NCBI GenBank assembly: GCA_026770025.1
Contig: JAMXDE010000047.1
Coordinates: 248,001 to 312,000, forward strand
Reading direction: 5' to 3'
Source of the DNA: Craspedostauros australis
Taxonomy: Eukaryota; Bacillariophyta; Bacillariophyceae; Mastogloiales; Achnanthaceae
DNA length: 64,000 bases
Of this stretch, positions 1 through 64,000 are shown piece by piece. Positions within the stretch are counted from its first letter, which is position 1, and each line of letters begins with the position of its first letter. The translations under genes were made by a program, and so were the position numbers. Below the pieces are notes generated by a model. It was not told the origin of the DNA, did no database searches, and saw only the letters and a list, made by a program, of their open reading frames with translations.

Positions 1-3000
1 GGTCTGGCGTGTCCCAGGTTCCATGGGATCCTTCGATGCGTTGTGGGCGTTTGAATCCATCGCTCCAGCGTCATGCGGTGCATCAGGTTGGTCATTCCAG
101 TTGACTACCTTGTCTCCTCCGATTGGGTCTCTGGTAAGGTAGCAACCCATGGGCACGTTGCATACGTGTCCTCCTTGGTGATCCGAAGGGTTCCATCCTT
201 GCTTTGGGGTGATGTCATAGGTGGGCAGATCCTCATCGTCCTCCATGATGGGGAAGACGTCGAACGTCATCAGCGCGTCTCGCATCTCCAAGTTGATCGT
301 CGTGTCTTCGTCAGGCATTAGGCATTGTCGGCCTGTGCCTGGTGTCGTGAACGATGCCCGGTGTTCCGACGAAACCGTATCGAGGACGGCTCCACTAGCC
401 CGAATTTGGTGGTCGGAGAGCAGCGTCACCCGACTGTCAACGTTCAGAGCGGCTTCGTAGATCCGGAGGATCACTTCATTGCCTTCCCTGGTCCTGGCCT
501 TGATACTTGCGTCTACCACCGCGAGGTTGTTCTTCCTCATCGTGCTGGCCACGGCACCGACGATGTTGTACGTCCGATGCGGGTACACGTAGTCAATCTT
601 CCAGACCCGGTCCTTGTTCCCGATAACGCAGCATTGTGCGCCTCCGTCACATACCGCGTATGTTTGCGGAGAGAAGGTCGCCAGGTTGATCAGCTGTTCG
701 GGTACTGACTGGTGTTGGTTGGATTCTGGTGGGTCGATGGGACTGGTGGCGTCAGATGAATCACTCATCGTGATCATCTTCACGAGCCGGTCGTTGCCGT
801 TCTCCTCGTGTCCTCCATAATCCACCAGGAACTTGGCAAGCTCCGAAGCGTCAATCGAGGATAGGTCCGATCCATCCTCGCCCTGGGAATCGGATCCCTC
901 GGTGGATCCTGTGGTGTACCTGGCCAGGTTCGCGTGGGTGACACCTCCATACTGCTTGTGTGGCTTGATTTCCTCCCCTTTGTCTGGGGGCTTCACGCTG
1001 GCAGGTGGGTTGGGTTCATCCTGCTCCTTCTTGCTCTCGACGCGGGTGAATCCGGATCCGTTCCGGTCATTGTTGCGGCGGGCCCAGCGGAGGGAGCTGC
1101 GGAGTTTCATGATCACTCGGCGGACCTTTTCGGGTAGTCCGTCGAATACTTCTTGTGAGATGAAGGTGGGGTCTTCATGTAGTTTCTTCGAGATGGCATT
1201 GATGACCATCTCGGTGTTGGATTCACCTTGATCTTGGTTGGCTTCGGCGGTTGCCTTGAAGATCCTGCGTTTGCCGGACCTTGATCCCCGCTGGTTGTTG
1301 GCTACCGCATTGTCCCTGGCGGACTCGGAGATGAGGTACATGCAGGTGGCTCCCATCGACTGCATGTCCACGCTTCGTTCGATGCTCCGGACCATGGTGC
1401 GGACATTGATGTCGTCGCATCCGATGAGGTGGTTAAGGAGCGTGCGGCGTTGTTGCGCGTCGGAGACTTGTTGATCCGGGTTGGTAGCCAGGAAATTCAC
1501 GTTCGCAAATATGTCTTGGATTTCCTTCACGTAGGATCCCAGGTCCTGTCTGCTGGGGTTGAAGTCGTGTACTCTCTTCATCAGAGAGTCGACCTCCATT
1601 CCTCTGATCCAGTCGTTATCGTAGGTATTGAGGAGTTCGTTCCAGAATAGGATACCGTCCTCGGTGAGGAGTCCTCTGGTGGCGAGTCCATGTGCTGGGC
1701 CGCCGGCGAAGACGGAGTATAGTCCCGCGAATAGGGTCCTGACGTCGCTCGCGACCTGTTCTGGCGAGGTGGTTGTTGGCACTCCTGTCACCGGGTCGAT
1801 GTGATCCTTGATCGCGTGGATTCCTTGGGAATGGTATCGGTGCCGGAACTGGTCGTTGATCAGGTACGCCATGTCGTTTCCAAGGAGGTGGGCATGGATT
1901 TGGTGTTTCACCACTTGGAAGGATGCCGCATCACTCGTGAACTTGACGGAGTCAGGGATGGGGCGTCGTTTCGTTAGCTTGACCTGGGCGACTGGTGGTT
2001 CGCCGCGAGTGGGTCCACGATGGGGTGTATACCCGGGTTCGTGTCGCCCGTGTGGGGTGTTTGGGCCCATGTTGCGAGGGTCATGTCTTCGGAAACCTCC
2101 GTTGGGTTCGGTTGGGCGGTACCCATACGCGGGTGGTCGTGGTGGATACCCGGGGTGAGGAGGTCCGACAGGGGTGAAGGCTCCTTGCGGCATTGGAAAA
2201 ACTCCGGCTCCATGGGGAAAATGGCCCATGGGGATAGGGATTCCAATGGGCGGGAATCCTCCTGGATGGGTTCCGTGGTACATCGGGAGCGGTGGGCCAT
2301 GAGGGAATTGGTTTCCCACGCTAGGGGGATGCCCATACGGGTTGCCGCTGTGGTGTCCATGGTTAATTGGAGGTCCATGGTTGTCACGATGCGGACGGCT
2401 TGTCCCATGGTTCGCGGGTGGGTTGCTGGCAGGGTTTCGGTTCACGGGTTCGTGCCCGTTGTTGCCTCGATAGTTACTCACGCCATGTGAGGCTGGGGTA
2501 TCCGCGGTACCGTTGTAGGGATGCGGGTTCCGATCGTAGGGTGGGCGGTTCCCGTCGTTCTCTGAGTGGTTCATCCGGGGTGCGTTGGTACCTCCTGGGC
2601 CTCCGGCGGTCGTTTCGGGGGCGAAGGTTACTACCTTGGCGCCGGTGGGGTTGCGGTTGTAATCGCCGATCGTCGCGGGGTCTACGTTGGGGAAGAGTCG
2701 GTTCCGTCCCGTGGGGCCGCGGTTGTCGGGTACGTCTACGGTATCGTCGTTACCAGGGTGTTGGTTGTAGTCGGTGCCTGGTTCGGTATCTTCGTTGGGC
2801 GGAGTGGTGCCACGGGTGTCGATGATCACTGGTGACGTGTTTTGTGATCCTTGCTTGGCGATGCTGGAGAGTTGGGTTTCGTTCTGGAAGTTGGGTGGGG
2901 TACGGTGCGGGGTATTCCCACCAAGCATGAGGGAGAGCCCAGATGGGGTTCCTCCTGGGTGGCTGTCGTTGTCGCGTCCGGTTCTATGGGTAGATGCTTC

Positions 3001-3747
3001 TGACCCAGATGAGATGCTGGTTGCGGATGCGTTGGAGAGTGCTTTCTTGTGTTCCCCGATGGCATTCAACCAAGCTTGGTTGTGATGGCGTTTGCCGCAT
3101 CGTTCGGAACGGCAGAAGTCTGCCATGGCTTTGGCGGTGGTGTCCGTGTCGGTGAACATCGCGTCAAGGGTAGATTCAAGAGTGGATTCCTCTTCAACTT
3201 CGATGGATCTGACCCATTCTCCGATGTGGTAGATGAGGAGTCCTGTCTCGTAGTTCCTTGCAACGTCGTCCGGGTGCTTGAGGTTGAACATGATTAATGC
3301 CGGGTTCATGTCGGTGGCTTCTTCATGGATGGTGATCAGCAGTTGGGAGATGGTCTTCTCTTCTGCGAGGGTCTTGGCTGGAAAGAGATCAAAGATCATG
3401 GCGGTTTCGATGCTGATCCGAAACTCCTGTTTGAGTTCCGTGAACGCGTCCCAGGTAGTCTTGTGGACGTGGCGCACGACTTCGGTTTCGTTGGTTCTTT
3501 CCTTTCGGTTCCATGCATCCACGATGATGGGGTGTCGGAAGGTGACCTCGATGAAGTCGACTCCGATCTCTGTGAAGGAGAGCGAAGATGGCCCGGCCGT
3601 TGGGTAGCCTGGCGTGCCATCAAGGATGGCAGAGAGGCTTGGGTCCTTCGGGTCCGCGGGAAGGGTCTCGAAGGCTTCGGTCCTGTCTCCTGGGCTCCTC
3701 TTGGGAGGTAGCCGGTTGGAGGCTTGGAGGCGTTGGGTGACGGTCAT
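1..3747 (-). CDS. Gag-protease polyprotein of LTR retrotransposon A, partial
   Basis: An uninterrupted minus-strand frame starts at ATG 3747 and stays open to base 1 (1249 codons), so the rest (expected integrase, reverse transcriptase) lies outside. In order: a gag-like N-terminus (about residues 1-220), a Pro/Gly/His/Asn-rich stretch (about 250-590), a second helical gag-like segment (about 600-850), an acidic linker, then a protease-like region with CDGGAQCCVIG near residue 1034, in the place of the usual D-S-G-A-D motif. After it comes a segment with ALMTFDVFPI and ITPKQGWNP, which resembles the region following the protease in diatom Ty1/copia-like polyproteins (recalled family pattern). 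An upstream in-frame TAA makes ATG 3747 the natural start. Its 5' LTR is 38 bases upstream. Intactness over 3.7 kb suggests recent insertion. The gag-protease call is solid; assignment to the copia superfamily is inference because no polymerase is visible. Confidence 0.8.
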   Translation of the reverse strand, partial: MTVTQRLQASNRLPPKRSPGDRTEAFETLPADPKDPSLSAILDGTPGYPTAGPSSLSFTEIGVDFIEVTFRHPIIVDAWNRKERTNETEVVRHVHKTTWDAFTELKQEFRISIETAMIFDLFPAKTLAEEKTISQLLITIHEEATDMNPALIMFNLKHPDDVARNYETGLLIYHIGEWVRSIEVEEESTLESTLDAMFTDTDTTAKAMADFCRSERCGKRHHNQAWLNAIGEHKKALSNASATSISSGSEASTHRTGRDNDSHPGGTPSGLSLMLGGNTPHRTPPNFQNETQLSSIAKQGSQNTSPVIIDTRGTTPPNEDTEPGTDYNQHPGNDDTVDVPDNRGPTGRNRLFPNVDPATIGDYNRNPTGAKVVTFAPETTAGGPGGTNAPRMNHSENDGNRPPYDRNPHPYNGTADTPASHGVSNYRGNNGHEPVNRNPASNPPANHGTSRPHRDNHGPPINHGHHSGNPYGHPPSVGNQFPHGPPLPMYHGTHPGGFPPIGIPIPMGHFPHGAGVFPMPQGAFTPVGPPHPGYPPRPPAYGYRPTEPNGGFRRHDPRNMGPNTPHGRHEPGYTPHRGPTRGEPPVAQVKLTKRRPIPDSVKFTSDAASFQVVKHQIHAHLLGNDMAYLINDQFRHRYHSQGIHAIKDHIDPVTGVPTTTSPEQVASDVRTLFAGLYSVFAGGPAHGLATRGLLTEDGILFWNELLNTYDNDWIRGMEVDSLMKRVHDFNPSRQDLGSYVKEIQDIFANVNFLATNPDQQVSDAQQRRTLLNHLIGCDDINVRTMVRSIERSVDMQSMGATCMYLISESARDNAVANNQRGSRSGKRRIFKATAEANQDQGESNTEMVINAISKKLHEDPTFISQEVFDGLPEKVRRVIMKLRSSLRWARRNNDRNGSGFTRVESKKEQDEPNPPASVKPPDKGEEIKPHKQYGGVTHANLARYTTGSTEGSDSQGEDGSDLSSIDASELAKFLVDYGGHEENGNDRLVKMITMSDSSDATSPIDPPESNQHQSVPEQLINLATFSPQTYAVCDGGAQCCVIGNKDRVWKIDYVYPHRTYNIVGAVASTMRKNNLAVVDASIKARTREGNEVILRIYEAALNVDSRVTLLSDHQIRASGAVLDTVSSEHRASFTTPGTGRQCLMPDEDTTINLEMRDALMTFDVFPIMEDDEDLPTYDITPKQGWNPSDHQGGHVCNVPMGCYLTRDPIGGDKVVNWNDQPDAPHDAGAMDSNAHNASKDPMEPGTRQT

Positions 3748-3784
3748 CTTGCAGAGGTCTAAGAGCTTGACAATCTTTTGCGAC

Positions 3785-4326
3785 TGTTAATCTAATAGAG
3801 CCCAAACGTAATGGCTGTTGTCTTGTTGGCTGTTCTTTAGCTGTAGGCAGAGGCTTGACTGGCAAGCGATCCGGACGAGAGTCTTCTGTTCCACAAGTAG
3901 TCAATTTAGAATACTGGTAGATGGTGAAGAAACGTGCGGATTATGAGATTAGTGCTATGGTTCTTCTCTTCGAGGGGAATCTCCTGTGATGTCCTGTATG
4001 ACAATGCGTGTGGGTTGTGTAGCCCAAGTACCGTGGGTCGAGATCCGTCGTCTGGGGTCTGTGAGAGACAATGGGCGGTGATGCTCGTTGTTGTGGCTTT
4101 GGTTCCGTGCGTCGGCGTTTTGGCGATGGTGGGTGTCAGAAACTTGGTTATCGGAACCCCATTGGTTCCCTGACACGAATTCCGAAGATCCGCTTCAAGG
4201 TTCTGGATCTGTCTCCAAACGTGGGGTCCAGCGAAGTGTCCGTTCGATCTACTGGAATGCTGACGAGTCGGGCGATTCGTAGTCTCTCTCGCTAAGGTGG
4301 TTACTAGTTTAGCTCTATTACACACA
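3785..4326 (-). repeat. 5' LTR of element A
   Basis: Read on the minus strand this 542-bp block begins TGTGTGTAATAGAGC and ends GCTCTATTAGATTAACA, that is TG...CA with imperfect inverted termini. It sits directly upstream of the element A reading frame and starts exactly where the element B gag frame breaks. The second LTR would be off the left edge, so identity between LTRs and a target-site duplication cannot be tested here. Confidence 0.72.
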
Positions 4327-5964
4327 GCTGAGGTAGTTGAAGGAGGTGAAGAGGTTCCAAACAAACAACCACCATTCCTTCTCGTTTTGGCTTGTGGCGG
4401 CTGTGAAGCAGGTCCAAGCGGCCATGTCGACGACGAGGTGATCGGGCTTAACGTTGTTGTTGCCTTTACCTTTCGGCTTGAAGTTGTCTTGATGGCTCTC
4501 GGTGTTATGCGAAAGACGCCAACGACGACACTTCGCGCACCACATGAACGTCTTGTCGTAGACGAGCTTGCGCTGTGGTTCACCCGCTTTGGGTGGCGTG
4601 GATGCCCATCCTTGGTTCGGTTTTCGATTGTTGTTGTTGGCGGGCTTCCTTGGTTGATTCTTCTTCTTCGCGTTGTTCCTTCCGAAACCCTTGTGTTGCT
4701 CAAGGACGTTGGCTTTTGGATGCTTGGCTACGTTGTTAAAGTACGATTGTCTGGGGACGTTGCGGTCCTTGACGCGTCTAATGGCGTGCCAGCGATCTCC
4801 ACGCACTTCGTTGTTGTACGAAGACTGCGCTTTGTTGCAGATTGCCATCCAGGTGAGGTCCTTGGCTGCGAGCTTTGGAAGGGCGTTTTGGTACGTGAAT
4901 ACGGAGAGACGCTTGAGGATTTCTTCAAGGTCATCCTTCATCACATAAAGGGGACGTCGGTATTGTTCACCAGAGAGGAACTTGCCACCTGCCTGAAGGA
5001 AGGCGTCGAGGATGTTGCGGAGCAGATGGAGGTTGAAGCGACCAGCGTCATCGAGGCTCTTGCAGAGGGCACGAAGCTTGACAGCCATGTCGCCGACGTT
5101 CTCACCAGCGAACTGAGAGCAGTCGACTTGACGGATTTCCTTAGCGATCTTGTCTTGCTCGTCCAACGAGTTAGCGGTGATGCTATTCATGAACTCGATG
5201 AAGAGGGTTAGGAAGTGGTTGTGGTATTTTTCTTCGATTCAGTTCATGAGCTGATCTTCGAGGACTGGGTCAAGGCTGTCGAGGAAGAACATGGCGGCTG
5301 ACCAGTCGTTTTGGACGTTGTAGTGATCCCACTTCTTGTGGTACTCTTCGAAGTGCCTCGTTGAGTCTTCAAGGGTGAAGGAGGCAGGTGAGTCGAGGAC
5401 ACATATCATTGCTGGGGTTGTGGCGTCATCTGCAATGTACGTCATGGTTAGGAGTCCCGTATTGCTCATGTGGTTGTGTACCAGCCGAATGAATTGCTGA
5501 ATGTTGCCACCTTTCTTGAACTTGTCGGTTAATCCAGTTTCGCGCTTGGATTGGTTCGCAGAGTCGGCTTCGTTGTGGAGGATTCTCTGCTGCTGGGCGT
5601 GGGTCCACATTGTTTGGGACCCTTCCTTGAGGCCAGTCCATTCCACATTTGGTTCGCCTGCTGTCCAGGGTACCCAGTTGCGGCCTTGCTGGTTGATTCC
5701 TCCCATGATGGGGACCCTTGGCTTGGTGGTGAGATCTTCGTCGTCGTCCTCATCGCTGTCGTCGTCCGGGTGCTTGCTTCCTTTTGACTTGGGGTCCGTG
5801 ATGGCGTCAGCTGCGGCTTGGGAGACGGCTGCCGCCATGTTCGCTGCTTCAGCGTTGGCTTCGGTTGTCAACGTTGCCTCTTGGAGGCAGAGGTTTTCAG
5901 TCCGAATGGTCTCGAGCTGTGCTTGCAGCTCTTCCATCGTGGGGATGGGTTCCTCTTCCGCCAT
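4327..5964 (-). pseudogene. gag gene of element B, nonsense-interrupted and truncated by element A
   Basis: ATG at 5964 opens a gag-like frame rich in Ala, Glu and Gln, with an acidic DDDSDEDDDEDL stretch. The frame meets one in-frame TGA at 5239-5241 (codon 242) and then continues without a shift to 4327. The second half has a gag helical region and a zinc-knuckle-like WCAKCRRWRLSHNTESH (C-x2-C-x6-H-x4-H), a pattern I recall from diatom retroelement gags. The last native codon is Ser; the following Cys-Val-stop is encoded by the element A LTR, so the frame is cut by insertion. The TGA could be a decay mutation (CGA to TGA fits) or a readthrough codon; with the truncation the copy is dead either way. 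Confidence 0.78.
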
Positions 5965-6453
5965 GATGGGCGGTTTCGGGTCTTTGAGGGGTCTTCTGAC
6001 TTCGAAGGGATCGATCTGTTCTGCGTTCTACTGCTCTTACTTCGACTTCACTTCGTTTTGAAGTTGTGCACTGAAGTACGATGCTGGCTTTGGAGAAGGC
6101 AGGCGCTTGGTGTACAGGCGCGGTTGAGCTTGCTTGAGCAGAGGCTACTGCGGTCCGATGTTTTGATCGGGTATCGTCAGTTTGGACTATGTAGTCCTCT
6201 CGAGATGCTCGGTTTTCGAGCTGTGGAGCTTAGTGTCCACCTTGGACCTGAGGGTCCGGTTGGTATCGCTCGGTTTGCGAGCTGTGGAGCTTGGTGTCCA
6301 CCCTGGACCTGAGGGTCCTTGCAGTTTGCTCGGTTTGCGAGCGTAGCCTTGGGGCTTGGTCTCAATGAGACCGTGCGAGCGGTTGGCAGAGGAAGATGCT
6401 CAGAAGAGTTGGCGAATGTTGTTGTAACCACTCGCAGCTACCAGTTGGATTTT
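5965..6453 (-). other. 5' leader and probable primer-binding site of element B
   Basis: This lies between the proposed LTR end and the gag start. On the minus strand, about 10 bases past the LTR, TGGTAGCTGCGAG (6430-6442 region) resembles the TGGTATCAGAGC primer-binding site common in Ty1/copia elements, where a methionine tRNA primes reverse transcription. The leader also carries the tandem hairpin array at 6207-6342. Confidence 0.5.
6207..6342. repeat. Tandem hairpin repeats in element B leader
   Basis: Copies start at 6207, 6268 and 6328 (period 60-61; the third is truncated). Each starts with GCTCGGTTTGCGAGC, a 5-bp stem with 5-nt loop (first copy GCTCGGTTTTCGAGC), followed in the first two by GGACCTGAGGGTCC, a second short inverted repeat. 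Both stems are kept between copies. Confidence 0.8.
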
Positions 6454-7152
6454 TGTGTGCTGTTGTGACACGATCCGGAAGGGATGGCCTAGTTGACTGC
6501 CAGATTCGAGGAATCTGATGGTGAAGTCAACTTGGGGCGACCGTCTGGGGTTTAGTAGTGAATGACAATGAAGTAGATTAGTGTTGTTGTACTGATCTTG
6601 AGTTGTGCTATTTGTTATTTGAATAGTCTGCATTGTGAGTTGATCAGTTTCAGATGTAGGATGAAGAAACGATAGTCAGTTGAGTAGTGCGGCTCTGCAC
6701 TGACCTTCAGAGGTTCAGTGCTGAGGGCGGACGGGTCCTCTCTTTCTCTCTTTCTCCAGTATCTCATCATAGTCGTTCTACGTTCGAGTACAAAGCCTTG
6801 ACACCTTGATTGAGGTTGAGATCGAGAACACAGGTTGTCAGGCCAAGGGAATTGATGTAAGGTTCCCTGCGTGTGTTGAAGCAGGGAAGATCTCTTGGCT
6901 GTTGTCATGCAAGGTTGTCAGGTTGTAGAGCTGACACCGGAATTCAGGTTGCCTGCATCGCAATAGTTCAGGAGAGCATATAGTTCCCAGGGTGCCTTGA
7001 TCCCATTGACTCGGATAGTATTTGAGTCAGTGGTGATTCATGAGTGAGAGTGGGAGAAGGAGGGAAAGGAGGGATTGTTCCGTATTTGTTGGAGGGAGGT
7101 TTTGCGCCAAAATTTCGCGCCAAAATAATTCCATGGTGCGACAAGGAACACA
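6454..7152 (-). repeat. Probable 5' LTR of element B
   Basis: On the minus strand it starts TGTGTTCCTTG at 7152 and ends CAGCACACA at 6454, giving TG...CA ends with a short imperfect inverted match. The 7152/7153 edge is supported independently: codons from 7153 onward align without gaps to the pol of element D. The 6454 edge is less certain and rests on the termini and the adjacent primer-site-like sequence. Length about 699 bp. Confidence 0.55.
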
Positions 7153-8238
7153 CTGAGTGAAAAAGTAGTCCGTTCTTTAGATGAACTTCAACTCCTGTTC
7201 TACAGGAAGACGAATGAAGGAGGCATGATCGTGGCCATCTATGTGGACAACTGCTTCTGCCGCAAAGACTCCAAGGCACTGGAGACATTCCTGAAGGACA
7301 TCCAAGGCAGCAAATTCAAGGTAACAATCGAGCGCGGACTCGGAGATTACCTCAGCTGCAACATCGAACTGAACCATGACAAGACCAGAGCAACATTGCA
7401 TCAACCACATCTCATCCGACATCTCATCGAAGAGTTCGGAACCAAGGTTGAGAAGATGCAGCGCGATGCGACACCGGGAACCCCGGGTCAAATCATCGTA
7501 CGACCATCCGAAGATAACGGACTGCAGAAGGTCGGACCGGAAGAACATGCCGAATATCGCCGAGGCGTCGGTATGCTACTCTTCCTCATCAAGCACTCGC
7601 GACCAGACATCGCGAACCCTGTGAGGGAACTCTCCAAGGTATTGATCGGGCCCACCAAGGCCGCAATGAAGGAGATGTATCGGATCATCAAGTATGTGAT
7701 CGATACAAAGGACTATGGATTGAAGATCCATCCAGCACGTCCAGACGACGACGGCTGGGACATGGAGCTCTTCTGCGATAGCGAATATGCAGGAGACAAG
7801 AACACGAGAATCAGCGTAGGAGGGTTCATCCTATACCTGTGCAAGGTACCAATCCTTTGGCGATCCAAAGCACAGAAGGCCGTCACACTCAGCTCATCTG
7901 AAGCAGAATACGTTGCCCTTTCCAAAGCGGCAAAAGAGATCTTCTTCGTCGTGCAGCTACTCGAAAGTGTGGGCGTCCCAGTGAAGACACCGATCAAGGT
8001 CCGCGTGGACAACATCGGAGCGATCTTCATCGCCAAGAACCCATCAACATCCCAACGATCGCGGCACATCGACGTGCGCCATCACTACGTGAGGAACATG
8101 GTAATCAACAAAACCATCGAAATCATTTTCGTCAAATCCGAGCAGAACACAAGCGACGGATTCACCAAGAACATCAAGGCCGACTTACAACGCGAACATG
8201 AGAAGTCGTACCTTGACACATCGAGAACATTCGAATGA
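7153..8238 (+). pseudogene. Ty1/copia pol 3' fragment (reverse transcriptase end and RNase H), element C
   Basis: The open frame runs from the element B junction at 7153 (first internal ATG 7225) to TGA 8236-8238. It encodes the end of the reverse transcriptase palm with IYVDNCFC, where the family has YVDD, then the connection (RRGVGMLLFLIKHSRPDIAN), then RNase H with CDSEYAGDKNTRISVGG, LSSSEAEYVALS and RHIDVRHHYVR, in the order typical of copia polyproteins. The second catalytic Asp of YVDD is Asn. The 5' part of the element is displaced to the left of element B and is not visible. The protein resembles element D at the other end of the window but is a different copy with a different 3' flank. 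Confidence 0.9.
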
Positions 8239-8258
8239 CCGAATGCACACAGGAAGGG

Positions 8259-8647
8259 TGTCGAGATGTACATGTGAGTATACGTCAAGATGTACGTGTA
8301 TATGTGCATCGTTCACCCGCTATTCTCTCATACGCACTTGGACGGTATAACTACACTCGTGTCGATAGTATACTGTGATTCGTCAGAATTACAGCGGAAA
8401 TGGAACACACGAAAAGGGGCAAGATTTCTGGAGGAAATTTGCAAATAACGATTTCTGGGAGAATCAGAAGATCGTCCGTCCATCCATCCATCAATGGTAC
8501 CAAGAGAATCTCGAGGTACTTCCCAACTAAACCTCAGATGACGATATCATCTGACAGGCTACTGCATCACCAATGGAACATGACATCTGGAGAGCAGAAG
8601 GACGCCTACTGACGTCAACAGGATGTCAACATGTCACCACGTCGACA
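8259..8647 (+). repeat. 3' LTR of element C
   Basis: It starts TGTCGAGATG directly after a purine-rich AGGAAGGG, the expected polypurine tract, 20 bases past the pol stop. A near-identical copy is at 52177-52545. The 3' end is placed at CACGTCGACA (8647) because it mirrors the start and the two copies diverge from about 8630; this edge is tentative. Confidence 0.65.
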
Positions 8648-8832
8648 TCTGTCTCCAAGTCAGAGCAGGAGGCGAAGATCCGATGACCAAAGGACATCGA
8701 GATCATGGATACAGAAGGTGAAGTTCAAATGGTAAGTACTCATGAAGTAGGAGCCAGTAGTGAACGAACGGAGTATCGAATGCAGAGTAAGCATCGAACA
8801 TGAAACATGGTGTAGCACGAGCACACGATATT

Positions 8833-8858
8833 GAGAGAGAGAGAGAGAGAGAGAGAGA
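8833..8858. repeat. (GA)13 microsatellite
   Basis: Thirteen uninterrupted GA dinucleotides, followed by further GA-rich sequence to about 8880. Confidence 0.95.
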
Positions 8859-9066
8859 ATACAGAGAGGAGCGAGAGAGCATCTCGCGCACCGACTCATA
8901 GTTGGAGACCGAATCTACGAGACAGATTGAAGCGCCAAGAGCATCGGGCAAGAGAACAGACACCGAGAGGATCGGAGTGCCAATGTAATGAAATAGCAAA
9001 CAGAACAACAATCAACCAACACCATCTTCCACGATCGTAGGCTTCCAATCATGGAACTTGCCAACC

Positions 9067-9103
9067 AGAGCATGAAGTGCAGAGCATGAAGTGCAGAGCA
9101 TGG
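9067..9103. repeat. 14-bp tandem repeat
   Basis: AGAGCATGAAGTGC occurs twice in a row and a third partial copy follows. Short, intergenic, no evident function. Confidence 0.9.
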
Positions 9104-10144
9104 AGATGTTGTCAAGTTTGCAAGACTGAGGAGGTTCATGGCACCTCCAATACTGATCTTGCTTCTTGGAACAACAATGATGCATGCAACAAATCCAATC
9201 ATTGCAGAAATGCGATCTTGCCAAATTTGATGGGATTGATGAGCTTGTATCTGAGTCAAGATGCTCAGATACATTCACTCAACAAGACGGTAGACATGCC
9301 CTGTGAAAGTGGATTCACAGGGATTCAGACATACATGTTCAGGTGCACATAAGGAGGATGACAAGCAGGGCCTGACGTCCATGTATTAGCTCACTACCAT
9401 CCTCAGACACCAAGACAGGTATCTGAGCGCCGTCGGGAGTTGCGGTAAATAATATCAACAGAGAAAGAGAAAACGGTTCATGACCAAAAGTCTCATGCGT
9501 GACCTGACGCATTCTATGGAGAACAAGATTAGACATAGACTAAGGTGAATATAGACTTTTGATCTGACAGTGGGTGTGACGACGGCAGCAATCATGGCTG
9601 TGACCTGTGAAGGATAGCACGAGTACGTTAGCGCAATAGAGCCGCAAAGGGAGTCACACGCATTCGGACGATCCAGGCATACCCCAACCACAAGATAACT
9701 CCTCACATGGTGCCCAGCAACCGCCAACCCTGGATTGAGATGACCTCTCTCAGATCCGCTTGTGCAAGCACCAATGTCTGGGGTGGGATTCAGGGTCGAT
9801 AGGAGCACCGACTCAAGCATGCGATCAAAGGTCTGGCATGCATGGCATCTTCGAAAATGGGAGTTCACAGGTGTTCTCACTTGTCGATCACACGCAGATG
9901 GGAGCGACCAAAAGAGTTCCGTCTCATGGCTTCTGCATCGCAGTGTTGATGGTGGCAAAGGAGGTCGCACCCTCATTGGGAATTGCTTCTCCGTCTTGGT
10001 GTCAACGATTGCCAGAGATCGTCACTTCCGATCTGTGGCACCGAAGCATCGAACAGAATCGAACACCATCAGTCAGATTCCAAGATATCCACGGAGAGTA
10101 CTTCAACCCATGCAAGCGCAACGTACCAAGTTCACGACGACGGA

Positions 10145-10576
10145 ACTTCATCGGGTGCTTCTGGAAGCCGCGAGTCACCCAAGATTCTGTGACAACTCAA
10201 CACAGCATTACGAGGACACGCTCGAGCTGGATGACATCTGCTGCGACCTTCTGCGTGTCCTAACTCCAGGGTGCGACCATGTCCCGAAAGTACAATGCAA
10301 CGTGATGCGAAGGTGACTCTTTCGGAGAGCTTTACTTCTGATCCATCGTCGGGAAGCTGTCGAAGAGCAGTGGAGCAATTGTCAGAAGTCTTTGGGCGAC
10401 CCGCCCAGTGATGAGACTGGTACTTCGTCGAACGCTTCTGGAAACCTCGCTGCACCCCAAGATTCGGCATCAACGCAGCACTGTGTTGCAAACTCGGAGC
10501 ATGTGCGATCTGATGCGATCTTGTGCGTGTTCGAATTGGCGTGCGACCATGTCTCGAAGGTGTACTGGAATGCAAC
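10145..10576. repeat. Diverged ~160-bp direct repeat upstream of the alpha-kinase gene
   Basis: 10145-10306 and 10422-10576 share order and spacing of several blocks: ACTTCATCGGGTGCTTCTGG against ACTTCGTCGAACGCTTCTGG, then ACCCAAGATTC, then GTGCGACCATGTCCCGAA against GTGCGACCATGTCTCGAA. This looks like an old tandem duplication of non-coding sequence about 160-590 bp before the start codon. Confidence 0.7.
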
Positions 10577-10732
10577 AGGAGTGCAGCAATGTGCTCCACA
10601 CATCCCCCAACCATACTCTCACAAATCCCAAACTCAAACAAGTTGTGAAGCTGGGAAAGACACGGGCTCACATCCTCAAGCAAACATAATTCTCAATCAG
10701 CTCTTGGCAAACAATTCGAACACGAAAGTACG

Positions 10733-12658
10733 ATGCCGCCAAAAAAGAATAAAAAGTTCGTGAGTCTCGGCGGTGGTAGAGCCGTTCTCGAGGAGATCAA
10801 AGAGAAGGAAGAGGATGACAGCGATGATGAGGAGGATATCCAACAACAGCTCAGCGATGCGGAGAAGAAGGAGGCCAAAGTAAGAGTGCAACTCGACGAA
10901 AGCATCAAGGCAGCCCAAGACATGGTGGAGAAATGTAAGTTGGACACAGCCAAAACCCTACCTTCCGAACTACTTTCTCAATGCAACACTGAGATCAGCA
11001 ATTGCAATGATCAACTCGACAATGCCACCAAATCCCGCGAGGAACTTGCCGCAAAGTTGCGTCGATGCCGACTGAAGCGTCGCAGGAGGGAATCCAATAT
11101 CAAGGACGTGCTGGGCAAACTCGATGCTGTGGAGAACGAAATCGATCTGGTGTTCATCATGGACGCTACTGGTTCAATGGGGCCATACATCGACGGTGCC
11201 AAGCAGACCATCCGCAAGATTGTCGAGAAGATCAAGGCTGATGGAAAGGGGAAGGATCTACGGTTGGGGTTCGTGGCCTACCGAGATATTGACGATGGAT
11301 CTGATCGATATCAAGTCCTTGATTTCGTGGATGACGTCAGTGTCTTCGAACGCTTCCTGGAGGGAGTTAAGTCCACTGGCGGCGATGACGAGCCAGAAGA
11401 CATAGCGGTTGGCATCCAAAAGGCCAATGAGCTCTCCTGGATGCACCCCACCAGAGTGGTCTTCATCGTTGGTGATGAAGCATGTCATGGAACCGAATTC
11501 CACGACCACGGTAAGTCTGGCGACAACTACCCGACCGGCACTCCAGGCATCAACATCGTCTCGGAGCTGTCCAAACTCAGGACCAATCCAAGGGGTGGAA
11601 CCATGAACGTCTTCTTTGGTCGCATCACCAAGAAAACAGACAAGATGATTGAGCGGTTTGCGTCCGTCCACAACATTGATCTCGAAGTTGTGGACTTCTC
11701 TTCTCCCGAAATGGTTGAGAAAGTCGTGGTCAAGAGCGTCCGCCACTCTGTCTTCAACTCAGTGTCGTTGATCGACTCTCAGGGCAAGTCAGTGGAGTAC
11801 GAAGCAGACGGAGGCAAGATGAAGAAGGCCAAGATGAAACCATACACAATCTCCAAAGATTTCCCAACGCAATTTGGATGGAAAGGAACGGTGCCTGTCA
11901 ACATGTATTGCAACACCCGCAACATCTCCGTCCAGTCTTTACGAACGCCTCTCTCGGTCAACAAGTTGGCCGAGACCTACACTTCTTGGTTCTCTTTCGC
12001 GAAACGCGTCAACCTCAAGTTCTGGCTCCAACTGGCGAAATCCCCGTTTGCCGAGGGGTCATGCCGCATTGCATTCCATGCAAGGCTGGCGCGTCACAAC
12101 TCCGAACTCAACCTTGACAAGAGCGCCATGGTGCTCAAGACCAACAAGCACCATGGGCCAAGAATCAACGATAGACAACGATACTTCCAACAGATGGAGG
12201 TATCATCCATCGCGTGCTTCCTTGCCAACGAATACAACAAGTCAGCCTACCGTCCTTCGCACTGTGCCATGATCAGGGTTCTGCAAGCGTGCGTGGTGGA
12301 GGAGGTCAGCGACAGAAATGAAGCAGCCGGAAACCGTTTCTACTGCGGTGAAGACGTGCTGCCAACCACTGGAACACCATTCACCAAGTACTGCAGCAAC
12401 ACGGGAGCCTGGCATCCCGATCACATCGATGAGTCACTCCTTCGCTTCGTGGAGTTTTCGTACGTCTTCTCCAAGGAGTACTTGATTGTGGCGGATCTTC
12501 AAGGTGTCAAGGCCAATGGCAAGTACTACTTGACCGACCCTGCGATCTTGTGCACCGACATGAGACGCTTCGGCTGCACCAATATGTGTACACCGGGAAT
12601 CGTGCGTCACTTGGCATCAGTTCAAGACAAGCTCAAGATGTTCAAGACGAAGGAGTGA
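10733..12658 (+). CDS. von Willebrand A domain / alpha-kinase protein
   Basis: Single-exon, 641 residues. Residues 1-130 are charged and probably coiled (Lys/Glu-rich). A vWA domain follows, starting LVFIMDATGSMG (MIDAS-type D-x-T-G-S near residue 144) with TGGDDEPEDIAVGI and VVFIVGDEACHG further on. From about residue 420 the sequence matches the atypical alpha-kinase fold: FAEGSCRIAFHARL, then SSIACFLANEYNK, then IVADLQGVKANGKYYLTDPA, then FGCTNMCTPGI. Domain order is that of Dictyostelium VwkA-type kinases, which phosphorylate Thr in helical substrates such as myosin tails. The usual C-terminal zinc-binding His/Cys cluster of alpha-kinases is not visible; the chain ends soon after the glycine-loop-like motif. 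Cytosolic, no signal peptide. Substrate unknown; kinase activity plausible but untested. Confidence 0.88.
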   Translation: MPPKKNKKFVSLGGGRAVLEEIKEKEEDDSDDEEDIQQQLSDAEKKEAKVRVQLDESIKAAQDMVEKCKLDTAKTLPSELLSQCNTEISNCNDQLDNATKSREELAAKLRRCRLKRRRRESNIKDVLGKLDAVENEIDLVFIMDATGSMGPYIDGAKQTIRKIVEKIKADGKGKDLRLGFVAYRDIDDGSDRYQVLDFVDDVSVFERFLEGVKSTGGDDEPEDIAVGIQKANELSWMHPTRVVFIVGDEACHGTEFHDHGKSGDNYPTGTPGINIVSELSKLRTNPRGGTMNVFFGRITKKTDKMIERFASVHNIDLEVVDFSSPEMVEKVVVKSVRHSVFNSVSLIDSQGKSVEYEADGGKMKKAKMKPYTISKDFPTQFGWKGTVPVNMYCNTRNISVQSLRTPLSVNKLAETYTSWFSFAKRVNLKFWLQLAKSPFAEGSCRIAFHARLARHNSELNLDKSAMVLKTNKHHGPRINDRQRYFQQMEVSSIACFLANEYNKSAYRPSHCAMIRVLQACVVEEVSDRNEAAGNRFYCGEDVLPTTGTPFTKYCSNTGAWHPDHIDESLLRFVEFSYVFSKEYLIVADLQGVKANGKYYLTDPAILCTDMRRFGCTNMCTPGIVRHLASVQDKLKMFKTKE

Positions 12659-13124
12659 GGCACTTCTGTCTGTTCCAAGTGCAGAAGAGGAGGGCAGGCG
12701 TATGGTGCCCATTCGTACTCGTGCAGCATCTAACGGCATCCGACGAAGCTGCCATCTCCATTCACAACACAAGAGAACGCGTTGGTGGCACACCCCTTAT
12801 GACATCCAACACTTCACCACATACATTACATGACTATTGTACATGACGACATGGCATCAATACACATGATGGAAAAGGCGATGTCTGTTAGTTCGCCTCC
12901 CATACCCACCATACCGATCATACATACCGTACACATACTTAGTACACCTATAATCAACCAGCCAATCAACAAAATAGCTTCTATTCAACAAAGTGTATTT
13001 AGAACAACTACGATTGAGTCAAATGAACCAGCCTTGGTTGCACAAATGCACATGTGGGTGCGATCATCCATCCACACTAGCGACGCGCACAACGTCGCGA
13101 TCCACCGTCGTCCAACACCCTGCC
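12659..13124. other. Intergenic, convergent gene ends
   Basis: This separates two genes whose 3' ends face each other. AT-richer than the flanks (13.0 kb region) as expected of 3' regions; no gene or clear repeat seen. Confidence 0.6.
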
Positions 13125-13982
13125 TCATAGCTCGTCGTAGTCCATGGACTTCATGAACAGCGTCACCCTCTCTTGTAGCGCATTCATGGACGGGCTCGTT
13201 AATCGCTCCACGAACATCCCATCTGCACTGAGCAGATACATCGTCACCCGATCCAGATTGAGGTTTGATTGCACATGTTGCGTTGTTCCATCCGCCCGCG
13301 TTAGGACGGATGCCGTTCCCGACGTTGGATTGACGTCAAGCAGGTATCGAATCATGGCGTTGCTCGTGGCATCGTCGATCTCTTGCAGCACGCGCACATG
13401 TGGTGGATCGTGCAGCATGAGGTGGATACCGCCCTCCACTCCGACATCGACGGGCAGAAGGACGATCTCGAGGTTCGGCCGAAAGCTGGAATGTAGATGC
13501 TCCAACAGCTCGTAGTAGTATGCCGCCATGCCGGGGATGAGGGGAACGATTGCGACAATGACAACGTATCCTTCCAGATCCTCCATCTGCATGGATTTTG
13601 AGTTTGTGGGACGCCGCAGTTGGACCGACGGCAGGTCGTAGAAGGCGGACGCATCGGAGGCCTTGCCATTCATGCGCGGCTGTTCCAATTGTTGCGTGCA
13701 CGTCGCCGCGCATTCCACGAAGATGTTGGCGAAGATGTCCGACCAGCAGGCATCGATGATGTCCGCGCAATCGTCACGTGTGTCCTTGTCGAATGTGCCG
13801 AACGGCGAAGAGCGGATGGAGTCCACGAACTTCTGCAGTTCGGACTTGGGCTTTGTTGGTATTGTTGGTGGTGCCTCGTTGGGTGCGCCCTTCGCTTCAT
13901 CCGTTGGTGGAGCGCAGCATGCCAACGACACCAAGTGCATCAGTGCGCAGAAAAGGATGATGGCATGCAGCGAAGAGCACAT
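13125..13982 (-). CDS. Secreted thioredoxin-fold (glutathione-peroxidase-like) protein with C-terminal DEL
   Basis: ATG 13982 is preferred over an in-frame start at 14354 because it begins a typical signal peptide (hydrophobic SSLHAIILFCALMHLVSLAC) and the upstream extension is low-complexity. The protein is 285 residues. After a Pro/Lys linker a Cys-rich helix pair (CADIIDACWSD, then VECAATC) recalls a partial ShK-like module. The second half has alternating strands and helices of a thioredoxin/glutathione peroxidase type: GYVVIVAIVPLIPGM, LEIVLLPVDVG, and VTMYLLSADGMFVERL near the end. No Cys or selenocysteine TGA occurs where a peroxidase has its active residue, so redox catalysis is doubtful. 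The chain ends MDYDEL, which fits an ER-retention signal of the xDEL type. Fold assignment is moderate; function unknown. Confidence 0.6.
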   Translation of the reverse strand: MCSSLHAIILFCALMHLVSLACCAPPTDEAKGAPNEAPPTIPTKPKSELQKFVDSIRSSPFGTFDKDTRDDCADIIDACWSDIFANIFVECAATCTQQLEQPRMNGKASDASAFYDLPSVQLRRPTNSKSMQMEDLEGYVVIVAIVPLIPGMAAYYYELLEHLHSSFRPNLEIVLLPVDVGVEGGIHLMLHDPPHVRVLQEIDDATSNAMIRYLLDVNPTSGTASVLTRADGTTQHVQSNLNLDRVTMYLLSADGMFVERLTSPSMNALQERVTLFMKSMDYDEL

Positions 13983-14584
13983 CGTGTCAAAGTGGAGTAC
14001 TGGTACTATACTGCGATGTTTGTGTATGGCACGAGTGTTGGGGAGAGAATTGATGCTGGCGTGTTGGCGTAGACAACTCCAGAGAGTAGGGTGGTTGTGC
14101 GCCTTTGGAGGTCTCGCTGTGTTTCGTACTGTCGCTCCTGCTTCCGTCCATGGATGCTGCCAAGGCCCTTGTCCATGATGGCTACAAGCTATTCCGATTG
14201 CTTTCTCTGTCCTCTGTTGTGAATGGTCGCCATTGAAGATCGCTGTTGATGTCATCCTCCCTTCCTTGTTTGTGACAATCCGAAAGTCACCAAAACAGAG
14301 AGAGAGGACAACATGTCGAAATGACTCCATGTCATTTGAGAAACAACATCGCATGCATGACTAAAATTACCCGACTAGCGTGTCGGGAATCGATGTACAA
14401 CATTGTTGTGATAAACGCCATTGCCGTATATCCCAATAAAAGCACCGCGACTCGATAGATCCAATGATGGTTGATCACACTCGGACCACCTTGTAGCTTG
14501 TCCCACTGGAGGCAACCATTGGTGTCTCACGTCACACCCAGCCATGTCCCACAACAGAGTCTGTCCCTGGTCCATCATGATACA
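13983..14584. other. Upstream region of the thioredoxin-fold gene
   Basis: A minus-strand frame continues through here upstream of ATG 13982 but has no domain signal and is taken as 5' untranslated or promoter sequence. No other gene seen. Confidence 0.5.
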
Positions 14585-14689
14585 CCCACTTGAGTGATGG
14601 GACCTGCAGTCAGTCCTGGGGGCGCTGGCAACGTACGGGGATTTCGACCAAATCACTCACAAATTCATAAACTAGATAAAATTATAAGA
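14585..14689 (+). repeat. Left terminal inverted repeat
   Basis: It begins CCCACTTGAGTGATGGGACC and continues inward through TCCTGGGG, GGCAAC and AACTAGATAAAA. It pairs with the reverse complement of 15908-16011 with scattered mismatches and small gaps. Confidence 0.82.
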
Positions 14690-14863
14690 TACTCTTAGGA
14701 CCTCGATTTTATCCTAAGTCTTTATGTTAATTTTATGGACCCCTCGATTTGTGCTCATCTAGACATGACTAGCGCACTATGGCCAGATTCAGTGTCTTGG
14801 TGCCTTCGCTGATATTGCCAAAAGCAGACTTTCCAATGTCAATTTCAGTCTGAATCCAATTTT

Positions 14864-15049
14864 TTATTCCCGCATCGCAGCTCTGGCTCTTTGCTGCAAT
14901 TGTGTCCTCACATTTTGTTCCACCATCTCAGGAGATTCCGTGTTTTCCTTCATCGTTTGTGTCTCGCACGCAAATCGCTCCAATGTTTTGTTTTCTTCTT
15001 GTTGCAGCGTGATTTCCTCCTCTTCTGCTGTTGTCTGTTGTGGAGGCAC
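14864..15049 (-). pseudogene. C-terminal remnant of DDE-like transposon protein
   Basis: A Glu/Gln-rich 61-residue frame ending shortly after ETQTMKENTES, which matches DAHTMKANTES at the C-terminus of the protein ending at 57092; both are preceded by EEE-rich helices. The frame opens with GTG, not ATG, and is out of frame with the N-terminal remnant by one base, with only about 10 bases between them, so the two were probably one short internally deleted frame. Confidence 0.65.
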
Positions 15050-15059
15050 GATCTCCGTG

Positions 15060-15425
15060 TCAGCGCTGTTTGCGTTCGTCGGTGGCTGGGTGATTGTTGT
15101 GTTCGTTGTGTTTGTTGCGTTTTTGTTGGAGTGTCCGATTCCAGCCGTCGGTGGTTAGGATTTCAATGTCACACCCGTCGTCGAAAGTTGCGCCTTTGAG
15201 TGCAGGAGTCAAGAGCTTGTCTGTTGTAGATGTCAGATTGTGCTGCTTACCATCCATATCCAATGGAGGCAACAACTTCTCAGAAGGAAATGGCGTGGAC
15301 AGTTCCTTGCAATCAATTGGGTCCAATAGAAAGGGGCGCATGGATTGAGAGGATGGCAAACGTTGCTTCTTGGAGGGGGAAGGATTGGCATCCTTGGACG
15401 CAGCTTTCGAGGTAGAGACGAGCAT
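15060..15425 (-). pseudogene. N-terminal remnant of DDE-like transposon protein
   Basis: From ATG 15425 the 121-residue frame starts with SKAASKDANPSPSKK, matching DKAHPKDANPSPSKK at the start of the protein encoded from 53575. A second shared patch is NLTSTTDKLL against NLLPTTEQLL. The frame then stops at 15060. The catalytic region is absent. A longer in-frame start at 15638 adds a hydrophobic Cys/Leu-rich segment without counterpart in the relative, so 15425 is chosen. Confidence 0.7.
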
Positions 15426-15691
15426 GATGCTGATTGATACTGAAGGGTAGATGGAGAAGACTACTAGTGATGGAAGTGAACTGAGCAAGAGGAGTGCAAG
15501 AAGGTGATGATACAAACACTGCATGAACATGCAACAAGCACAGCACACCACCGAAGAGAAGCAAAGGTTGATTCTGTGCCGAAATGTGAGGAGATTTGCG
15601 ACGTGACGAAAGCCAAATTTGAATTTGAACGTTAACATTAACGTCTAATAACGGTTAGTGGCGAAGAGAGTGTCTTCGGACAGGTCAAACG

Positions 15692-15874
15692 ATGACGTCG
15701 CTGAAACGCCAAATTCCGTGCGCAACCTGTCAAAAATCGTTCAATCCCGAACGTGTCTGCGCACATTGTGTTGTTTGCGATGGAAAATCTAATCAATGCC
15801 GAGCGATCATCACGGAGCAGCGTGCATATTCGACCAAGAGGACCGTAAATCTACAAAGGTCCATAAAAAAATAA
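15692..15874 (+). CDS. Small Cys-rich ORF inside the non-autonomous element
   Basis: A 60-residue frame on the strand opposite to the transposase remnants, with six cysteines spaced C-x2-C-x10-C-x2-C-x2-C-x6-C (CATCQKSF, then CAHCVVC). Such spacing could bind zinc, but the frame is short, has no relative elsewhere in the window and may be chance. Confidence 0.2.
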   Translation: MTSLKRQIPCATCQKSFNPERVCAHCVVCDGKSNQCRAIITEQRAYSTKRTVNLQRSIKK

Positions 15875-15907
15875 GCCATTAAAGCAAAATCGGGCGTCCA
15901 CTGTGAT

Positions 15908-16011
15908 TCTTGTATTTTTATCTAGTTGATTATTATGTGGGTGGCTTGGTTGAAAGCCTCGTAAGTTGCCACTACCCCAGGACCGACTGCAGGTCTCGTC
16001 ACTCAAGTGGG
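15908..16011 (-). repeat. Right terminal inverted repeat
   Basis: Its reverse complement begins CCCACTTGAGTGACGAGACC and follows the left repeat block by block to AACTAGATAAAA. Confidence 0.82.
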
Positions 16012-16299
16012 TCCTATGCTGCGCGTACGACTACCATACTCCACCATACTTACTACTACGCACGCATAATAGCAGTATTCGTACGATTGATACTTCTGTT
16101 CCACAAAATGAAAGAGCAAGAGAACAGTTGGAGCATCGCACATCATGCCAAAACGTAATAAGAGTAGAGTGCTCCGACTACGGACTGTTCTTAGCGCCAC
16201 TCTCTCGATGCTGCATTGGGAGGAACGTTGCTTCATCTACTCACGCGTCAATCCGCATGACCGCAGACCCAACCAAGCAAACCATATTGGTGCAACAAC

Positions 16300-17604
16300 T
16301 CACACGACCTTGAGCTTGCGGTTGGACCACCCGTAGGCACCCTTATGCGTCTCGAAGACGTTGACAAACTCGGCCACCATCTTGGCATGATGATCATCGA
16401 TCTCCTGCTGCGTCGGCTCGGCGATCTGCGGACATTGCACGGGATTGCCGAGACAGATGGCGAGCGGAACGCGCGGAGGCGGACCCAAGAACCACCCCCA
16501 CCGACCGATGAAGGGTGTGACGGCCGTGTCCAACGCGAGGCTGAGCTTGCGCAGGATGCCGAAGGGGTCGACGACGGCCTGGTACATGGCCGTGTGGCCG
16601 AAACCGTAGACGGGTATGATGGGCACGCCGGCCTTGAGGGCGATCTTGACGATGCCTTTGCGCTCCTTGAGGCAGGCGATCTCCTCGATGACGCCGGGCT
16701 CCGCGGACGAGGAGGCGTTGGAATGGAACATGCCGGCGATGCCGTCCAGAATGACGCCGACATTCTCCTCCTTCTTCTGCAAGGTGTCGAGGATGGACCT
16801 GGACTTGGCGGGGATGTAACCCATCTTGCGCAGCAGGAATCCGACGACGGGTAGCTTGAGCACGACGGGCGCGCAGGTCCAGTGGCACAGGCGGTCGTTC
16901 CACACCTTGGACCAGAGGGGGTAGGATGTGATGCCCATGGGGATGATGCCGTGCGGCACGGCGCAGAAGATGACGGGGCGGTTGCCCAGCGCCGGGTAGT
17001 GGATGGACTTGGGCCAGACGTACTTGGTGGAGTGGTACTTGCCGCTGTGGAACTCCGTGTAGACGTACTGGTTGTCCTTGATGTCGTTGGAGAGGATGGT
17101 CGGGCGCTTGTAGACCTTCTTGAAGTAAGGCTCGAAGTAGAAGGTCTCGATGGCAAAGAGCAGGGCCGTGTAGACGATGACGAAGGCGAGGCAGCACCTG
17201 GCCACGGTGGCGGCCATCGACGCGGCAGGCAGCAGGACGAAGGAGGCCAGCAACAGCATGGGCAGCAGGAAGGGCATGACGTTGCTGATCATGTAGAGCG
17301 CCACTCCCACCACGCGCTCCCATTCTACGTGCGGCGGGATTTGAGATATCTGGCCGAGGGCGTTTGGTGGGAAGCCGTTCTTTCCGGCGGTCGCGCTGCT
17401 GCTGGCCAAGGGAGAGCCGTCTTCCGCGGTCAGGTTGAGAGCGCGGAACCAGGCATCGATGGGGGTCTTGGATCGGAAGAGCTCATTGGGAAGGCTGCCG
17501 TATTCCAGCTTGAAGTACTCCACGTCCTCGCTGCTCGCGTTGCCGTGCAGTGCTTGCGCCACACCGTCTGTGGCCCCTTGTCCTTCCATTTCTTTCGGCG
17601 GCAT
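16300..17604 (-). CDS. DGAT2-family acyltransferase (diacylglycerol O-acyltransferase-like)
   Basis: 434 residues, intronless. The type 2 diacylglycerol acyltransferases add acyl-CoA to diacylglycerol at the endoplasmic reticulum, the last step of triacylglycerol synthesis; monoacylglycerol and wax-ester relatives share the fold. A long hydrophobic pair of segments (about 98-150) precedes the catalytic part. Family landmarks in order: FCAVPHGIIPMG (about 216), GVILDGIAGMF (about 287), RKGIVKIALKAGVPIIPVYG (about 315), FIGRWGWF, then PTQQEIDDHHAKMV near the C-terminus. The usual His-Pro-His-Gly block reads Val-Pro-His-Gly, losing the first His, and the GGA(x)E-type loop reads DGIAGMF. Diatoms have several diverged DGAT2 paralogs, so substrate is uncertain though family membership is clear. 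Confidence 0.92.
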   Translation of the reverse strand: MPPKEMEGQGATDGVAQALHGNASSEDVEYFKLEYGSLPNELFRSKTPIDAWFRALNLTAEDGSPLASSSATAGKNGFPPNALGQISQIPPHVEWERVVGVALYMISNVMPFLLPMLLLASFVLLPAASMAATVARCCLAFVIVYTALLFAIETFYFEPYFKKVYKRPTILSNDIKDNQYVYTEFHSGKYHSTKYVWPKSIHYPALGNRPVIFCAVPHGIIPMGITSYPLWSKVWNDRLCHWTCAPVVLKLPVVGFLLRKMGYIPAKSRSILDTLQKKEENVGVILDGIAGMFHSNASSSAEPGVIEEIACLKERKGIVKIALKAGVPIIPVYGFGHTAMYQAVVDPFGILRKLSLALDTAVTPFIGRWGWFLGPPPRVPLAICLGNPVQCPQIAEPTQQEIDDHHAKMVAEFVNVFETHKGAYGWSNRKLKVV

Positions 17605-18461
17605 GGTGTCTGTTTGTGTCGGCTTGTGGATGAGATGTACAGATGAGATGTGCAGATGAGATATGTGGATGAGATGAGTGGATGAGATATGCCTCCGAGA
17701 GAGTTCAGTGTTGAGATGTCCTTCGTTTGCTCCTCTCTTCTATTCTATTCTGTTATAATATGATAATAGTCGGTGATGCAAGTGAGAGAGCAACTAAAAA
17801 TGGGACTGCCGATGATGGTCAATGATCTGGAGGCGCTCGTCACGGCTTCAAAGAAGACTGGTCGTTCGTGATGCAGGATCATGAGCGTGAGCGCGGACTG
17901 TGGCGGGAGCAATCGTGGTCGCCTTCTTCCTTCCGATCATTCCTCCACGTTACACGAACAACATCGGCATCACCGTCATCACCGTCATCACTGTTGCCAC
18001 GACCAACACCAACAACAACACGATCACGAACGCGAAAGCCGCCACCATCTTCTCCGTCATTTTTGCAAACCGCATCACCAACGCGTGTTTCATGTTCTTG
18101 TGCTCTTTTCTCGCCTTGTTCCTCCGAAGATTCAGTCATCGCTGGAGTTATTCGCATGAGTCGAGTGACACACCTTCGTGATTGATCCGACAATGACAAA
18201 GTCCCAAACACGGACAGAACCCATTCTTTTGACGAACGACCAAGAAAGCGCACGAGAAAGATCGCGGTTGGTATCCTTCGTTTGGATGTGCATGGTCGTG
18301 GGGCTCCAAGCTGCTATACTCTACCACATGATCAAGGTTGCCTGCCTCATCTATTGCCATTGTCTGCATCCATTAACTGCATCCATTAACTGCATCCGTA
18401 CGCGTGGGTGTGTGATACAAATAATAGTCACTTGCGAGAGCATCACCATTGCCGTGTCAAG
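17605..18461. other. Divergent promoter region between the DGAT2-like and GH10 genes
   Basis: It separates two genes transcribed away from each other. 17622-17692 is a degenerate minisatellite of GATGAGAT-type units just before the acyltransferase start. 17940-18060 is Thr/Asn/Val-coding low complexity in several frames (CACCGTCATCACCGTCATC) with no supportable gene. Confidence 0.55.
17622..17692. repeat. Degenerate GATGAGAT minisatellite
   Basis: About five irregular units built on (A/T)GATGAGAT with spacers of 4-6 bases, in the 5' flank of the DGAT2-like gene. Confidence 0.7.
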
Positions 18462-20192
18462 ATGAGCAGCAACGCTGCTGAAGGCCATCACCAAGAGGCA
18501 GTTGTCACTTCGGATGCTCCGAAAGACACAAGATCGCTGAAGGAGGTCGTGCTGCAGGCGCACAGGCACATCGACGTCGGAGCGGCCGTTCTGCCGAAGC
18601 TGCTCTTTGATCCTTGTGTGGATGGCGATGGCAGTAGCAACCAAGATGAACCGCCACCGATAGAGGTCAACGATGAGAACCGAGGATCGAGGGAGGAGCC
18701 ACCCAGCGATGAGATCTACGCTATGGCCCAGGATGCGGCAACACCGCCAACGCTGTGCGCACAGGCCGTCCAGCGGGAATTCAACTGCATAGTGCTGGAG
18801 CATCATCTCAAGTGGTCGCCTCTCTGTGTGAGTGCCTTTCCAACTGCGTTTCTCGCTTTCGTCGGGCTACGATACTGCTACATTATACTGCACAAAACTA
18901 TACTATATTCTACTATATATGTTCGCTTCGTTTGTGTTCTCTCCCCCCTGGAGACAGGGAGCTTGCTTGCAATGCAACAGCGCTGCTTCTCACACCGCTG
19001 CCTGCGACTCGTCCCGTGCACCTGATCTTCACATCGTGCCAAACCAACACCAAACTTCTGCCCTTGTGCATCACTTTCCACCATTGTCGCACGTCCCACG
19101 TCGCACGACCCATTTCCATCACCGCAGGTATCAGAACCAGGACCGCTGACAAACAACCTCGTCTGCAGTCGGCTGGGACGCTACGACTTCCACCATTGCG
19201 ATGTCATGGTCGACTGGGCGATACGCAACGGCATCAAGGTCAAGGGACATGTGCTCGTGTGGCATCAGACATCCCCCATCCAAATACTGGAGCGCATGTC
19301 GGATGACCACGTGGCCGAGATGGTGCGGCGGCACATATTCACGACGATGGGACACTTCCGCGGCCGCATCCAAACTTGGGACGTCGTCAACGAAGCGCTG
19401 GATCCACAGGGCGAACTGGCAGACACCATCTTCCACCGCAAGCTGGGAGCGGACTACATCGAACGATGCTTCCGTTGGGCGCACGAGGCCGATCCCACCG
19501 CCATCCTGCTGTACAATGACAACAAGGTCGAAGGCATGGACGGGCCCAACAAGCGCAAGGCCGACGGCTTCTACCGCCTCCTGGCCGATCTCAAGCGCAA
19601 CGGCTGCCCCGTGCATGGCTGCGGCATGCAGGCCCATTTCAACGCGGCCGGGACGGGCAACAAACGTCCCCCCACACCGCGCATGGTGAAGAATCAGATT
19701 CGCCGGTTGGGGCATCTGGGACTCAGCGTCAATATCTCCGAGATGGATGTGCGCGTCATGGGGTTGCCGCGGCATCTCAGGAGCCTCGCGCAGATCGAGA
19801 TCTATCGTGACATCCTTGCGGCGGCCTTGACGGAACCGGCGTTTGACGGCATTTGGGTGTGGGGCGTGTCGGATAAGCATTCCTGGGTGCCGTGGTTCTA
19901 CAGGACGGGCGATACGCCGCTGCTGCTGGATGCGAGTTACGCGCGGAAGCCTGCCTATTATGCCGTTCGAGAAGCGCTGCTCGCCTTGACGCCTGGCGGT
20001 TCTGGTTTGCCGTGGGATGGTGAGGATGACATGGATCCGCGCACCCAGCAACCGTGGGGCAGCAAATGGATGCAACCGGAACCTGCGGTGGAACCTTCTA
20101 CCGGCACAAATTCGCAGCAGCAGCAGCAGGCGAATGGAGCATCGAAGCAACCATTCGCGGGGGATGCGCGTCCGGATTGGGAGATTGAGTAG
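18462..20192 (+). CDS. Glycoside hydrolase family 10 (endo-1,4-beta-xylanase-like), one intron
   Basis: Two exons are proposed: 18462-18825 and 19129-20192, joined across a GT...CAG intron (18826-19128) that keeps the frame; the protein is 475 residues. Exon 1 gives the GH10 start (RHIDVGAAV, then REFNCIVLEHHLKW). Exon 2 gives GRYDFHHCDVMVDWA, GHVLVWHQ, the acid/base Glu in WDVVNEAL (about residue 210), the nucleophile Glu in NISEMDVR (about 325) and WVWGVSDKHSW. These enzymes cleave internal beta-1,4-xylan bonds by a retaining mechanism. All catalytic landmarks are present. Oddities: no signal peptide at ATG 18462; an acidic insertion of about 45 residues between the first strand and REFN; a Gln-rich C-terminal tail. 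Either the protein is intracellular or an upstream exon is missed. An alternative donor at 18828 breaks the frame. Confidence 0.88.
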
Positions 20193-21108
20193 AGCACAGC
20201 CGCAACTGGCGAATGCCAAAAGAGCAGACAGACCCGTGCTTGAACGAATGGAGTGGATGGTCGCAACGATGACGTTCTACCGAATGTCATACTAGTACCA
20301 CGCTCTTCGAATGCCACACGAGTCTCTTTGGGAGTGCACAAAGTGTGAAAAGCTACCGAACCAAACGCAGTCCACGGAATGCGATGCGTGTCTGCAACAT
20401 GTGTACTTTCCAGAGAGAGAGAGAAGGAGAGAGAACTACTGTAGAGCGGTAAAAGGTAGGGCGGTTACTTGGCCAGTCTCCCTGTTGCAGCTGTTGTGAA
20501 GAATCAAATGGAGAGTACTCTGCGAGCTACTTGAGAGCAAGCCACAATGCCTCCCCATTCCACCCGTGAATACCCTTCCGGTTATCGCTTCCGCTCCGGT
20601 GCACGGAAGAAAGGATCGATCGTATCCGTTCAGTTAGGTTCGGCAACAATGGAGTGGGGACACCATGACCAATCGAAGCATAATGTCGTACAGTACCAGT
20701 AACTCGTAGAGCGCCCGTATCGACCAGGCATCATGGGGGCGAGGAGATGCATGGGACGCGCTGTTGCACAAGTATAATACATCATATGGTTGCATGACAT
20801 TGTATTGGTAGTTGCATTGGTTGCTGTTGTTGTGTTTTGGATACTATTTGTATTCCTATGGTGCGTTATTGCTAATGATAGTTGTTGTAATTGTGTTGCG
20901 AAAAAATGTAATATGATGTGATGGCAGCTCCTGCTTGTCCATCATATGTAATGGTACTGCGTTGCAGTCCATACGTGCATGCGTGCACACCATGCTTCAC
21001 CATCGTTCAAAATGTGGAGATGCGATGCGCCCCGATTGTTGTGTATAGTAGAGTAGTAGTAGTAGTCGTAGCTGTTGGGAACAATGAAAATTGGAGCGGA
21101 CCCTGAAG
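20193..21108. other. Intergenic region
   Basis: Convergent 3' ends of the GH10 gene and the next minus-strand gene. Short GA-rich and TAG-repeat tracts (20418-20440, 21043-21070); no gene seen. Confidence 0.6.
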
Positions 21109-21918
21109 TCAGGATCGCTTGCGTGGAATGATCTCGCCGGGTCTGAGGCATGGCAGAGCCGGTGCGGGCGGCAGCGCACATGGAATCATGACGACGGCCA
21201 CAGGAGGTGGGGAGCGCAGTGCGTATCTGCCGGCCGCAGCACGGATGGGACGGCGCTGCTTAGGGTAGATTCTGCAGGCGATCATGGAAGGACGCGTGAT
21301 GGCCTTGCGGGTGAGGCTGCGGAGACGCTTGGATGCTGCTCCTGTGATTTTGGCTTTGACTGCCGCCTTGCCATCGCTGGTGTGATTGTCATCATCATCG
21401 GAGACCGCGGTGGCCGCGGGCGATGCAGTCGATGACGCTGCTGAAGCTGAAGAGGACGAAGAGATGGGGGACGATCCGACCAGCGAGGGCATGATAGTTG
21501 CCGCTGTTGCCGTCATCTTAGTCGCTCCTTGTGTGCTGCAAAGAGAAGCGGTGTGATGTGGAATGGGGGACAGCGAACCGACGCTGGCTCCATTGCGGGA
21601 GTTGTCGATCGTCACGAATGAGTGCGCATGCGTATGTACGTGTGCATCGCCCTGGAAGAAGGTGTCCCGATCATCTTCGCTGGTGTTGGCATGCCATCGC
21701 ATGGGGGTTGCCAACGGCGGTGGTGTCAACAGCGGACGGCTGGTAGCACAGGGGCGGAGATGGAGAAAGGCAACTGGACCAGGAGGCGTCGCAGCATCGG
21801 CCTTTCGCGAACCCGTCTTCACTGGCTGTGCGCTGTGGGAATGGCTGGATGAGGTGGTCTTGACCATCGATCCAACGGTGTCTGGAGACGAGGTGGTGGT
21901 AGGCGGGGAGATCATCAT
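21109..21918 (-). CDS. Low-complexity protein with VSDDDD motif, paralog 1 of 3
   Basis: 269 residues, Ser/Thr/Pro/Ala-rich, no recognised domain. A central TAVSDDDDNHTSDGK is followed by a basic stretch (KRLRSLTRK) and TRPSMIACRIYPKQRRP, and the chain ends LPCLRPGEIIPRKRS. The acidic motif followed by basic patches and a Pro-rich end recurs in the proteins at 25447-26460 and 28680-29627, all on this strand. ATG 21918 is the second of two adjacent ATGs. Nuclear location is suggested by the basic patches only. Function unknown. Confidence 0.6.
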   Translation of the reverse strand: MMISPPTTTSSPDTVGSMVKTTSSSHSHSAQPVKTGSRKADAATPPGPVAFLHLRPCATSRPLLTPPPLATPMRWHANTSEDDRDTFFQGDAHVHTHAHSFVTIDNSRNGASVGSLSPIPHHTASLCSTQGATKMTATAATIMPSLVGSSPISSSSSASAASSTASPAATAVSDDDDNHTSDGKAAVKAKITGAASKRLRSLTRKAITRPSMIACRIYPKQRRPIRAAAGRYALRSPPPVAVVMIPCALPPAPALPCLRPGEIIPRKRS

Positions 21919-24900
21919 GAATGAAGTTGTGCCTTGTGATTTGGTATTGATGTGCTGGTTGGCTGATGTTTAGTTGTGATCGTTTCTGACCGAGAAGTGA
22001 TGTTGTGGTTGCGGTTGTGCCTTGCACTTGTCCCCGAAGCTTGGATTGTGAGAACTGAGAGTGTGGACCGCGCTGATAGGAATGGACCAGCCAAAGGAAA
22101 ATGAAACATCAGCAGGAGCAACGACAGGAGTAGCAGGAGGAGGAGTCGCAGCAGAATCAGAAGCAGATGGAGGAATCTCTCCACGGATTCGTGACAGTCG
22201 GAGACGAGATTGTGCAGTGATGGTACTCGCTCTCCTTGGGACACGGAGCTCTTTGCTTCTGTTGTAATTGTTGAAGTCTGCTTTCTGCGGATGATCTTCT
22301 GCAGTGATGATGTCGGTCTTCGGTGGTCCAAGTTCCGTATTGGGGGAGCCTGGGACCAGAAAGATGACCGTCATCAAGACAAGCACAAACCCGTGCTGGC
22401 AGATACCAACACATAGACATCATCCACAAATTCGTGACGCGTTTCCGCGTGACAGAGACGACACCGGCAGAAGGCATGATCTTCAATACCGCTTTGTCGC
22501 TTCCGTTCGATACAAAAACCCTTTGGGATAGCACTTTGTCGACAGCGACACACAACTCGTCGCTCACAGAAGCATGGCTTGATGTGGCGAATATGTAGAA
22601 ATAGCACTTTATAGTCGATATAGGTCATTCGATTCTTGTCCATGGGTCATTGCTATTAAGTTCAGTCCGGCCGGCGGAGGCAAACCGTGATTGTGTGACG
22701 GAACTTGTGAGTGGGGAGCTCGCTTCCCAATCAACGTTCGGCACATGGAGAACGTCCGGCAGAAGTTTGTTCGTCCAATGCGGTTCATCAATCCGAATCA
22801 ACGAGATTCCCAACTCACGAAAGACAAAAAGAGCAGGTCTGGCGATCTTGTTCTTCACCTTCTGCGCGTTTTCAGTGTTATCTGTGCCACTTGTGTTACA
22901 CATCACATGCTACTTTAAGTGTGCGAGCCTGGCGATTGGTGATGACAAGTTCGTGGGCATCTTGCCTCAACCGAATCTGCCCACATTTGGGTCTGACCTT
23001 TGTGACCGCTGTCTATGTAACAACGAGGATCGTGCGAAGCATGCTCCCGTCACGTTCATCCATGCACAATTTCTGGTCTTGCTTCGGCAGCGCCACGAAA
23101 ACGACGAACTTCTCCAGGTCATTTTGGCAGGAAGAGGGAGAACCGATTATGGGTAGACGAAGAACGTGACGTCATCTCGGCCAGACCAACAAACAACACA
23201 CTTTCGCTCTCTTGATTTTCCTCCATCGGTTTCCATCACTTCACATCATTCTCAGTCACCCCCCATCACCTGCTTTCTTCTTTTCCGCTTGGTCCTTGGC
23301 ACGAGAACGTCAAAGGGTGAGGCGTGTGTCCAATCCCTCTCGGAGGCATTCAGAACTTGGTCATACTCGCATGGAATTCGCAGCCCCAGATCGTACATGC
23401 TCGTGCCGTGTTGGTTCAGGTACGATTGCTTTGAATAAACTAGATGTACGTACTGTGTTGACACTTCGGCGCCCATGAGGGGAAGGGGCCCTTGTTGCGG
23501 CGAGTCCTGTGGCCGTATCGTTGTGATGTATTCCCAGCCCATGGTAATAATCACCGAATGTTGCCAACCACCAACTACCAATCGCGGACAAGTAACATGA
23601 TGACCAACATCGCCTCAGAACGCAGAAGTTGTCATGTCACCCCAGGCAGCGGAAGCAGGAACGAACGAGCCAAGATGGCCGAAAAGTTGTGTCCGGTGCC
23701 TGTTCTTCTCGTCCCGCAATTGGCGTCCATGATGCATTCCGCAGCGCCAAAATCCTCAAGGTCCCCTCCCCATAGTAGACATTGCAGTTGAATTTTCCTA
23801 TTCACTGTTGACCTTGCTGACCATGAGTTGCGTACACGTATGGTTCCGTCTTTCTGTGCTCACCCGTGGCGCTTCTGGAAATGCAATGCTCCGCGTATTT
23901 GCAACACCATCCCTTCCACACTTGGTTGGTGACGAGCATTGTACGAGTACGTACGTACATGCTCGTGCAGTTGCGACACTGCTGTGGGCAAGCGCTGTGT
24001 ACCACTTCTCGGTCATTCTCTCCTTGTGCTTCTCATGGAAAGTCCTTCTTCCTTTCTCCTTCCTGTCACCAACGAACATTGCGTCCTCCATTTTGCCTCT
24101 GTTTGCACGAATACGAATAGAGTGGAGTAACATCATAGAAGAGCAGAGCAGAACAGTCTGTTGTGCCAAACTCAGACCAAACTTCCAGAACAGAAAAGCG
24201 GAGAACACCACCCCGCCATGCATGCGTTCAGTCCATGTGAAGTGCATCTTCCTCTGCTCTGCTCCCATGCATGACCTCCTCAGTTCGGCGGACTGTTCCG
24301 TGGCGAGATCGGGAAGTCTTGCATTTGCATTTCATGCAGAGCACCACATCCGAGATTCATCTGCTCATGTGCGGTTCAAAAACACGAACACATGAGTGGA
24401 TGGCATGGGTTCTTCACACGGACACGAAGCGCCCAGTGTGAAGGATCAAGATTCGAAGGTCGTTCCAGAAACAAATACAAACAACTCACCTGGCTCCCTT
24501 GCCTGGCCTTCCTTCCTCACGTGCTCCAATTCTTTCAACATGGCGACCCTGGCGCGGGTCCTGCTCATGATGAAGCACGGCTGCCCTCCGATGTGACGCT
24601 CCATCTCAGGGATGCGCTGCCATTCCTCTGTCTCCTCCTCGGCTTCCAATCCTCTTCTCGCGCTATTACGACTATGATAAGAGTAATAGCATGCGCCAAT
24701 CACGGGGTGATGGTTGTGGTGCTTGTGATGGTGGCGGCGATGGTGCTAACACTCAACTGCCGCGCCCACGCTCCTCGCGACGAACAATGCAAATTGTCAA
24801 TGGGATGACGCCCATGACGTCATAGCCATCGCCGCAATGCGAACCTTTCGTCTGCCGGATGCTGGAATGTGTTCACAACTTCCGAACGTTGGTCCGACAT

Positions 24901-25446
24901 CGGTCACAAGCGTGCCAAACACGCGAAGTTGCGTGTGTCTCGCGATCTCCAAAACCAGCAAATCGTCGCGTCCAGCCACCAAAGGTCATTGTGACCTTCC
25001 ATCACAAGCGCTATATCGCCTACCCTCATCGACGTAGTATTCCCACACACTCGGCAGTTTGCGGAATCTAAAAGCCATCACGAAAATACAGACAACGGAG
25101 GTGTGGCATGTGTTTGCTTCCTCTTCTCGTGTGCAAGGCGTAAAACCAGTTGCTTGCAGGTTTGCAACCACAACGATGCACCCCACGAATACGATTTCAC
25201 AAGGGAGAGCAAAGTGAGCCTTGTGTCCTGCAACTCATGATCTCAACGGTGGCTGCGTCCATCTGTTCCTATTCCATCTTCTGCGCTCGCTCATGCCCGC
25301 GAAAGTCCCACTCCAGTTCTAGTTTTAGCTAAACTCAGTTCAACTCGAATCTGTGTGCAATGACACCACTGTACACTCAACACGCTACACTTGAATTCGT
25401 AGGCTCGTACATTGTTCTATCGCAATGCTCTCGAGTATTAGGCTCT
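21919..25446. other. Long intergenic region between paralogs 1 and 2
   Basis: Several frames of 100-195 codons overlap here on both strands but none has domain signal, consistent composition or a repeat among the paralogs. A Ser/Ala-coding GCAGGAG-type tract lies at 22100-22180. Nothing supportable as a gene. Confidence 0.5.
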
Positions 25447-26460
25447 TTACGTTGAGTGCGAATCCGTGGCAACGTCGAATCCCTGTAGATGCGGCAACCT
25501 TGGCGGTGGTGCCAACGGCCGTCCCTGAGCTGCGATGGACAGGACGGACCGCGCCGTAGCGCTGTTGGTCACGATAGCATCATAGGAATATGTTGTCTGT
25601 TCGTCATCGCCGTGTTGCTGAGAGCCCTTTTCCGATTGAGGTCGGTAGATGCGATGCATGATGCCGATACTGCACGCAGACGATGATTTGGCAGGACGTG
25701 TCGGCAGACGGGGAGACACCAACACGGAGCTTGCGTTGATGCTGGAAGTACCGTAGTGGCGGCACTGTCGCTTGTGGCCGTGTGGATGGTCATCTTCATC
25801 ATCGGAGACGGTGGCAGCGATGCTCTGTGGTCGGCGTGCAGCGTGATTCGCAACATGAGCATGATTATGAGCCTGTTGCCGCTGCTGTTGTTGTTGCTGC
25901 TGCTGGCGAGGACGCCGTCGCTTTTGCTGAGGGCGATCTTGTTCTGGTTGCTGTTGCTGCTGCTCCATAGCACGGGGCTGGCTGTCATCATCATTGCTAT
26001 GATGGTGGTGGTCAAACCGCGTCGGCTGCGATGGTCGTCTCATTGGCGATTCGTCGGTGGGCATTGTTGAGGATGTCGATGTCGAAGAGGAACAGTCCAT
26101 GGATGGCACTCCAAGTGCAAGTGAGAACATGGAGGTGGCAACCTGTTTGTGAGATGTGACCTCACGTGAGGATGCAGGCGGAGTGTGATGAAATAAGCTC
26201 AGCAAGAGGTTGGCACCAACGTTTGCGGAATCGTCGGCGCAAGCGTTCTTGTCAATTCTCAAGTTGTGCTGTTGTTTGTAACGGCCACCATGGTGACCCT
26301 CGTTGTTGTTGTCGTTTCTGATGTGGAGATTACCGTGGTTCCCATCCGGCTCATTTTGCTTGACACCGGCAAGGCCATCGCCGAAGGAATGCTCGTGAAT
26401 GTTAGCAGGTGGTGATGGCGCTGCTGTGCAAGACTGCGTGTTAGCGTGATGGTGTGTCAT
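25447..26460 (-). CDS. Low-complexity protein with VSDDED motif, paralog 2 of 3
   Basis: 337 residues with His/Asn-rich, then Gln-rich runs (QQQQQQQQ after PRQ; encoded by CAG/CAA). AATVSDDEDDHPHGHK corresponds to the acidic motif of the other two proteins; after it come TRPAKSSSACSIGIMHRIY, comparable with TRPSMIACRIY of paralog 1, and a late PLAPPPRLPHLQG. No enzyme or DNA-binding domain recognised. The order acidic motif, basic segment, Tyr/Arg patch, Pro-rich tail is the family signature here. Confidence 0.6.
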   Translation of the reverse strand: MTHHHANTQSCTAAPSPPANIHEHSFGDGLAGVKQNEPDGNHGNLHIRNDNNNEGHHGGRYKQQHNLRIDKNACADDSANVGANLLLSLFHHTPPASSREVTSHKQVATSMFSLALGVPSMDCSSSTSTSSTMPTDESPMRRPSQPTRFDHHHHSNDDDSQPRAMEQQQQQPEQDRPQQKRRRPRQQQQQQQQRQQAHNHAHVANHAARRPQSIAATVSDDEDDHPHGHKRQCRHYGTSSINASSVLVSPRLPTRPAKSSSACSIGIMHRIYRPQSEKGSQQHGDDEQTTYSYDAIVTNSATARSVLSIAAQGRPLAPPPRLPHLQGFDVATDSHST

Positions 26461-28679
26461 GACGAAGTGTCAACTGGCAGAGGGGGGACTGTGAAGTTCT
26501 GAGATTGCAGAGCGTAGATGGTGTTAAAGAGTATAGTGCCGTATAGTACAGTGCTGTTGGACTCTCTGAGGGAATTATGGCGGAAGGAAGGTGGATTGGG
26601 CCGGAGAGCGCGAACAGATGGCCGTTGCCAGGTGTGAAACTGCTTCCGGAAATGGTGTCAAGAGGGCGGATGACTATGGCAGAATCAGTGCTCTCGAATG
26701 AGAAAAGAGTGGAATCACCAACGATGGACGGGCGAAGATCTTCCTCTTCGGATCAGGGTGACGACCCGCTTCAATCAGATCGTGTTCGTGCGCAACCAAC
26801 CCAGCTTCTGGGAGAGATTAAGATGAGTGAGATGCTGAGTATGAGCTATGAGAGTGGAGGACTCTACTTTGTGGGTAGTATGAGTACACGGATGATTGGC
26901 AACCCAAGTCAGCTTTTTTGTGAGAAGGTGTCCTTGCCGTTTGTTTGTCTTGTGTTGCCTGTTTGTGCTGCTTTGCTTCTTCCTTGATTGCTTCCTGCTT
27001 GCTTTGTGGCGAGAGTGAAGACGGACGTCCTCCGATTATGTGCGGTTTCGCCGTGGAGAGAATCTGTCTGCGATTGTGCGTGAAGACATCGAGTGAAGGG
27101 CGACTGGAAGGAGCAGCGGAAGGAAGCGCTGTTGTTGTTTTGTTGTTCCTTTGCATTGGCGTTGGTGATGTGGTTGGTGCCGCAGCTGGTACCGTTGCCG
27201 GTGCCGTTGCCGCTGTTGGTGAAGGTTAAAGGAAACAAACATCCAAGTGACGCTCTCTCCTTGGTCGATGATTCGCAGTTAGCGCTGATGGAGATGGTGC
27301 AGTTGATACAGTTGATACAGTCGATACGCGTGCAGTTGATGCGCTCCATGTCGAGCATTGGTAGTGAAGAGTATCTCTGGACGGAAAAGAGTTCAAGTGG
27401 ATGGTCCATGTGAGGACGTGTGTGCCTCCTTGTTTGTTTGCATGTGTCAAGAGGAAGGCTTGTGAAGGAACCAACAAAGGGATTGTTGATTGCCTCCGGA
27501 TGGCAACCTCCGATTGTTGTCACGAAAGGGAAGCCGATTGGTTGGAAATTGTGGTGAAGTTGGAGGACGTCAGCGAAGTTTGCAGAAGGAGAACACCTCG
27601 ATCAACCTTCCTGTTGCAAATGCAGTTGCCAATGCTGGAAGAATGTCCGTCAACTGCAATTGCATCTGGAGCTTGCATATTCGTGTGTGTGGACACGAAT
27701 GAATACATAGCCCCGCGGCGAAACTTCATGTGGCGAAACGACATGTTGTTGGTGACGGTTGTCTTACACGAGACAACCTGAATCTTGTCACACGCAAAAA
27801 CGTGCTCCCCCTTGGTTCGGGAAGCAAGGGAAGGAGGACGGGATTCCGTTTGACACGCGGCAGCACGAGTTCGTGTGGTTGTCTAAAAACGCATGGAAGT
27901 CCTCTTTGTTCTCACGCTCTGTTGGAATAACAGAGTAGGTCGCACGCACATAGCTCGTGTGCGAAGGAGAACGCATAGCCCTCATGGCGCTGTATGGCGT
28001 GGTAGGACGCTGTGCTTGCACACTCCCACCATACCATTATCTACTCCACTGTACCTCGTTTATACCGACTCATTCCACAATAGTCGTATCCGCAACTATG
28101 ACAAGGGGTTCCTTGCTCCAACGACGGAAGCGATGTGCTCTAAATGCCCTTTCGTGGACCTTGTATTTTCAGATTGTGGGATCTGAGCGGAAGTCTGTGG
28201 AGCAGACAGGTTGAGGTCGTGATCGCGACTGTGGGTGCAACTTCACTCGAAAGTTGGCGCAATTCGACTCCGTTTTTCTCTCTTTGGCCTTCCTGTTCGT
28301 GTCTTTCTCTCTCTCTCTTTGGTGATGTTTGCATTCTGAGCTGGTCGCTGTGTGAAGGATGCTGTTCCCTGCGCTTGCTCCTGCACATGCGGACGCTGTT
28401 ACGAGACACAGGTGGCGATCAATGTTCAAGCGATGTGATCTTGAGCTGAGCAGAGTTCAAGGTTGTGCACTTTCAAGTGTGGGATTGGATGATCGCAGAC
28501 AACGACTCCGCTGGATGATGTGGTGTAGGGATGTCATGTAATTATGTAGTTTATGGTACGGTACCAATATCGCTTGTGCTTGTATTGGGATAGCTATTAT
28601 ATGTATGGCGCAGTTGCGCTGTCTCTACTGTTGCTGTTGCATTGCTATTGCCATCCATGCTGTGCCATGTGGCGCTCTA
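26461..28679. other. Intergenic region between paralogs 2 and 3
   Basis: It contains degenerate TTGATACAG repeats at 27300-27340 and a GTTGCCGGTGCC tract at 27170-27220. A 204-codon minus frame (26909-27523) is Asn/Thr-rich low complexity with no domain and is not called as a gene. Confidence 0.5.
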
Positions 28680-29627
28680 TCATCTTCGGACGGCGCGTGA
28701 CACGATTGTGCCAGATGGGACGAAGGGAAGCAACGGCGCGAATGGCATGGGACATCCAGGCTGCGGTCTGCGGCGTCGCTGCACGTTGACGGTCTTGAGT
28801 GTTGGAATGGAAGATCGCGGGATCGGTGGCAGCAAGGGCTTGAGCTGAGTTCTGGCAGGCGATTGCTTGGAACCGTTGCGCTGTGTTGGTTGCGTTTGTT
28901 CGCTTTGGACATCACCGAGAGACGCAAACGAAGAGTCCTCATCATCCGAGACGGCGTTGGCGTCATGATGGTTGGTAGCAGTGGTGGCGATACTTGTGCT
29001 GTGCAAGGGCCGCTTCTTGTGCATTGGACGTCGCGATTGCTGATCGACCTTGGCAGAGGAGAGGCTGAGGAGGAGGGAGGCCACGAGATCGGGCGAGGCG
29101 GAAAGCGAAGAGAGTCGCCTTCGCTTGATCTGTGGTCGCACATCCACGAGGGACATGGTCTCGTTCCTCTTGCCCCGCAATTGCAATGCGGACGATCTGG
29201 ATCTGTGCATCGAAGTGGATGATGCTGCCATTGTCGAGGATGAAGGGAAGGGGAAGGACATGTGCGAGTTGGTTGGTTTGGCGTGTGCGGTGCCTGGCAG
29301 AGAGGAAGATGACACGACGGCTGGCAACAGGAGCAGCGATGGTTTTGTGGGAACAGCTGCGGCTGAAGTAGTTGATGGTGTGGTTGATGTTGCTCGTGTG
29401 CTTCGCGTTGCGGCTGTGATGGGCACAATCGCTCGCAAGGAGGAGGAGGAGTTGATGTTCATCGGCATCGGGTGGAAAGATTGTGAGGAGATGGATCTCT
29501 GCCGAGAGGAGAGAAGGGTTCTGTTTCTGTTGTTGCTGCTACTGTTGCAACTGTTGCTGCTGCGTTTGCGGTTGTACTTGGACGAACGATCGTGTGAACG
29601 GAGCTTGTTGTGAGTGGGGACATCCAT
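28680..29627 (-). CDS. Low-complexity protein with VSDDED motif, paralog 3 of 3
   Basis: 315 residues, Ser/Asn-rich N-terminus (many AGC/AAC codons). DANAVSDDEDSSFASLGDV carries the shared acidic motif, and the C-terminus FAPLLPFVPSGTIVSRAVRR resembles PPAPALPCLRPGEIIPRKRS of paralog 1 position by position. Basic patches (KRRRLSS, QRRRRPQ) suggest nuclear location. No known domain. Confidence 0.6.
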   Translation of the reverse strand: MDVPTHNKLRSHDRSSKYNRKRSSNSCNSSSNNRNRTLLSSRQRSISSQSFHPMPMNINSSSSLRAIVPITAATRSTRATSTTPSTTSAAAVPTKPSLLLLPAVVSSSSLPGTAHAKPTNSHMSFPFPSSSTMAASSTSMHRSRSSALQLRGKRNETMSLVDVRPQIKRRRLSSLSASPDLVASLLLSLSSAKVDQQSRRPMHKKRPLHSTSIATTATNHHDANAVSDDEDSSFASLGDVQSEQTQPTQRNGSKQSPARTQLKPLLPPIPRSSIPTLKTVNVQRRRRPQPGCPMPFAPLLPFVPSGTIVSRAVRR

Positions 29628-31808
29628 GATGCGAAGTGGCTGATGTGTTGTGGCCTGGTAGAGAATGCAACTGAGAATGCAATTGAGAAGGCTGTTAAGT
29701 GTGGTCGTAGGGTATGGTACTGTACTAAAAGTCTGGAGTGTAGGACGGCGGTTGCAATTGTGCTCGGACGGTGGCTCGTGAATGTGGATACAAATGCAAT
29801 TGCTGATGTGACGAAGGTGTCAATGAATGAAGTTGCAGCCTGGATGATCTGAAGGCTTCGGTTCTGATCTTATTGACAGTAGGAGTAAGGTATGGTAAGC
29901 TGTGGTTGGGTGTTGCAGAGGTTGTTGAATTCGTTGGATCTGTCAAGGATGCATCTGTCACGTTTGGGGCGAACGAGGAGTTGTGTGATGCGAATCAAGA
30001 GTTTCTCTTTGGAGATTATGGGATGTCAAGGGCGCGGTGATTGTTTCGGAGGCAAGAAAATGGCCAATGGAAGCGCCTTTCTTATGTTTTTGTCGTGTCG
30101 TTTCGTGTTGTCTGTGTCAGCGCTACGTCACGTGATGTCGCTGTTTGGCTCGTGTCATCTCGCTGGGATACAGAAAGTGCAATTCGCGCCACGAGGATGT
30201 GCAAAATTGCCTTGGTAGGTAAGCTAGTAGAGGGGTACGTGTTGTGTCTGGTGCGATCTCCAACCACGAAGCGGATGAAACTAAGATCACGCTTTGCGCT
30301 GTGATTTCAACAGCGTCGTTGTGGGTGTCATTGGTTTGTTCTGGAGCGGTGAGACCAACAAGGGCGAAATGTCTCCACCTGCACAATCTCCGGTACTGGC
30401 GACCACATGCGCTGCGTCATCATAGGAACTGCGTGAGAACGGCACTTGTTCCCACCCAAGTTCTCCACAACCGCACATAGCAAGAACGTCGGCTGCGAAT
30501 TCCAAACGGAAACCAGAGAAAGAGAAAGAGGCCGAAAGATTCGGTGGCTGCACTTCAGCGCCCTTCGCTGTACTTCGTTGCGGTGTGGATGTCACGCGAT
30601 CCACGAACAGATGGGGCACTTGGAATCATTCGTGTCCATGCGCGTCAACGCAGAAGGCTGATGTCAGCCAAATGGCGTGGAAGTTGGTTGGATGCGTGTC
30701 AGAAGAATGGGTCTTTTCACGACTGATTCCACATGAGGAACACTATCCATGACTCGGCATGTAAAACGTCCGACAGCAACGAACAGACGGACGGTGGTTT
30801 TGAAACAGGAGAACCTGTCCGTTGGACAGTCACGCCAAGCCGGACGGTGGCACAAATTATCACGCCAGGGCGCTTGGTTGATTTGAAACGAGCAACAACG
30901 GAATCGGGAATGAGCCATGTGGGAACAGTCTTTTGTGTCACAATGCGACATGAAGTACGACATCATAATATTCAATTGGATAGATTTGGATAATTTTTTG
31001 GCTGGCTCCCGACACGAGTCACGAAGATGCGGCCGTCGTGACGCACCAAGAGACATGGCATGACACAGAAGAAGGCACAAGGGAGAGGGGCGTCTTTGAT
31101 TCAAACACACAAAGGAGTGGAGAGGCAGAAGGAAGCAACGCGGATTCAGTAGTCGTAGGAGGTACAGCACACCAGCACACCAGCACGACAGCAGAGAACA
31201 CCAGAACACAACAAGACAAGAACACCATCCATCACAGAACACCAAGAAACAAGAGACAACAGCAGACAACACCACCACAACAACACAAACGACCAAGAAA
31301 GCCAACAACCCCCGAGACACACCCCACAACAGCGAAGTAGAGACAAGGGTGACAAGGGTGACAACTCCAGAGCTTCCGCAACAACCAATCACCAACATTC
31401 GTGGAGTGGAAGCAAGCCAAGGGAGGAGAGGCTGAGGGCAGCCTGAGGAGCAGGAGAACCATCGAAGGAGACAAGAGAAGGCCAACATCGGCCATCTTTC
31501 TGCTTGTCAGCGTATCGTGCATCGTGCATCGTGTATTGTCACGAGAACCAGAGCAATACGTTAGACATATAACAGCTCGCATAGATCGAACAGATCGTCA
31601 CAGAAGAAGCAGCAGCTATACCGCCCTTCTCGACCATCGCTCCACCCCAATTGACATCAGCCGATTCGCCGCAGCACACAACAAAAGGATTCTCGCCATT
31701 CACGGGCAACCAGACTCTCACACGCAGATATAATAGGACTAGTACCATCCAAGGACTCAGCCAAGCAATCTCCACGAAAGGATATACGATAGAGCAACAG
31801 ACAACGTC
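29628..31808. other. Intergenic region and long 5' flank of the TPR/coiled-coil gene
   Basis: 31150-31340 is strongly CA/AACACC-rich, typical of an unstructured 5' leader; its reverse gives artefactual Val/Cys/Leu-rich frames. No gene supported. Confidence 0.5.
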
Positions 31809-34800
31809 ATGAACTCTGCTGGCAAGCGACTGTTCCAGCGCAGGAAGCGCAATTCTGGCTCATTGCAATCTCCTGGTGCCTCTCCTCCACCTGCAGTCAA
31901 CAGGATCTCGCAAGCAGGTCTCTCCCTCAATCCGCCCCTCAAAGGGAACTCCTTCAATTCAGGCAATAAGGCGACTGCCGCTACAAACGCAAACACAGCC
32001 TCAACTGCCAATGCAAACGCAAATGCAAACGCAAACACAAACACAAGCGATGCCTCAACTGCCAATTCAAATGCAAGCACAAATGCGAGCAGAGGCAGAA
32101 GCACGGGCGGAAAGCAGAGGACGGGACTGCGGCAGATGCTGTCCCGCAAGCGAAATGACCGCAGCAAGAGCGCCAACGGAAGCGTCAGCGGGGACAGCAA
32201 GGGCGGAAGGTCGGACAGGAGCAGGAAAAGTGAGCGCCGTGGTCTCAGGCTCAGCAGAGCATCCTTTGGCAGCAGCTTCAACGATGACGACCACAATTCC
32301 AACGCCAACATTCGTGGCATCCGCAGCCAGAGCGAGAATGACGTTGATCATGACAACCACCACCACGACAATGACAACGACAATGACAACGACAATGACA
32401 ATGACATCCACAGCGTGAGCAGCAACCGCAGCAACCAGAAATCCACGCGACGCAAAGACGAGACCAATAGCCTTCTAGATCCCAACCCCGTCGAACCAGA
32501 ACCAGCCAGTGACGTTGATCAATCGGAATCTCAAACCACAGATCAGGACATGCACACAAACGCTCGCAACTCGCAGGACAGGGATTCCCAATTGACACCG
32601 TCGCGGGATGCGGAAAGAGACGCTGCTGCGCCAGCAACGCCCAGCAACAGTGCGAATTCTGCGGGAGACAGGCCAGCCGCCAACAGCAACGGCAACGGCA
32701 ACGCCATCAGCCCTCCTGACAATGCCAACCCTGATACCAACGCCGACGCAGTTCATACGCCGGATCGACCCACGGCTGGTTCGTCTGCGATCGCAAAGTC
32801 ACCCTCCACACCCATTCCCAAAAATGCAGAACAAAAGCTCGAAGTGGCATCGCGCTACTGCGCCAAGGGACGGGAACTGTGGGCGTCCGGGGAAAAGGAG
32901 GCAGCCTTGGAACGATTCCAAACGGCGTTGGGATTGCTGCAGAGCGTGCTGGGCCGAAATCACATCCTCACCGCCAAGACCTACTACTGGGTCGGCTTCA
33001 TCCGAAAGCATCAGCGGAAGTGGAGGCTGGCCCTCATCAACTTCCGCAAGACCACGCAGATACGATTGCGTCTGCTCGGCGAGGACCATGCCTCAACGCA
33101 GGAGGCCAAGACAGCGGTCTCCTGGATCCTCAACGAGATGGAATTCTCAAAGCTAGAGATCGCGCGCTACCACCAGGCATTGCTGCAATCCTCCCACGTA
33201 CAGCTGCAGGCGGACAAGGCACTCACCACGCTCAGCAACCTCAGCCACCTCAACGAAGGCAGCCAGCATCACGAGAACAGCACGGACATCCAGGACATTG
33301 CCAAGCAGGCAATCGCATGTCTCGAGAAAGCCATCGACCTCGATCGCGGGGTGCGCGGCGTCGTGGCCACTGACATTGCCGAGCTGGAACAGAAGCTGGC
33401 CCTGGCGCACAAGTACTACCACGCCGGCAACAAGGACGTCGACGCCGAAGGCACCGGAGAGAATCCCACATCCCTCCTGCTCTACAGATCGGCGCTCAAG
33501 ACCTACATGCACGAGCTGGGTCCCAAGCATTCCACGGTCGCAGCATGCATCGATCTCCTGCGCAAGGTGTTGCCCCTGCATCCACCACCACCATCGACCA
33601 GAGCCTCCAGAAATTCGCCGTCTTCGCCCACCAAACTCAAATCGGCCTACCACTCTCTCAAGCATCAGTATCAGGATCACCTCTGTATCGATTCCGTGCA
33701 ATTCGAACTGCAAGGCAACGCGTTGCAGCAGAAGAAGCAGTGGCTGCCAGCCATGCAAGCCTACGCGCAGAGCCTCGTCATCGAATCCAGGATCTTGGGC
33801 AAATCACACATCGTCGTCAAGCAGATACAGGCGCAGCTAGAGATTTGCCAGCGTCAGGAACGCACCCAACGCTCCATTGCGGGCGGGAGCTACGTCAGCT
33901 ACGGCAGTTACGATGACGCCGACAGCACCTACATTGAGAATGATGGCAGCGTGGCCAAGCGCAGTGTCGCGGTGGATGGCAGCAGCATCCATTCACCGCA
34001 ACGTATCAGCAGGGAAGAACTGTCCAGGGTCCAGCCATCGCGTCATCAGCTGTCGCACGATGAACTCCTCGAGAGCCTGCGACGATTCCAGGCGACGTGC
34101 CAGAAGCAGGAGGACGAAATGACGCGGCTGCAACGCAACCTCGACTTTTTGCAAACCGACAAGGCGATCCTCGAACAGCAAAAGAAGGAGCTCGAGATCG
34201 AAGTCGCCAAGCATCTCGAAGCGAAACGCACATCGACCATGTCGCCCAGACTCACAGATATTCAGGACCTGCTGCGCAACATCGGCAGCACGGACAGCGA
34301 GGAGGATCGCAATCGCAGCAGAGTTCACGAAGACAATGACGATGATGATGATAATGATAATGATCAGGCCACGGCTGCGACGAATGGTGATGGCAATGCG
34401 ACGGCACGAATGAGCTCCGCGAACAGCGCCGCGGGAAGCCTCCACGGCGACAACATCCTGCTCAAGTACGAAGCCCAATTGGAGCAGCTGCAACGCGACT
34501 ACCAGCTCCAGGTCTCCGGTTTCGAGGCCAAACAGCGCGAGTCGGCTGCGTACGTGGCCAAACTGCAAGAGCAGCTCGAGGAGTCTCGCGGGATGGGACC
34601 CGACAACGCCCTGCAACGCAAATGCCACGCCTTGCAGCGCGATTTGGATCAGACGCTGGCAGAGCAGGGACAGTTGCACGAGCAGCTGGCTGGATCGACC
34701 ACGCAGTTGCGCATCATCCAGCAGGCACGTGTCGATGCTGACGCTGCGGCCAAAAAGATGACCGCCGAACGCGACGCCGTCCGCGACGAGATGCAGAACG

Positions 34801-37166
34801 TGCAGAGTCAGCTGGACGAGCTCGAAAGCGCACTGAAGGCGTCCAACGACACGATCCTGTCGCTGCAACATCGCAACGCTAGTCTGCAGAAACGGTTGGA
34901 TGAGCAGGAAGCGGAGATGAAGGAGCTGCGAACGGGATTGGAAGGATCGCAGGCTCGCGTGGCCCAACTGGAGACGACGCAGCAAAACGAGGTATCCCAA
35001 GCATCGTTGCAGCAAACCACGATGAAGCTGGCGGAGCAGCAGAAGGAGTGGGCAGCTGCACGCACGGCCCTGCAGGAAGACATCAGCGTTGCTAACTCGA
35101 AGCTGGAAGCCGCGCAGCAGGACTTGGAGCAATCGAAGCGCACTATCGAAGGGCTACGTTCCGATCAGGAGAAGCAACGCCACGAGAGCGATGAGAAAGT
35201 CGCATCTCTGGAATCCCAGCTGGCCGAATCCATGGCAAAAGTTGCACCGATGGCGCAGCAAGCCGCTTCGATCGAGCAGCTCCAGGAGGAGGTGAAATCC
35301 CTTCAAGCAGAGAAGGATTCTCTGGAAGGCATCATCCATCAAATCTCCGATTCTTCGCCACAGCTGCGATCTCTCCCAAAAGCGTCCAAAACACCCACGC
35401 ACGTGCTGGAAACTCTGCAGAAGGAGAACCAAGAACTGCAGGGCATGCTGATGAGCACGCAAGAGAAAGAAGCACAGACGGTGGAACTTCTCGAAAAGGC
35501 CAATGAAAAAATCATCCATCTGCAGGACAAGGAGAACGCACCGTTGCGCGCGCGTGTGGAGGAGCTGGAGGGTTCCGTGATCAAGGCTGAACTGGGAATG
35601 TCGCAATCGACGGAAGAGATCCTCGCGCTCCAAAAACAAAAGGCTGAGCTGGAGGAGACTATCGGTGCCGCTGATGGGGAGAAGGCCGGCCTGGCATCGC
35701 AGCTTGAGAAGACGCGGATGGAGATGAAGCTGTTGCAGTGCGAAAAGTCGACGGCGATGATCCGCGTTGCGGAACTGGAGGCGACGCATGAAGATGATAG
35801 GAAGGTATCGAGCTTGAAAACGCAGCTGAGCGAAGTTCAGAAGCAGCTGAGTGCTTCGCAAAGCCAGAACATGGGCAAGGACAACGAGCTGCAGGCCCTG
35901 CAAAGGACGATCTCGGAATTGAGACAGCAGCAGAAACACCAGCCGCAGCAACGACAACGTACTCACCGACAACAGCACGGTTCGGAGGAGCGAGACGAAG
36001 AGCAAGACGAGCAAGATGGGCGCAACGAATCCCCGCAGCGTGCACAGGCGCAGGGTGAGGGCAGCGAGGAGGGGATGTCGAATGTCGCTGATCGTGCCGT
36101 CGGTGGATTGAACACATCTCTGAACAGCACCGCGACGACGTTGACGCTGACGGAAGATCCTGATATTCTCAAGTCTCGCAACAAACGCGCCGCGAAGGTG
36201 ATCAAAGAACTCTCCCGACAGCTCGTGAGCACGAAGCACAGGGAGCAACGCTCGACGGAGAAGTACACCGATCTGAAGGCCTCCATGAGCACGTTGCAGC
36301 AGGAGAATCAGAAACTGAAGCAGGCGTACCAAGAGTTCCGCAGCAAGTCGCAGGCCAAGGACGAGGGCGTGTCTAGGAAGCTGGCCGTCCTCACCAAGAC
36401 GATCGATTCCATCCGCCGCCAGTCCCCCACCAAGGTCAAGGTCAAGGCCGCACCTCGATCCGTGAGCAGAACACCGATGTCGCCAACGAAGACGAATGTG
36501 AGCAAGGCGATGAGCGTCGTCCCGCACACATTCACGACGAGCCTAGCGACCTACGTGGTGCGGATCCCGGAGCATCCCGATGCGACCTTTTCGCAATTCA
36601 GCGAGGTTTCGGATAGCATGTACGCATCCACGGCTCACATGACGAAACCGAGCTCCGTCGACATCATGGCGAAGATCACTGCGAACAAACGCAGCAGCGA
36701 CGACGGTGGCGATACAATTCTGTTCCTTTCCGGGCCCAGCCGGGTTGCCATTCACAAGCAAGGTTCGCAGCGTGACTTTGACAACTTCGACGAAGAACCC
36801 AGTCCGCTGGGTTGGGCCTGCGATCATACCATCTCGCTGGACGAGGTGTATGAAAACGCACAATTGCATCGCGACCAGTACTGCAGATCGGCGCTCGCTG
36901 TGCAGTGCGGCGTCAGCACCGGCAGCAGGGGTCTGAGCATGAACGGCACCAGCAGCAACAGCAGCAGCGGTGGTGGAAGTAATCTTCAGGGATTCCCACC
37001 AGTTTTGAAGCAGGTGCTGATGGCGATGCTCGCATTGGCCGACGCCGTGTTCCCAGGAGCAGGCTTGCAAAAGCGTGACTCGAAGACGGCAGTGTTGGGG
37101 GTGATGTCAGCGGCGGCCGTGGCGGCAGTGCTGCTGTCCATAGTGGCGGCCAATTTCAGTGTTTAG
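31809..37166 (+). CDS. Large TPR / coiled-coil protein with C-terminal membrane anchor
   Basis: 1785 residues in one exon. Residues 1-330 are disordered, with Asn-Ala and Asp-Asn dipeptide runs from short DNA repeats. About 337-680 are tetratricopeptide-like repeats of the kinesin-light-chain type (KEAALERFQTALGLLQSVLG, SLLLYRSALKTYMHELGPKH, LPAMQAYAQSLVIESRILGK). About 748-1540 is a long coiled coil rich in Leu/Gln/Glu heptads, broken by acidic inserts. A conserved-looking segment near 1590 (FTTSLATYVVRIPEHPDATF) follows, then a Ser/Gly linker, and the chain ends in one hydrophobic helix (about 1761-1784) with only a few residues after it. This architecture suits a tail-anchored tether, as in golgins, with TPRs as the cargo or motor-binding end. 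That role is inference; no close named homolog is recognised. Confidence 0.85.
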   Translation: MNSAGKRLFQRRKRNSGSLQSPGASPPPAVNRISQAGLSLNPPLKGNSFNSGNKATAATNANTASTANANANANANTNTSDASTANSNASTNASRGRSTGGKQRTGLRQMLSRKRNDRSKSANGSVSGDSKGGRSDRSRKSERRGLRLSRASFGSSFNDDDHNSNANIRGIRSQSENDVDHDNHHHDNDNDNDNDNDNDIHSVSSNRSNQKSTRRKDETNSLLDPNPVEPEPASDVDQSESQTTDQDMHTNARNSQDRDSQLTPSRDAERDAAAPATPSNSANSAGDRPAANSNGNGNAISPPDNANPDTNADAVHTPDRPTAGSSAIAKSPSTPIPKNAEQKLEVASRYCAKGRELWASGEKEAALERFQTALGLLQSVLGRNHILTAKTYYWVGFIRKHQRKWRLALINFRKTTQIRLRLLGEDHASTQEAKTAVSWILNEMEFSKLEIARYHQALLQSSHVQLQADKALTTLSNLSHLNEGSQHHENSTDIQDIAKQAIACLEKAIDLDRGVRGVVATDIAELEQKLALAHKYYHAGNKDVDAEGTGENPTSLLLYRSALKTYMHELGPKHSTVAACIDLLRKVLPLHPPPPSTRASRNSPSSPTKLKSAYHSLKHQYQDHLCIDSVQFELQGNALQQKKQWLPAMQAYAQSLVIESRILGKSHIVVKQIQAQLEICQRQERTQRSIAGGSYVSYGSYDDADSTYIENDGSVAKRSVAVDGSSIHSPQRISREELSRVQPSRHQLSHDELLESLRRFQATCQKQEDEMTRLQRNLDFLQTDKAILEQQKKELEIEVAKHLEAKRTSTMSPRLTDIQDLLRNIGSTDSEEDRNRSRVHEDNDDDDDNDNDQATAATNGDGNATARMSSANSAAGSLHGDNILLKYEAQLEQLQRDYQLQVSGFEAKQRESAAYVAKLQEQLEESRGMGPDNALQRKCHALQRDLDQTLAEQGQLHEQLAGSTTQLRIIQQARVDADAAAKKMTAERDAVRDEMQNVQSQLDELESALKASNDTILSLQHRNASLQKRLDEQEAEMKELRTGLEGSQARVAQLETTQQNEVSQASLQQTTMKLAEQQKEWAAARTALQEDISVANSKLEAAQQDLEQSKRTIEGLRSDQEKQRHESDEKVASLESQLAESMAKVAPMAQQAASIEQLQEEVKSLQAEKDSLEGIIHQISDSSPQLRSLPKASKTPTHVLETLQKENQELQGMLMSTQEKEAQTVELLEKANEKIIHLQDKENAPLRARVEELEGSVIKAELGMSQSTEEILALQKQKAELEETIGAADGEKAGLASQLEKTRMEMKLLQCEKSTAMIRVAELEATHEDDRKVSSLKTQLSEVQKQLSASQSQNMGKDNELQALQRTISELRQQQKHQPQQRQRTHRQQHGSEERDEEQDEQDGRNESPQRAQAQGEGSEEGMSNVADRAVGGLNTSLNSTATTLTLTEDPDILKSRNKRAAKVIKELSRQLVSTKHREQRSTEKYTDLKASMSTLQQENQKLKQAYQEFRSKSQAKDEGVSRKLAVLTKTIDSIRRQSPTKVKVKAAPRSVSRTPMSPTKTNVSKAMSVVPHTFTTSLATYVVRIPEHPDATFSQFSEVSDSMYASTAHMTKPSSVDIMAKITANKRSSDDGGDTILFLSGPSRVAIHKQGSQRDFDNFDEEPSPLGWACDHTISLDEVYENAQLHRDQYCRSALAVQCGVSTGSRGLSMNGTSSNSSSGGGSNLQGFPPVLKQVLMAMLALADAVFPGAGLQKRDSKTAVLGVMSAAAVAAVLLSIVAANFSV

Positions 37167-37600
37167 TTCGAGTCTACGCAACAGTTGATGATTGATTGGA
37201 AGTGGCAGGTAGTGGCACGATACTCGTACGTGTCCTTGTGGAGCTCGAGTGCACGAATGATGGACAGCGGGATGTGGATAAATGTGCAGAGTAGGAATGA
37301 TTCATGTATTCTTACTAAGCTCCTTGGCAATTCTATCGTGTGTTCTCGTTGGATCGGCATTGAGGAAGACGTTGTGTCGATTGCCTTGATGTCTAATGTT
37401 TTAGAGTGTTGGATCCGTTGATTGTTCCGGCAGCGGTTCAAAATGAGTATTGGTATCCTTGTCTTGTGCCTGTCTTGTACGAGCATGGCACCCGTGTGGA
37501 GTGTATCTATGTACGTATGTATTGGGAAACTGCGGAGCATGAGAATCACTCTCAGCAAAATCTAATGGCATGCGCATGCCCCGGTTGCATGATTTCGGCC
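37167..37600. other. Intergenic, convergent gene ends
   Basis: AT-richer 3' flank between the TPR protein and the minus-strand gene that follows. No gene seen. Confidence 0.6.
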
Positions 37601-39079
37601 TCACGTCTCGATGGCGCTGTGTCCCACGAGCATGGCGATGGCAGCAGATTGTCGCCGTCTCGGCATGATGGGTGGATACTCGGGGCAGGAAGATCTGTGC
37701 GGCGCAGCAGCCGCGACAGGCATGTCGGCGGTCGACTCTTCGACCGGTGGTGCTTTGCTCAGCGGGCAGTCGTCCTTGGGTGTTGGCGTCTCTTCGTTAT
37801 CTTCCGGCAGCGCTTCACTGAGGGGACCCTCCGTTCGTTGGCGTTGCGGCATCTTGAGTGGTCCCAGTGCAGTGTTGAAGAGCGGTGTCCATCCCGGCCG
37901 TGTCGGTGGTTGCATCTCTGACGTGTCCGCTGGCGTCGCTGTGCTGCCCACCGTGCGCTGACGCACCGGCATTTCGGGACGTCCCAGATGTTTGAGGGGC
38001 GTTGCGTCCTCCGATGATGGTATCTTGGATGGGCAGGACCAGCGGCTGAAGGGTGATGGCAACGGCAGTGGTGGAGGGCATGCCAGTGGTGCCAGATGCG
38101 CTGATCGAGGTTTGGTGTGAATGTCCATTGCGTCATCGTCATCGCTTGTATCGTCATCGCTTGTATCGTCATCGCTTGTATCGTCATCGCTTGTATCGTC
38201 ATCGCTTTCATCATACTCGCTCAGATTCGTATCGAGGGTGATGTTCGTGCTTGCGGCTGACCATAGACCTGGGCTGACGTCGTCGACAATTTTAGGAACC
38301 CTGACGGACATGTTGCGAAAGGAAAAGGCCAGTTCCGGAGGCAGGGTGACTTCCGAGACGATGCTTTGGATGCTGAACGAGCGGGGCGCTCTCCTTTGGT
38401 TCGATGGTTTGGCATTGGAGTACAGGCCCGAGAAGTCTCGCATCTGCATGGCATCGTCATCGCCATCATCGGTATCATCGTCATCCTCCTCCTGATCAAA
38501 CTCGTCGGCAGATGCGGCACCAGCGACGCCAAGCCCGAATCGTGAGGAGGCTGATGGGGCAATTCTAAAACCATCTCCATTCTCATTCGTTCCAACATGG
38601 TTCATGGATGTTCCTGATGGTTCTTCGACAGCTGCTGGAGATTCATGCTTCGCCTCCTGCAGATCATCATCATCATCATCATACTCGTAACGATCACTGC
38701 GTCTGCGGTCTATGGACGTTCGTGTTCCATTGCGAGGTATCTGATCGCGCTGCAAGCCATCATCCTCCAGCTCCTCCTGCTCGAGATCGAGCTCGTTGAG
38801 CTCCTGCCAAACGGAGGACGTGAAGATGGAGGGACGGTTGTGCTTTCTGTGGACAGCGGCCGACGCCGCAGCGACTGCCACGGCCGCGATGGAAGGATGG
38901 CGAGCCACGGGCCTTGGGATGCCGTCATGGTCGCTGCCTGTGCCTTCCAGCAGCACCAGATCAGGTCTGGAGGAGTGCATCTCTGTCATGTCTGCCATCG
39001 TTGGATCTTTCATCACTGTCTCCGTCATATCTGATATGAACGTGGAAGTGTCTGCTATGCTCTCGCGGGTGTCTGTCAT
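37601..39079 (-). CDS. Acidic disordered protein with TSDDD repeat
   Basis: 492 residues, Asp/Glu/Ser/Pro-rich, no recognised domain. Notable parts: an early hydrophobic run SIAAVAVAAASAAV, two poly-Asp clusters, a more ordered middle (FSIQSIVSEVTLPPELAFSF), the tandem TSDDD repeat at about residues 292-316, and a C-terminal half with repeated (M)P-x-RQRT blocks (PEMPVRQRTVG, LKMPQRQRTEG). Many SD/TD sites would suit casein-kinase-2 phosphorylation. Function unknown; expression evidence would be needed to be sure of the start at ATG 39079. Confidence 0.6.
   Translation of the reverse strand: MTDTRESIADTSTFISDMTETVMKDPTMADMTEMHSSRPDLVLLEGTGSDHDGIPRPVARHPSIAAVAVAAASAAVHRKHNRPSIFTSSVWQELNELDLEQEELEDDGLQRDQIPRNGTRTSIDRRRSDRYEYDDDDDDLQEAKHESPAAVEEPSGTSMNHVGTNENGDGFRIAPSASSRFGLGVAGAASADEFDQEEDDDDTDDGDDDAMQMRDFSGLYSNAKPSNQRRAPRSFSIQSIVSEVTLPPELAFSFRNMSVRVPKIVDDVSPGLWSAASTNITLDTNLSEYDESDDDTSDDDTSDDDTSDDDTSDDDDAMDIHTKPRSAHLAPLACPPPLPLPSPFSRWSCPSKIPSSEDATPLKHLGRPEMPVRQRTVGSTATPADTSEMQPPTRPGWTPLFNTALGPLKMPQRQRTEGPLSEALPEDNEETPTPKDDCPLSKAPPVEESTADMPVAAAAPHRSSCPEYPPIMPRRRQSAAIAMLVGHSAIET
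38136..38209. repeat. 15-bp coding tandem repeat
   Basis: TCGTCATCGCTTGTA is repeated four times and a fifth copy is partial, with almost no differences; on the minus strand it encodes the TSDDD repeat of the 37601-39079 protein. Near-identity suggests recent expansion and length polymorphism. Confidence 0.95.
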
Positions 39080-41640
39080 CTTTGTGTCGAAGAGTGCTGT
39101 TGTCCTTGTTGTATTGGTCGCATCTGTTGCATTTGTTGTGAGCTGATCTCTTTCTTTATATCATAGAATGTGTTGATGCTGGCTTAGTAAGATGTGTGGA
39201 GTGGCCAGAGATCTCGTCATCGTTCTGATGCTGTCCGATCCAGAAATTGATGTGTGTCAGCAACAGTACATACAGCACGTACAGTGCGAGTTCGCCTGGC
39301 GCAACTCCAACCGTCAACGAAGAGGTAGCACGGCAGCAGTAATAGTAGAGGGTAACAGAATAAGCGTACTCGTACGTGTTGGTGGTTGGGTGGGCATAAA
39401 ATTGGGAAGTACGTCTCGAACGCCATTCGTTGTGCCATTTTATCACGTGATCCTTCATCCGTCCTCTCGAACCACACACCATGTTGGCACTGCCATCGGC
39501 ATTTATTGGAGCGGCGGAGAGGTCCCCCCTGTTCGTAAAGTATGACACCAGCACGCGCTCTGCGTTGTTCTTGCGGAGTGCAATCGTGCCCATTCGTTTG
39601 GCAGTTGGGTTCTGCGTTTGGCTTCATTTCTGTTCATTTCTGTTCGGCACTCATTCCGAACATCAAGACCGCTTCGACTGACAGCGTTCACATGACATAA
39701 AGAACACTATGTCCATCCGTGATTCAGCCTGTGCGTTCGCCGTTTGGTTTCGAATACTGCCCAAGCAGGATTGGCGCCATCACAAAATGGACCTCGATGA
39801 TTTCCAGTTGTGGACGCTCTTGGCTGTCGCATCTCGTCATCTTGCCTCTGCAACTCTTGATCACACCCATAATCGCACTCTGCAACTCTTGATCACACCC
39901 ATGCCATCCCTAATCGCACTCCTCACAACAAACATTAAGAAGAACAAGATAAAAAACAATAATCATGCAGTACGCACGACAACATCGAAGCGGGCAACCA
40001 AATGTCAGAATCCATTAGACGACACTCAAAATACGTCAAAGGACCTTCTCTTGAGATGAGCACCGCAGACAAGCGCATGAGGCAAGCTCTATCACTGGTC
40101 GTGCTCTATGTACGAGCTACCATACCATAGCATACCATACCAAACATCTTGTCCGGGCAAAGAGGGATGCAACTTCGCAAATGTTCAGCGAACGCGAGGT
40201 CTCATTCGCCATCCCAAACGCGTACCACTGATCCGACAGATGGTGGGTTGGTTCATTGACGACACTACACGATGGTTGATCCCATGTGTTCATGACAATG
40301 CGCATTGAGTATCGCGTGACATCAATTTCGCGATGTGCATCGCGTGATGTCCAAATTGATTCGTGGGACAGGTGCACGACACAGAATAACACCAGGGTGC
40401 GCGCAGAGAGCAGCGTCTGGATACGCTTCAAGGATAATCGCGTTGATGCCACTCTTGCCGGATCGTGCGGCCCTCCAAAGCACATCACAAAGAAGAGAGG
40501 GACCAACGCATGATCATATCAAGTCGCATCATCTCACTCGTGGTGCGGCGTTCGTAAATTATCAGCATTCATCACCCTTCGTTGTTGCGAGAGCAGGCCC
40601 CAGCCATGAGGTACGATCTATTCTTTAGATCTGGAACTTCCAGCATGCGCCTGCAAGATCAAATGGTCTTTCGAACGACTGTGCTTCTCGAGCATTCCGC
40701 CATCCATCATGCGTCATCTATCATCCATCAACATCGCCGACCAAGGTTCAAACCATCTTCTTCGCCCCATTTGTTCTCTTCTTCCGTCTTGCTTCGCCGC
40801 ACCAGTGGTCTCAACGAACCTGGTGCGAACAAGCGATTGATGCCTCATGGATACCGGACCTCGTCAACAAGGGGGCGGCACGTCAAGGAACGTCGTCGAA
40901 CCATCGCGTGTCCACGGATGTTCGTGTTTGGAGGTTTCTTGTGACACCCCTTGGTCGCATCGTTGCACAAGTTTGAATTGACGAGATGATGCTTCATCCG
41001 TCTCCTTGGGAGCATGAACACGTGAAGGCGCTTGTTGATGGCATCATGTCCGTTCGATGGAAAGTGTTCCAGACTTGGGCAAATCGAGCCTCTATTATTG
41101 CGCAGGCCTACCAGAAGAGTGCGAATGAATGAGGAACCTTGAATGGAGAACGGCATGGCGTGTCCTGGTTCATTCCTATTCACGTTTCAATTTGAAAGAA
41201 GAAGCACAGGCAATGTGCTCTTGCTATGTGAATGCAATACCGCCAACAATACGAGTAGAGTGCCTCGAGTCACTCAGTGTACTCCAGCGTGGTTGTAGAT
41301 ACGGTTGACACGATCGGCTTCAATCAGCACGACTCCCTCCACAGAGAGATAGACACAGTTCCAAAGAGTGTGTGTGTGTGTCCCAAAGATACTATCTATC
41401 ATATGCGCTCTGCGAATATTCTGTGGTGCGATCAAAGATGTTTGTCAGACCTTCATGGACGCGAGCGAGCTAACGTTAGATCTTTCATCTCCAGGTATCA
41501 CGAATGCACTCTTGATGCCGATCTAGAGACCACATGGATATCATTGCCACTTGACGGCAAAACACGAAAGGACAGCATTGGTCTCCCCCACGACCTGTTC
41601 TGTTTCATGATAAACTCTATTTGTTGAATATGTTGTTGCA
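39080..41640. other. Intergenic region
   Basis: 2.5 kb between two minus-strand genes. 39847-39908 holds two copies of CTGCAACTCTTGATCACACC. 40120-40142 is CATACCATA-repetitive; 41368-41380 is a short GT tract. No coding frame is convincing. Confidence 0.55.
39847..39908. repeat. Short direct duplication
   Basis: TCTGCAACTCTTGATCACAC with flanking CATAATCGCAC / CCTAATCGCAC occurs twice, 32 bp apart. Confidence 0.85.
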
Positions 41641-43578
41641 TCAAACCTCGTCATCGCCGAGACTGCTGGAGGCGGACTTGGAGGACCGAAAGCGCGGCAA
41701 CATGAACCGATTGGGCGAACGCGAATGCGACGAGACGGACGACGTGGATTGCCTCGGTGGAAGCGCCGGACGCGTATCGGACTGTTCCGGCAGCTGCATC
41801 ATCGATGCCTCTTGCTTGGGCACATGCTTCTTGGGCGCTGTGATTGTGACCGTGAATGGTCTGTGTTGCGGCGCGGCTTGCTTGTCGACCCTGAGGATAT
41901 CGTGTTCGAGGCGTCTAAGGACGGTCGCGAAGGATGGCCGGCGGAATGGATTCTCCCGCCAGCAATCGATGAGGAGCAGCTGCAATTTCTTGCTGCCGAC
42001 AAAGGTGAGGGAAGGGCGGTGCTTCCGGTAGCCGACGGATCTTTCAAAGTCCTCCGGGCTGGAACAGTCGAGGAATGGCACGTTGAGCGTGATGAGCTCC
42101 CACAGGACGATGGCGAACGAGTAGATGTCGCAGGCGCAGTAGTACTGGGCATAAACGTCATCTATGGCGTCATCGGCGACAGGTTCCGAGAGCATGTTGA
42201 TCCACATGTTTGGATCGTCCTGCCGTATGAGCTCCGGCGCCATGTAGCGCCACGATCCGGCGATCTCCGGTTCGGGCAGATCCTGCAACTGGCGCACCGT
42301 CCGGGCGAGACCAAAGTCCAGCAGACGGACGTGGAGCCTGTTGCTGCGTCGCAGGAAGCCGATGTTCTCCGGCTTGAGGTCGCGGTAGACGAGGTGCTTC
42401 TGGGAATGCAGGTACTCCATGGCCTTGAGGATGGGTATGGCGATGGTGCGGAGGCGCTGGTGGACGCTGCGCTTGGAGAGCAGGGAGGTGGATGCCACGC
42501 TGCTGCTCATGCCGCTGAGGATGGAGGAGAACTTCCACGATCGCGTCTGCTGCTGCTGCTGTGACGGGGAGGTGCCGAGACTGTTGGCGTCCTCGGCGAT
42601 GGTGGTTGGCGCTGACGTATCGTAGGCATCGTATATTTGCAAGCGCTGCGAGATGCCGTTGTATCCGTCGCAGTAGTAGTCCTCGTCGTAGCTATCGAAT
42701 CCCTGCTCCTGCTGCTTCCACATGCGGAACTGCTCCAGCAATGTTCGTTCCAACTTTGGCAGGATGAGGAAGAAGCCGTTGCCGGCGCCTTGAACGTAGG
42801 ACTGCGATAGCTTGGCCATGTATCTCTTGTTGTTGACATGTTGTGACTGTTGTTTCTGTGCATTCGCGAGTGAATGCGAATGAGCAGATGAGACGGGCGT
42901 CTCCTCGGCTTCCTCTGAGTCTTCCCGCACATCATCGGCAGCGCAGACACCCAGCAGGGCGATGATGTTCTCATGATGGATCTGCCGCAGCCAATGCGCC
43001 TCAAGGAAGAGGTCATGAGCCGCGGCAATGAGATCACGATTGGACTTGATGTTCTTGGACTTGAGACATTTGCAGGCGTAGTTGACAGTGGGCAGCAGGT
43101 GCTGCGGCAGATGATGCTGCGCGGGTTGGTGCGTCGAGGTTGGCGCAGCATCCATTTTCTCCGACAACGGGGCGTGCGCCGAGGAGGGGGTCTGCCTCTG
43201 CTCTCGCTTCTGTAGCTGTGACTGTAGCTGTGACTGCTGCTGCTGCGAGGACGGCGCCGAAGCCTCCGGCGACTTGCCAGGATTGTGCTTGACATTGAGC
43301 ACGTACGCAAAGCCTCCCTGGCCAAGCACGGTCTGGATCTCTAGCTCCTCCCAATCCACGAAGGCGAGCGACCGCGCGGACTCCGTATTCGGCAGCTGCG
43401 GCAGATCGTGGTACACAAGGTCCATCTTCTGCAGCACGGACGGCGAGAGGTACTTCCTGAAGACGAGGCCATCGTAGGGGACGCTCTTCTCGTGGTCGTT
43501 GCCGACATCCGCAGCAGACATTGCGGCAGGCGTGGCAGCAGATGTGACAGCAGGCGTGGAGGAGGGGCTCATGCTCAT
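41641..43578 (-). CDS. Protein kinase with interrupted N-lobe and YRD catalytic loop
   Basis: 645 residues from ATG 43578; the open frame extends to 43866 but only by a TTG start. Glycine loop LGQGGFAYVLNV, then a Gln-rich insertion of about 70 residues before the ATP-binding Lys in NYACKCLKSKN, then a second large insertion between LLGVC and the hinge (FFLILPKLERTLLEQF) and a third ahead of the catalytic lobe. The catalytic loop reads LVYRDLKPENIGF (Tyr for the usual His of HRD), followed by LLDFGLAR, SWRYMAPELI, and ACDIYSFAIVLWELITLNVP. Landmarks of the C-lobe are those of tyrosine-kinase-like Ser/Thr kinases. All catalytic residues (Lys, Asp of RD, Asn, Asp of DFG) are present, so it is probably active. 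Disordered tails at both ends; no receptor domain or membrane segment. Confidence 0.9.
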   Translation of the reverse strand: MSMSPSSTPAVTSAATPAAMSAADVGNDHEKSVPYDGLVFRKYLSPSVLQKMDLVYHDLPQLPNTESARSLAFVDWEELEIQTVLGQGGFAYVLNVKHNPGKSPEASAPSSQQQQSQLQSQLQKREQRQTPSSAHAPLSEKMDAAPTSTHQPAQHHLPQHLLPTVNYACKCLKSKNIKSNRDLIAAAHDLFLEAHWLRQIHHENIIALLGVCAADDVREDSEEAEETPVSSAHSHSLANAQKQQSQHVNNKRYMAKLSQSYVQGAGNGFFLILPKLERTLLEQFRMWKQQEQGFDSYDEDYYCDGYNGISQRLQIYDAYDTSAPTTIAEDANSLGTSPSQQQQQTRSWKFSSILSGMSSSVASTSLLSKRSVHQRLRTIAIPILKAMEYLHSQKHLVYRDLKPENIGFLRRSNRLHVRLLDFGLARTVRQLQDLPEPEIAGSWRYMAPELIRQDDPNMWINMLSEPVADDAIDDVYAQYYCACDIYSFAIVLWELITLNVPFLDCSSPEDFERSVGYRKHRPSLTFVGSKKLQLLLIDCWRENPFRRPSFATVLRRLEHDILRVDKQAAPQHRPFTVTITAPKKHVPKQEASMMQLPEQSDTRPALPPRQSTSSVSSHSRSPNRFMLPRFRSSKSASSSLGDDEV

Positions 43579-44722
43579 TCGAGCTGTTGTCTGAGCTTCG
43601 ATAATGCCGCTTGTGGTGCTGCTTGTGGCGTTGGACGGTGGACGATGCCGTCTGGCTCTGCCTTTTGGCTTGCTCTGTGCGTCCTTTCCGTCTCTATTCA
43701 GCGTTGTCCCACGCTGGGTTGCCGTGCTCTGCGTTGTGTTGGTTAGCTCGCGTACGACTACAATTGGAGTGGTATTCCTCGTGTGCCTTGCTTTCCTTGC
43801 TTTGCCTGGATGTGTCGAATGTATCGAATGCAGTGGCGCGCAGAAAGTCAGCACTTGAGAGCACAAGACCCTGCTGGACGATTCCGGTGCGCGGTTCTTC
43901 GTGCCACAGTTGTGACCAAGCGCGGAAAGTTCGCTTGGCCTTCTCCGGTGCTGTCTCTCCTCTCTGCTTTCTCGTCTCGTGCGTTGTTGTGTCTCCGTGC
44001 CACCTTGTTAGGCAGAGCTTCTCCTCTCCAAGTCCTCTCTCTGTCTCTGTCTCTGCCTCTGCCTTTCTCTCTTCTCGCGATGTGTGGACAATTGAGACAG
44101 GAACACGAGCTGAGAAAAGCAAGCGCAATAGGACCTGCAGCACAAGAGTATCAGTATGGGTCGCCGCAGAGTGAGGAACACAAGCAGGACGAGCACCTCG
44201 TATGGAGGATAATAGAATAGATCGTACACGTATAATAATACTATTATGGTGGAGGAACAGGGTCTGCACCAGCCCTTGGAACAGGCGCTGTGACAGCCAA
44301 ACCCTCCTCTGTTTCTCAGTGTGTCTGAGACGCTGCATCCGGCAACGCTGGCCGTGCTTTTGTGTCCTTCATGTCGTCCACCTTCGTTGTCTTGTCCGAC
44401 CACTTCGTCGTGTCACCGGTGCACAACACACAACCAACCAATACGCGAGACAACAAACAGCCATCGCGATGGGCGAAGCTCAATTGGGTCGTTGTTGTCG
44501 TTGTTGTCGTTCGTGACGTGGAATCAACCAATCAAAGACCCTGGGGTGGACGCCACGATATGGGGTGACGTCACACACGAGATATCTCGCATAGTAGCCA
44601 CCCGAGTGAGTCGACCACTCGTTTGAAACAGGCATTCTAACTGTTCATCTTCGATATCCAAACCAAGCACATATTCGTAATCCTTATAATCTTCTTACAA
44701 ATAACTAACCGATCGATTTTTG
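43579..44722. other. Divergent region between the kinase and PS-repeat genes
   Basis: About 1.1 kb between opposite-facing genes; contains CT-rich tracts (44030-44080), a GTTGTC tract (44490-44512) and the dispersed repeat at 44601-44699 immediately before the PS-repeat gene. Confidence 0.55.
44601..44699. repeat. Dispersed repeat R2, copy 1
   Basis: GTGAGTCGACCACTCGTTTG and, 70 bp on, AAGCACATATTCGTAATCCT match in order and spacing with 52902-53007. Probably the end of an LTR or other element; the copy ends at TTACA, 23 bases before the next gene's first ATG. Confidence 0.7.
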
Positions 44723-46971
44723 ATGTACGACTATGACACGAGGTTCATCATGCCGTATGCGCTCGATGAAGACTTGGATGTCAACGATCCGTGCCCAAAC
44801 GACTCGAAGGGCGAGCGCTCGCAACGTGCAGCTGTCTTCGCCGACTGTCGCAAATGCTTCGCGACAGTGCAGGGAGTTGGACAAGCATGCGATCCATCAG
44901 CTGATGTTGATGATACGGTCGTCGTGAACAACAGTAAGTTGAGGTCTTGGCATGACTCACCATACCATACAATTGCATGTCCTCCACGCTCTGCTTTGAA
45001 TGCTTCGGTTCACTGCAGGGTCAGCATCGCTATTCTATCCTCTATTTCTCTTCTTACCCTTACCCTGCCCTCCCTTTCCTCTCCTCTCCTTTCCATTGCC
45101 ATCATGTCTCTTCCGTTCTCTCGTTTTCGTCCCGCAACCCGCATCCAACACTGGGCCGTCAACATGACTTGCTTGCTACTCCATTGCATGGACCTGGACG
45201 TTCCATCTTTCACGAGTACTCAGGCGACTCAGTTTGCGTCATGTCATTCGATGCCCCCAGCCATCGTTTCCTTGAAACCAAGCTTCCGACCAACCTCCTC
45301 GTGTACCATCAGAATCCGCATTCCGTGAGCGGCACAACGTCCGTCACCTTGTCCACCCTGCACACGTCCTGCAGCGAGCCCATCTACCCGCCGTATTCAG
45401 TTCGACTGGGAACGTGCCGTGACGATCCCAATTACATCGTGACATCCTCCATTGCCTCGCAGCAGCACGTGGGCACGTACTTCGTCTTCGAAGACGCCAT
45501 GAGCGCCAAATGGCCTGGGTCGCTTCTCACCGACTGCGACAACAATGCCAGCGACGATGCTGGCGACGATACTGACGATGAATCCGAATGCTGTGATGGC
45601 GGCGCCACGTTCTTGCGCCTCCGCTTGAGCGGGGCGGAGGCATCCGGGTTTCTCTCGCTGGATCCGGCTGATGTCGATGGCATCTCACCATGTCTTGGCC
45701 AAGATGCAATTCGCACAGGTCAGCAGCATGCGGTTCGATTCGTTCCATGTGATGACGATGGCGTGGATCTATCTTTCTCCAATCTTGGGGTGGGGATAGC
45801 TTGCGCGACTTCGTACGACACCATGCATGTCGCGGATGGCGACGAGATCTGCTTGGGATCCTGGGACGATGAACGCAATCGGCTTGACCTTCATCAGAAG
45901 ATGCCAACTGATCTTCCTCTGTACTTCGTCCCAGCTTCCGGTGGTTCCAATGTGCAAGTGCGCGTTGCGAACATCCATACAAGCTGCAGCCACCCTCTCG
46001 ATGTCGGCTTTGCACAGCCCATGGTTGACCCATGCACAGCGACCGTGGAACAGCCCGTTGTTGAAGAAGACCCAAGTAAATACGACGGACCTCGCCTGTC
46101 GTTCTTGGACGGCGTGAGCAGATCATGGACCAACGCTGCATTGGAGGTTGGAGTCAACGCGTCAATCTACGACGTTTCATTCGCAGGCTGTGGATGCGAG
46201 TGCCATCGCGATGACACGATCATGCCTTCAGATATGCCAACTGTGGTTCCCGCACAGCCGTCCCAGGTTCCATCACGTTCTCTGTCCGGTGGTCCGTCCA
46301 TGATTCCGTCCAATGACCCTTCTGTGGTTCCGTCCAGCCGTCCGTCCGAAGCCCCAACTCGTGGCCCATCCCGGCTCCCGTCGCAAGCTCCGACTCAGGC
46401 TCCTTCTCGAACTCCGTCATACCATCCATCTCGTACGCCATCGCAGGCACCCTCCCGGGCTCCGTCGCAAGTCCCGACTTGGGATCCTTCCCAGGCTCCG
46501 TCGCGAAATCCATCACAGGATCCATCACAGGAGCCCTCGCAAAGCCCATCCAGCCCTCCATCTCGTGCACCATCTCGCGAACCATCGCAGGATCCATCGT
46601 CCCCGCCGTCATTCACCCTGACTGAGGCTCGAGCAACAGAACAGCCCGGGTCGCTTCAACCCTCAACGAGCAATTGCTCATCTGGTTGCGACATGTGGGT
46701 GCTGGACAATTGCATCGTTCGTGACGATTTTCTCGAGGCTGGCCTTCCGTGCAACGTCACTGCTCAATTCACTCCGATCGTCGGCAGTGATGGCGGTGAC
46801 GCCCTGGAAGATCTTGATTTTGGCATTCGTCACCGAAAGCTCTTTCACCAACTGAAGACTTCTGTGTTCTTGGACGATGATGCAGTGCACGGCATGAATA
46901 TCCAAGAGAAGGCTCAGTACCACGTTGTAATGGCGACCATGTACACAGATCTTTTGAATCTCATTGGATGA
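44723..46971 (+). CDS. PSxxPS-repeat protein with duplicated HTSCS domain
   Basis: Two exons proposed: 44723-44933 and 45224-46971, with a GTAAGT...CAG intron (44934-45223) whose CT-rich tract precedes the acceptor; the phases fit and give 652 residues. Two related domains follow: one with DSVCVMSFD, KLPTNLLVYH and LHTSCSEPI, the second with DEICLGSWD, KMPTDLPLYF and IHTSCSHPL. They share a Cys framework seen in diatom secreted or cell-surface proteins. About residues 406-534 are PSxxPS repeats (PSQAPTQAPSRTPSYHPSRT), a common stramenopile wall or adhesion linker, then a last Cys-containing domain. No signal peptide is visible, odd for such a protein; a repeat lies right upstream, so the original 5' end may be lost or the true first exon missed. 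Confidence 0.72.
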
Positions 46972-47260
46972 AGGAAGTGCAGGGGGACACCAACCTAGCG
47001 ATACATACCCGTTGGCTCATTGATGGATCGATAGATACATGCATATTGTTCGAGTAGTACAGGAATATCTCCTGTATGTGTCCTCGTTTGCGCGTGTACT
47101 TGTGCTTGTCGGCTGGCAGCTGCTTCGTCTCGCCTGCTGAGCAGCATACTGGCAGTCTGATGTCGAACAGACATATCTGCTGTAGTGTTCGTATACACCT
47201 GAATAGAAGGCCCTCTGCAATGCAGCGGCCGCACGTGCCATAGGCGTGCCGCACATCACC

Positions 47261-48361
47261 TCACGAATTCATCGAAATGCAGCACTGCTTCCATTCCTTG
47301 ACCATCGTCGCAATGAAATTGGCAACGTCGTCCGGAGCAGGACACAGATTCGCCGCGCGCGCTTGCACCCGCTGTCTCATGGTCTGCGCCTGCTCTTCGA
47401 ATCGATCCCCATCCGACAGACTGACGTAGTGGTACCGCCGTCCCGCAGCAATGGCGAGGCTTCCGTAGAATTCAGGGATCGCGTAGGCCTTGGGAAAGAA
47501 TTCCAACACGCTGGCACAGCTCCCACCCAACAACGGCAGACCCGTCAGCTGGGCACCATGCGGGCTCAGCAGGATATCCGTCTGTTGCAAAGTTCGGATC
47601 TGTTCCTCAAAGGACTTGCCTTCAAAGTACGCGACCGTCGCATTCCATTCCTCTGCATGGATCAGGGACCGGCCTTTGGATCTGCGCCGATTCAGGACCG
47701 TGACGCGTGGATTGTCGCAGTCCGTGTTCGGCGTCGACCGCAAATTGGGAAGGAGCCGATCGGCATGCTGCAGCACGTACCCGCCCGTCACGTTGATGGA
47801 GACGATGGTGCGCGCGCCGCGCAATTGATTGCGAACGGGCATGTGCGATAGGAATCCGGCGAGGAACGCGTTCTGTCGCAGGCGTTGCTGCAACTTGGGC
47901 GGCATGAGAATCGCAGTGCGGATGGAATCATCGTCGCGGAATTGCTGCAGGTACGACCAGCAACCGTACAGCTGCTGCATGACGTGTGCAAAGTGGTTGG
48001 AGTTCGGTCTCGCAATGAACGCGCATGCGACGGCCGTGGCATCGTCGCTGCGTTCTTCGATCTGCACGTGCTGCGCGAGATTGAACTCATCGAGGATGCT
48101 GCTGCGATCCAGCTGTTGCATGTCGTTGATCTCCACATGCGTCGTGTGGCAGCTAACCCGCGACCGTGGCTCTTGCTTTGGAGGCGGTTCGTTGGCTTGC
48201 AGCGTCGCGTCGTGCGTCTCAACGATGGTCGTTGATTCCACCGCCGCAGAGGCGACGCCGCCAACCAAGCGCCGGTTGCAACGCAGGGACCATGCGACGA
48301 TCCCAATCAGCAGGAGGATGGATCCAGCGAATCGACGATGGCGTCCGTGGGAAGATGCCAT
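47261..48361 (-). CDS. GT61-like (DUF563) glycosyltransferase, type II membrane protein
   Basis: 366 residues with a short basic N-terminus, one membrane helix (about 11-27, GSILLLIGIVAWSL) and a luminal catalytic part, the usual layout of Golgi glycosyltransferases. Family landmarks: NHFAHVMQQLYGCWSYL, VTVLNRRRSKGRSL and TDILLSPHGAQLTGLPLL, with EFFPKAY after it; the last blocks are the nucleotide-sugar-binding region of GT61 (xylosyl-, arabinosyl- and N-glycan xylosyltransferases). The donor cannot be told from sequence. A GH10 xylanase-like gene is in the same window but 27 kb away, so a link is only speculative. Confidence 0.82.
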   Translation of the reverse strand: MASSHGRHRRFAGSILLLIGIVAWSLRCNRRLVGGVASAAVESTTIVETHDATLQANEPPPKQEPRSRVSCHTTHVEINDMQQLDRSSILDEFNLAQHVQIEERSDDATAVACAFIARPNSNHFAHVMQQLYGCWSYLQQFRDDDSIRTAILMPPKLQQRLRQNAFLAGFLSHMPVRNQLRGARTIVSINVTGGYVLQHADRLLPNLRSTPNTDCDNPRVTVLNRRRSKGRSLIHAEEWNATVAYFEGKSFEEQIRTLQQTDILLSPHGAQLTGLPLLGGSCASVLEFFPKAYAIPEFYGSLAIAAGRRYHYVSLSDGDRFEEQAQTMRQRVQARAANLCPAPDDVANFIATMVKEWKQCCISMNS

Positions 48362-49104
48362 TCATGCGCGTTCGATGGCCCCAGAGCAACTCCCTGATAA
48401 CTCTGCTCTCTCTGGAGCTGTATTGCGAGTATGCTATTATGCGAGTATGCTATTATGCGAGTATGATCCTTGTTGATATGCAGTTGTTCCATGAACTTCC
48501 GGAGTGAAGTCGGTGCTGTGCCAATGTCACCAGCATGGATGGTTGTGTCCATGGTCGATGCCAGTTGTGACTCTCTGCTTTGCGGATGGAGTTGCGTCCC
48601 CTTCGCCTATTTCGTGTGCGAGGAAGAAAAATCTGGGACTGGATGTTTCTCGTGATTGACTCAGCCCAGTTTTTCAAAGACTTGACACGCGCTTCGAGTC
48701 CTTCTGTGCCATCTTGTGCCGAGCCACATCGCACTTTCGGCTAAAAACGCGGGCTGAAGTCTGTTGTCGCGTTTTGGTGTCATCAACCAGTTTTTGCTGT
48801 TGGGGGGCAGGGAGATTAACCACAATTCTACCGAATGTGGCAACCAATGAGAACACTTTTCGAGTCCCGAATTGCACCTCCATTCCACAACACCAAAGCT
48901 GTCCTCGCAAAGTGGACAACGGAAACACTGCGCATCTGGGACGAGCTGCTGTTGATTCTCTGCTGCTTGTAGCCATTGCTTGTACAACAATGTAGAATGA
49001 CTATGACTCTCCACATGAGAGAGAGAGTGGACGATACGATGCACCTTGTGACCATCCAATGTTGCCCATGCCCCCTGTGACGCGCTGCGCCGTGCTGTGC
49101 GTCG
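48362..49104. other. Intergenic region
   Basis: 5' flank of the glycosyltransferase gene. GCGAGTATGCTATTATGCGA repeats about three times at 48425-48465. No gene seen. Confidence 0.55.
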
Positions 49105-49680
49105 ATGGCTGGTGATGCAATGCGCTGTGTCGCTGTCCTCGTGTTTCTGGTGTGTGCTGCAACGCGCCTTTCAACTCAACTGCAGCCTCCATCAACACAG
49201 CACACACCATCCTACAATCACTGTACTCTTCACCTTGCAAGCATGCTGCACGCTGGTGACCGTGTGAAGGTGGCACCCCACCAGCGATCAGGTGACAAGG
49301 TCCGCGACCTGGGCATATGTCATGTTGAGTTTGCAATGAAGCTGACTGCTGAAGGCGCTACGATCAAACGCGATGGGCCTCTTGCACCAGGAGAGGTGGC
49401 AATGGTCATGGTGACCCCAGTGATGGGGCACAGCCGAATGTACGTTGTTCGTGAGGATCTATGCGCGCCACACAGCCTCGCTACCTTCGCGCGGACTCGC
49501 AACGCTGGCGCCCTTCCTCAGCCTTCCCTTCTTTCTCCACAGCATCGCTCTGTCGCTGCCGCGCGTGCCAACAACAAGGCTAAGCCCCCCACACCATCCC
49601 CAACTACCATGGAATCGCAAGAAGCCAAAATCGCTGCTTTTCTGGAGGTCTCACTGTTGGAAATCCGGGGTTATAGTTAA
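49105..49680 (+). CDS. Hypothetical ORF cut by an LTR-like sequence
   Basis: 191 codons with a hydrophobic start (MRCVAVLVFLVCAATRLS) and a VKVAPHQRSGDKVRDLG segment, no domain recognised. The last residues are encoded by the LTR-like sequence that begins at 49655, so any real gene is truncated here. A CT-rich tract ending CCACAG at about 49541 could be an intron acceptor leading to ATG 49610. Coding status is doubtful. Confidence 0.25.
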   Translation: MAGDAMRCVAVLVFLVCAATRLSTQLQPPSTQHTPSYNHCTLHLASMLHAGDRVKVAPHQRSGDKVRDLGICHVEFAMKLTAEGATIKRDGPLAPGEVAMVMVTPVMGHSRMYVVREDLCAPHSLATFARTRNAGALPQPSLLSPQHRSVAAARANNKAKPPTPSPTTMESQEAKIAAFLEVSLLEIRGYS

Positions 49681-49737
49681 TACTAAATTCTAATCTGCTG
49701 TTAGAAACTGTACCGTTTTAGAACTGTGATCACAATC
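49655..49737 (-). repeat. LTR-like terminus, inverted relative of 58205-58285
   Basis: TGTTGGAAATCCGGGGTTA opens this block and about 80 bp match the reverse complement of the sequence that precedes element D, including TGTTAGA, GTAC and AGAACTGTGA in order. Most likely the end of an LTR of the element D family in minus orientation; an alternative is discussed under findings. Confidence 0.6.
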
Positions 49738-50319
49738 TCACTTTCTCTTCCGTTTTTGTTTTCTTGGCAGGCATCTGTCGCGGTAACGACACGGGGCGTC
49801 CTGTTGTCTCTTAGGTGCTTCCCCCTTCATTCATCATGCTCTGTTCTTGCTTCCTTGTCTCTGCACTGTCGTAGCTGTCTACGTTTGCATGGTAGGGATC
49901 TGCAGTCCTGAGCACTTGCCTGTCTCATGTTTCCTTCGTTGATCCTCATGACACCATCGTCTCATAGCCGATGTCACCTTTGGTGACGTTCCAAACCTGT
50001 GGATGTTCTGATCCTTTCTGATGTTCCAAACCTGCGGATGTTCTTGTCCGCAGGAGGGGCGCGTGCTGTCCTCTGAAGAAGGTGCGTCACTTGCCCATGG
50101 ACATGCTGTTCTGATCGACGTCGTCGTCTGGATGGTTGCCATGGTTGGCGTGGTATCGGGACCTCCTGATCCGCCATGGGTGTCGTCCTTATGTTACCAG
50201 AGGACAGACTACCCTCCTCGCGGTTATACAGGTATCAATCGCGTCCGTATGCTTAGTCATAGTCATAATGACATGGTATACAAAGATGTGACAAATAGTC
50301 TCCGAACAAGCGACGAATA
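49738..50319. other. Region between LTR-like terminus and mariner ORF
   Basis: Possibly the rest of a solo LTR. 49988-50044 has two copies, period 35, of GTTCCAAACCTG(T/C)GGATGTTCT. No gene seen. Confidence 0.5.
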
Positions 50320-52296
50320 ATGTTCAAAGCTGTGACGAACAATGTTGGGAGGTGCGGCAATTACGGGTATTCCAACAAAGTCGTACCCTCAATTCCTAAC
50401 ATCTCACGTCAACAGAAAGAAACGGCAATCGCCCGTCTCAAGAAGCAGATGAAGAGAGGTGCAACAACGAAAGGATGGTTGCGAAAGGATGGAAGGTGTA
50501 GCAACACTAAGCCCACCAATAGCAAGAAACAACTTGATGCGCAAGAAAAGCACAACTACATCGTTCTCTACTTCAATTTGGGTGGGATCCCAGCCAATGC
50601 AAAATTGATCGCCCATGCTTGGGATATTGGCACTTCTACTGTTGCCAGCAACATCCGAAAGTTCCAACAGAACAACTTCGAACGGAAGAAGCACAGCGAC
50701 ACAGGCAGGAACATCTTCACCAGCACCCACAAACAACAACAATGCTTCACGCCACGTGCTGCCTTCGCTAAGCAGTTGAGGCTGAAACATCCACAACAAC
50801 GGTTGACGTCTGACAACATCTCATCTGCATTTGCTTCTGCTTTGCCTGAGGAGCTGGCATCTGCAAAAGCTCTGTCCGATTTGTGGTTGGAGCGCAGTCC
50901 ATTCCTCCAATATGACCTCCAGGATGTGATGCGACAATGCGGTGGCGCACTCTCATGGGACGATATTGCACGAGAAGTAGCAGGAAGGGGCAATGTCCAA
51001 TGTGTTAGCGCAGAGACCATTCGAACGTACGTGATGGGATTGGAGGGCAGCGAGTACTGTTCTACAACAATGCTCCCTCTGATCAACGGCACCACGAAGA
51101 TGAAGCACGAGATCTGGGCCAAGGACTTCTGTGTGTTCTGGGAATCAGCGCAGCTGTTCCCGAATACGCAAGTTGTTGTTGTCCACATGGACGAGAAGTG
51201 GTTCTACTCCATTGTCGCTCGGAAGAATCTCAAACATGTGCCCCAGATGGGAATTAAGCCTATCGACCACGCTGTGCACCACAAGTGCCACATTGAAAAG
51301 ACCATGGCGATTGCATCAACAGCATTCGCCCCAACAGACAACTGTATTGCGCAAGGAGGAAAGGCGTATCAGGTCAGCTTTGAACGTGTTGGGCGCATGG
51401 TCCCAGTGCAGAAGAATACGTACAAGCGAACTTGGGTCTCGCCAACCAAGTACAAGCTCCTTCCAGATCCCACCAAAATCTCTCATGTGAAGGGTGAACT
51501 GTACTTTCAACCACTGGAGATCACGGGCAGCAAGGAATCAGTTGGTGCGCCTGATAAGCCCAAGCCGAAGTACAGCCTCAAGAAATTCTTCCGCGAAAAA
51601 GAAATCCCCGCACTGGATTCGCTCGCCAGCAAAATCAAGGCCGAAACGGGCAAGAACGTGGTGATTCGGTACCAGATGGATGGCGCAGGGCCACACAGAG
51701 ACACGGAACTACTCAGGTTCATCAATGAGGAGTTCGACAGTCGCGGATGGCACCTACGATTTCAACCATCAAATTCTCCCATCACGAATGTGAAAGACGA
51801 TGCGATATTCCCAGCGATGTCGAAACATGTGTCAGTACATCAAGGTAAGCACTGCAGTAGTCGCATGTTCACCACTGATGCGTTGTGGGACGCTTGCAAA
51901 ACCTGTTGGGAGCAATTTGGGCTGGACAAGGTTGCTCGCGCGTATGTTCGCCACCATCAGATCGCCTACGCAATTTGTGCTGCGAAAGGAGGTGACGAAT
52001 TTGTGACGGAGCGCAAGGGTCTCAGCATGAATGTGCGGAAACAAACGTTCACTGAAACTGACAAGGACGGCAACGAGATCGGCGTTACTGTGTGTCACAC
52101 GGACTTTGCATTGGAGGAGGAGGAGGCAACCAACACGACCACCAAGAAACCAACTGCAACAGGCAAGAAAGACAAATGTCGAGATGTACATGTGAGTATA
52201 TGTCGAGATGTACGCGTATATGTGCATCGTTCACCCGTTATTCTCTCATACACACTTGGACGGTGTAACTACATTCGTGTCAATAGTATGCTGTGA
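50320..52296 (+). CDS. Mariner-type (DD39D-like) transposase with LTR-derived C-terminus
   Basis: 658 codons, of which the last 39 (from 52177) are encoded by an inserted LTR copy, so the native end is lost. An N-terminal helix-turn-helix region (WDIGTSTVASNIRKFQ) and a second one (LSWDDIAREVAGRGNVQCVS) precede the catalytic core. First Asp in VVHMDEKWFY; second in QMDGAGPHRD; third in QPSNSPITNVKDDAIF, 38-39 residues later. HMDEKWFY and QPxNSPxxNVxD are hallmarks of plant and stramenopile mariners (Osmar/Stowaway-type, cut-and-paste into TA). Catalytic residues are intact. The terminal inverted repeats were not found. With its 3' end overwritten, this copy is probably immobile, though the core could still be made. 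Confidence 0.86.
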   Translation: MFKAVTNNVGRCGNYGYSNKVVPSIPNISRQQKETAIARLKKQMKRGATTKGWLRKDGRCSNTKPTNSKKQLDAQEKHNYIVLYFNLGGIPANAKLIAHAWDIGTSTVASNIRKFQQNNFERKKHSDTGRNIFTSTHKQQQCFTPRAAFAKQLRLKHPQQRLTSDNISSAFASALPEELASAKALSDLWLERSPFLQYDLQDVMRQCGGALSWDDIAREVAGRGNVQCVSAETIRTYVMGLEGSEYCSTTMLPLINGTTKMKHEIWAKDFCVFWESAQLFPNTQVVVVHMDEKWFYSIVARKNLKHVPQMGIKPIDHAVHHKCHIEKTMAIASTAFAPTDNCIAQGGKAYQVSFERVGRMVPVQKNTYKRTWVSPTKYKLLPDPTKISHVKGELYFQPLEITGSKESVGAPDKPKPKYSLKKFFREKEIPALDSLASKIKAETGKNVVIRYQMDGAGPHRDTELLRFINEEFDSRGWHLRFQPSNSPITNVKDDAIFPAMSKHVSVHQGKHCSSRMFTTDALWDACKTCWEQFGLDKVARAYVRHHQIAYAICAAKGGDEFVTERKGLSMNVRKQTFTETDKDGNEIGVTVCHTDFALEEEEATNTTTKKPTATGKKDKCRDVHVSICRDVRVYVHRSPVILSYTLGRCNYIRVNSML

Positions 52297-52545
52297 TTCG
52301 TCAGAATTACAGTGGAAATGGAACACATGAAAAGGGGCAAGATTTCTGGAGGAAATTTGCAAATAACGATTTCTGGGAGAATTAGAAGATCGTCCGTCCA
52401 TCCATCAATGGTACCAAGAGAATCTCGAGGCACTTCCCAACTAAACCTCAGATGACGATATCATCTGACAAGCTACTGCATCACCAATGGAACATGGCAT
52501 CTGGAGAGCAGAAGGACGCCTACTGATGTCGACAGGATGTCATCG
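52177..52545 (+). repeat. Second copy of the element C LTR (solo or truncated)
   Basis: It starts TGTCGAGATGTACATGTGAG and matches 8259-8630 at most positions, including GATTTCTGGAGGAAATTTGC. No polypurine tract or pol gene precedes it: the upstream neighbour is mariner coding sequence, so this is an independent insertion. Confidence 0.88.
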
Positions 52546-52901
52546 TGTCTATCAACATCTAGATCGAAATTAGGTACCCATCTCCCATGACTGAAACGTG
52601 ATTCACTATTTTTTGATTCGACTCGATTTGAGAGTATAGTCGAGTGAGTCTTGATACACGATTGATATTCGGTCACTACGGTCATCGAACATGACGTAGG
52701 CACTGACATCATCGTATGACGTCAGAGGATCGGTCATTGTGATCCTCGGAATCGAGATTTTGTTTTAGTCATGGTACGCTGACCTGTCTAGCCATGCCGA
52801 GTGCATCATCGAGCACGTGGCAACAATACTTAGGATCCAGAACAACATCGTCAGGGGTGATGCATGCACCCCGTCGACGTAGACGGATCAATCCATATGA
52901 G

Positions 52902-53007
52902 CCCGATCAGTGAGTCGACCAATCGTTTGAAATGAAGAGTCTAATCGGATTTCTGGGATTTTCAAACTAAGCACATATTCGCAATCCTTGTAGTCTCTTT
53001 ATGTACA
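52902..53007. repeat. Dispersed repeat R2, copy 2
   Basis: GTGAGTCGACCAATCGTTTG and AAGCACATATTCGCAATCCT match 44601-44699. The copy ends TATGTACA. With the LTR start at 52177 it could form one 831-bp TG...CA unit, but the element C LTR at 8259 has no such end. Confidence 0.7.
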
Positions 53008-53389
53008 TGTCACCTTTTCAGTGCTTAGTAAAGCTTATTTTACGTTTTATGCACCGATCAATGTGTTCATTCTAGTCATGTGGATCCAACCACACAAACA
53101 TCGTTGGTAGTTGTCGAAGGTTCTATGATGTTCTGAGGTATTTATCGTCAGGTGTCCAGTCACGGACTAGCTCCCGAAGGTGTCGGTGGTTTGGTACGCG
53201 TTAATTACACGTTAGCATGTGCCACAGGATTCCACATTCTGCTCGTCACAAAGCACATGACACAAAACACATCACACAAAACACATCATCTCCATCATTT
53301 CGCAAAATCGCACCACACGTTCGCTCCATTTCACAACTTTCCTCGCCAATGCCATGCACACTCGCCCTTTCGCTCAATGCCCGTTGTCG

Positions 53390-53419
53390 TCAGAGTAGTA
53401 GTAGCAGTAGTAGTAGCAG

Positions 53420-53462
<43 letters not shown>
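53390..53462. repeat. (GTA)n / (GTT)n microsatellite
   Basis: GTA-rich interrupted repeats pass into about fourteen GTT units (53420-53462), just upstream of the DDE-like ORF start. Confidence 0.95.
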
Positions 53463-53574
53463 CAACGAATGGTCGACCATTCATCGTTTTCTCTCCTTCC
53501 TCACTTCATCTCAACCAGTGCACACCATCACATCCAACCGGCAAACCACACTACTCTCCACCAACAACTCCACC

Positions 53575-56500
53575 ATGTTTCTCTCTGCTGCTGACAAGGC
53601 CCATCCCAAGGATGCCAACCCCTCCCCCAGTAAGAAGCCACGTTCTGCTCACCCTGCATCTGCTCACCCTGTGCCTGCTCCTCCTGCCAACTCCAAGGGA
53701 AACTTGCTCCCTACCACGGAGCAACTGTTGCCTGACAAGCCATCCGCTACGTTGAGGAAGCCAAGCACCATCACACGAGTGATTGATGTGAAGCCGATGT
53801 CTGCAGCGGATGGCGGCCTCGTCCCGAACGGTACGCATGCGCACGCTCGTGAGCTGCATGTGTTCGTCCACATCCTAGACAGCAACGGAGGCGTCTTTGA
53901 CGACTCCCATGTCGAGGTGCGTTCGGAGGGACGAGGTGTTGGCGATGGAACAGTGGTGAGCGTTTTCGTGAACGCGCCACCCCCGCCTGCTGCACCTGAC
54001 GTTGCACCACCTGTCGAGCCTACCCCGCCAGCTAGGCTTCCCCGCCAATGCAATACGATTGTTGCTGGCCGCTACGCAGACACCTCCAATGATAGCGACA
54101 GCACGTACATTGACGAGGAGGAAAAACAGACGCGCGCCAGCTGGGGCAGGAGGGGCGGCAAGTTTGAGTGTGACCCGACAGAGGAGGGCAGCTGGAGGCG
54201 TGATGCGATCGTTCGTGTGATGGCGGAGCTTGGATCTAACCTAGATTCAAAACTGTTGCAACTCATGCCAAAGAAAGGGTTCGTTCTCACAGGCAGACAC
54301 GATCGGACCATCTGGAGCTACATCAAACAGGTGTGGAGTGTCGCATCGTGTGCACTTTGGAGTGTCCTGCTTCCAGAAGAGGGCGTGCCAACTTGTCAGA
54401 TGGAACAGGTGGTTGCATACGTACGCGGCAATGTGGAACTTCCTCCAACGATGTTGGCATCTAACCTCTACACTGTGGGCTTGCTCGGAGAAACTACATC
54501 ATCCCGCACAGTTAGAGCTGCTCTGGCCATGTCTGCACCACATGCACTGTGTACTGCTATCCTGGGTAGGCATGCACAAGGATTGTCGGAGGAACAGAAC
54601 GCCTGCATGCTTCCCAAACGCGACATCATCACGCAAAGCCAGGCAAGCACCTTGCGTCGCTACTTCGACAAGTTGAGTCACGGCGAAATCGTACCTGCGC
54701 GAGTTCTTCAGTACCGTGTGGGTGCCTGCAATCTCTCTGGTGTGGTGTCCTTCCTCATGAACACGACTACGTACAAGGCAGGGTTGAGTCACACGGTAAA
54801 GTATGGTGGTGTCCAATTTGACAATGTCCCGGTGTTCGATCGTGGAAGCACCACCATCCGAGACTTATTCGGCATGTACTCGTCAACGACTAACAACCCA
54901 GTGGGAAGGCCCGCCTTCACCACCATTACTAACCTACTCACACGCAAAAGCAAGATCAAGACAGGCCTCTCTTCCTTTGAGAGTTACTTCTGGATGGCGA
55001 CGGAGAAACTGAAACAGGCAATTTCGCGCCTAGTAGAGCTACTCAAGGCTAAGTATGAAGCAGACGGGGAGGAGGAAAACGATGATGCTGTGGATGCCAA
55101 TGACGAAAGCTACCACAACAATGATGATCCCAGTGATGTCATCGCACAGCATGAACGCACAGCCGATTCCCTGTTGCATGCGCTTGGACTGATTGTTGTG
55201 TTCCTCAAATGGGAATTCACCGCCTCCCACATGCAGCTTCAGTGTGACGATCCAATGCACTCGGCCGCGTTCGCTCTCACTGCCAACAAGGAGAAGAAGA
55301 AGGGAACAACCACATCAACCAATCAACGCAAACCACGCACCAACAAGCACAAGCGCAAGAAGAACACTCTCACAAATGACATTCCTGTGGTCATGACAAA
55401 CGAACAACCACGTAAAGTATGCAACCGTTGTGGCGCAGCAATGCGATTTGTGAATGATCGTTTTGTCCCTTTTGTCAAAATGCTTAAGGACAACGAACTC
55501 GCAGAACACAAGGACGAATTGCAATCAATGCTTGCGGCGGCGCCGGGATTCGCCAACGAAATTGTTAACTACATGGCTCACAAAGTGCGTGCAAAAGTGC
55601 AATTCGGACAAATCGCCTTTTATCAATCCCAGCTCAATGAAAAGCCTGAAAGAGCCTATGTGGTACTTGACCATAAGCAAAAAATTCTACCGACAGGCCA
55701 AGGCGAAGCCCAACAAGAATATTGGGGGGAAAAGGGAATGTCACTGCTTGGGGCGATGGTCATCACGTGTCGCAACAACATTTTTACTTATCGGTTCATC
55801 GACATTGTGGTCGATGGAAGGCCGACTCAAGACACACTTCAAGTTGGTGGACTACTTGACATCGTGCAACAAAAGGTCAAGACATTTACCCATCCGTGAC
55901 TGAAATCATCCTACAGAGCGATAACGCGTGTTGTTTTGCCAGTCACGAGCACATCGCGCTCATCACGTCCAAACTGAACAAGAACCTCAGGCAACGAAAC
56001 GCGGCCAAAATCATCGCGTGGATTTACACGGAGGCCCAAACTGGTAAGAGCATGCTGGACACCCACTTCGCGTACATCACCCGTGTACTGCGAAAATACG
56101 TGCAAAGTGGACGCGACATCAAGACCCCGTTCCAAGTCTTCCTCGCGCTCCAAGCCGGCAGCATCGTGGGGACAACCACGGTACTTGCCAACGCGGCGCT
56201 CCTGGCAGGCAACATCACCACGTTGCCTGGCGCACCAAAAAGACGATTCCGTGCAAGTGGACAACAGGTACGTCAAACTCACGAGGTGAAGTATGACGAT
56301 GACCAGGTGCGGTTGGTGGCTGCATCTGGCATCACCGAAGACGTCGTGGTGAAGAGCACCGAATGGGAGGGCTGGAGTATCAACGAGTTGGGTGTCATCG
56401 CGGACAAAACATTCACGTCCGACAAGCCGGCAATTACGTCCGAATCATTCAGGAAGACGGACAAGACGCGCAAAATGGGGCGTACAGCAACAGAGAGCAA

Positions 56501-57092
56501 GGCGTTCGCGATCGGCAAAGCCCTCCAAGACGGACAACGACACCTACCGTCCGATCACACCACAGCGTTCCAAGACCAGACAGCAGGAACAAAACACCCA
56601 CCACTCGCGGTAAAAGGCTGGGCAAGCAAAACAGCACGGACCAACGCCAAACTACCAGACTACATCGCGGCGAAATTGAAGGACATCTGCAAAGCGTCCG
56701 CGAAGGATCCGAAAAACAGACCATCCGAACACGAAGCACACGAGCAATTGATGGGCGACGAAAGAACCAAAACTGACTGGTACGTACAACTGCACGCAAA
56801 TCCCATGCGCGTGAAAGCGTCGCTGTTTGCAGCGTACAGTGCCAAGCAACGCAAACAAAACCAGGAGGCTGTGCTCACCAAGACAGAAACCAACACAACA
56901 AACAAAGCAACAGCAGCATCCGCAATTGTGGCAATCCACAATGCACCAGCGAAAACAGAGGAAGAGCAGAGAGAAGAGGAGTTGCAGAGAGAAGAAGAGC
57001 AATTGGAGAATCAGAGGTGGTGTGATGCTCACACCATGAAGGCGAACACAGAAAGTGAGGCTGTGTTGGATGATGAGACGGAAATTTTGTGA
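53575..57092 (+). pseudogene. Uncharacterised DDE-like transposase/integrase, one frameshift
   Basis: ATG 53575 starts a frame ending at TGA 55897-55899; the next frame (from GTG 55896) runs to 57092, together about 1170 residues. N-terminus: KDANPSPSKK, then Pro-rich and acidic disordered parts, a helical middle, a Lys/Arg-rich stretch (KHKRKKN), and one VCNRCGAAM pair. The probable RNase-H-like core spans the frame break: Asp in YVVLDHKQK (about residue 699), GEKGMSLLGAM, then in the second frame Asp in IILQSDNACCF and Glu in WIYTEAQTGKSMLDTHFA. I recall this combination (DHKQK, QSDNA, TEAQTGK-LDTHF) from many unannotated stramenopile and animal repeat proteins, without an assigned superfamily. 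Break: one base is missing near 55895 relative to a continuous frame; no canonical slippery heptamer is seen, so mutation is likelier than programmed frameshifting. C-terminus Glu-rich, ending near DAHTMKANTES. Confidence 0.7.
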
Positions 57093-58204
57093 TGGCTGTG
57101 CGTCACCGCAATAGAGAATTCTCGCAGCCCGATTTCGGAGTCCCGCGGAGGAATCATAACCAGATAGAGACATTTTGTGTGGGGTCGCCCCAAAAAACGA
57201 AATCGGAATCCGGTTTCAAATGGGCTCTCGGAACCGGGATAATCAATTCTTCCCGATTTCGTCGAGTCCCGCGAAAAGGTCTTTCAAGTTTAGATCTTTC
57301 GTAACTGACCAATCACATGCTTCTTTCGTTGCAGAGTGTGTTCTTCTGTCCAGAAGTAAGTTTCCTTGTGACAACCTCCTCGTTTCCCTTTTGTTGGCGG
57401 AGAGATCTGGAACGTGTGTTTTTTCTCTATCGTGTGAAGCTGTGTCCGTTGCCTGCTTAACACATGCTCCCTGCGAATCTCCACGCAACACAGGAATACT
57501 CCTTTTCTCAACGCATCGTGGCCATGTGCACGGTGTTGCGCCATACTTCCGGTTCTTCGCCTCTTCCGCCACCCACTGCGTTGGTCACTGAATCGCATGC
57601 CATGTGTCAGGAATCGAGGGTACGACTCTGTCGGAAAGATACCCATGATTGCCGCAACTCCCAACATTATTTGTCACACCTTTGGATATTATTCGTCACA
57701 CCTTTGAATATTACCCATTCCAACCACGACACGAATCACACGGGAATGACCTCAGTCTTACCAAGAAAACAAGCCTGTCCTCTGTGAATCAAGAAAAGGC
57801 CACGATATCTAAATCAGGTGAAGGAAGATGATGACCGACACATTGATGATCACCCCATCTGGAGATCATGGCACGTGTCAGCCAGGGACTAGAACAACTC
57901 AGAAAGGGCATCATCCATGACACCAATCATGACACCAATCGTAAAGTTCGGTGTCAGGAGATCAAGAGCGAAACGCAAGACTGTGGAATCGTACCACAGG
58001 GAATGTAGAATAAGGATATGCACGACGAGGCGCATGACAAGAATGCCTACGGATATGCACGACGATGTGCATGACAAGGACGCCTACGGATGAGATCTCA
58101 TGCATGCAAGCGTTGATTCATGATGATGAGATGCATGAACGCAACAGTCTAACACGATGCTGCTGCAGGAGATGCTACATGAGAAACGAAAGGCAAAGGA
58201 GCTG
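57093..58204. other. Spacer and presumed 5' LTR body of element D
   Basis: No gene. 57655-57715 has repeated TTCGTCACACCTTTGAATATT-like blocks; 58014-58087 is a 37-bp tandem repeat. The right part is probably LTR sequence of element D but its start was not located. Confidence 0.5.
58014..58087. repeat. 37-bp tandem repeat
   Basis: Two adjacent copies starting GGATATGCACGACGA, both with GCATGACAAG and GCCTACGG, differing at a few bases; CATGACACCAAT is also doubled just upstream at 57916-57940. Direct repeats of this kind are frequent in LTR promoters (inference). Confidence 0.85.
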
Positions 58205-58285
58205 AAGAGAATGAACTCACAGTTCTGAATAGTACGATCTAACAACCAATTAGTTCTTACTAACACTAACCCCGGATTTCCAACA
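58205..58285 (+). repeat. 3' end of the 5' LTR of element D
   Basis: The block ends CCCCGGATTTCCAACA, a typical CA-ending copia LTR terminus, 79 bases before the gag ATG. It matches the reverse complement of 49655-49737. The LTR start is not resolved. Confidence 0.6.
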
Positions 58286-58364
58286 CGTTTCGAAACGTTA
58301 CGATTGAAATCCTACGTTTCCATCATCACCAACACAGCAACAAACGACTCTCACCATCATCACC

Positions 58365-61300
58365 ATGACGTCCTTCCTCGGTAAGACCGATCGTTACATG
58401 ATCATGTTCGACGGCAAGCGATCCTCCTGGAAAGCTTGGAGTGCGAAGTTCCTCGCCCGCGCCAACCGCAAGGGTTATGGAGACTTGTATCTCAAGGACT
58501 TGGATGAAGTGGTTGTGAAGACCGAAGCCTTTGACCCCTCTCCTCTCGCCTCCATCGTGGGAAGCGAAGAGAAGAAGCTTAAGGCCTCGAAGTTATCTGC
58601 CATGTCTCCCGACGAGAAGGCGGAGTACAAGTTGGCTCTGGCCAAGTACGCGTTTGAAGAACTGACCATGGCAATCAACCATGAAACTACCGAAGGCGAT
58701 GTCGCCTTCATGGCTGTGTTGGGATGCGAGAGCAACATCTACGAGGGAGGAGACCCTCGTAAGGCGTGGAAGGCTCTCGAGCGCATCTACGAGCAACGTA
58801 CTGCGCCAATGAAGGCAAAGTTGTTGGCTCAACTCAACGGGATGCGATTGAAGAAAGGCGAACACCCGGATACCTTCCTCACCGAAATGGAGGTGATCCG
58901 TAACCGCCTCAAGCACGCGGGAGTTAACATGGACATGGAGCTGTACCACATGCTCGTGCTCAACGCTCTCGGGAGGGACTACGAAATGGATGTGAAGCTC
59001 ATCGAGCTCAAGTTCGAGAACATCGAAAAGCAGATGACTATCGAAGACATCCGCGAAGCTGTGAGTGCAACCTACGACGCACGTCACATCAAGCAAGGAG
59101 GTAGTAAGCGCGAGAACAATAACAAGGAAGAAATGGCTCTCGCCGCCACTGGTGGCTTCAAGGGCCACTGCCGCAACTGCGGCGCCTACGGGCACAAGAA
59201 GGCTGACTGCCGCTCTGCGCCTAAGAACAAAGGAGGCAAGCCCACGAAGAAGAACAAGAGAAGTGATACTGAGGACAAGACCAAGTTCAACGGAAACTGC
59301 AAGTACTGCGGTAAGAAGGGACACAAGATCCTCGAGTGCTTCAAGTTGAAGGCAGCGATGAGAGCAGCCGACGCCGCCAACGTGGCCACCGACGGTATGG
59401 ACGGAACAGACGACGTCGCCCTCGTGATGGTCGAGGAACCGATGTGGTTACCCGAAGACGCCGCGGCAGACAACGCCGCGTTCGTCGTGGTAGACGAGCC
59501 CATGTGGATGCTCGCTAGCGACGAAGAAGACGATATCGATCTCGTGATGACCGATGAATCCATGTGGCTGCCCGACGAAGACAAGTCGGCCAACAACGAA
59601 GAATTGGTGTGTTTCCCCATCGACGAGCTCGAAACCGACCCCGTTGAGGTAAAAAATGTGACCAACCCAAGAATCGTGACAATCGACGAAATCACGAACA
59701 TCAAGAAAAACCAAACAATCAACACCACCGACATGGCGCACTACGAGTCGTTCATCGACGACATGGCCCTCGCAACCACCGACGAAGACATGACCGGACT
59801 CGACCTCGAAGAAGAGGTCGAGTACTCCGAAGAGGAACGAGAGGCCCACACCCCGAGTGTGTACGGATACTACGGACCCCCAGTAACTGCAGTTGAGACC
59901 ATCAACCGCGAGCACTTCCCATCAAGCGACGAAGACGATTACACCGACGAAGACAACCTCTTCGACGGGATCGTCTACGAGGATGAACCCCTCAACGTCG
60001 GAGACATCATGGAGAATGAAGTAGCGATGCCTGGAGTCGACCATCGCGTCACCTCCACCATCTACTCTCGAACCGAACCAAGGACTCTGGTCGATCGAAT
60101 GATCGAAGAGTCGTCCCGCAACGGAGGAAGCACCGCAGGATGGTGCCCGCTGTGCTTTCAGCGCGGCCCTCTCTACGCCATGTGCAAGACCTGCCGTAAC
60201 TCGCCGTTCCTCATTCAACTGGCAAACCCCCCTGCAAGGGCGGCGCCAACAACGATCCAAGACATCATGACGCGCCGCCAGAAGCTCTGGACTGCAGGAC
60301 CTCTGCATGTCGCAATGAGATACTCTCTCAGCAACATGATGGTTGCTGATGAAGTACGCTCTGAGCTCGCCCTACTGTGCTGCGACGCGGCGCACGCGTA
60401 CGCCGAAGGAGGAGGAGAAAGCCTGAACCCTCGCACGCTCTACTACATGATGCACCGCATCGACGTGTACACGCCAATGCAACTGGTGCAAGCCGTGCAA
60501 CACATTAACGCAAGGCTTGAGGAGCTCAACCTGCCACCCATCCACAGAGGGCTCATCGACAGCCTGGTCCAGCATGCCGCAGAGATGCTGATGTGGATGC
60601 ATCATCCAGGAGACCAAGGAGTCCGAGACCCAGAGGAGTTCAACCAGCTCCCCATCTACCGAGCCGCCGAAGCTCAACCAGACATGGCCATGGTGATCGG
60701 TGACCACCAAGACGCTCAACCAGACATGGCCATGGTGATCGGTGACCTCGGCGATGCAAGCGCACTCCGCCATACCATCGCCCCCGACCACCACGAGGCA
60801 AACACATGGCTGGGTGACTCCGGTGCCTCATGCCACCTCACCAACAGCGAAGAGGGAATGATTAACGTACGAGTGGCCAACCACTCCATCAAGATCGGCA
60901 GCGGCCGATACCTCAAGGCAACAAAGGTCGGCGACAAACGCATGGTCGTGATGCAGAAGAACGGGAACCAAGCTACCATCGTGCTCAAGCAAGTGAAGTT
61001 CGTGCCCAACCTGTGGGTGAACCTCTTGAGCATCAACAAAGCTCTCGAGAACGGCTTCGACATCAGCAACCAAGGTGTCGTGATGAGCTTGGAGAAGCGC
61101 GGGCAACGCATTACGTTCGACAGACTCATGGCAACCCACAGCGGTTTCGTGAGTGGAGTGAACATGATCAGCGCCCCTCCCCACGAGGACCAAGCCAATG
61201 TCGGCGTGTCCACCGGGTCCGCGGTGGACATCAACCAAATTCATAAAATGTTAGGCCATGTTGACACTTACACGATCTCTCGCACAGCGGGACGATACGG

Positions 61301-64000
61301 TTGGAATGTCACAGGCAAGTTGCATGCATGCATTGACTGCGCAATTGGAAAACAAAAGCAGAAGTCAATGACAAAACGCCTGCAGCGCCGAGCAAAGGAA
61401 ATTGGTGAGCGGTTGTTCATTGACACATCGAGTGTTCAAACGCACAGCTACGGACAAGGAAAATTTTGGCTCCTTGTCATCGATGATTACAGTGATTACT
61501 GCTGGAGTTACTTTTTGAAAGAGAAAAGTGAAGTCGGAGAGAAGCTGATCACGCTCCTCCGATGGCTTCACTCCAACCAACAGGCACATGTGAAAAATAT
61601 CAGATGTGACAACGCGGGAGAGAATTATGCCGCGGAAAAACAGCTTCTCAGCGCAGGATTCGGCCCAACGTTTGAATACACCGCCGCTTCCACTCCCCAA
61701 CAGAACGGTCGCGTGGAAAGAAAATTCGCAACATTGTACGGGAAAGTCCGCTCCATGCTCAACCAAACGCACCTACCGAAAACAGTGCGTGGAAAATTGT
61801 GGGCGGAGGCAGCCCGAACCGCGACTCAGCTTGAAAATATTATCGAGACAAAGACAAGAGAACCAGCATGTGTTCTCTTCAACAACCGCATCCCAACATT
61901 CGTGGATGGACTACGAAAATTTGGAGAAATAGGCATGGTATACATCGGCGGTCGTACGATAAAGGCTAAGCTGGACGATAGATCCAGACCAGCCATGTTC
62001 GTCGGCTACGGCCAATCGCACGCGAAAGGAGTATATCGAATGCTGAATCTCGCAACAACCAAGATCCTAATCACGAGAGACGTGACATGGATGAATCAGT
62101 CATACAGGCAATTCAGAGGTATCGAGAATGCCAACAGATCTGTGCTGATAGATCTGGAAGATGACGACTCTACGTCGGGTATGAACACCCGAGCTACGAG
62201 AACAACTTGGGAGCGACGATCGGAGACCATCAAGAGCATGGAGGCCGACGACGCGGATCGCAGCAGCAGAGCCGAAGAAATAGAAGATACTGAAGACGCT
62301 GCGCGAGGGCAAGATGGCTTGCTCCCTGCCCAAGGGGAAGATGAATCGAACGAAGACAACGACGATGAATTCGGAAGGGACGACGAGGGGAAAGTAGACG
62401 AAGCGGCCGAGAGTGAGCCCAAAGACACCCCTGTCGCAGAACCTGTAACACGCATACCAAGGATGCTGAGCGCTCTCGCCGGGTATAACAACGACCCAAT
62501 CCCAGAGGAGGAGCGAGATCTCGGATCAAGTGATGAGTCAGAACCTAATGACAGCGAGGGATATGCGACGCCCGAAGAGACCATCACAAATCCACCGGAA
62601 ACAGGAGGACCCGACTTCCACACAGACGGGTCAATATTCAACAGAGATATCGCAGGTACGATGATAGACACACCTCATGGAATGATGAGACTAGATGACA
62701 TCATCGCTGCGGACCAGGCATTGAAGGACGAACGAAATGAAGGAGGGGCAGAACATGCGAATGTCGCCATGCTGCTGGACCCCACCACATTCGAAGACTG
62801 CTGGGACCATGCGGATCCCAACAAAAGAAAGAAATGGCGCGAAGCTATCAACAAAGAGTTCTATGATATGGCCAGAAGGAAAGTATGGGAGAAGATCAAG
62901 AAGGACCAGATGCCGAAGGATCGGCGGTGTGTGAAGACCAAATGGGTCTTCAAGGAAAAGAGAAATGGGGTGTTCCGCGCCAGACTCGTGGCATGCGGAT
63001 ACTCGCAAATCGCAGGAGTCGACTTCTCAGCACACCACGTGCCAGTGATACATGATGCAACATATCGAATCATGCTCACGATGAAGATGATACTACACAT
63101 GGACAGCATCATCATCGACTTTGAGACAGCATTCCTGCATGGGGACCTCGATGAAGAGATCTACATGCAATGCCCAAAAGGTATGAGGCACGAAGCCGAG
63201 GAATGCCTGCTACTCAAGAAAACCATCTACGGCCTTGTTCAGAGCGCGAGACAATGGAATAAGAAGCTCGTCGACATCCTATTCAAACTAGGGTTCAGAC
63301 AGAGCGAGGTGGACCCATGCCTGCTGATTCGGAATCAGGAAGGGAGACTGCTACTGATCGGCACCTATGTGGACGATTGCCTCTGCATCGGAGAGGAGCA
63401 GGAACTGAAAAAGCTTGTGAAGGATATTCGAGCAGAACGATTCGGTGTCAAAGTGGAGGAAGATCTCGAAGACTACCTGAGCTGCAAGATCATCTTCAAC
63501 CGCGACAAGACGAACTGCTGGGTGAACCAACCACACATCCTAAAGAACATCATCGATACGTTCGGAAGCGATGTGGTGAAGCTGCAACGATACGGAACGC
63601 CTGGGACACCAGGGCAAGGCATCCAAAGGCAAAGCGATGCACCCAAAGTGGACAAGCAACGACACAGCAGATACCGAAGCGGAGTAGGTATGCTGCTATA
63701 CCTGGTGAAACACTCTCGACCCGACATCGCCAATGCAGTGCGGGAACTGACCAAGGTGTTGGATGGACCAACAGCCGCAGCATACAAGGAAATGCTTCGA
63801 GTCATGAAGTTCATATGGGACACGAGAGAGTACGGACTGAAGATGAAACCAAGTCCACTGACCCAAGATGCATGGAAGATTGCGATATACACCGACAGCG
63901 AGTTCGCAGGTGACAAGGACAATCGCATCAGCGTAGGAGGGCACATCGTCCTACTACAAGGAGTGCCGATCATATGGAGATCAAAGGCACAATGGAGCGT
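58365..64000 (+). CDS. Ty1/copia gag-pol polyprotein of element D, partial
   Basis: One uninterrupted frame from ATG 58365 to the right edge (1878 codons). In order: gag helices; two CCHC zinc knuckles (CRNCGAYGHKKADC, CKYCGKKGHKILEC, about 270-325); a long acidic linker with three W-containing repeats; an extra C-x2-C-x9-C-x2-C zinc ribbon (WCPLCFQRG, then CKTC); protease with WLGDSGASCHLTN (Asp about 818); integrase zinc finger (HKMLGH, CIDCAIGK) and DDE residues in FIDTSS, RCDNAGEN and NGRVERKF; reverse transcriptase with IIDFETAFLHGDLDEE and TYVDDCLC (about 1667); the start of RNase H (YTDSEFAGDKDNR). The order protease-integrase-RT-RNase H defines Ty1/copia. All catalytic residues visible are intact, so the copy looks recent and may be competent; the 3' end is outside. 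Confidence 0.95.
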   Translation, partial: MTSFLGKTDRYMIMFDGKRSSWKAWSAKFLARANRKGYGDLYLKDLDEVVVKTEAFDPSPLASIVGSEEKKLKASKLSAMSPDEKAEYKLALAKYAFEELTMAINHETTEGDVAFMAVLGCESNIYEGGDPRKAWKALERIYEQRTAPMKAKLLAQLNGMRLKKGEHPDTFLTEMEVIRNRLKHAGVNMDMELYHMLVLNALGRDYEMDVKLIELKFENIEKQMTIEDIREAVSATYDARHIKQGGSKRENNNKEEMALAATGGFKGHCRNCGAYGHKKADCRSAPKNKGGKPTKKNKRSDTEDKTKFNGNCKYCGKKGHKILECFKLKAAMRAADAANVATDGMDGTDDVALVMVEEPMWLPEDAAADNAAFVVVDEPMWMLASDEEDDIDLVMTDESMWLPDEDKSANNEELVCFPIDELETDPVEVKNVTNPRIVTIDEITNIKKNQTINTTDMAHYESFIDDMALATTDEDMTGLDLEEEVEYSEEEREAHTPSVYGYYGPPVTAVETINREHFPSSDEDDYTDEDNLFDGIVYEDEPLNVGDIMENEVAMPGVDHRVTSTIYSRTEPRTLVDRMIEESSRNGGSTAGWCPLCFQRGPLYAMCKTCRNSPFLIQLANPPARAAPTTIQDIMTRRQKLWTAGPLHVAMRYSLSNMMVADEVRSELALLCCDAAHAYAEGGGESLNPRTLYYMMHRIDVYTPMQLVQAVQHINARLEELNLPPIHRGLIDSLVQHAAEMLMWMHHPGDQGVRDPEEFNQLPIYRAAEAQPDMAMVIGDHQDAQPDMAMVIGDLGDASALRHTIAPDHHEANTWLGDSGASCHLTNSEEGMINVRVANHSIKIGSGRYLKATKVGDKRMVVMQKNGNQATIVLKQVKFVPNLWVNLLSINKALENGFDISNQGVVMSLEKRGQRITFDRLMATHSGFVSGVNMISAPPHEDQANVGVSTGSAVDINQIHKMLGHVDTYTISRTAGRYGWNVTGKLHACIDCAIGKQKQKSMTKRLQRRAKEIGERLFIDTSSVQTHSYGQGKFWLLVIDDYSDYCWSYFLKEKSEVGEKLITLLRWLHSNQQAHVKNIRCDNAGENYAAEKQLLSAGFGPTFEYTAASTPQQNGRVERKFATLYGKVRSMLNQTHLPKTVRGKLWAEAARTATQLENIIETKTREPACVLFNNRIPTFVDGLRKFGEIGMVYIGGRTIKAKLDDRSRPAMFVGYGQSHAKGVYRMLNLATTKILITRDVTWMNQSYRQFRGIENANRSVLIDLEDDDSTSGMNTRATRTTWERRSETIKSMEADDADRSSRAEEIEDTEDAARGQDGLLPAQGEDESNEDNDDEFGRDDEGKVDEAAESEPKDTPVAEPVTRIPRMLSALAGYNNDPIPEEERDLGSSDESEPNDSEGYATPEETITNPPETGGPDFHTDGSIFNRDIAGTMIDTPHGMMRLDDIIAADQALKDERNEGGAEHANVAMLLDPTTFEDCWDHADPNKRKKWREAINKEFYDMARRKVWEKIKKDQMPKDRRCVKTKWVFKEKRNGVFRARLVACGYSQIAGVDFSAHHVPVIHDATYRIMLTMKMILHMDSIIIDFETAFLHGDLDEEIYMQCPKGMRHEAEECLLLKKTIYGLVQSARQWNKKLVDILFKLGFRQSEVDPCLLIRNQEGRLLLIGTYVDDCLCIGEEQELKKLVKDIRAERFGVKVEEDLEDYLSCKIIFNRDKTNCWVNQPHILKNIIDTFGSDVVKLQRYGTPGTPGQGIQRQSDAPKVDKQRHSRYRSGVGMLLYLVKHSRPDIANAVRELTKVLDGPTAAAYKEMLRVMKFIWDTREYGLKMKPSPLTQDAWKIAIYTDSEFAGDKDNRISVGGHIVLLQGVPIIWRSKAQWS

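Follow-up and report, generated by a model that had tools for sequence, protein, structure and literature searches.

The gene at positions 53575 to 57092 raises the question of whether it encodes the transposase of an autonomous DNA transposon and, if so, to which superfamily that transposon belongs. It lies in a 64,000-nucleotide stretch, here called the window, that corresponds to C45:248001-312000 in a host genome of 90 contigs and 74.8 Mb. This genome gave 61 matches to the light-harvesting family PF00504, which point to a photosynthetic alga, probably a diatom. An earlier note on this DNA had described a protein of about 1170 residues with a D, D, E signature and the motifs LDHKQK, QSDNACCF and TEAQTGKSMLDTHF. 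All three motifs were found at the positions claimed. A single frame for the whole protein was not, as frame 1 stops at 55897-55899 and the rest is read in another frame. The following features of this element family, called family 1, were assigned in the window:

52895..52898, + strand: left copy of the 4-bp target-site duplication (TSD), ATAT, placed by the boundary across copies and the NTAN rule
52899..52986, + strand: left terminal inverted repeat (TIR), 88 bp, which begins GAGCCCGATCAGTGAGTCGACC
53575..55896, + strand: first part of the transposase gene, open in frame 1 (residues 1-774 in this frame)
55896..57092, + strand: remainder of the transposase gene in another frame, frameshifted in the window copy and unbroken in homologues
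57113, + strand: end of the element in the window copy, with the right TIR and ~1.8 kb of the 3' part missing
44590..44727, + strand: left-end fragment of family 1

The edges of the window copy were set by comparison with other copies in the genome. The match to the window starts at 52886-52909 in all 29 other copies aligned, including an inverted piece in the rearranged locus L028, and stops at 57095-57113 in 28 of them (at 56658 in L025). Of these 29, all but L028 (28 copies) gave a readable left terminus. Because other copies run on beyond 57113, the window copy is truncated, and the right copy of its TSD is gone together with its right end. A complete copy at C35:410867-416885 spans 6,019 bp and has 88-bp TIRs that are 94% identical, flanked by ATAA on both sides.

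Family 1 is abundant. When the first gene part was used as query against the 74.8-Mb genome, 58 long copies were scored from 425 first-look candidates, a number that is a lower bound and includes the window copy. Apart from the window itself, these are 81-98% identical to the query. In 43 of the 58, an open frame extends over 1150 codons or more, counted with the upstream extension, and the aligned part is free of stops. With a 167-amino-acid core as query, at least 150 copies that are 89-100% identical were scored from 371 candidates in the host genome. With up to 2 mismatches allowed, a 22-base terminus was found 86 times in forward and 81 times in reverse orientation; since the reversed control gave 0 against these 167, the terminus is more abundant than chance would provide. 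Among 16 unbroken copies, those on C15 (L013) and C39 (L014) encode identical proteins at loci with different left flanks, which suggests recent movement of family 1.

The earlier note had proposed that TIRs and TSDs be mapped, and this was done within the one genome. From the terminus matches listed, about 100 of the 167, 29 converging TIR pairs were sampled, 22 with a spacing of ~6 kb and 7 spanning 11-15 kb. The 4-bp flanks were identical in 26 of the 29 pairs and followed NTAN, with T and A fixed in the middle, in all 26 (TTAA 5, TTAT 4, ATAT 4, CTAT 3, TTAG 3, GTAT 2, ATAA 2, ATAC 2 and CTAG 1); 3 pairs failed. By comparison, 74 of 812 mismatched flank pairings agreed. Ten further right flanks were read, and in the 7 with an intact end the 4 bp agreed with the left flank each time; of the remainder, L031 stopped short, L032 had an altered end and L038 showed none. 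One empty site was found. When the flanks of C9:1067394-1073450 are joined so that the 4 bp occur once, 55 of the 56 bases agree with an unbroken stretch of the family, and this element is inserted in another copy of its own family. For the joined flanks of the remaining 28 of 29, the sequence searched held no uninterrupted site, and two other empty-site searches with joined flanks likewise returned none.

A larger autonomous form behind the TIR pairs of 11-15 kb was also considered. It was rejected for C33:553110-567149, the case fully read, which proved to be the 6-kb element interrupted by a Copia LTR retrotransposon, with the TSD CTAG; the other 7 long pairs were read at their ends only. 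Within this transposon copy (L049/L050, C33:553000-567300), a 2,080-codon open frame resembles a Copia polyprotein.

The ~1,170-amino-acid gene is under purifying selection. Among 16 unbroken copies chosen from 30 loci, the median dN/dS was 0.25 over 110 of 120 pairs (those with dS >0.1). Relative to one reference copy, 27 of 35 indels in the gene (8 copies) were multiples of 3, whereas the 3' part, counted with its ends over 10 copies, had 5 such indels among 67; these counts are not independent, because related copies share indels. With so few indels there in multiples of 3, the 3' 1.8-kb part does not look coding, and a second gene in it is unsupported. Unbroken ~1170-amino-acid genes, together with the TIRs and NTAN duplications of other copies, bear out the proposal that the gene encodes the transposase of an autonomous TIR transposon.

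A non-autonomous relative with TIRs had also been claimed for the window, and one is present there:

14584..16012, no strand assigned: non-autonomous element of sister family 2, 1.43 kb long after internal deletion, whose termini are inverted and whose 4-bp flanks differ

Its termini resemble the family 1 TIR, and it matches both ends of family 2 at 79-84% (blocks 1-538 and 544-1429). It keeps only transposase residues ~1-105 and 1123-1192; the middle of the gene is missing, and with it the catalytic core, so the element derives from family 2 by internal deletion. The suggested pairing of an autonomous with a non-autonomous element was right in kind, but the smaller partner belongs to family 2 and not to family 1. 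In the genome, the terminus pattern of the 14584-16012 element was found 36 times in forward and 43 times in reverse orientation (control 0), some of the two-mismatch matches belonging to family 1.

Four stretches between family 2 ends were read, of 4,443, 4,865, 4,593 and 5,976 bp. Open frames of 1,222 and 1,075 codons occur in L114 and L113, respectively, and the frames of L115 and L116 are interrupted. By tblastn, the L114 protein shares 44% identity with that of family 1 over 1211 positions, and in alignment 47%; family 2 flanks agree as NTAN in 6 of 10 pairs. Family 3 was found from weaker matches, and three stretches were fetched, of which L119 was read in part only. Its complete copy measures 4,566 bp, has 161-bp TIRs and the TSD ATAC/ATAC (1 of 1 pairs), and encodes a transposase with 58% identity; the family 3 stretch L117 gave no TIR pair. 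The sister transposases are 44-58% identical, and all three families have the NTAN duplication and the motif GTGAnnnGACC near the terminus.

Transposases of the RNase H-like class have a core of strands 1-2-3, helix, strand 4, helix, strand 5 and helix, with catalytic acids at strands 1 and 4 and in the last helix. The third acid usually stands at the start of the helix that follows strand 5. Candidate residues of family 1 were placed on an AlphaFold model of the core, which is of low confidence, and their invariance was scored over four aligned proteins from the three families:

55243..55431, + strand: C557, H562, C616 and C619, a possible zinc-binding site before the core; invariant
55669..55671, + strand: D699, candidate first catalytic Asp, at the end of strand 1 in the low-confidence model; invariant
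55920..55922, + strand: D783, candidate second catalytic Asp, just past strand 4 in the low-confidence model; invariant
56031..56033, + strand: E820, the third acid of the earlier reading, in the loop after strand 5 in the low-confidence model; invariant
56058..56060, + strand: D829 (GKxxxD), preferred candidate for the third catalytic acid, residue 2 of the helix after strand 5 in the low-confidence model; invariant

The structure prediction suggested earlier thus yielded the strand and helix order of an RNase H fold (strand-strand-strand-helix-strand-helix-strand-helix), albeit in a model of low confidence; D699 and D783 fall where catalytic aspartates would be expected. Fold comparison of the model returned Argonautes, retroviral integrase cores and reverse-transcriptase chains among the 50 rows listed; no row among these 50 was described as a cut-and-paste transposase, which excludes nothing. 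An RNase H fold is indicated by the model, and the transposase core is probably RNase H-like. Of the D, D, E signature, both aspartates remain catalytic candidates. The glutamate is doubtful: E820 is invariant across three families and sits nine residues from D829, but the low-confidence model puts it between strand 5 and the next helix, whereas D829 lies near the start of that helix, the usual place of the third acid. D829 is therefore the more likely third acid on the model, and a DDE enzyme that uses E820 instead appears rather unlikely.

Searches for named relatives were conducted in several collections. The transposase had no significant match in Pfam, NCBIfam, PHROGs or PDB sequences, where hits were at chance level (best E 0.076), and 433 amino acids of it had none among phages. 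Three scans of IMG/VR returned 86, 76 and 69 stretches that fit a pattern, and two scans of GTDB contigs returned 22 and 285; none was confirmed as a relative, and distant relatives in either collection could be missed because each scan used just two short peptide patterns. None of these resources is a eukaryotic transposon library, and the description of family 1 as undescribed is accordingly unproven.

Family 1 was then compared with known groups of transposons. Tc1/mariner elements make a 2-bp TA duplication; TA is likewise found at the family 1 target, but 26 of 29 family 1 pairs share all four bases of the duplication, the outer two as well. The Sola superfamily (Sola1/2/3) reportedly goes back to Bao et al. 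2009. The available text of PMC10741241 gives Sola elements a DDD triad, a 4-bp TSD, TIRs of 11-1124 bp and a length of mostly 2-9 kb. Sola2 TSDs appear as AWWT in the consulted part of PMC3627910, which also reports TTAN for unassigned viral elements; from the accessible portions of both sources (PMC10741241, PMC3627910), these TSDs are AT-rich and include ATAT, AAAT and ATTT. Excerpts of two further papers record Sola-1 in the brown alga Ectocarpus (PMC12477816) and a mean length of 5,445 bp for bivalve Sola1 elements (PMC10294476). Kolobok and piggyBac duplicate TTAA specifically, and Kolobok has 5'-RR...YY-3' termini and a C/DxxH motif between the second D and the last acid, as far as the text at hand of PMC9587614 goes.

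Family 1 resembles Sola in its 4-bp TSD (26 of 29 pairs; Sola trait from the available text of PMC10741241) and in its length and TIRs (6,019 bp and 88 bp, with 4,566 bp and 161 bp in family 3). Its acidic residues may fit DDD, with D699, D783, E820 and D829 all invariant and the model of low confidence. It differs from Sola, which was compared by published description only, in its NTAN duplication, which includes CTAG, GTAT and ATAC. The 4-bp duplication is shared with Kolobok and piggyBac, and the GA...TC ends of family 1 agree with the RR...YY termini of Kolobok. However, TTAA makes up just 5 of the 26 family 1 TSDs, and residues 783-829, read in the alignment, contain no C/DxxH. Because Sola agrees in two structural features while Kolobok, piggyBac and Tc1/mariner differ in their duplications, family 1 is filed as a cut-and-paste DDE/D transposon, probably Sola-like; most likely it represents an algal lineage of, or near to, the Sola superfamily. 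We put at about 0.85 the probability that the window copy is the degraded remnant of an autonomous DNA transposon of the cut-and-paste type, with an RNase H-like core and most likely from a lineage within or near Sola.

The same transposon could instead stand outside all named groups, Sola included, as a separate superfamily with no sequence relationship to them. Such a reading draws on the absence of significant hits in Pfam, NCBIfam, PHROGs and PDB sequences, on the presence of three families within one genome and on the strict NTAN rule, which was not found stated for a named superfamily in the available portions of PMC4455052, PMC10294476, PMC6875170, PMC12477816, PMC9587614, PMC3627910 and PMC10741241. 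Few eukaryotic transposases are contained in the libraries searched, however, and the size, TIR variability and 4-bp TSD match Sola traits in the published text available. We consider a separate superfamily improbable. Equally doubtful is the formal proposal that the three families constitute a new eukaryotic DDE/D superfamily, defined by a ~1,200-amino-acid transposase that carries D...QSDN...GKxxxDTHF, by the terminal core GTGAnnnGACC and by obligate NTAN insertion; because published Sola traits fit the measurements, a new superfamily is not established.

A further reading makes the gene at 53575-57092 the cargo of a larger element whose ends are the repeats at 50277-50401 and 57605-57697, with the 658-amino-acid open reading frame (ORF) at 50320-52296 as transposase; this is very improbable. 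These outer repeats do enclose both genes, but homology to other copies starts at 52886-52909 and no further left, and TIRs and TSDs of their own bound those copies. In a comparison that covered no more than 1.5 kb of sequence upstream of the gene, both genes lie between outer repeats in 0 of 29 copies. A composite of the gene and the outer TIRs was rejected on the element boundaries, TIRs and TSDs of other copies. Instead, the family 1 copy looks nested in the outer element.

Other features were noted in the window. The two inverted repeats at 50277-50401 and 57605-57697 lie ~7 kb apart around the 658-amino-acid ORF, which has no Pfam match and contains the motifs MDEKWFY and NSPITN, which we take to be mariner-like. 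Further out, inverted TGTTGGAA...TTCCAACA ends at 49655-49682 and 58258-58285 may belong to a single Copia LTR that the nested insertions have separated into two parts, and a frame that starts at 58365 reads as Copia gag-like. Stretches at 8259-9065 and 52177-52549 match sequence bordering the C33 Copia element on both sides and would represent a solo or partial LTR. Domains were seen in the ORFs at 10733-12658 (von Willebrand A and alpha-kinase; PF02816, E 6.3e-29), 16300-17604 on the minus strand (diacylglycerol acyltransferase-like; PF03982) and 41641-43866 on the minus strand (protein kinase; PF00069).

For the preferred cut-and-paste transposon, the complete element is a 6.0-kb unit with 88-bp TIRs and one gene for a ~1,170-amino-acid transposase; its repeats, its conserved gene, its NTAN duplications and its abundance are demonstrated. 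This protein would bind the terminal repeats, and its RNase H-like core, through D699, D783 and probably D829, would excise the element. Joining to the target with a 4-bp stagger around TA would then produce the NTAN duplications.

Because many copies are unbroken and clean-ended, and some proteins are identical at separate loci, family 1 makes a good candidate for a transposon that has moved recently in a photosynthetic alga. Membership in Sola would make it an abundant and apparently recent example of a little-studied superfamily; otherwise, it would add one superfamily.
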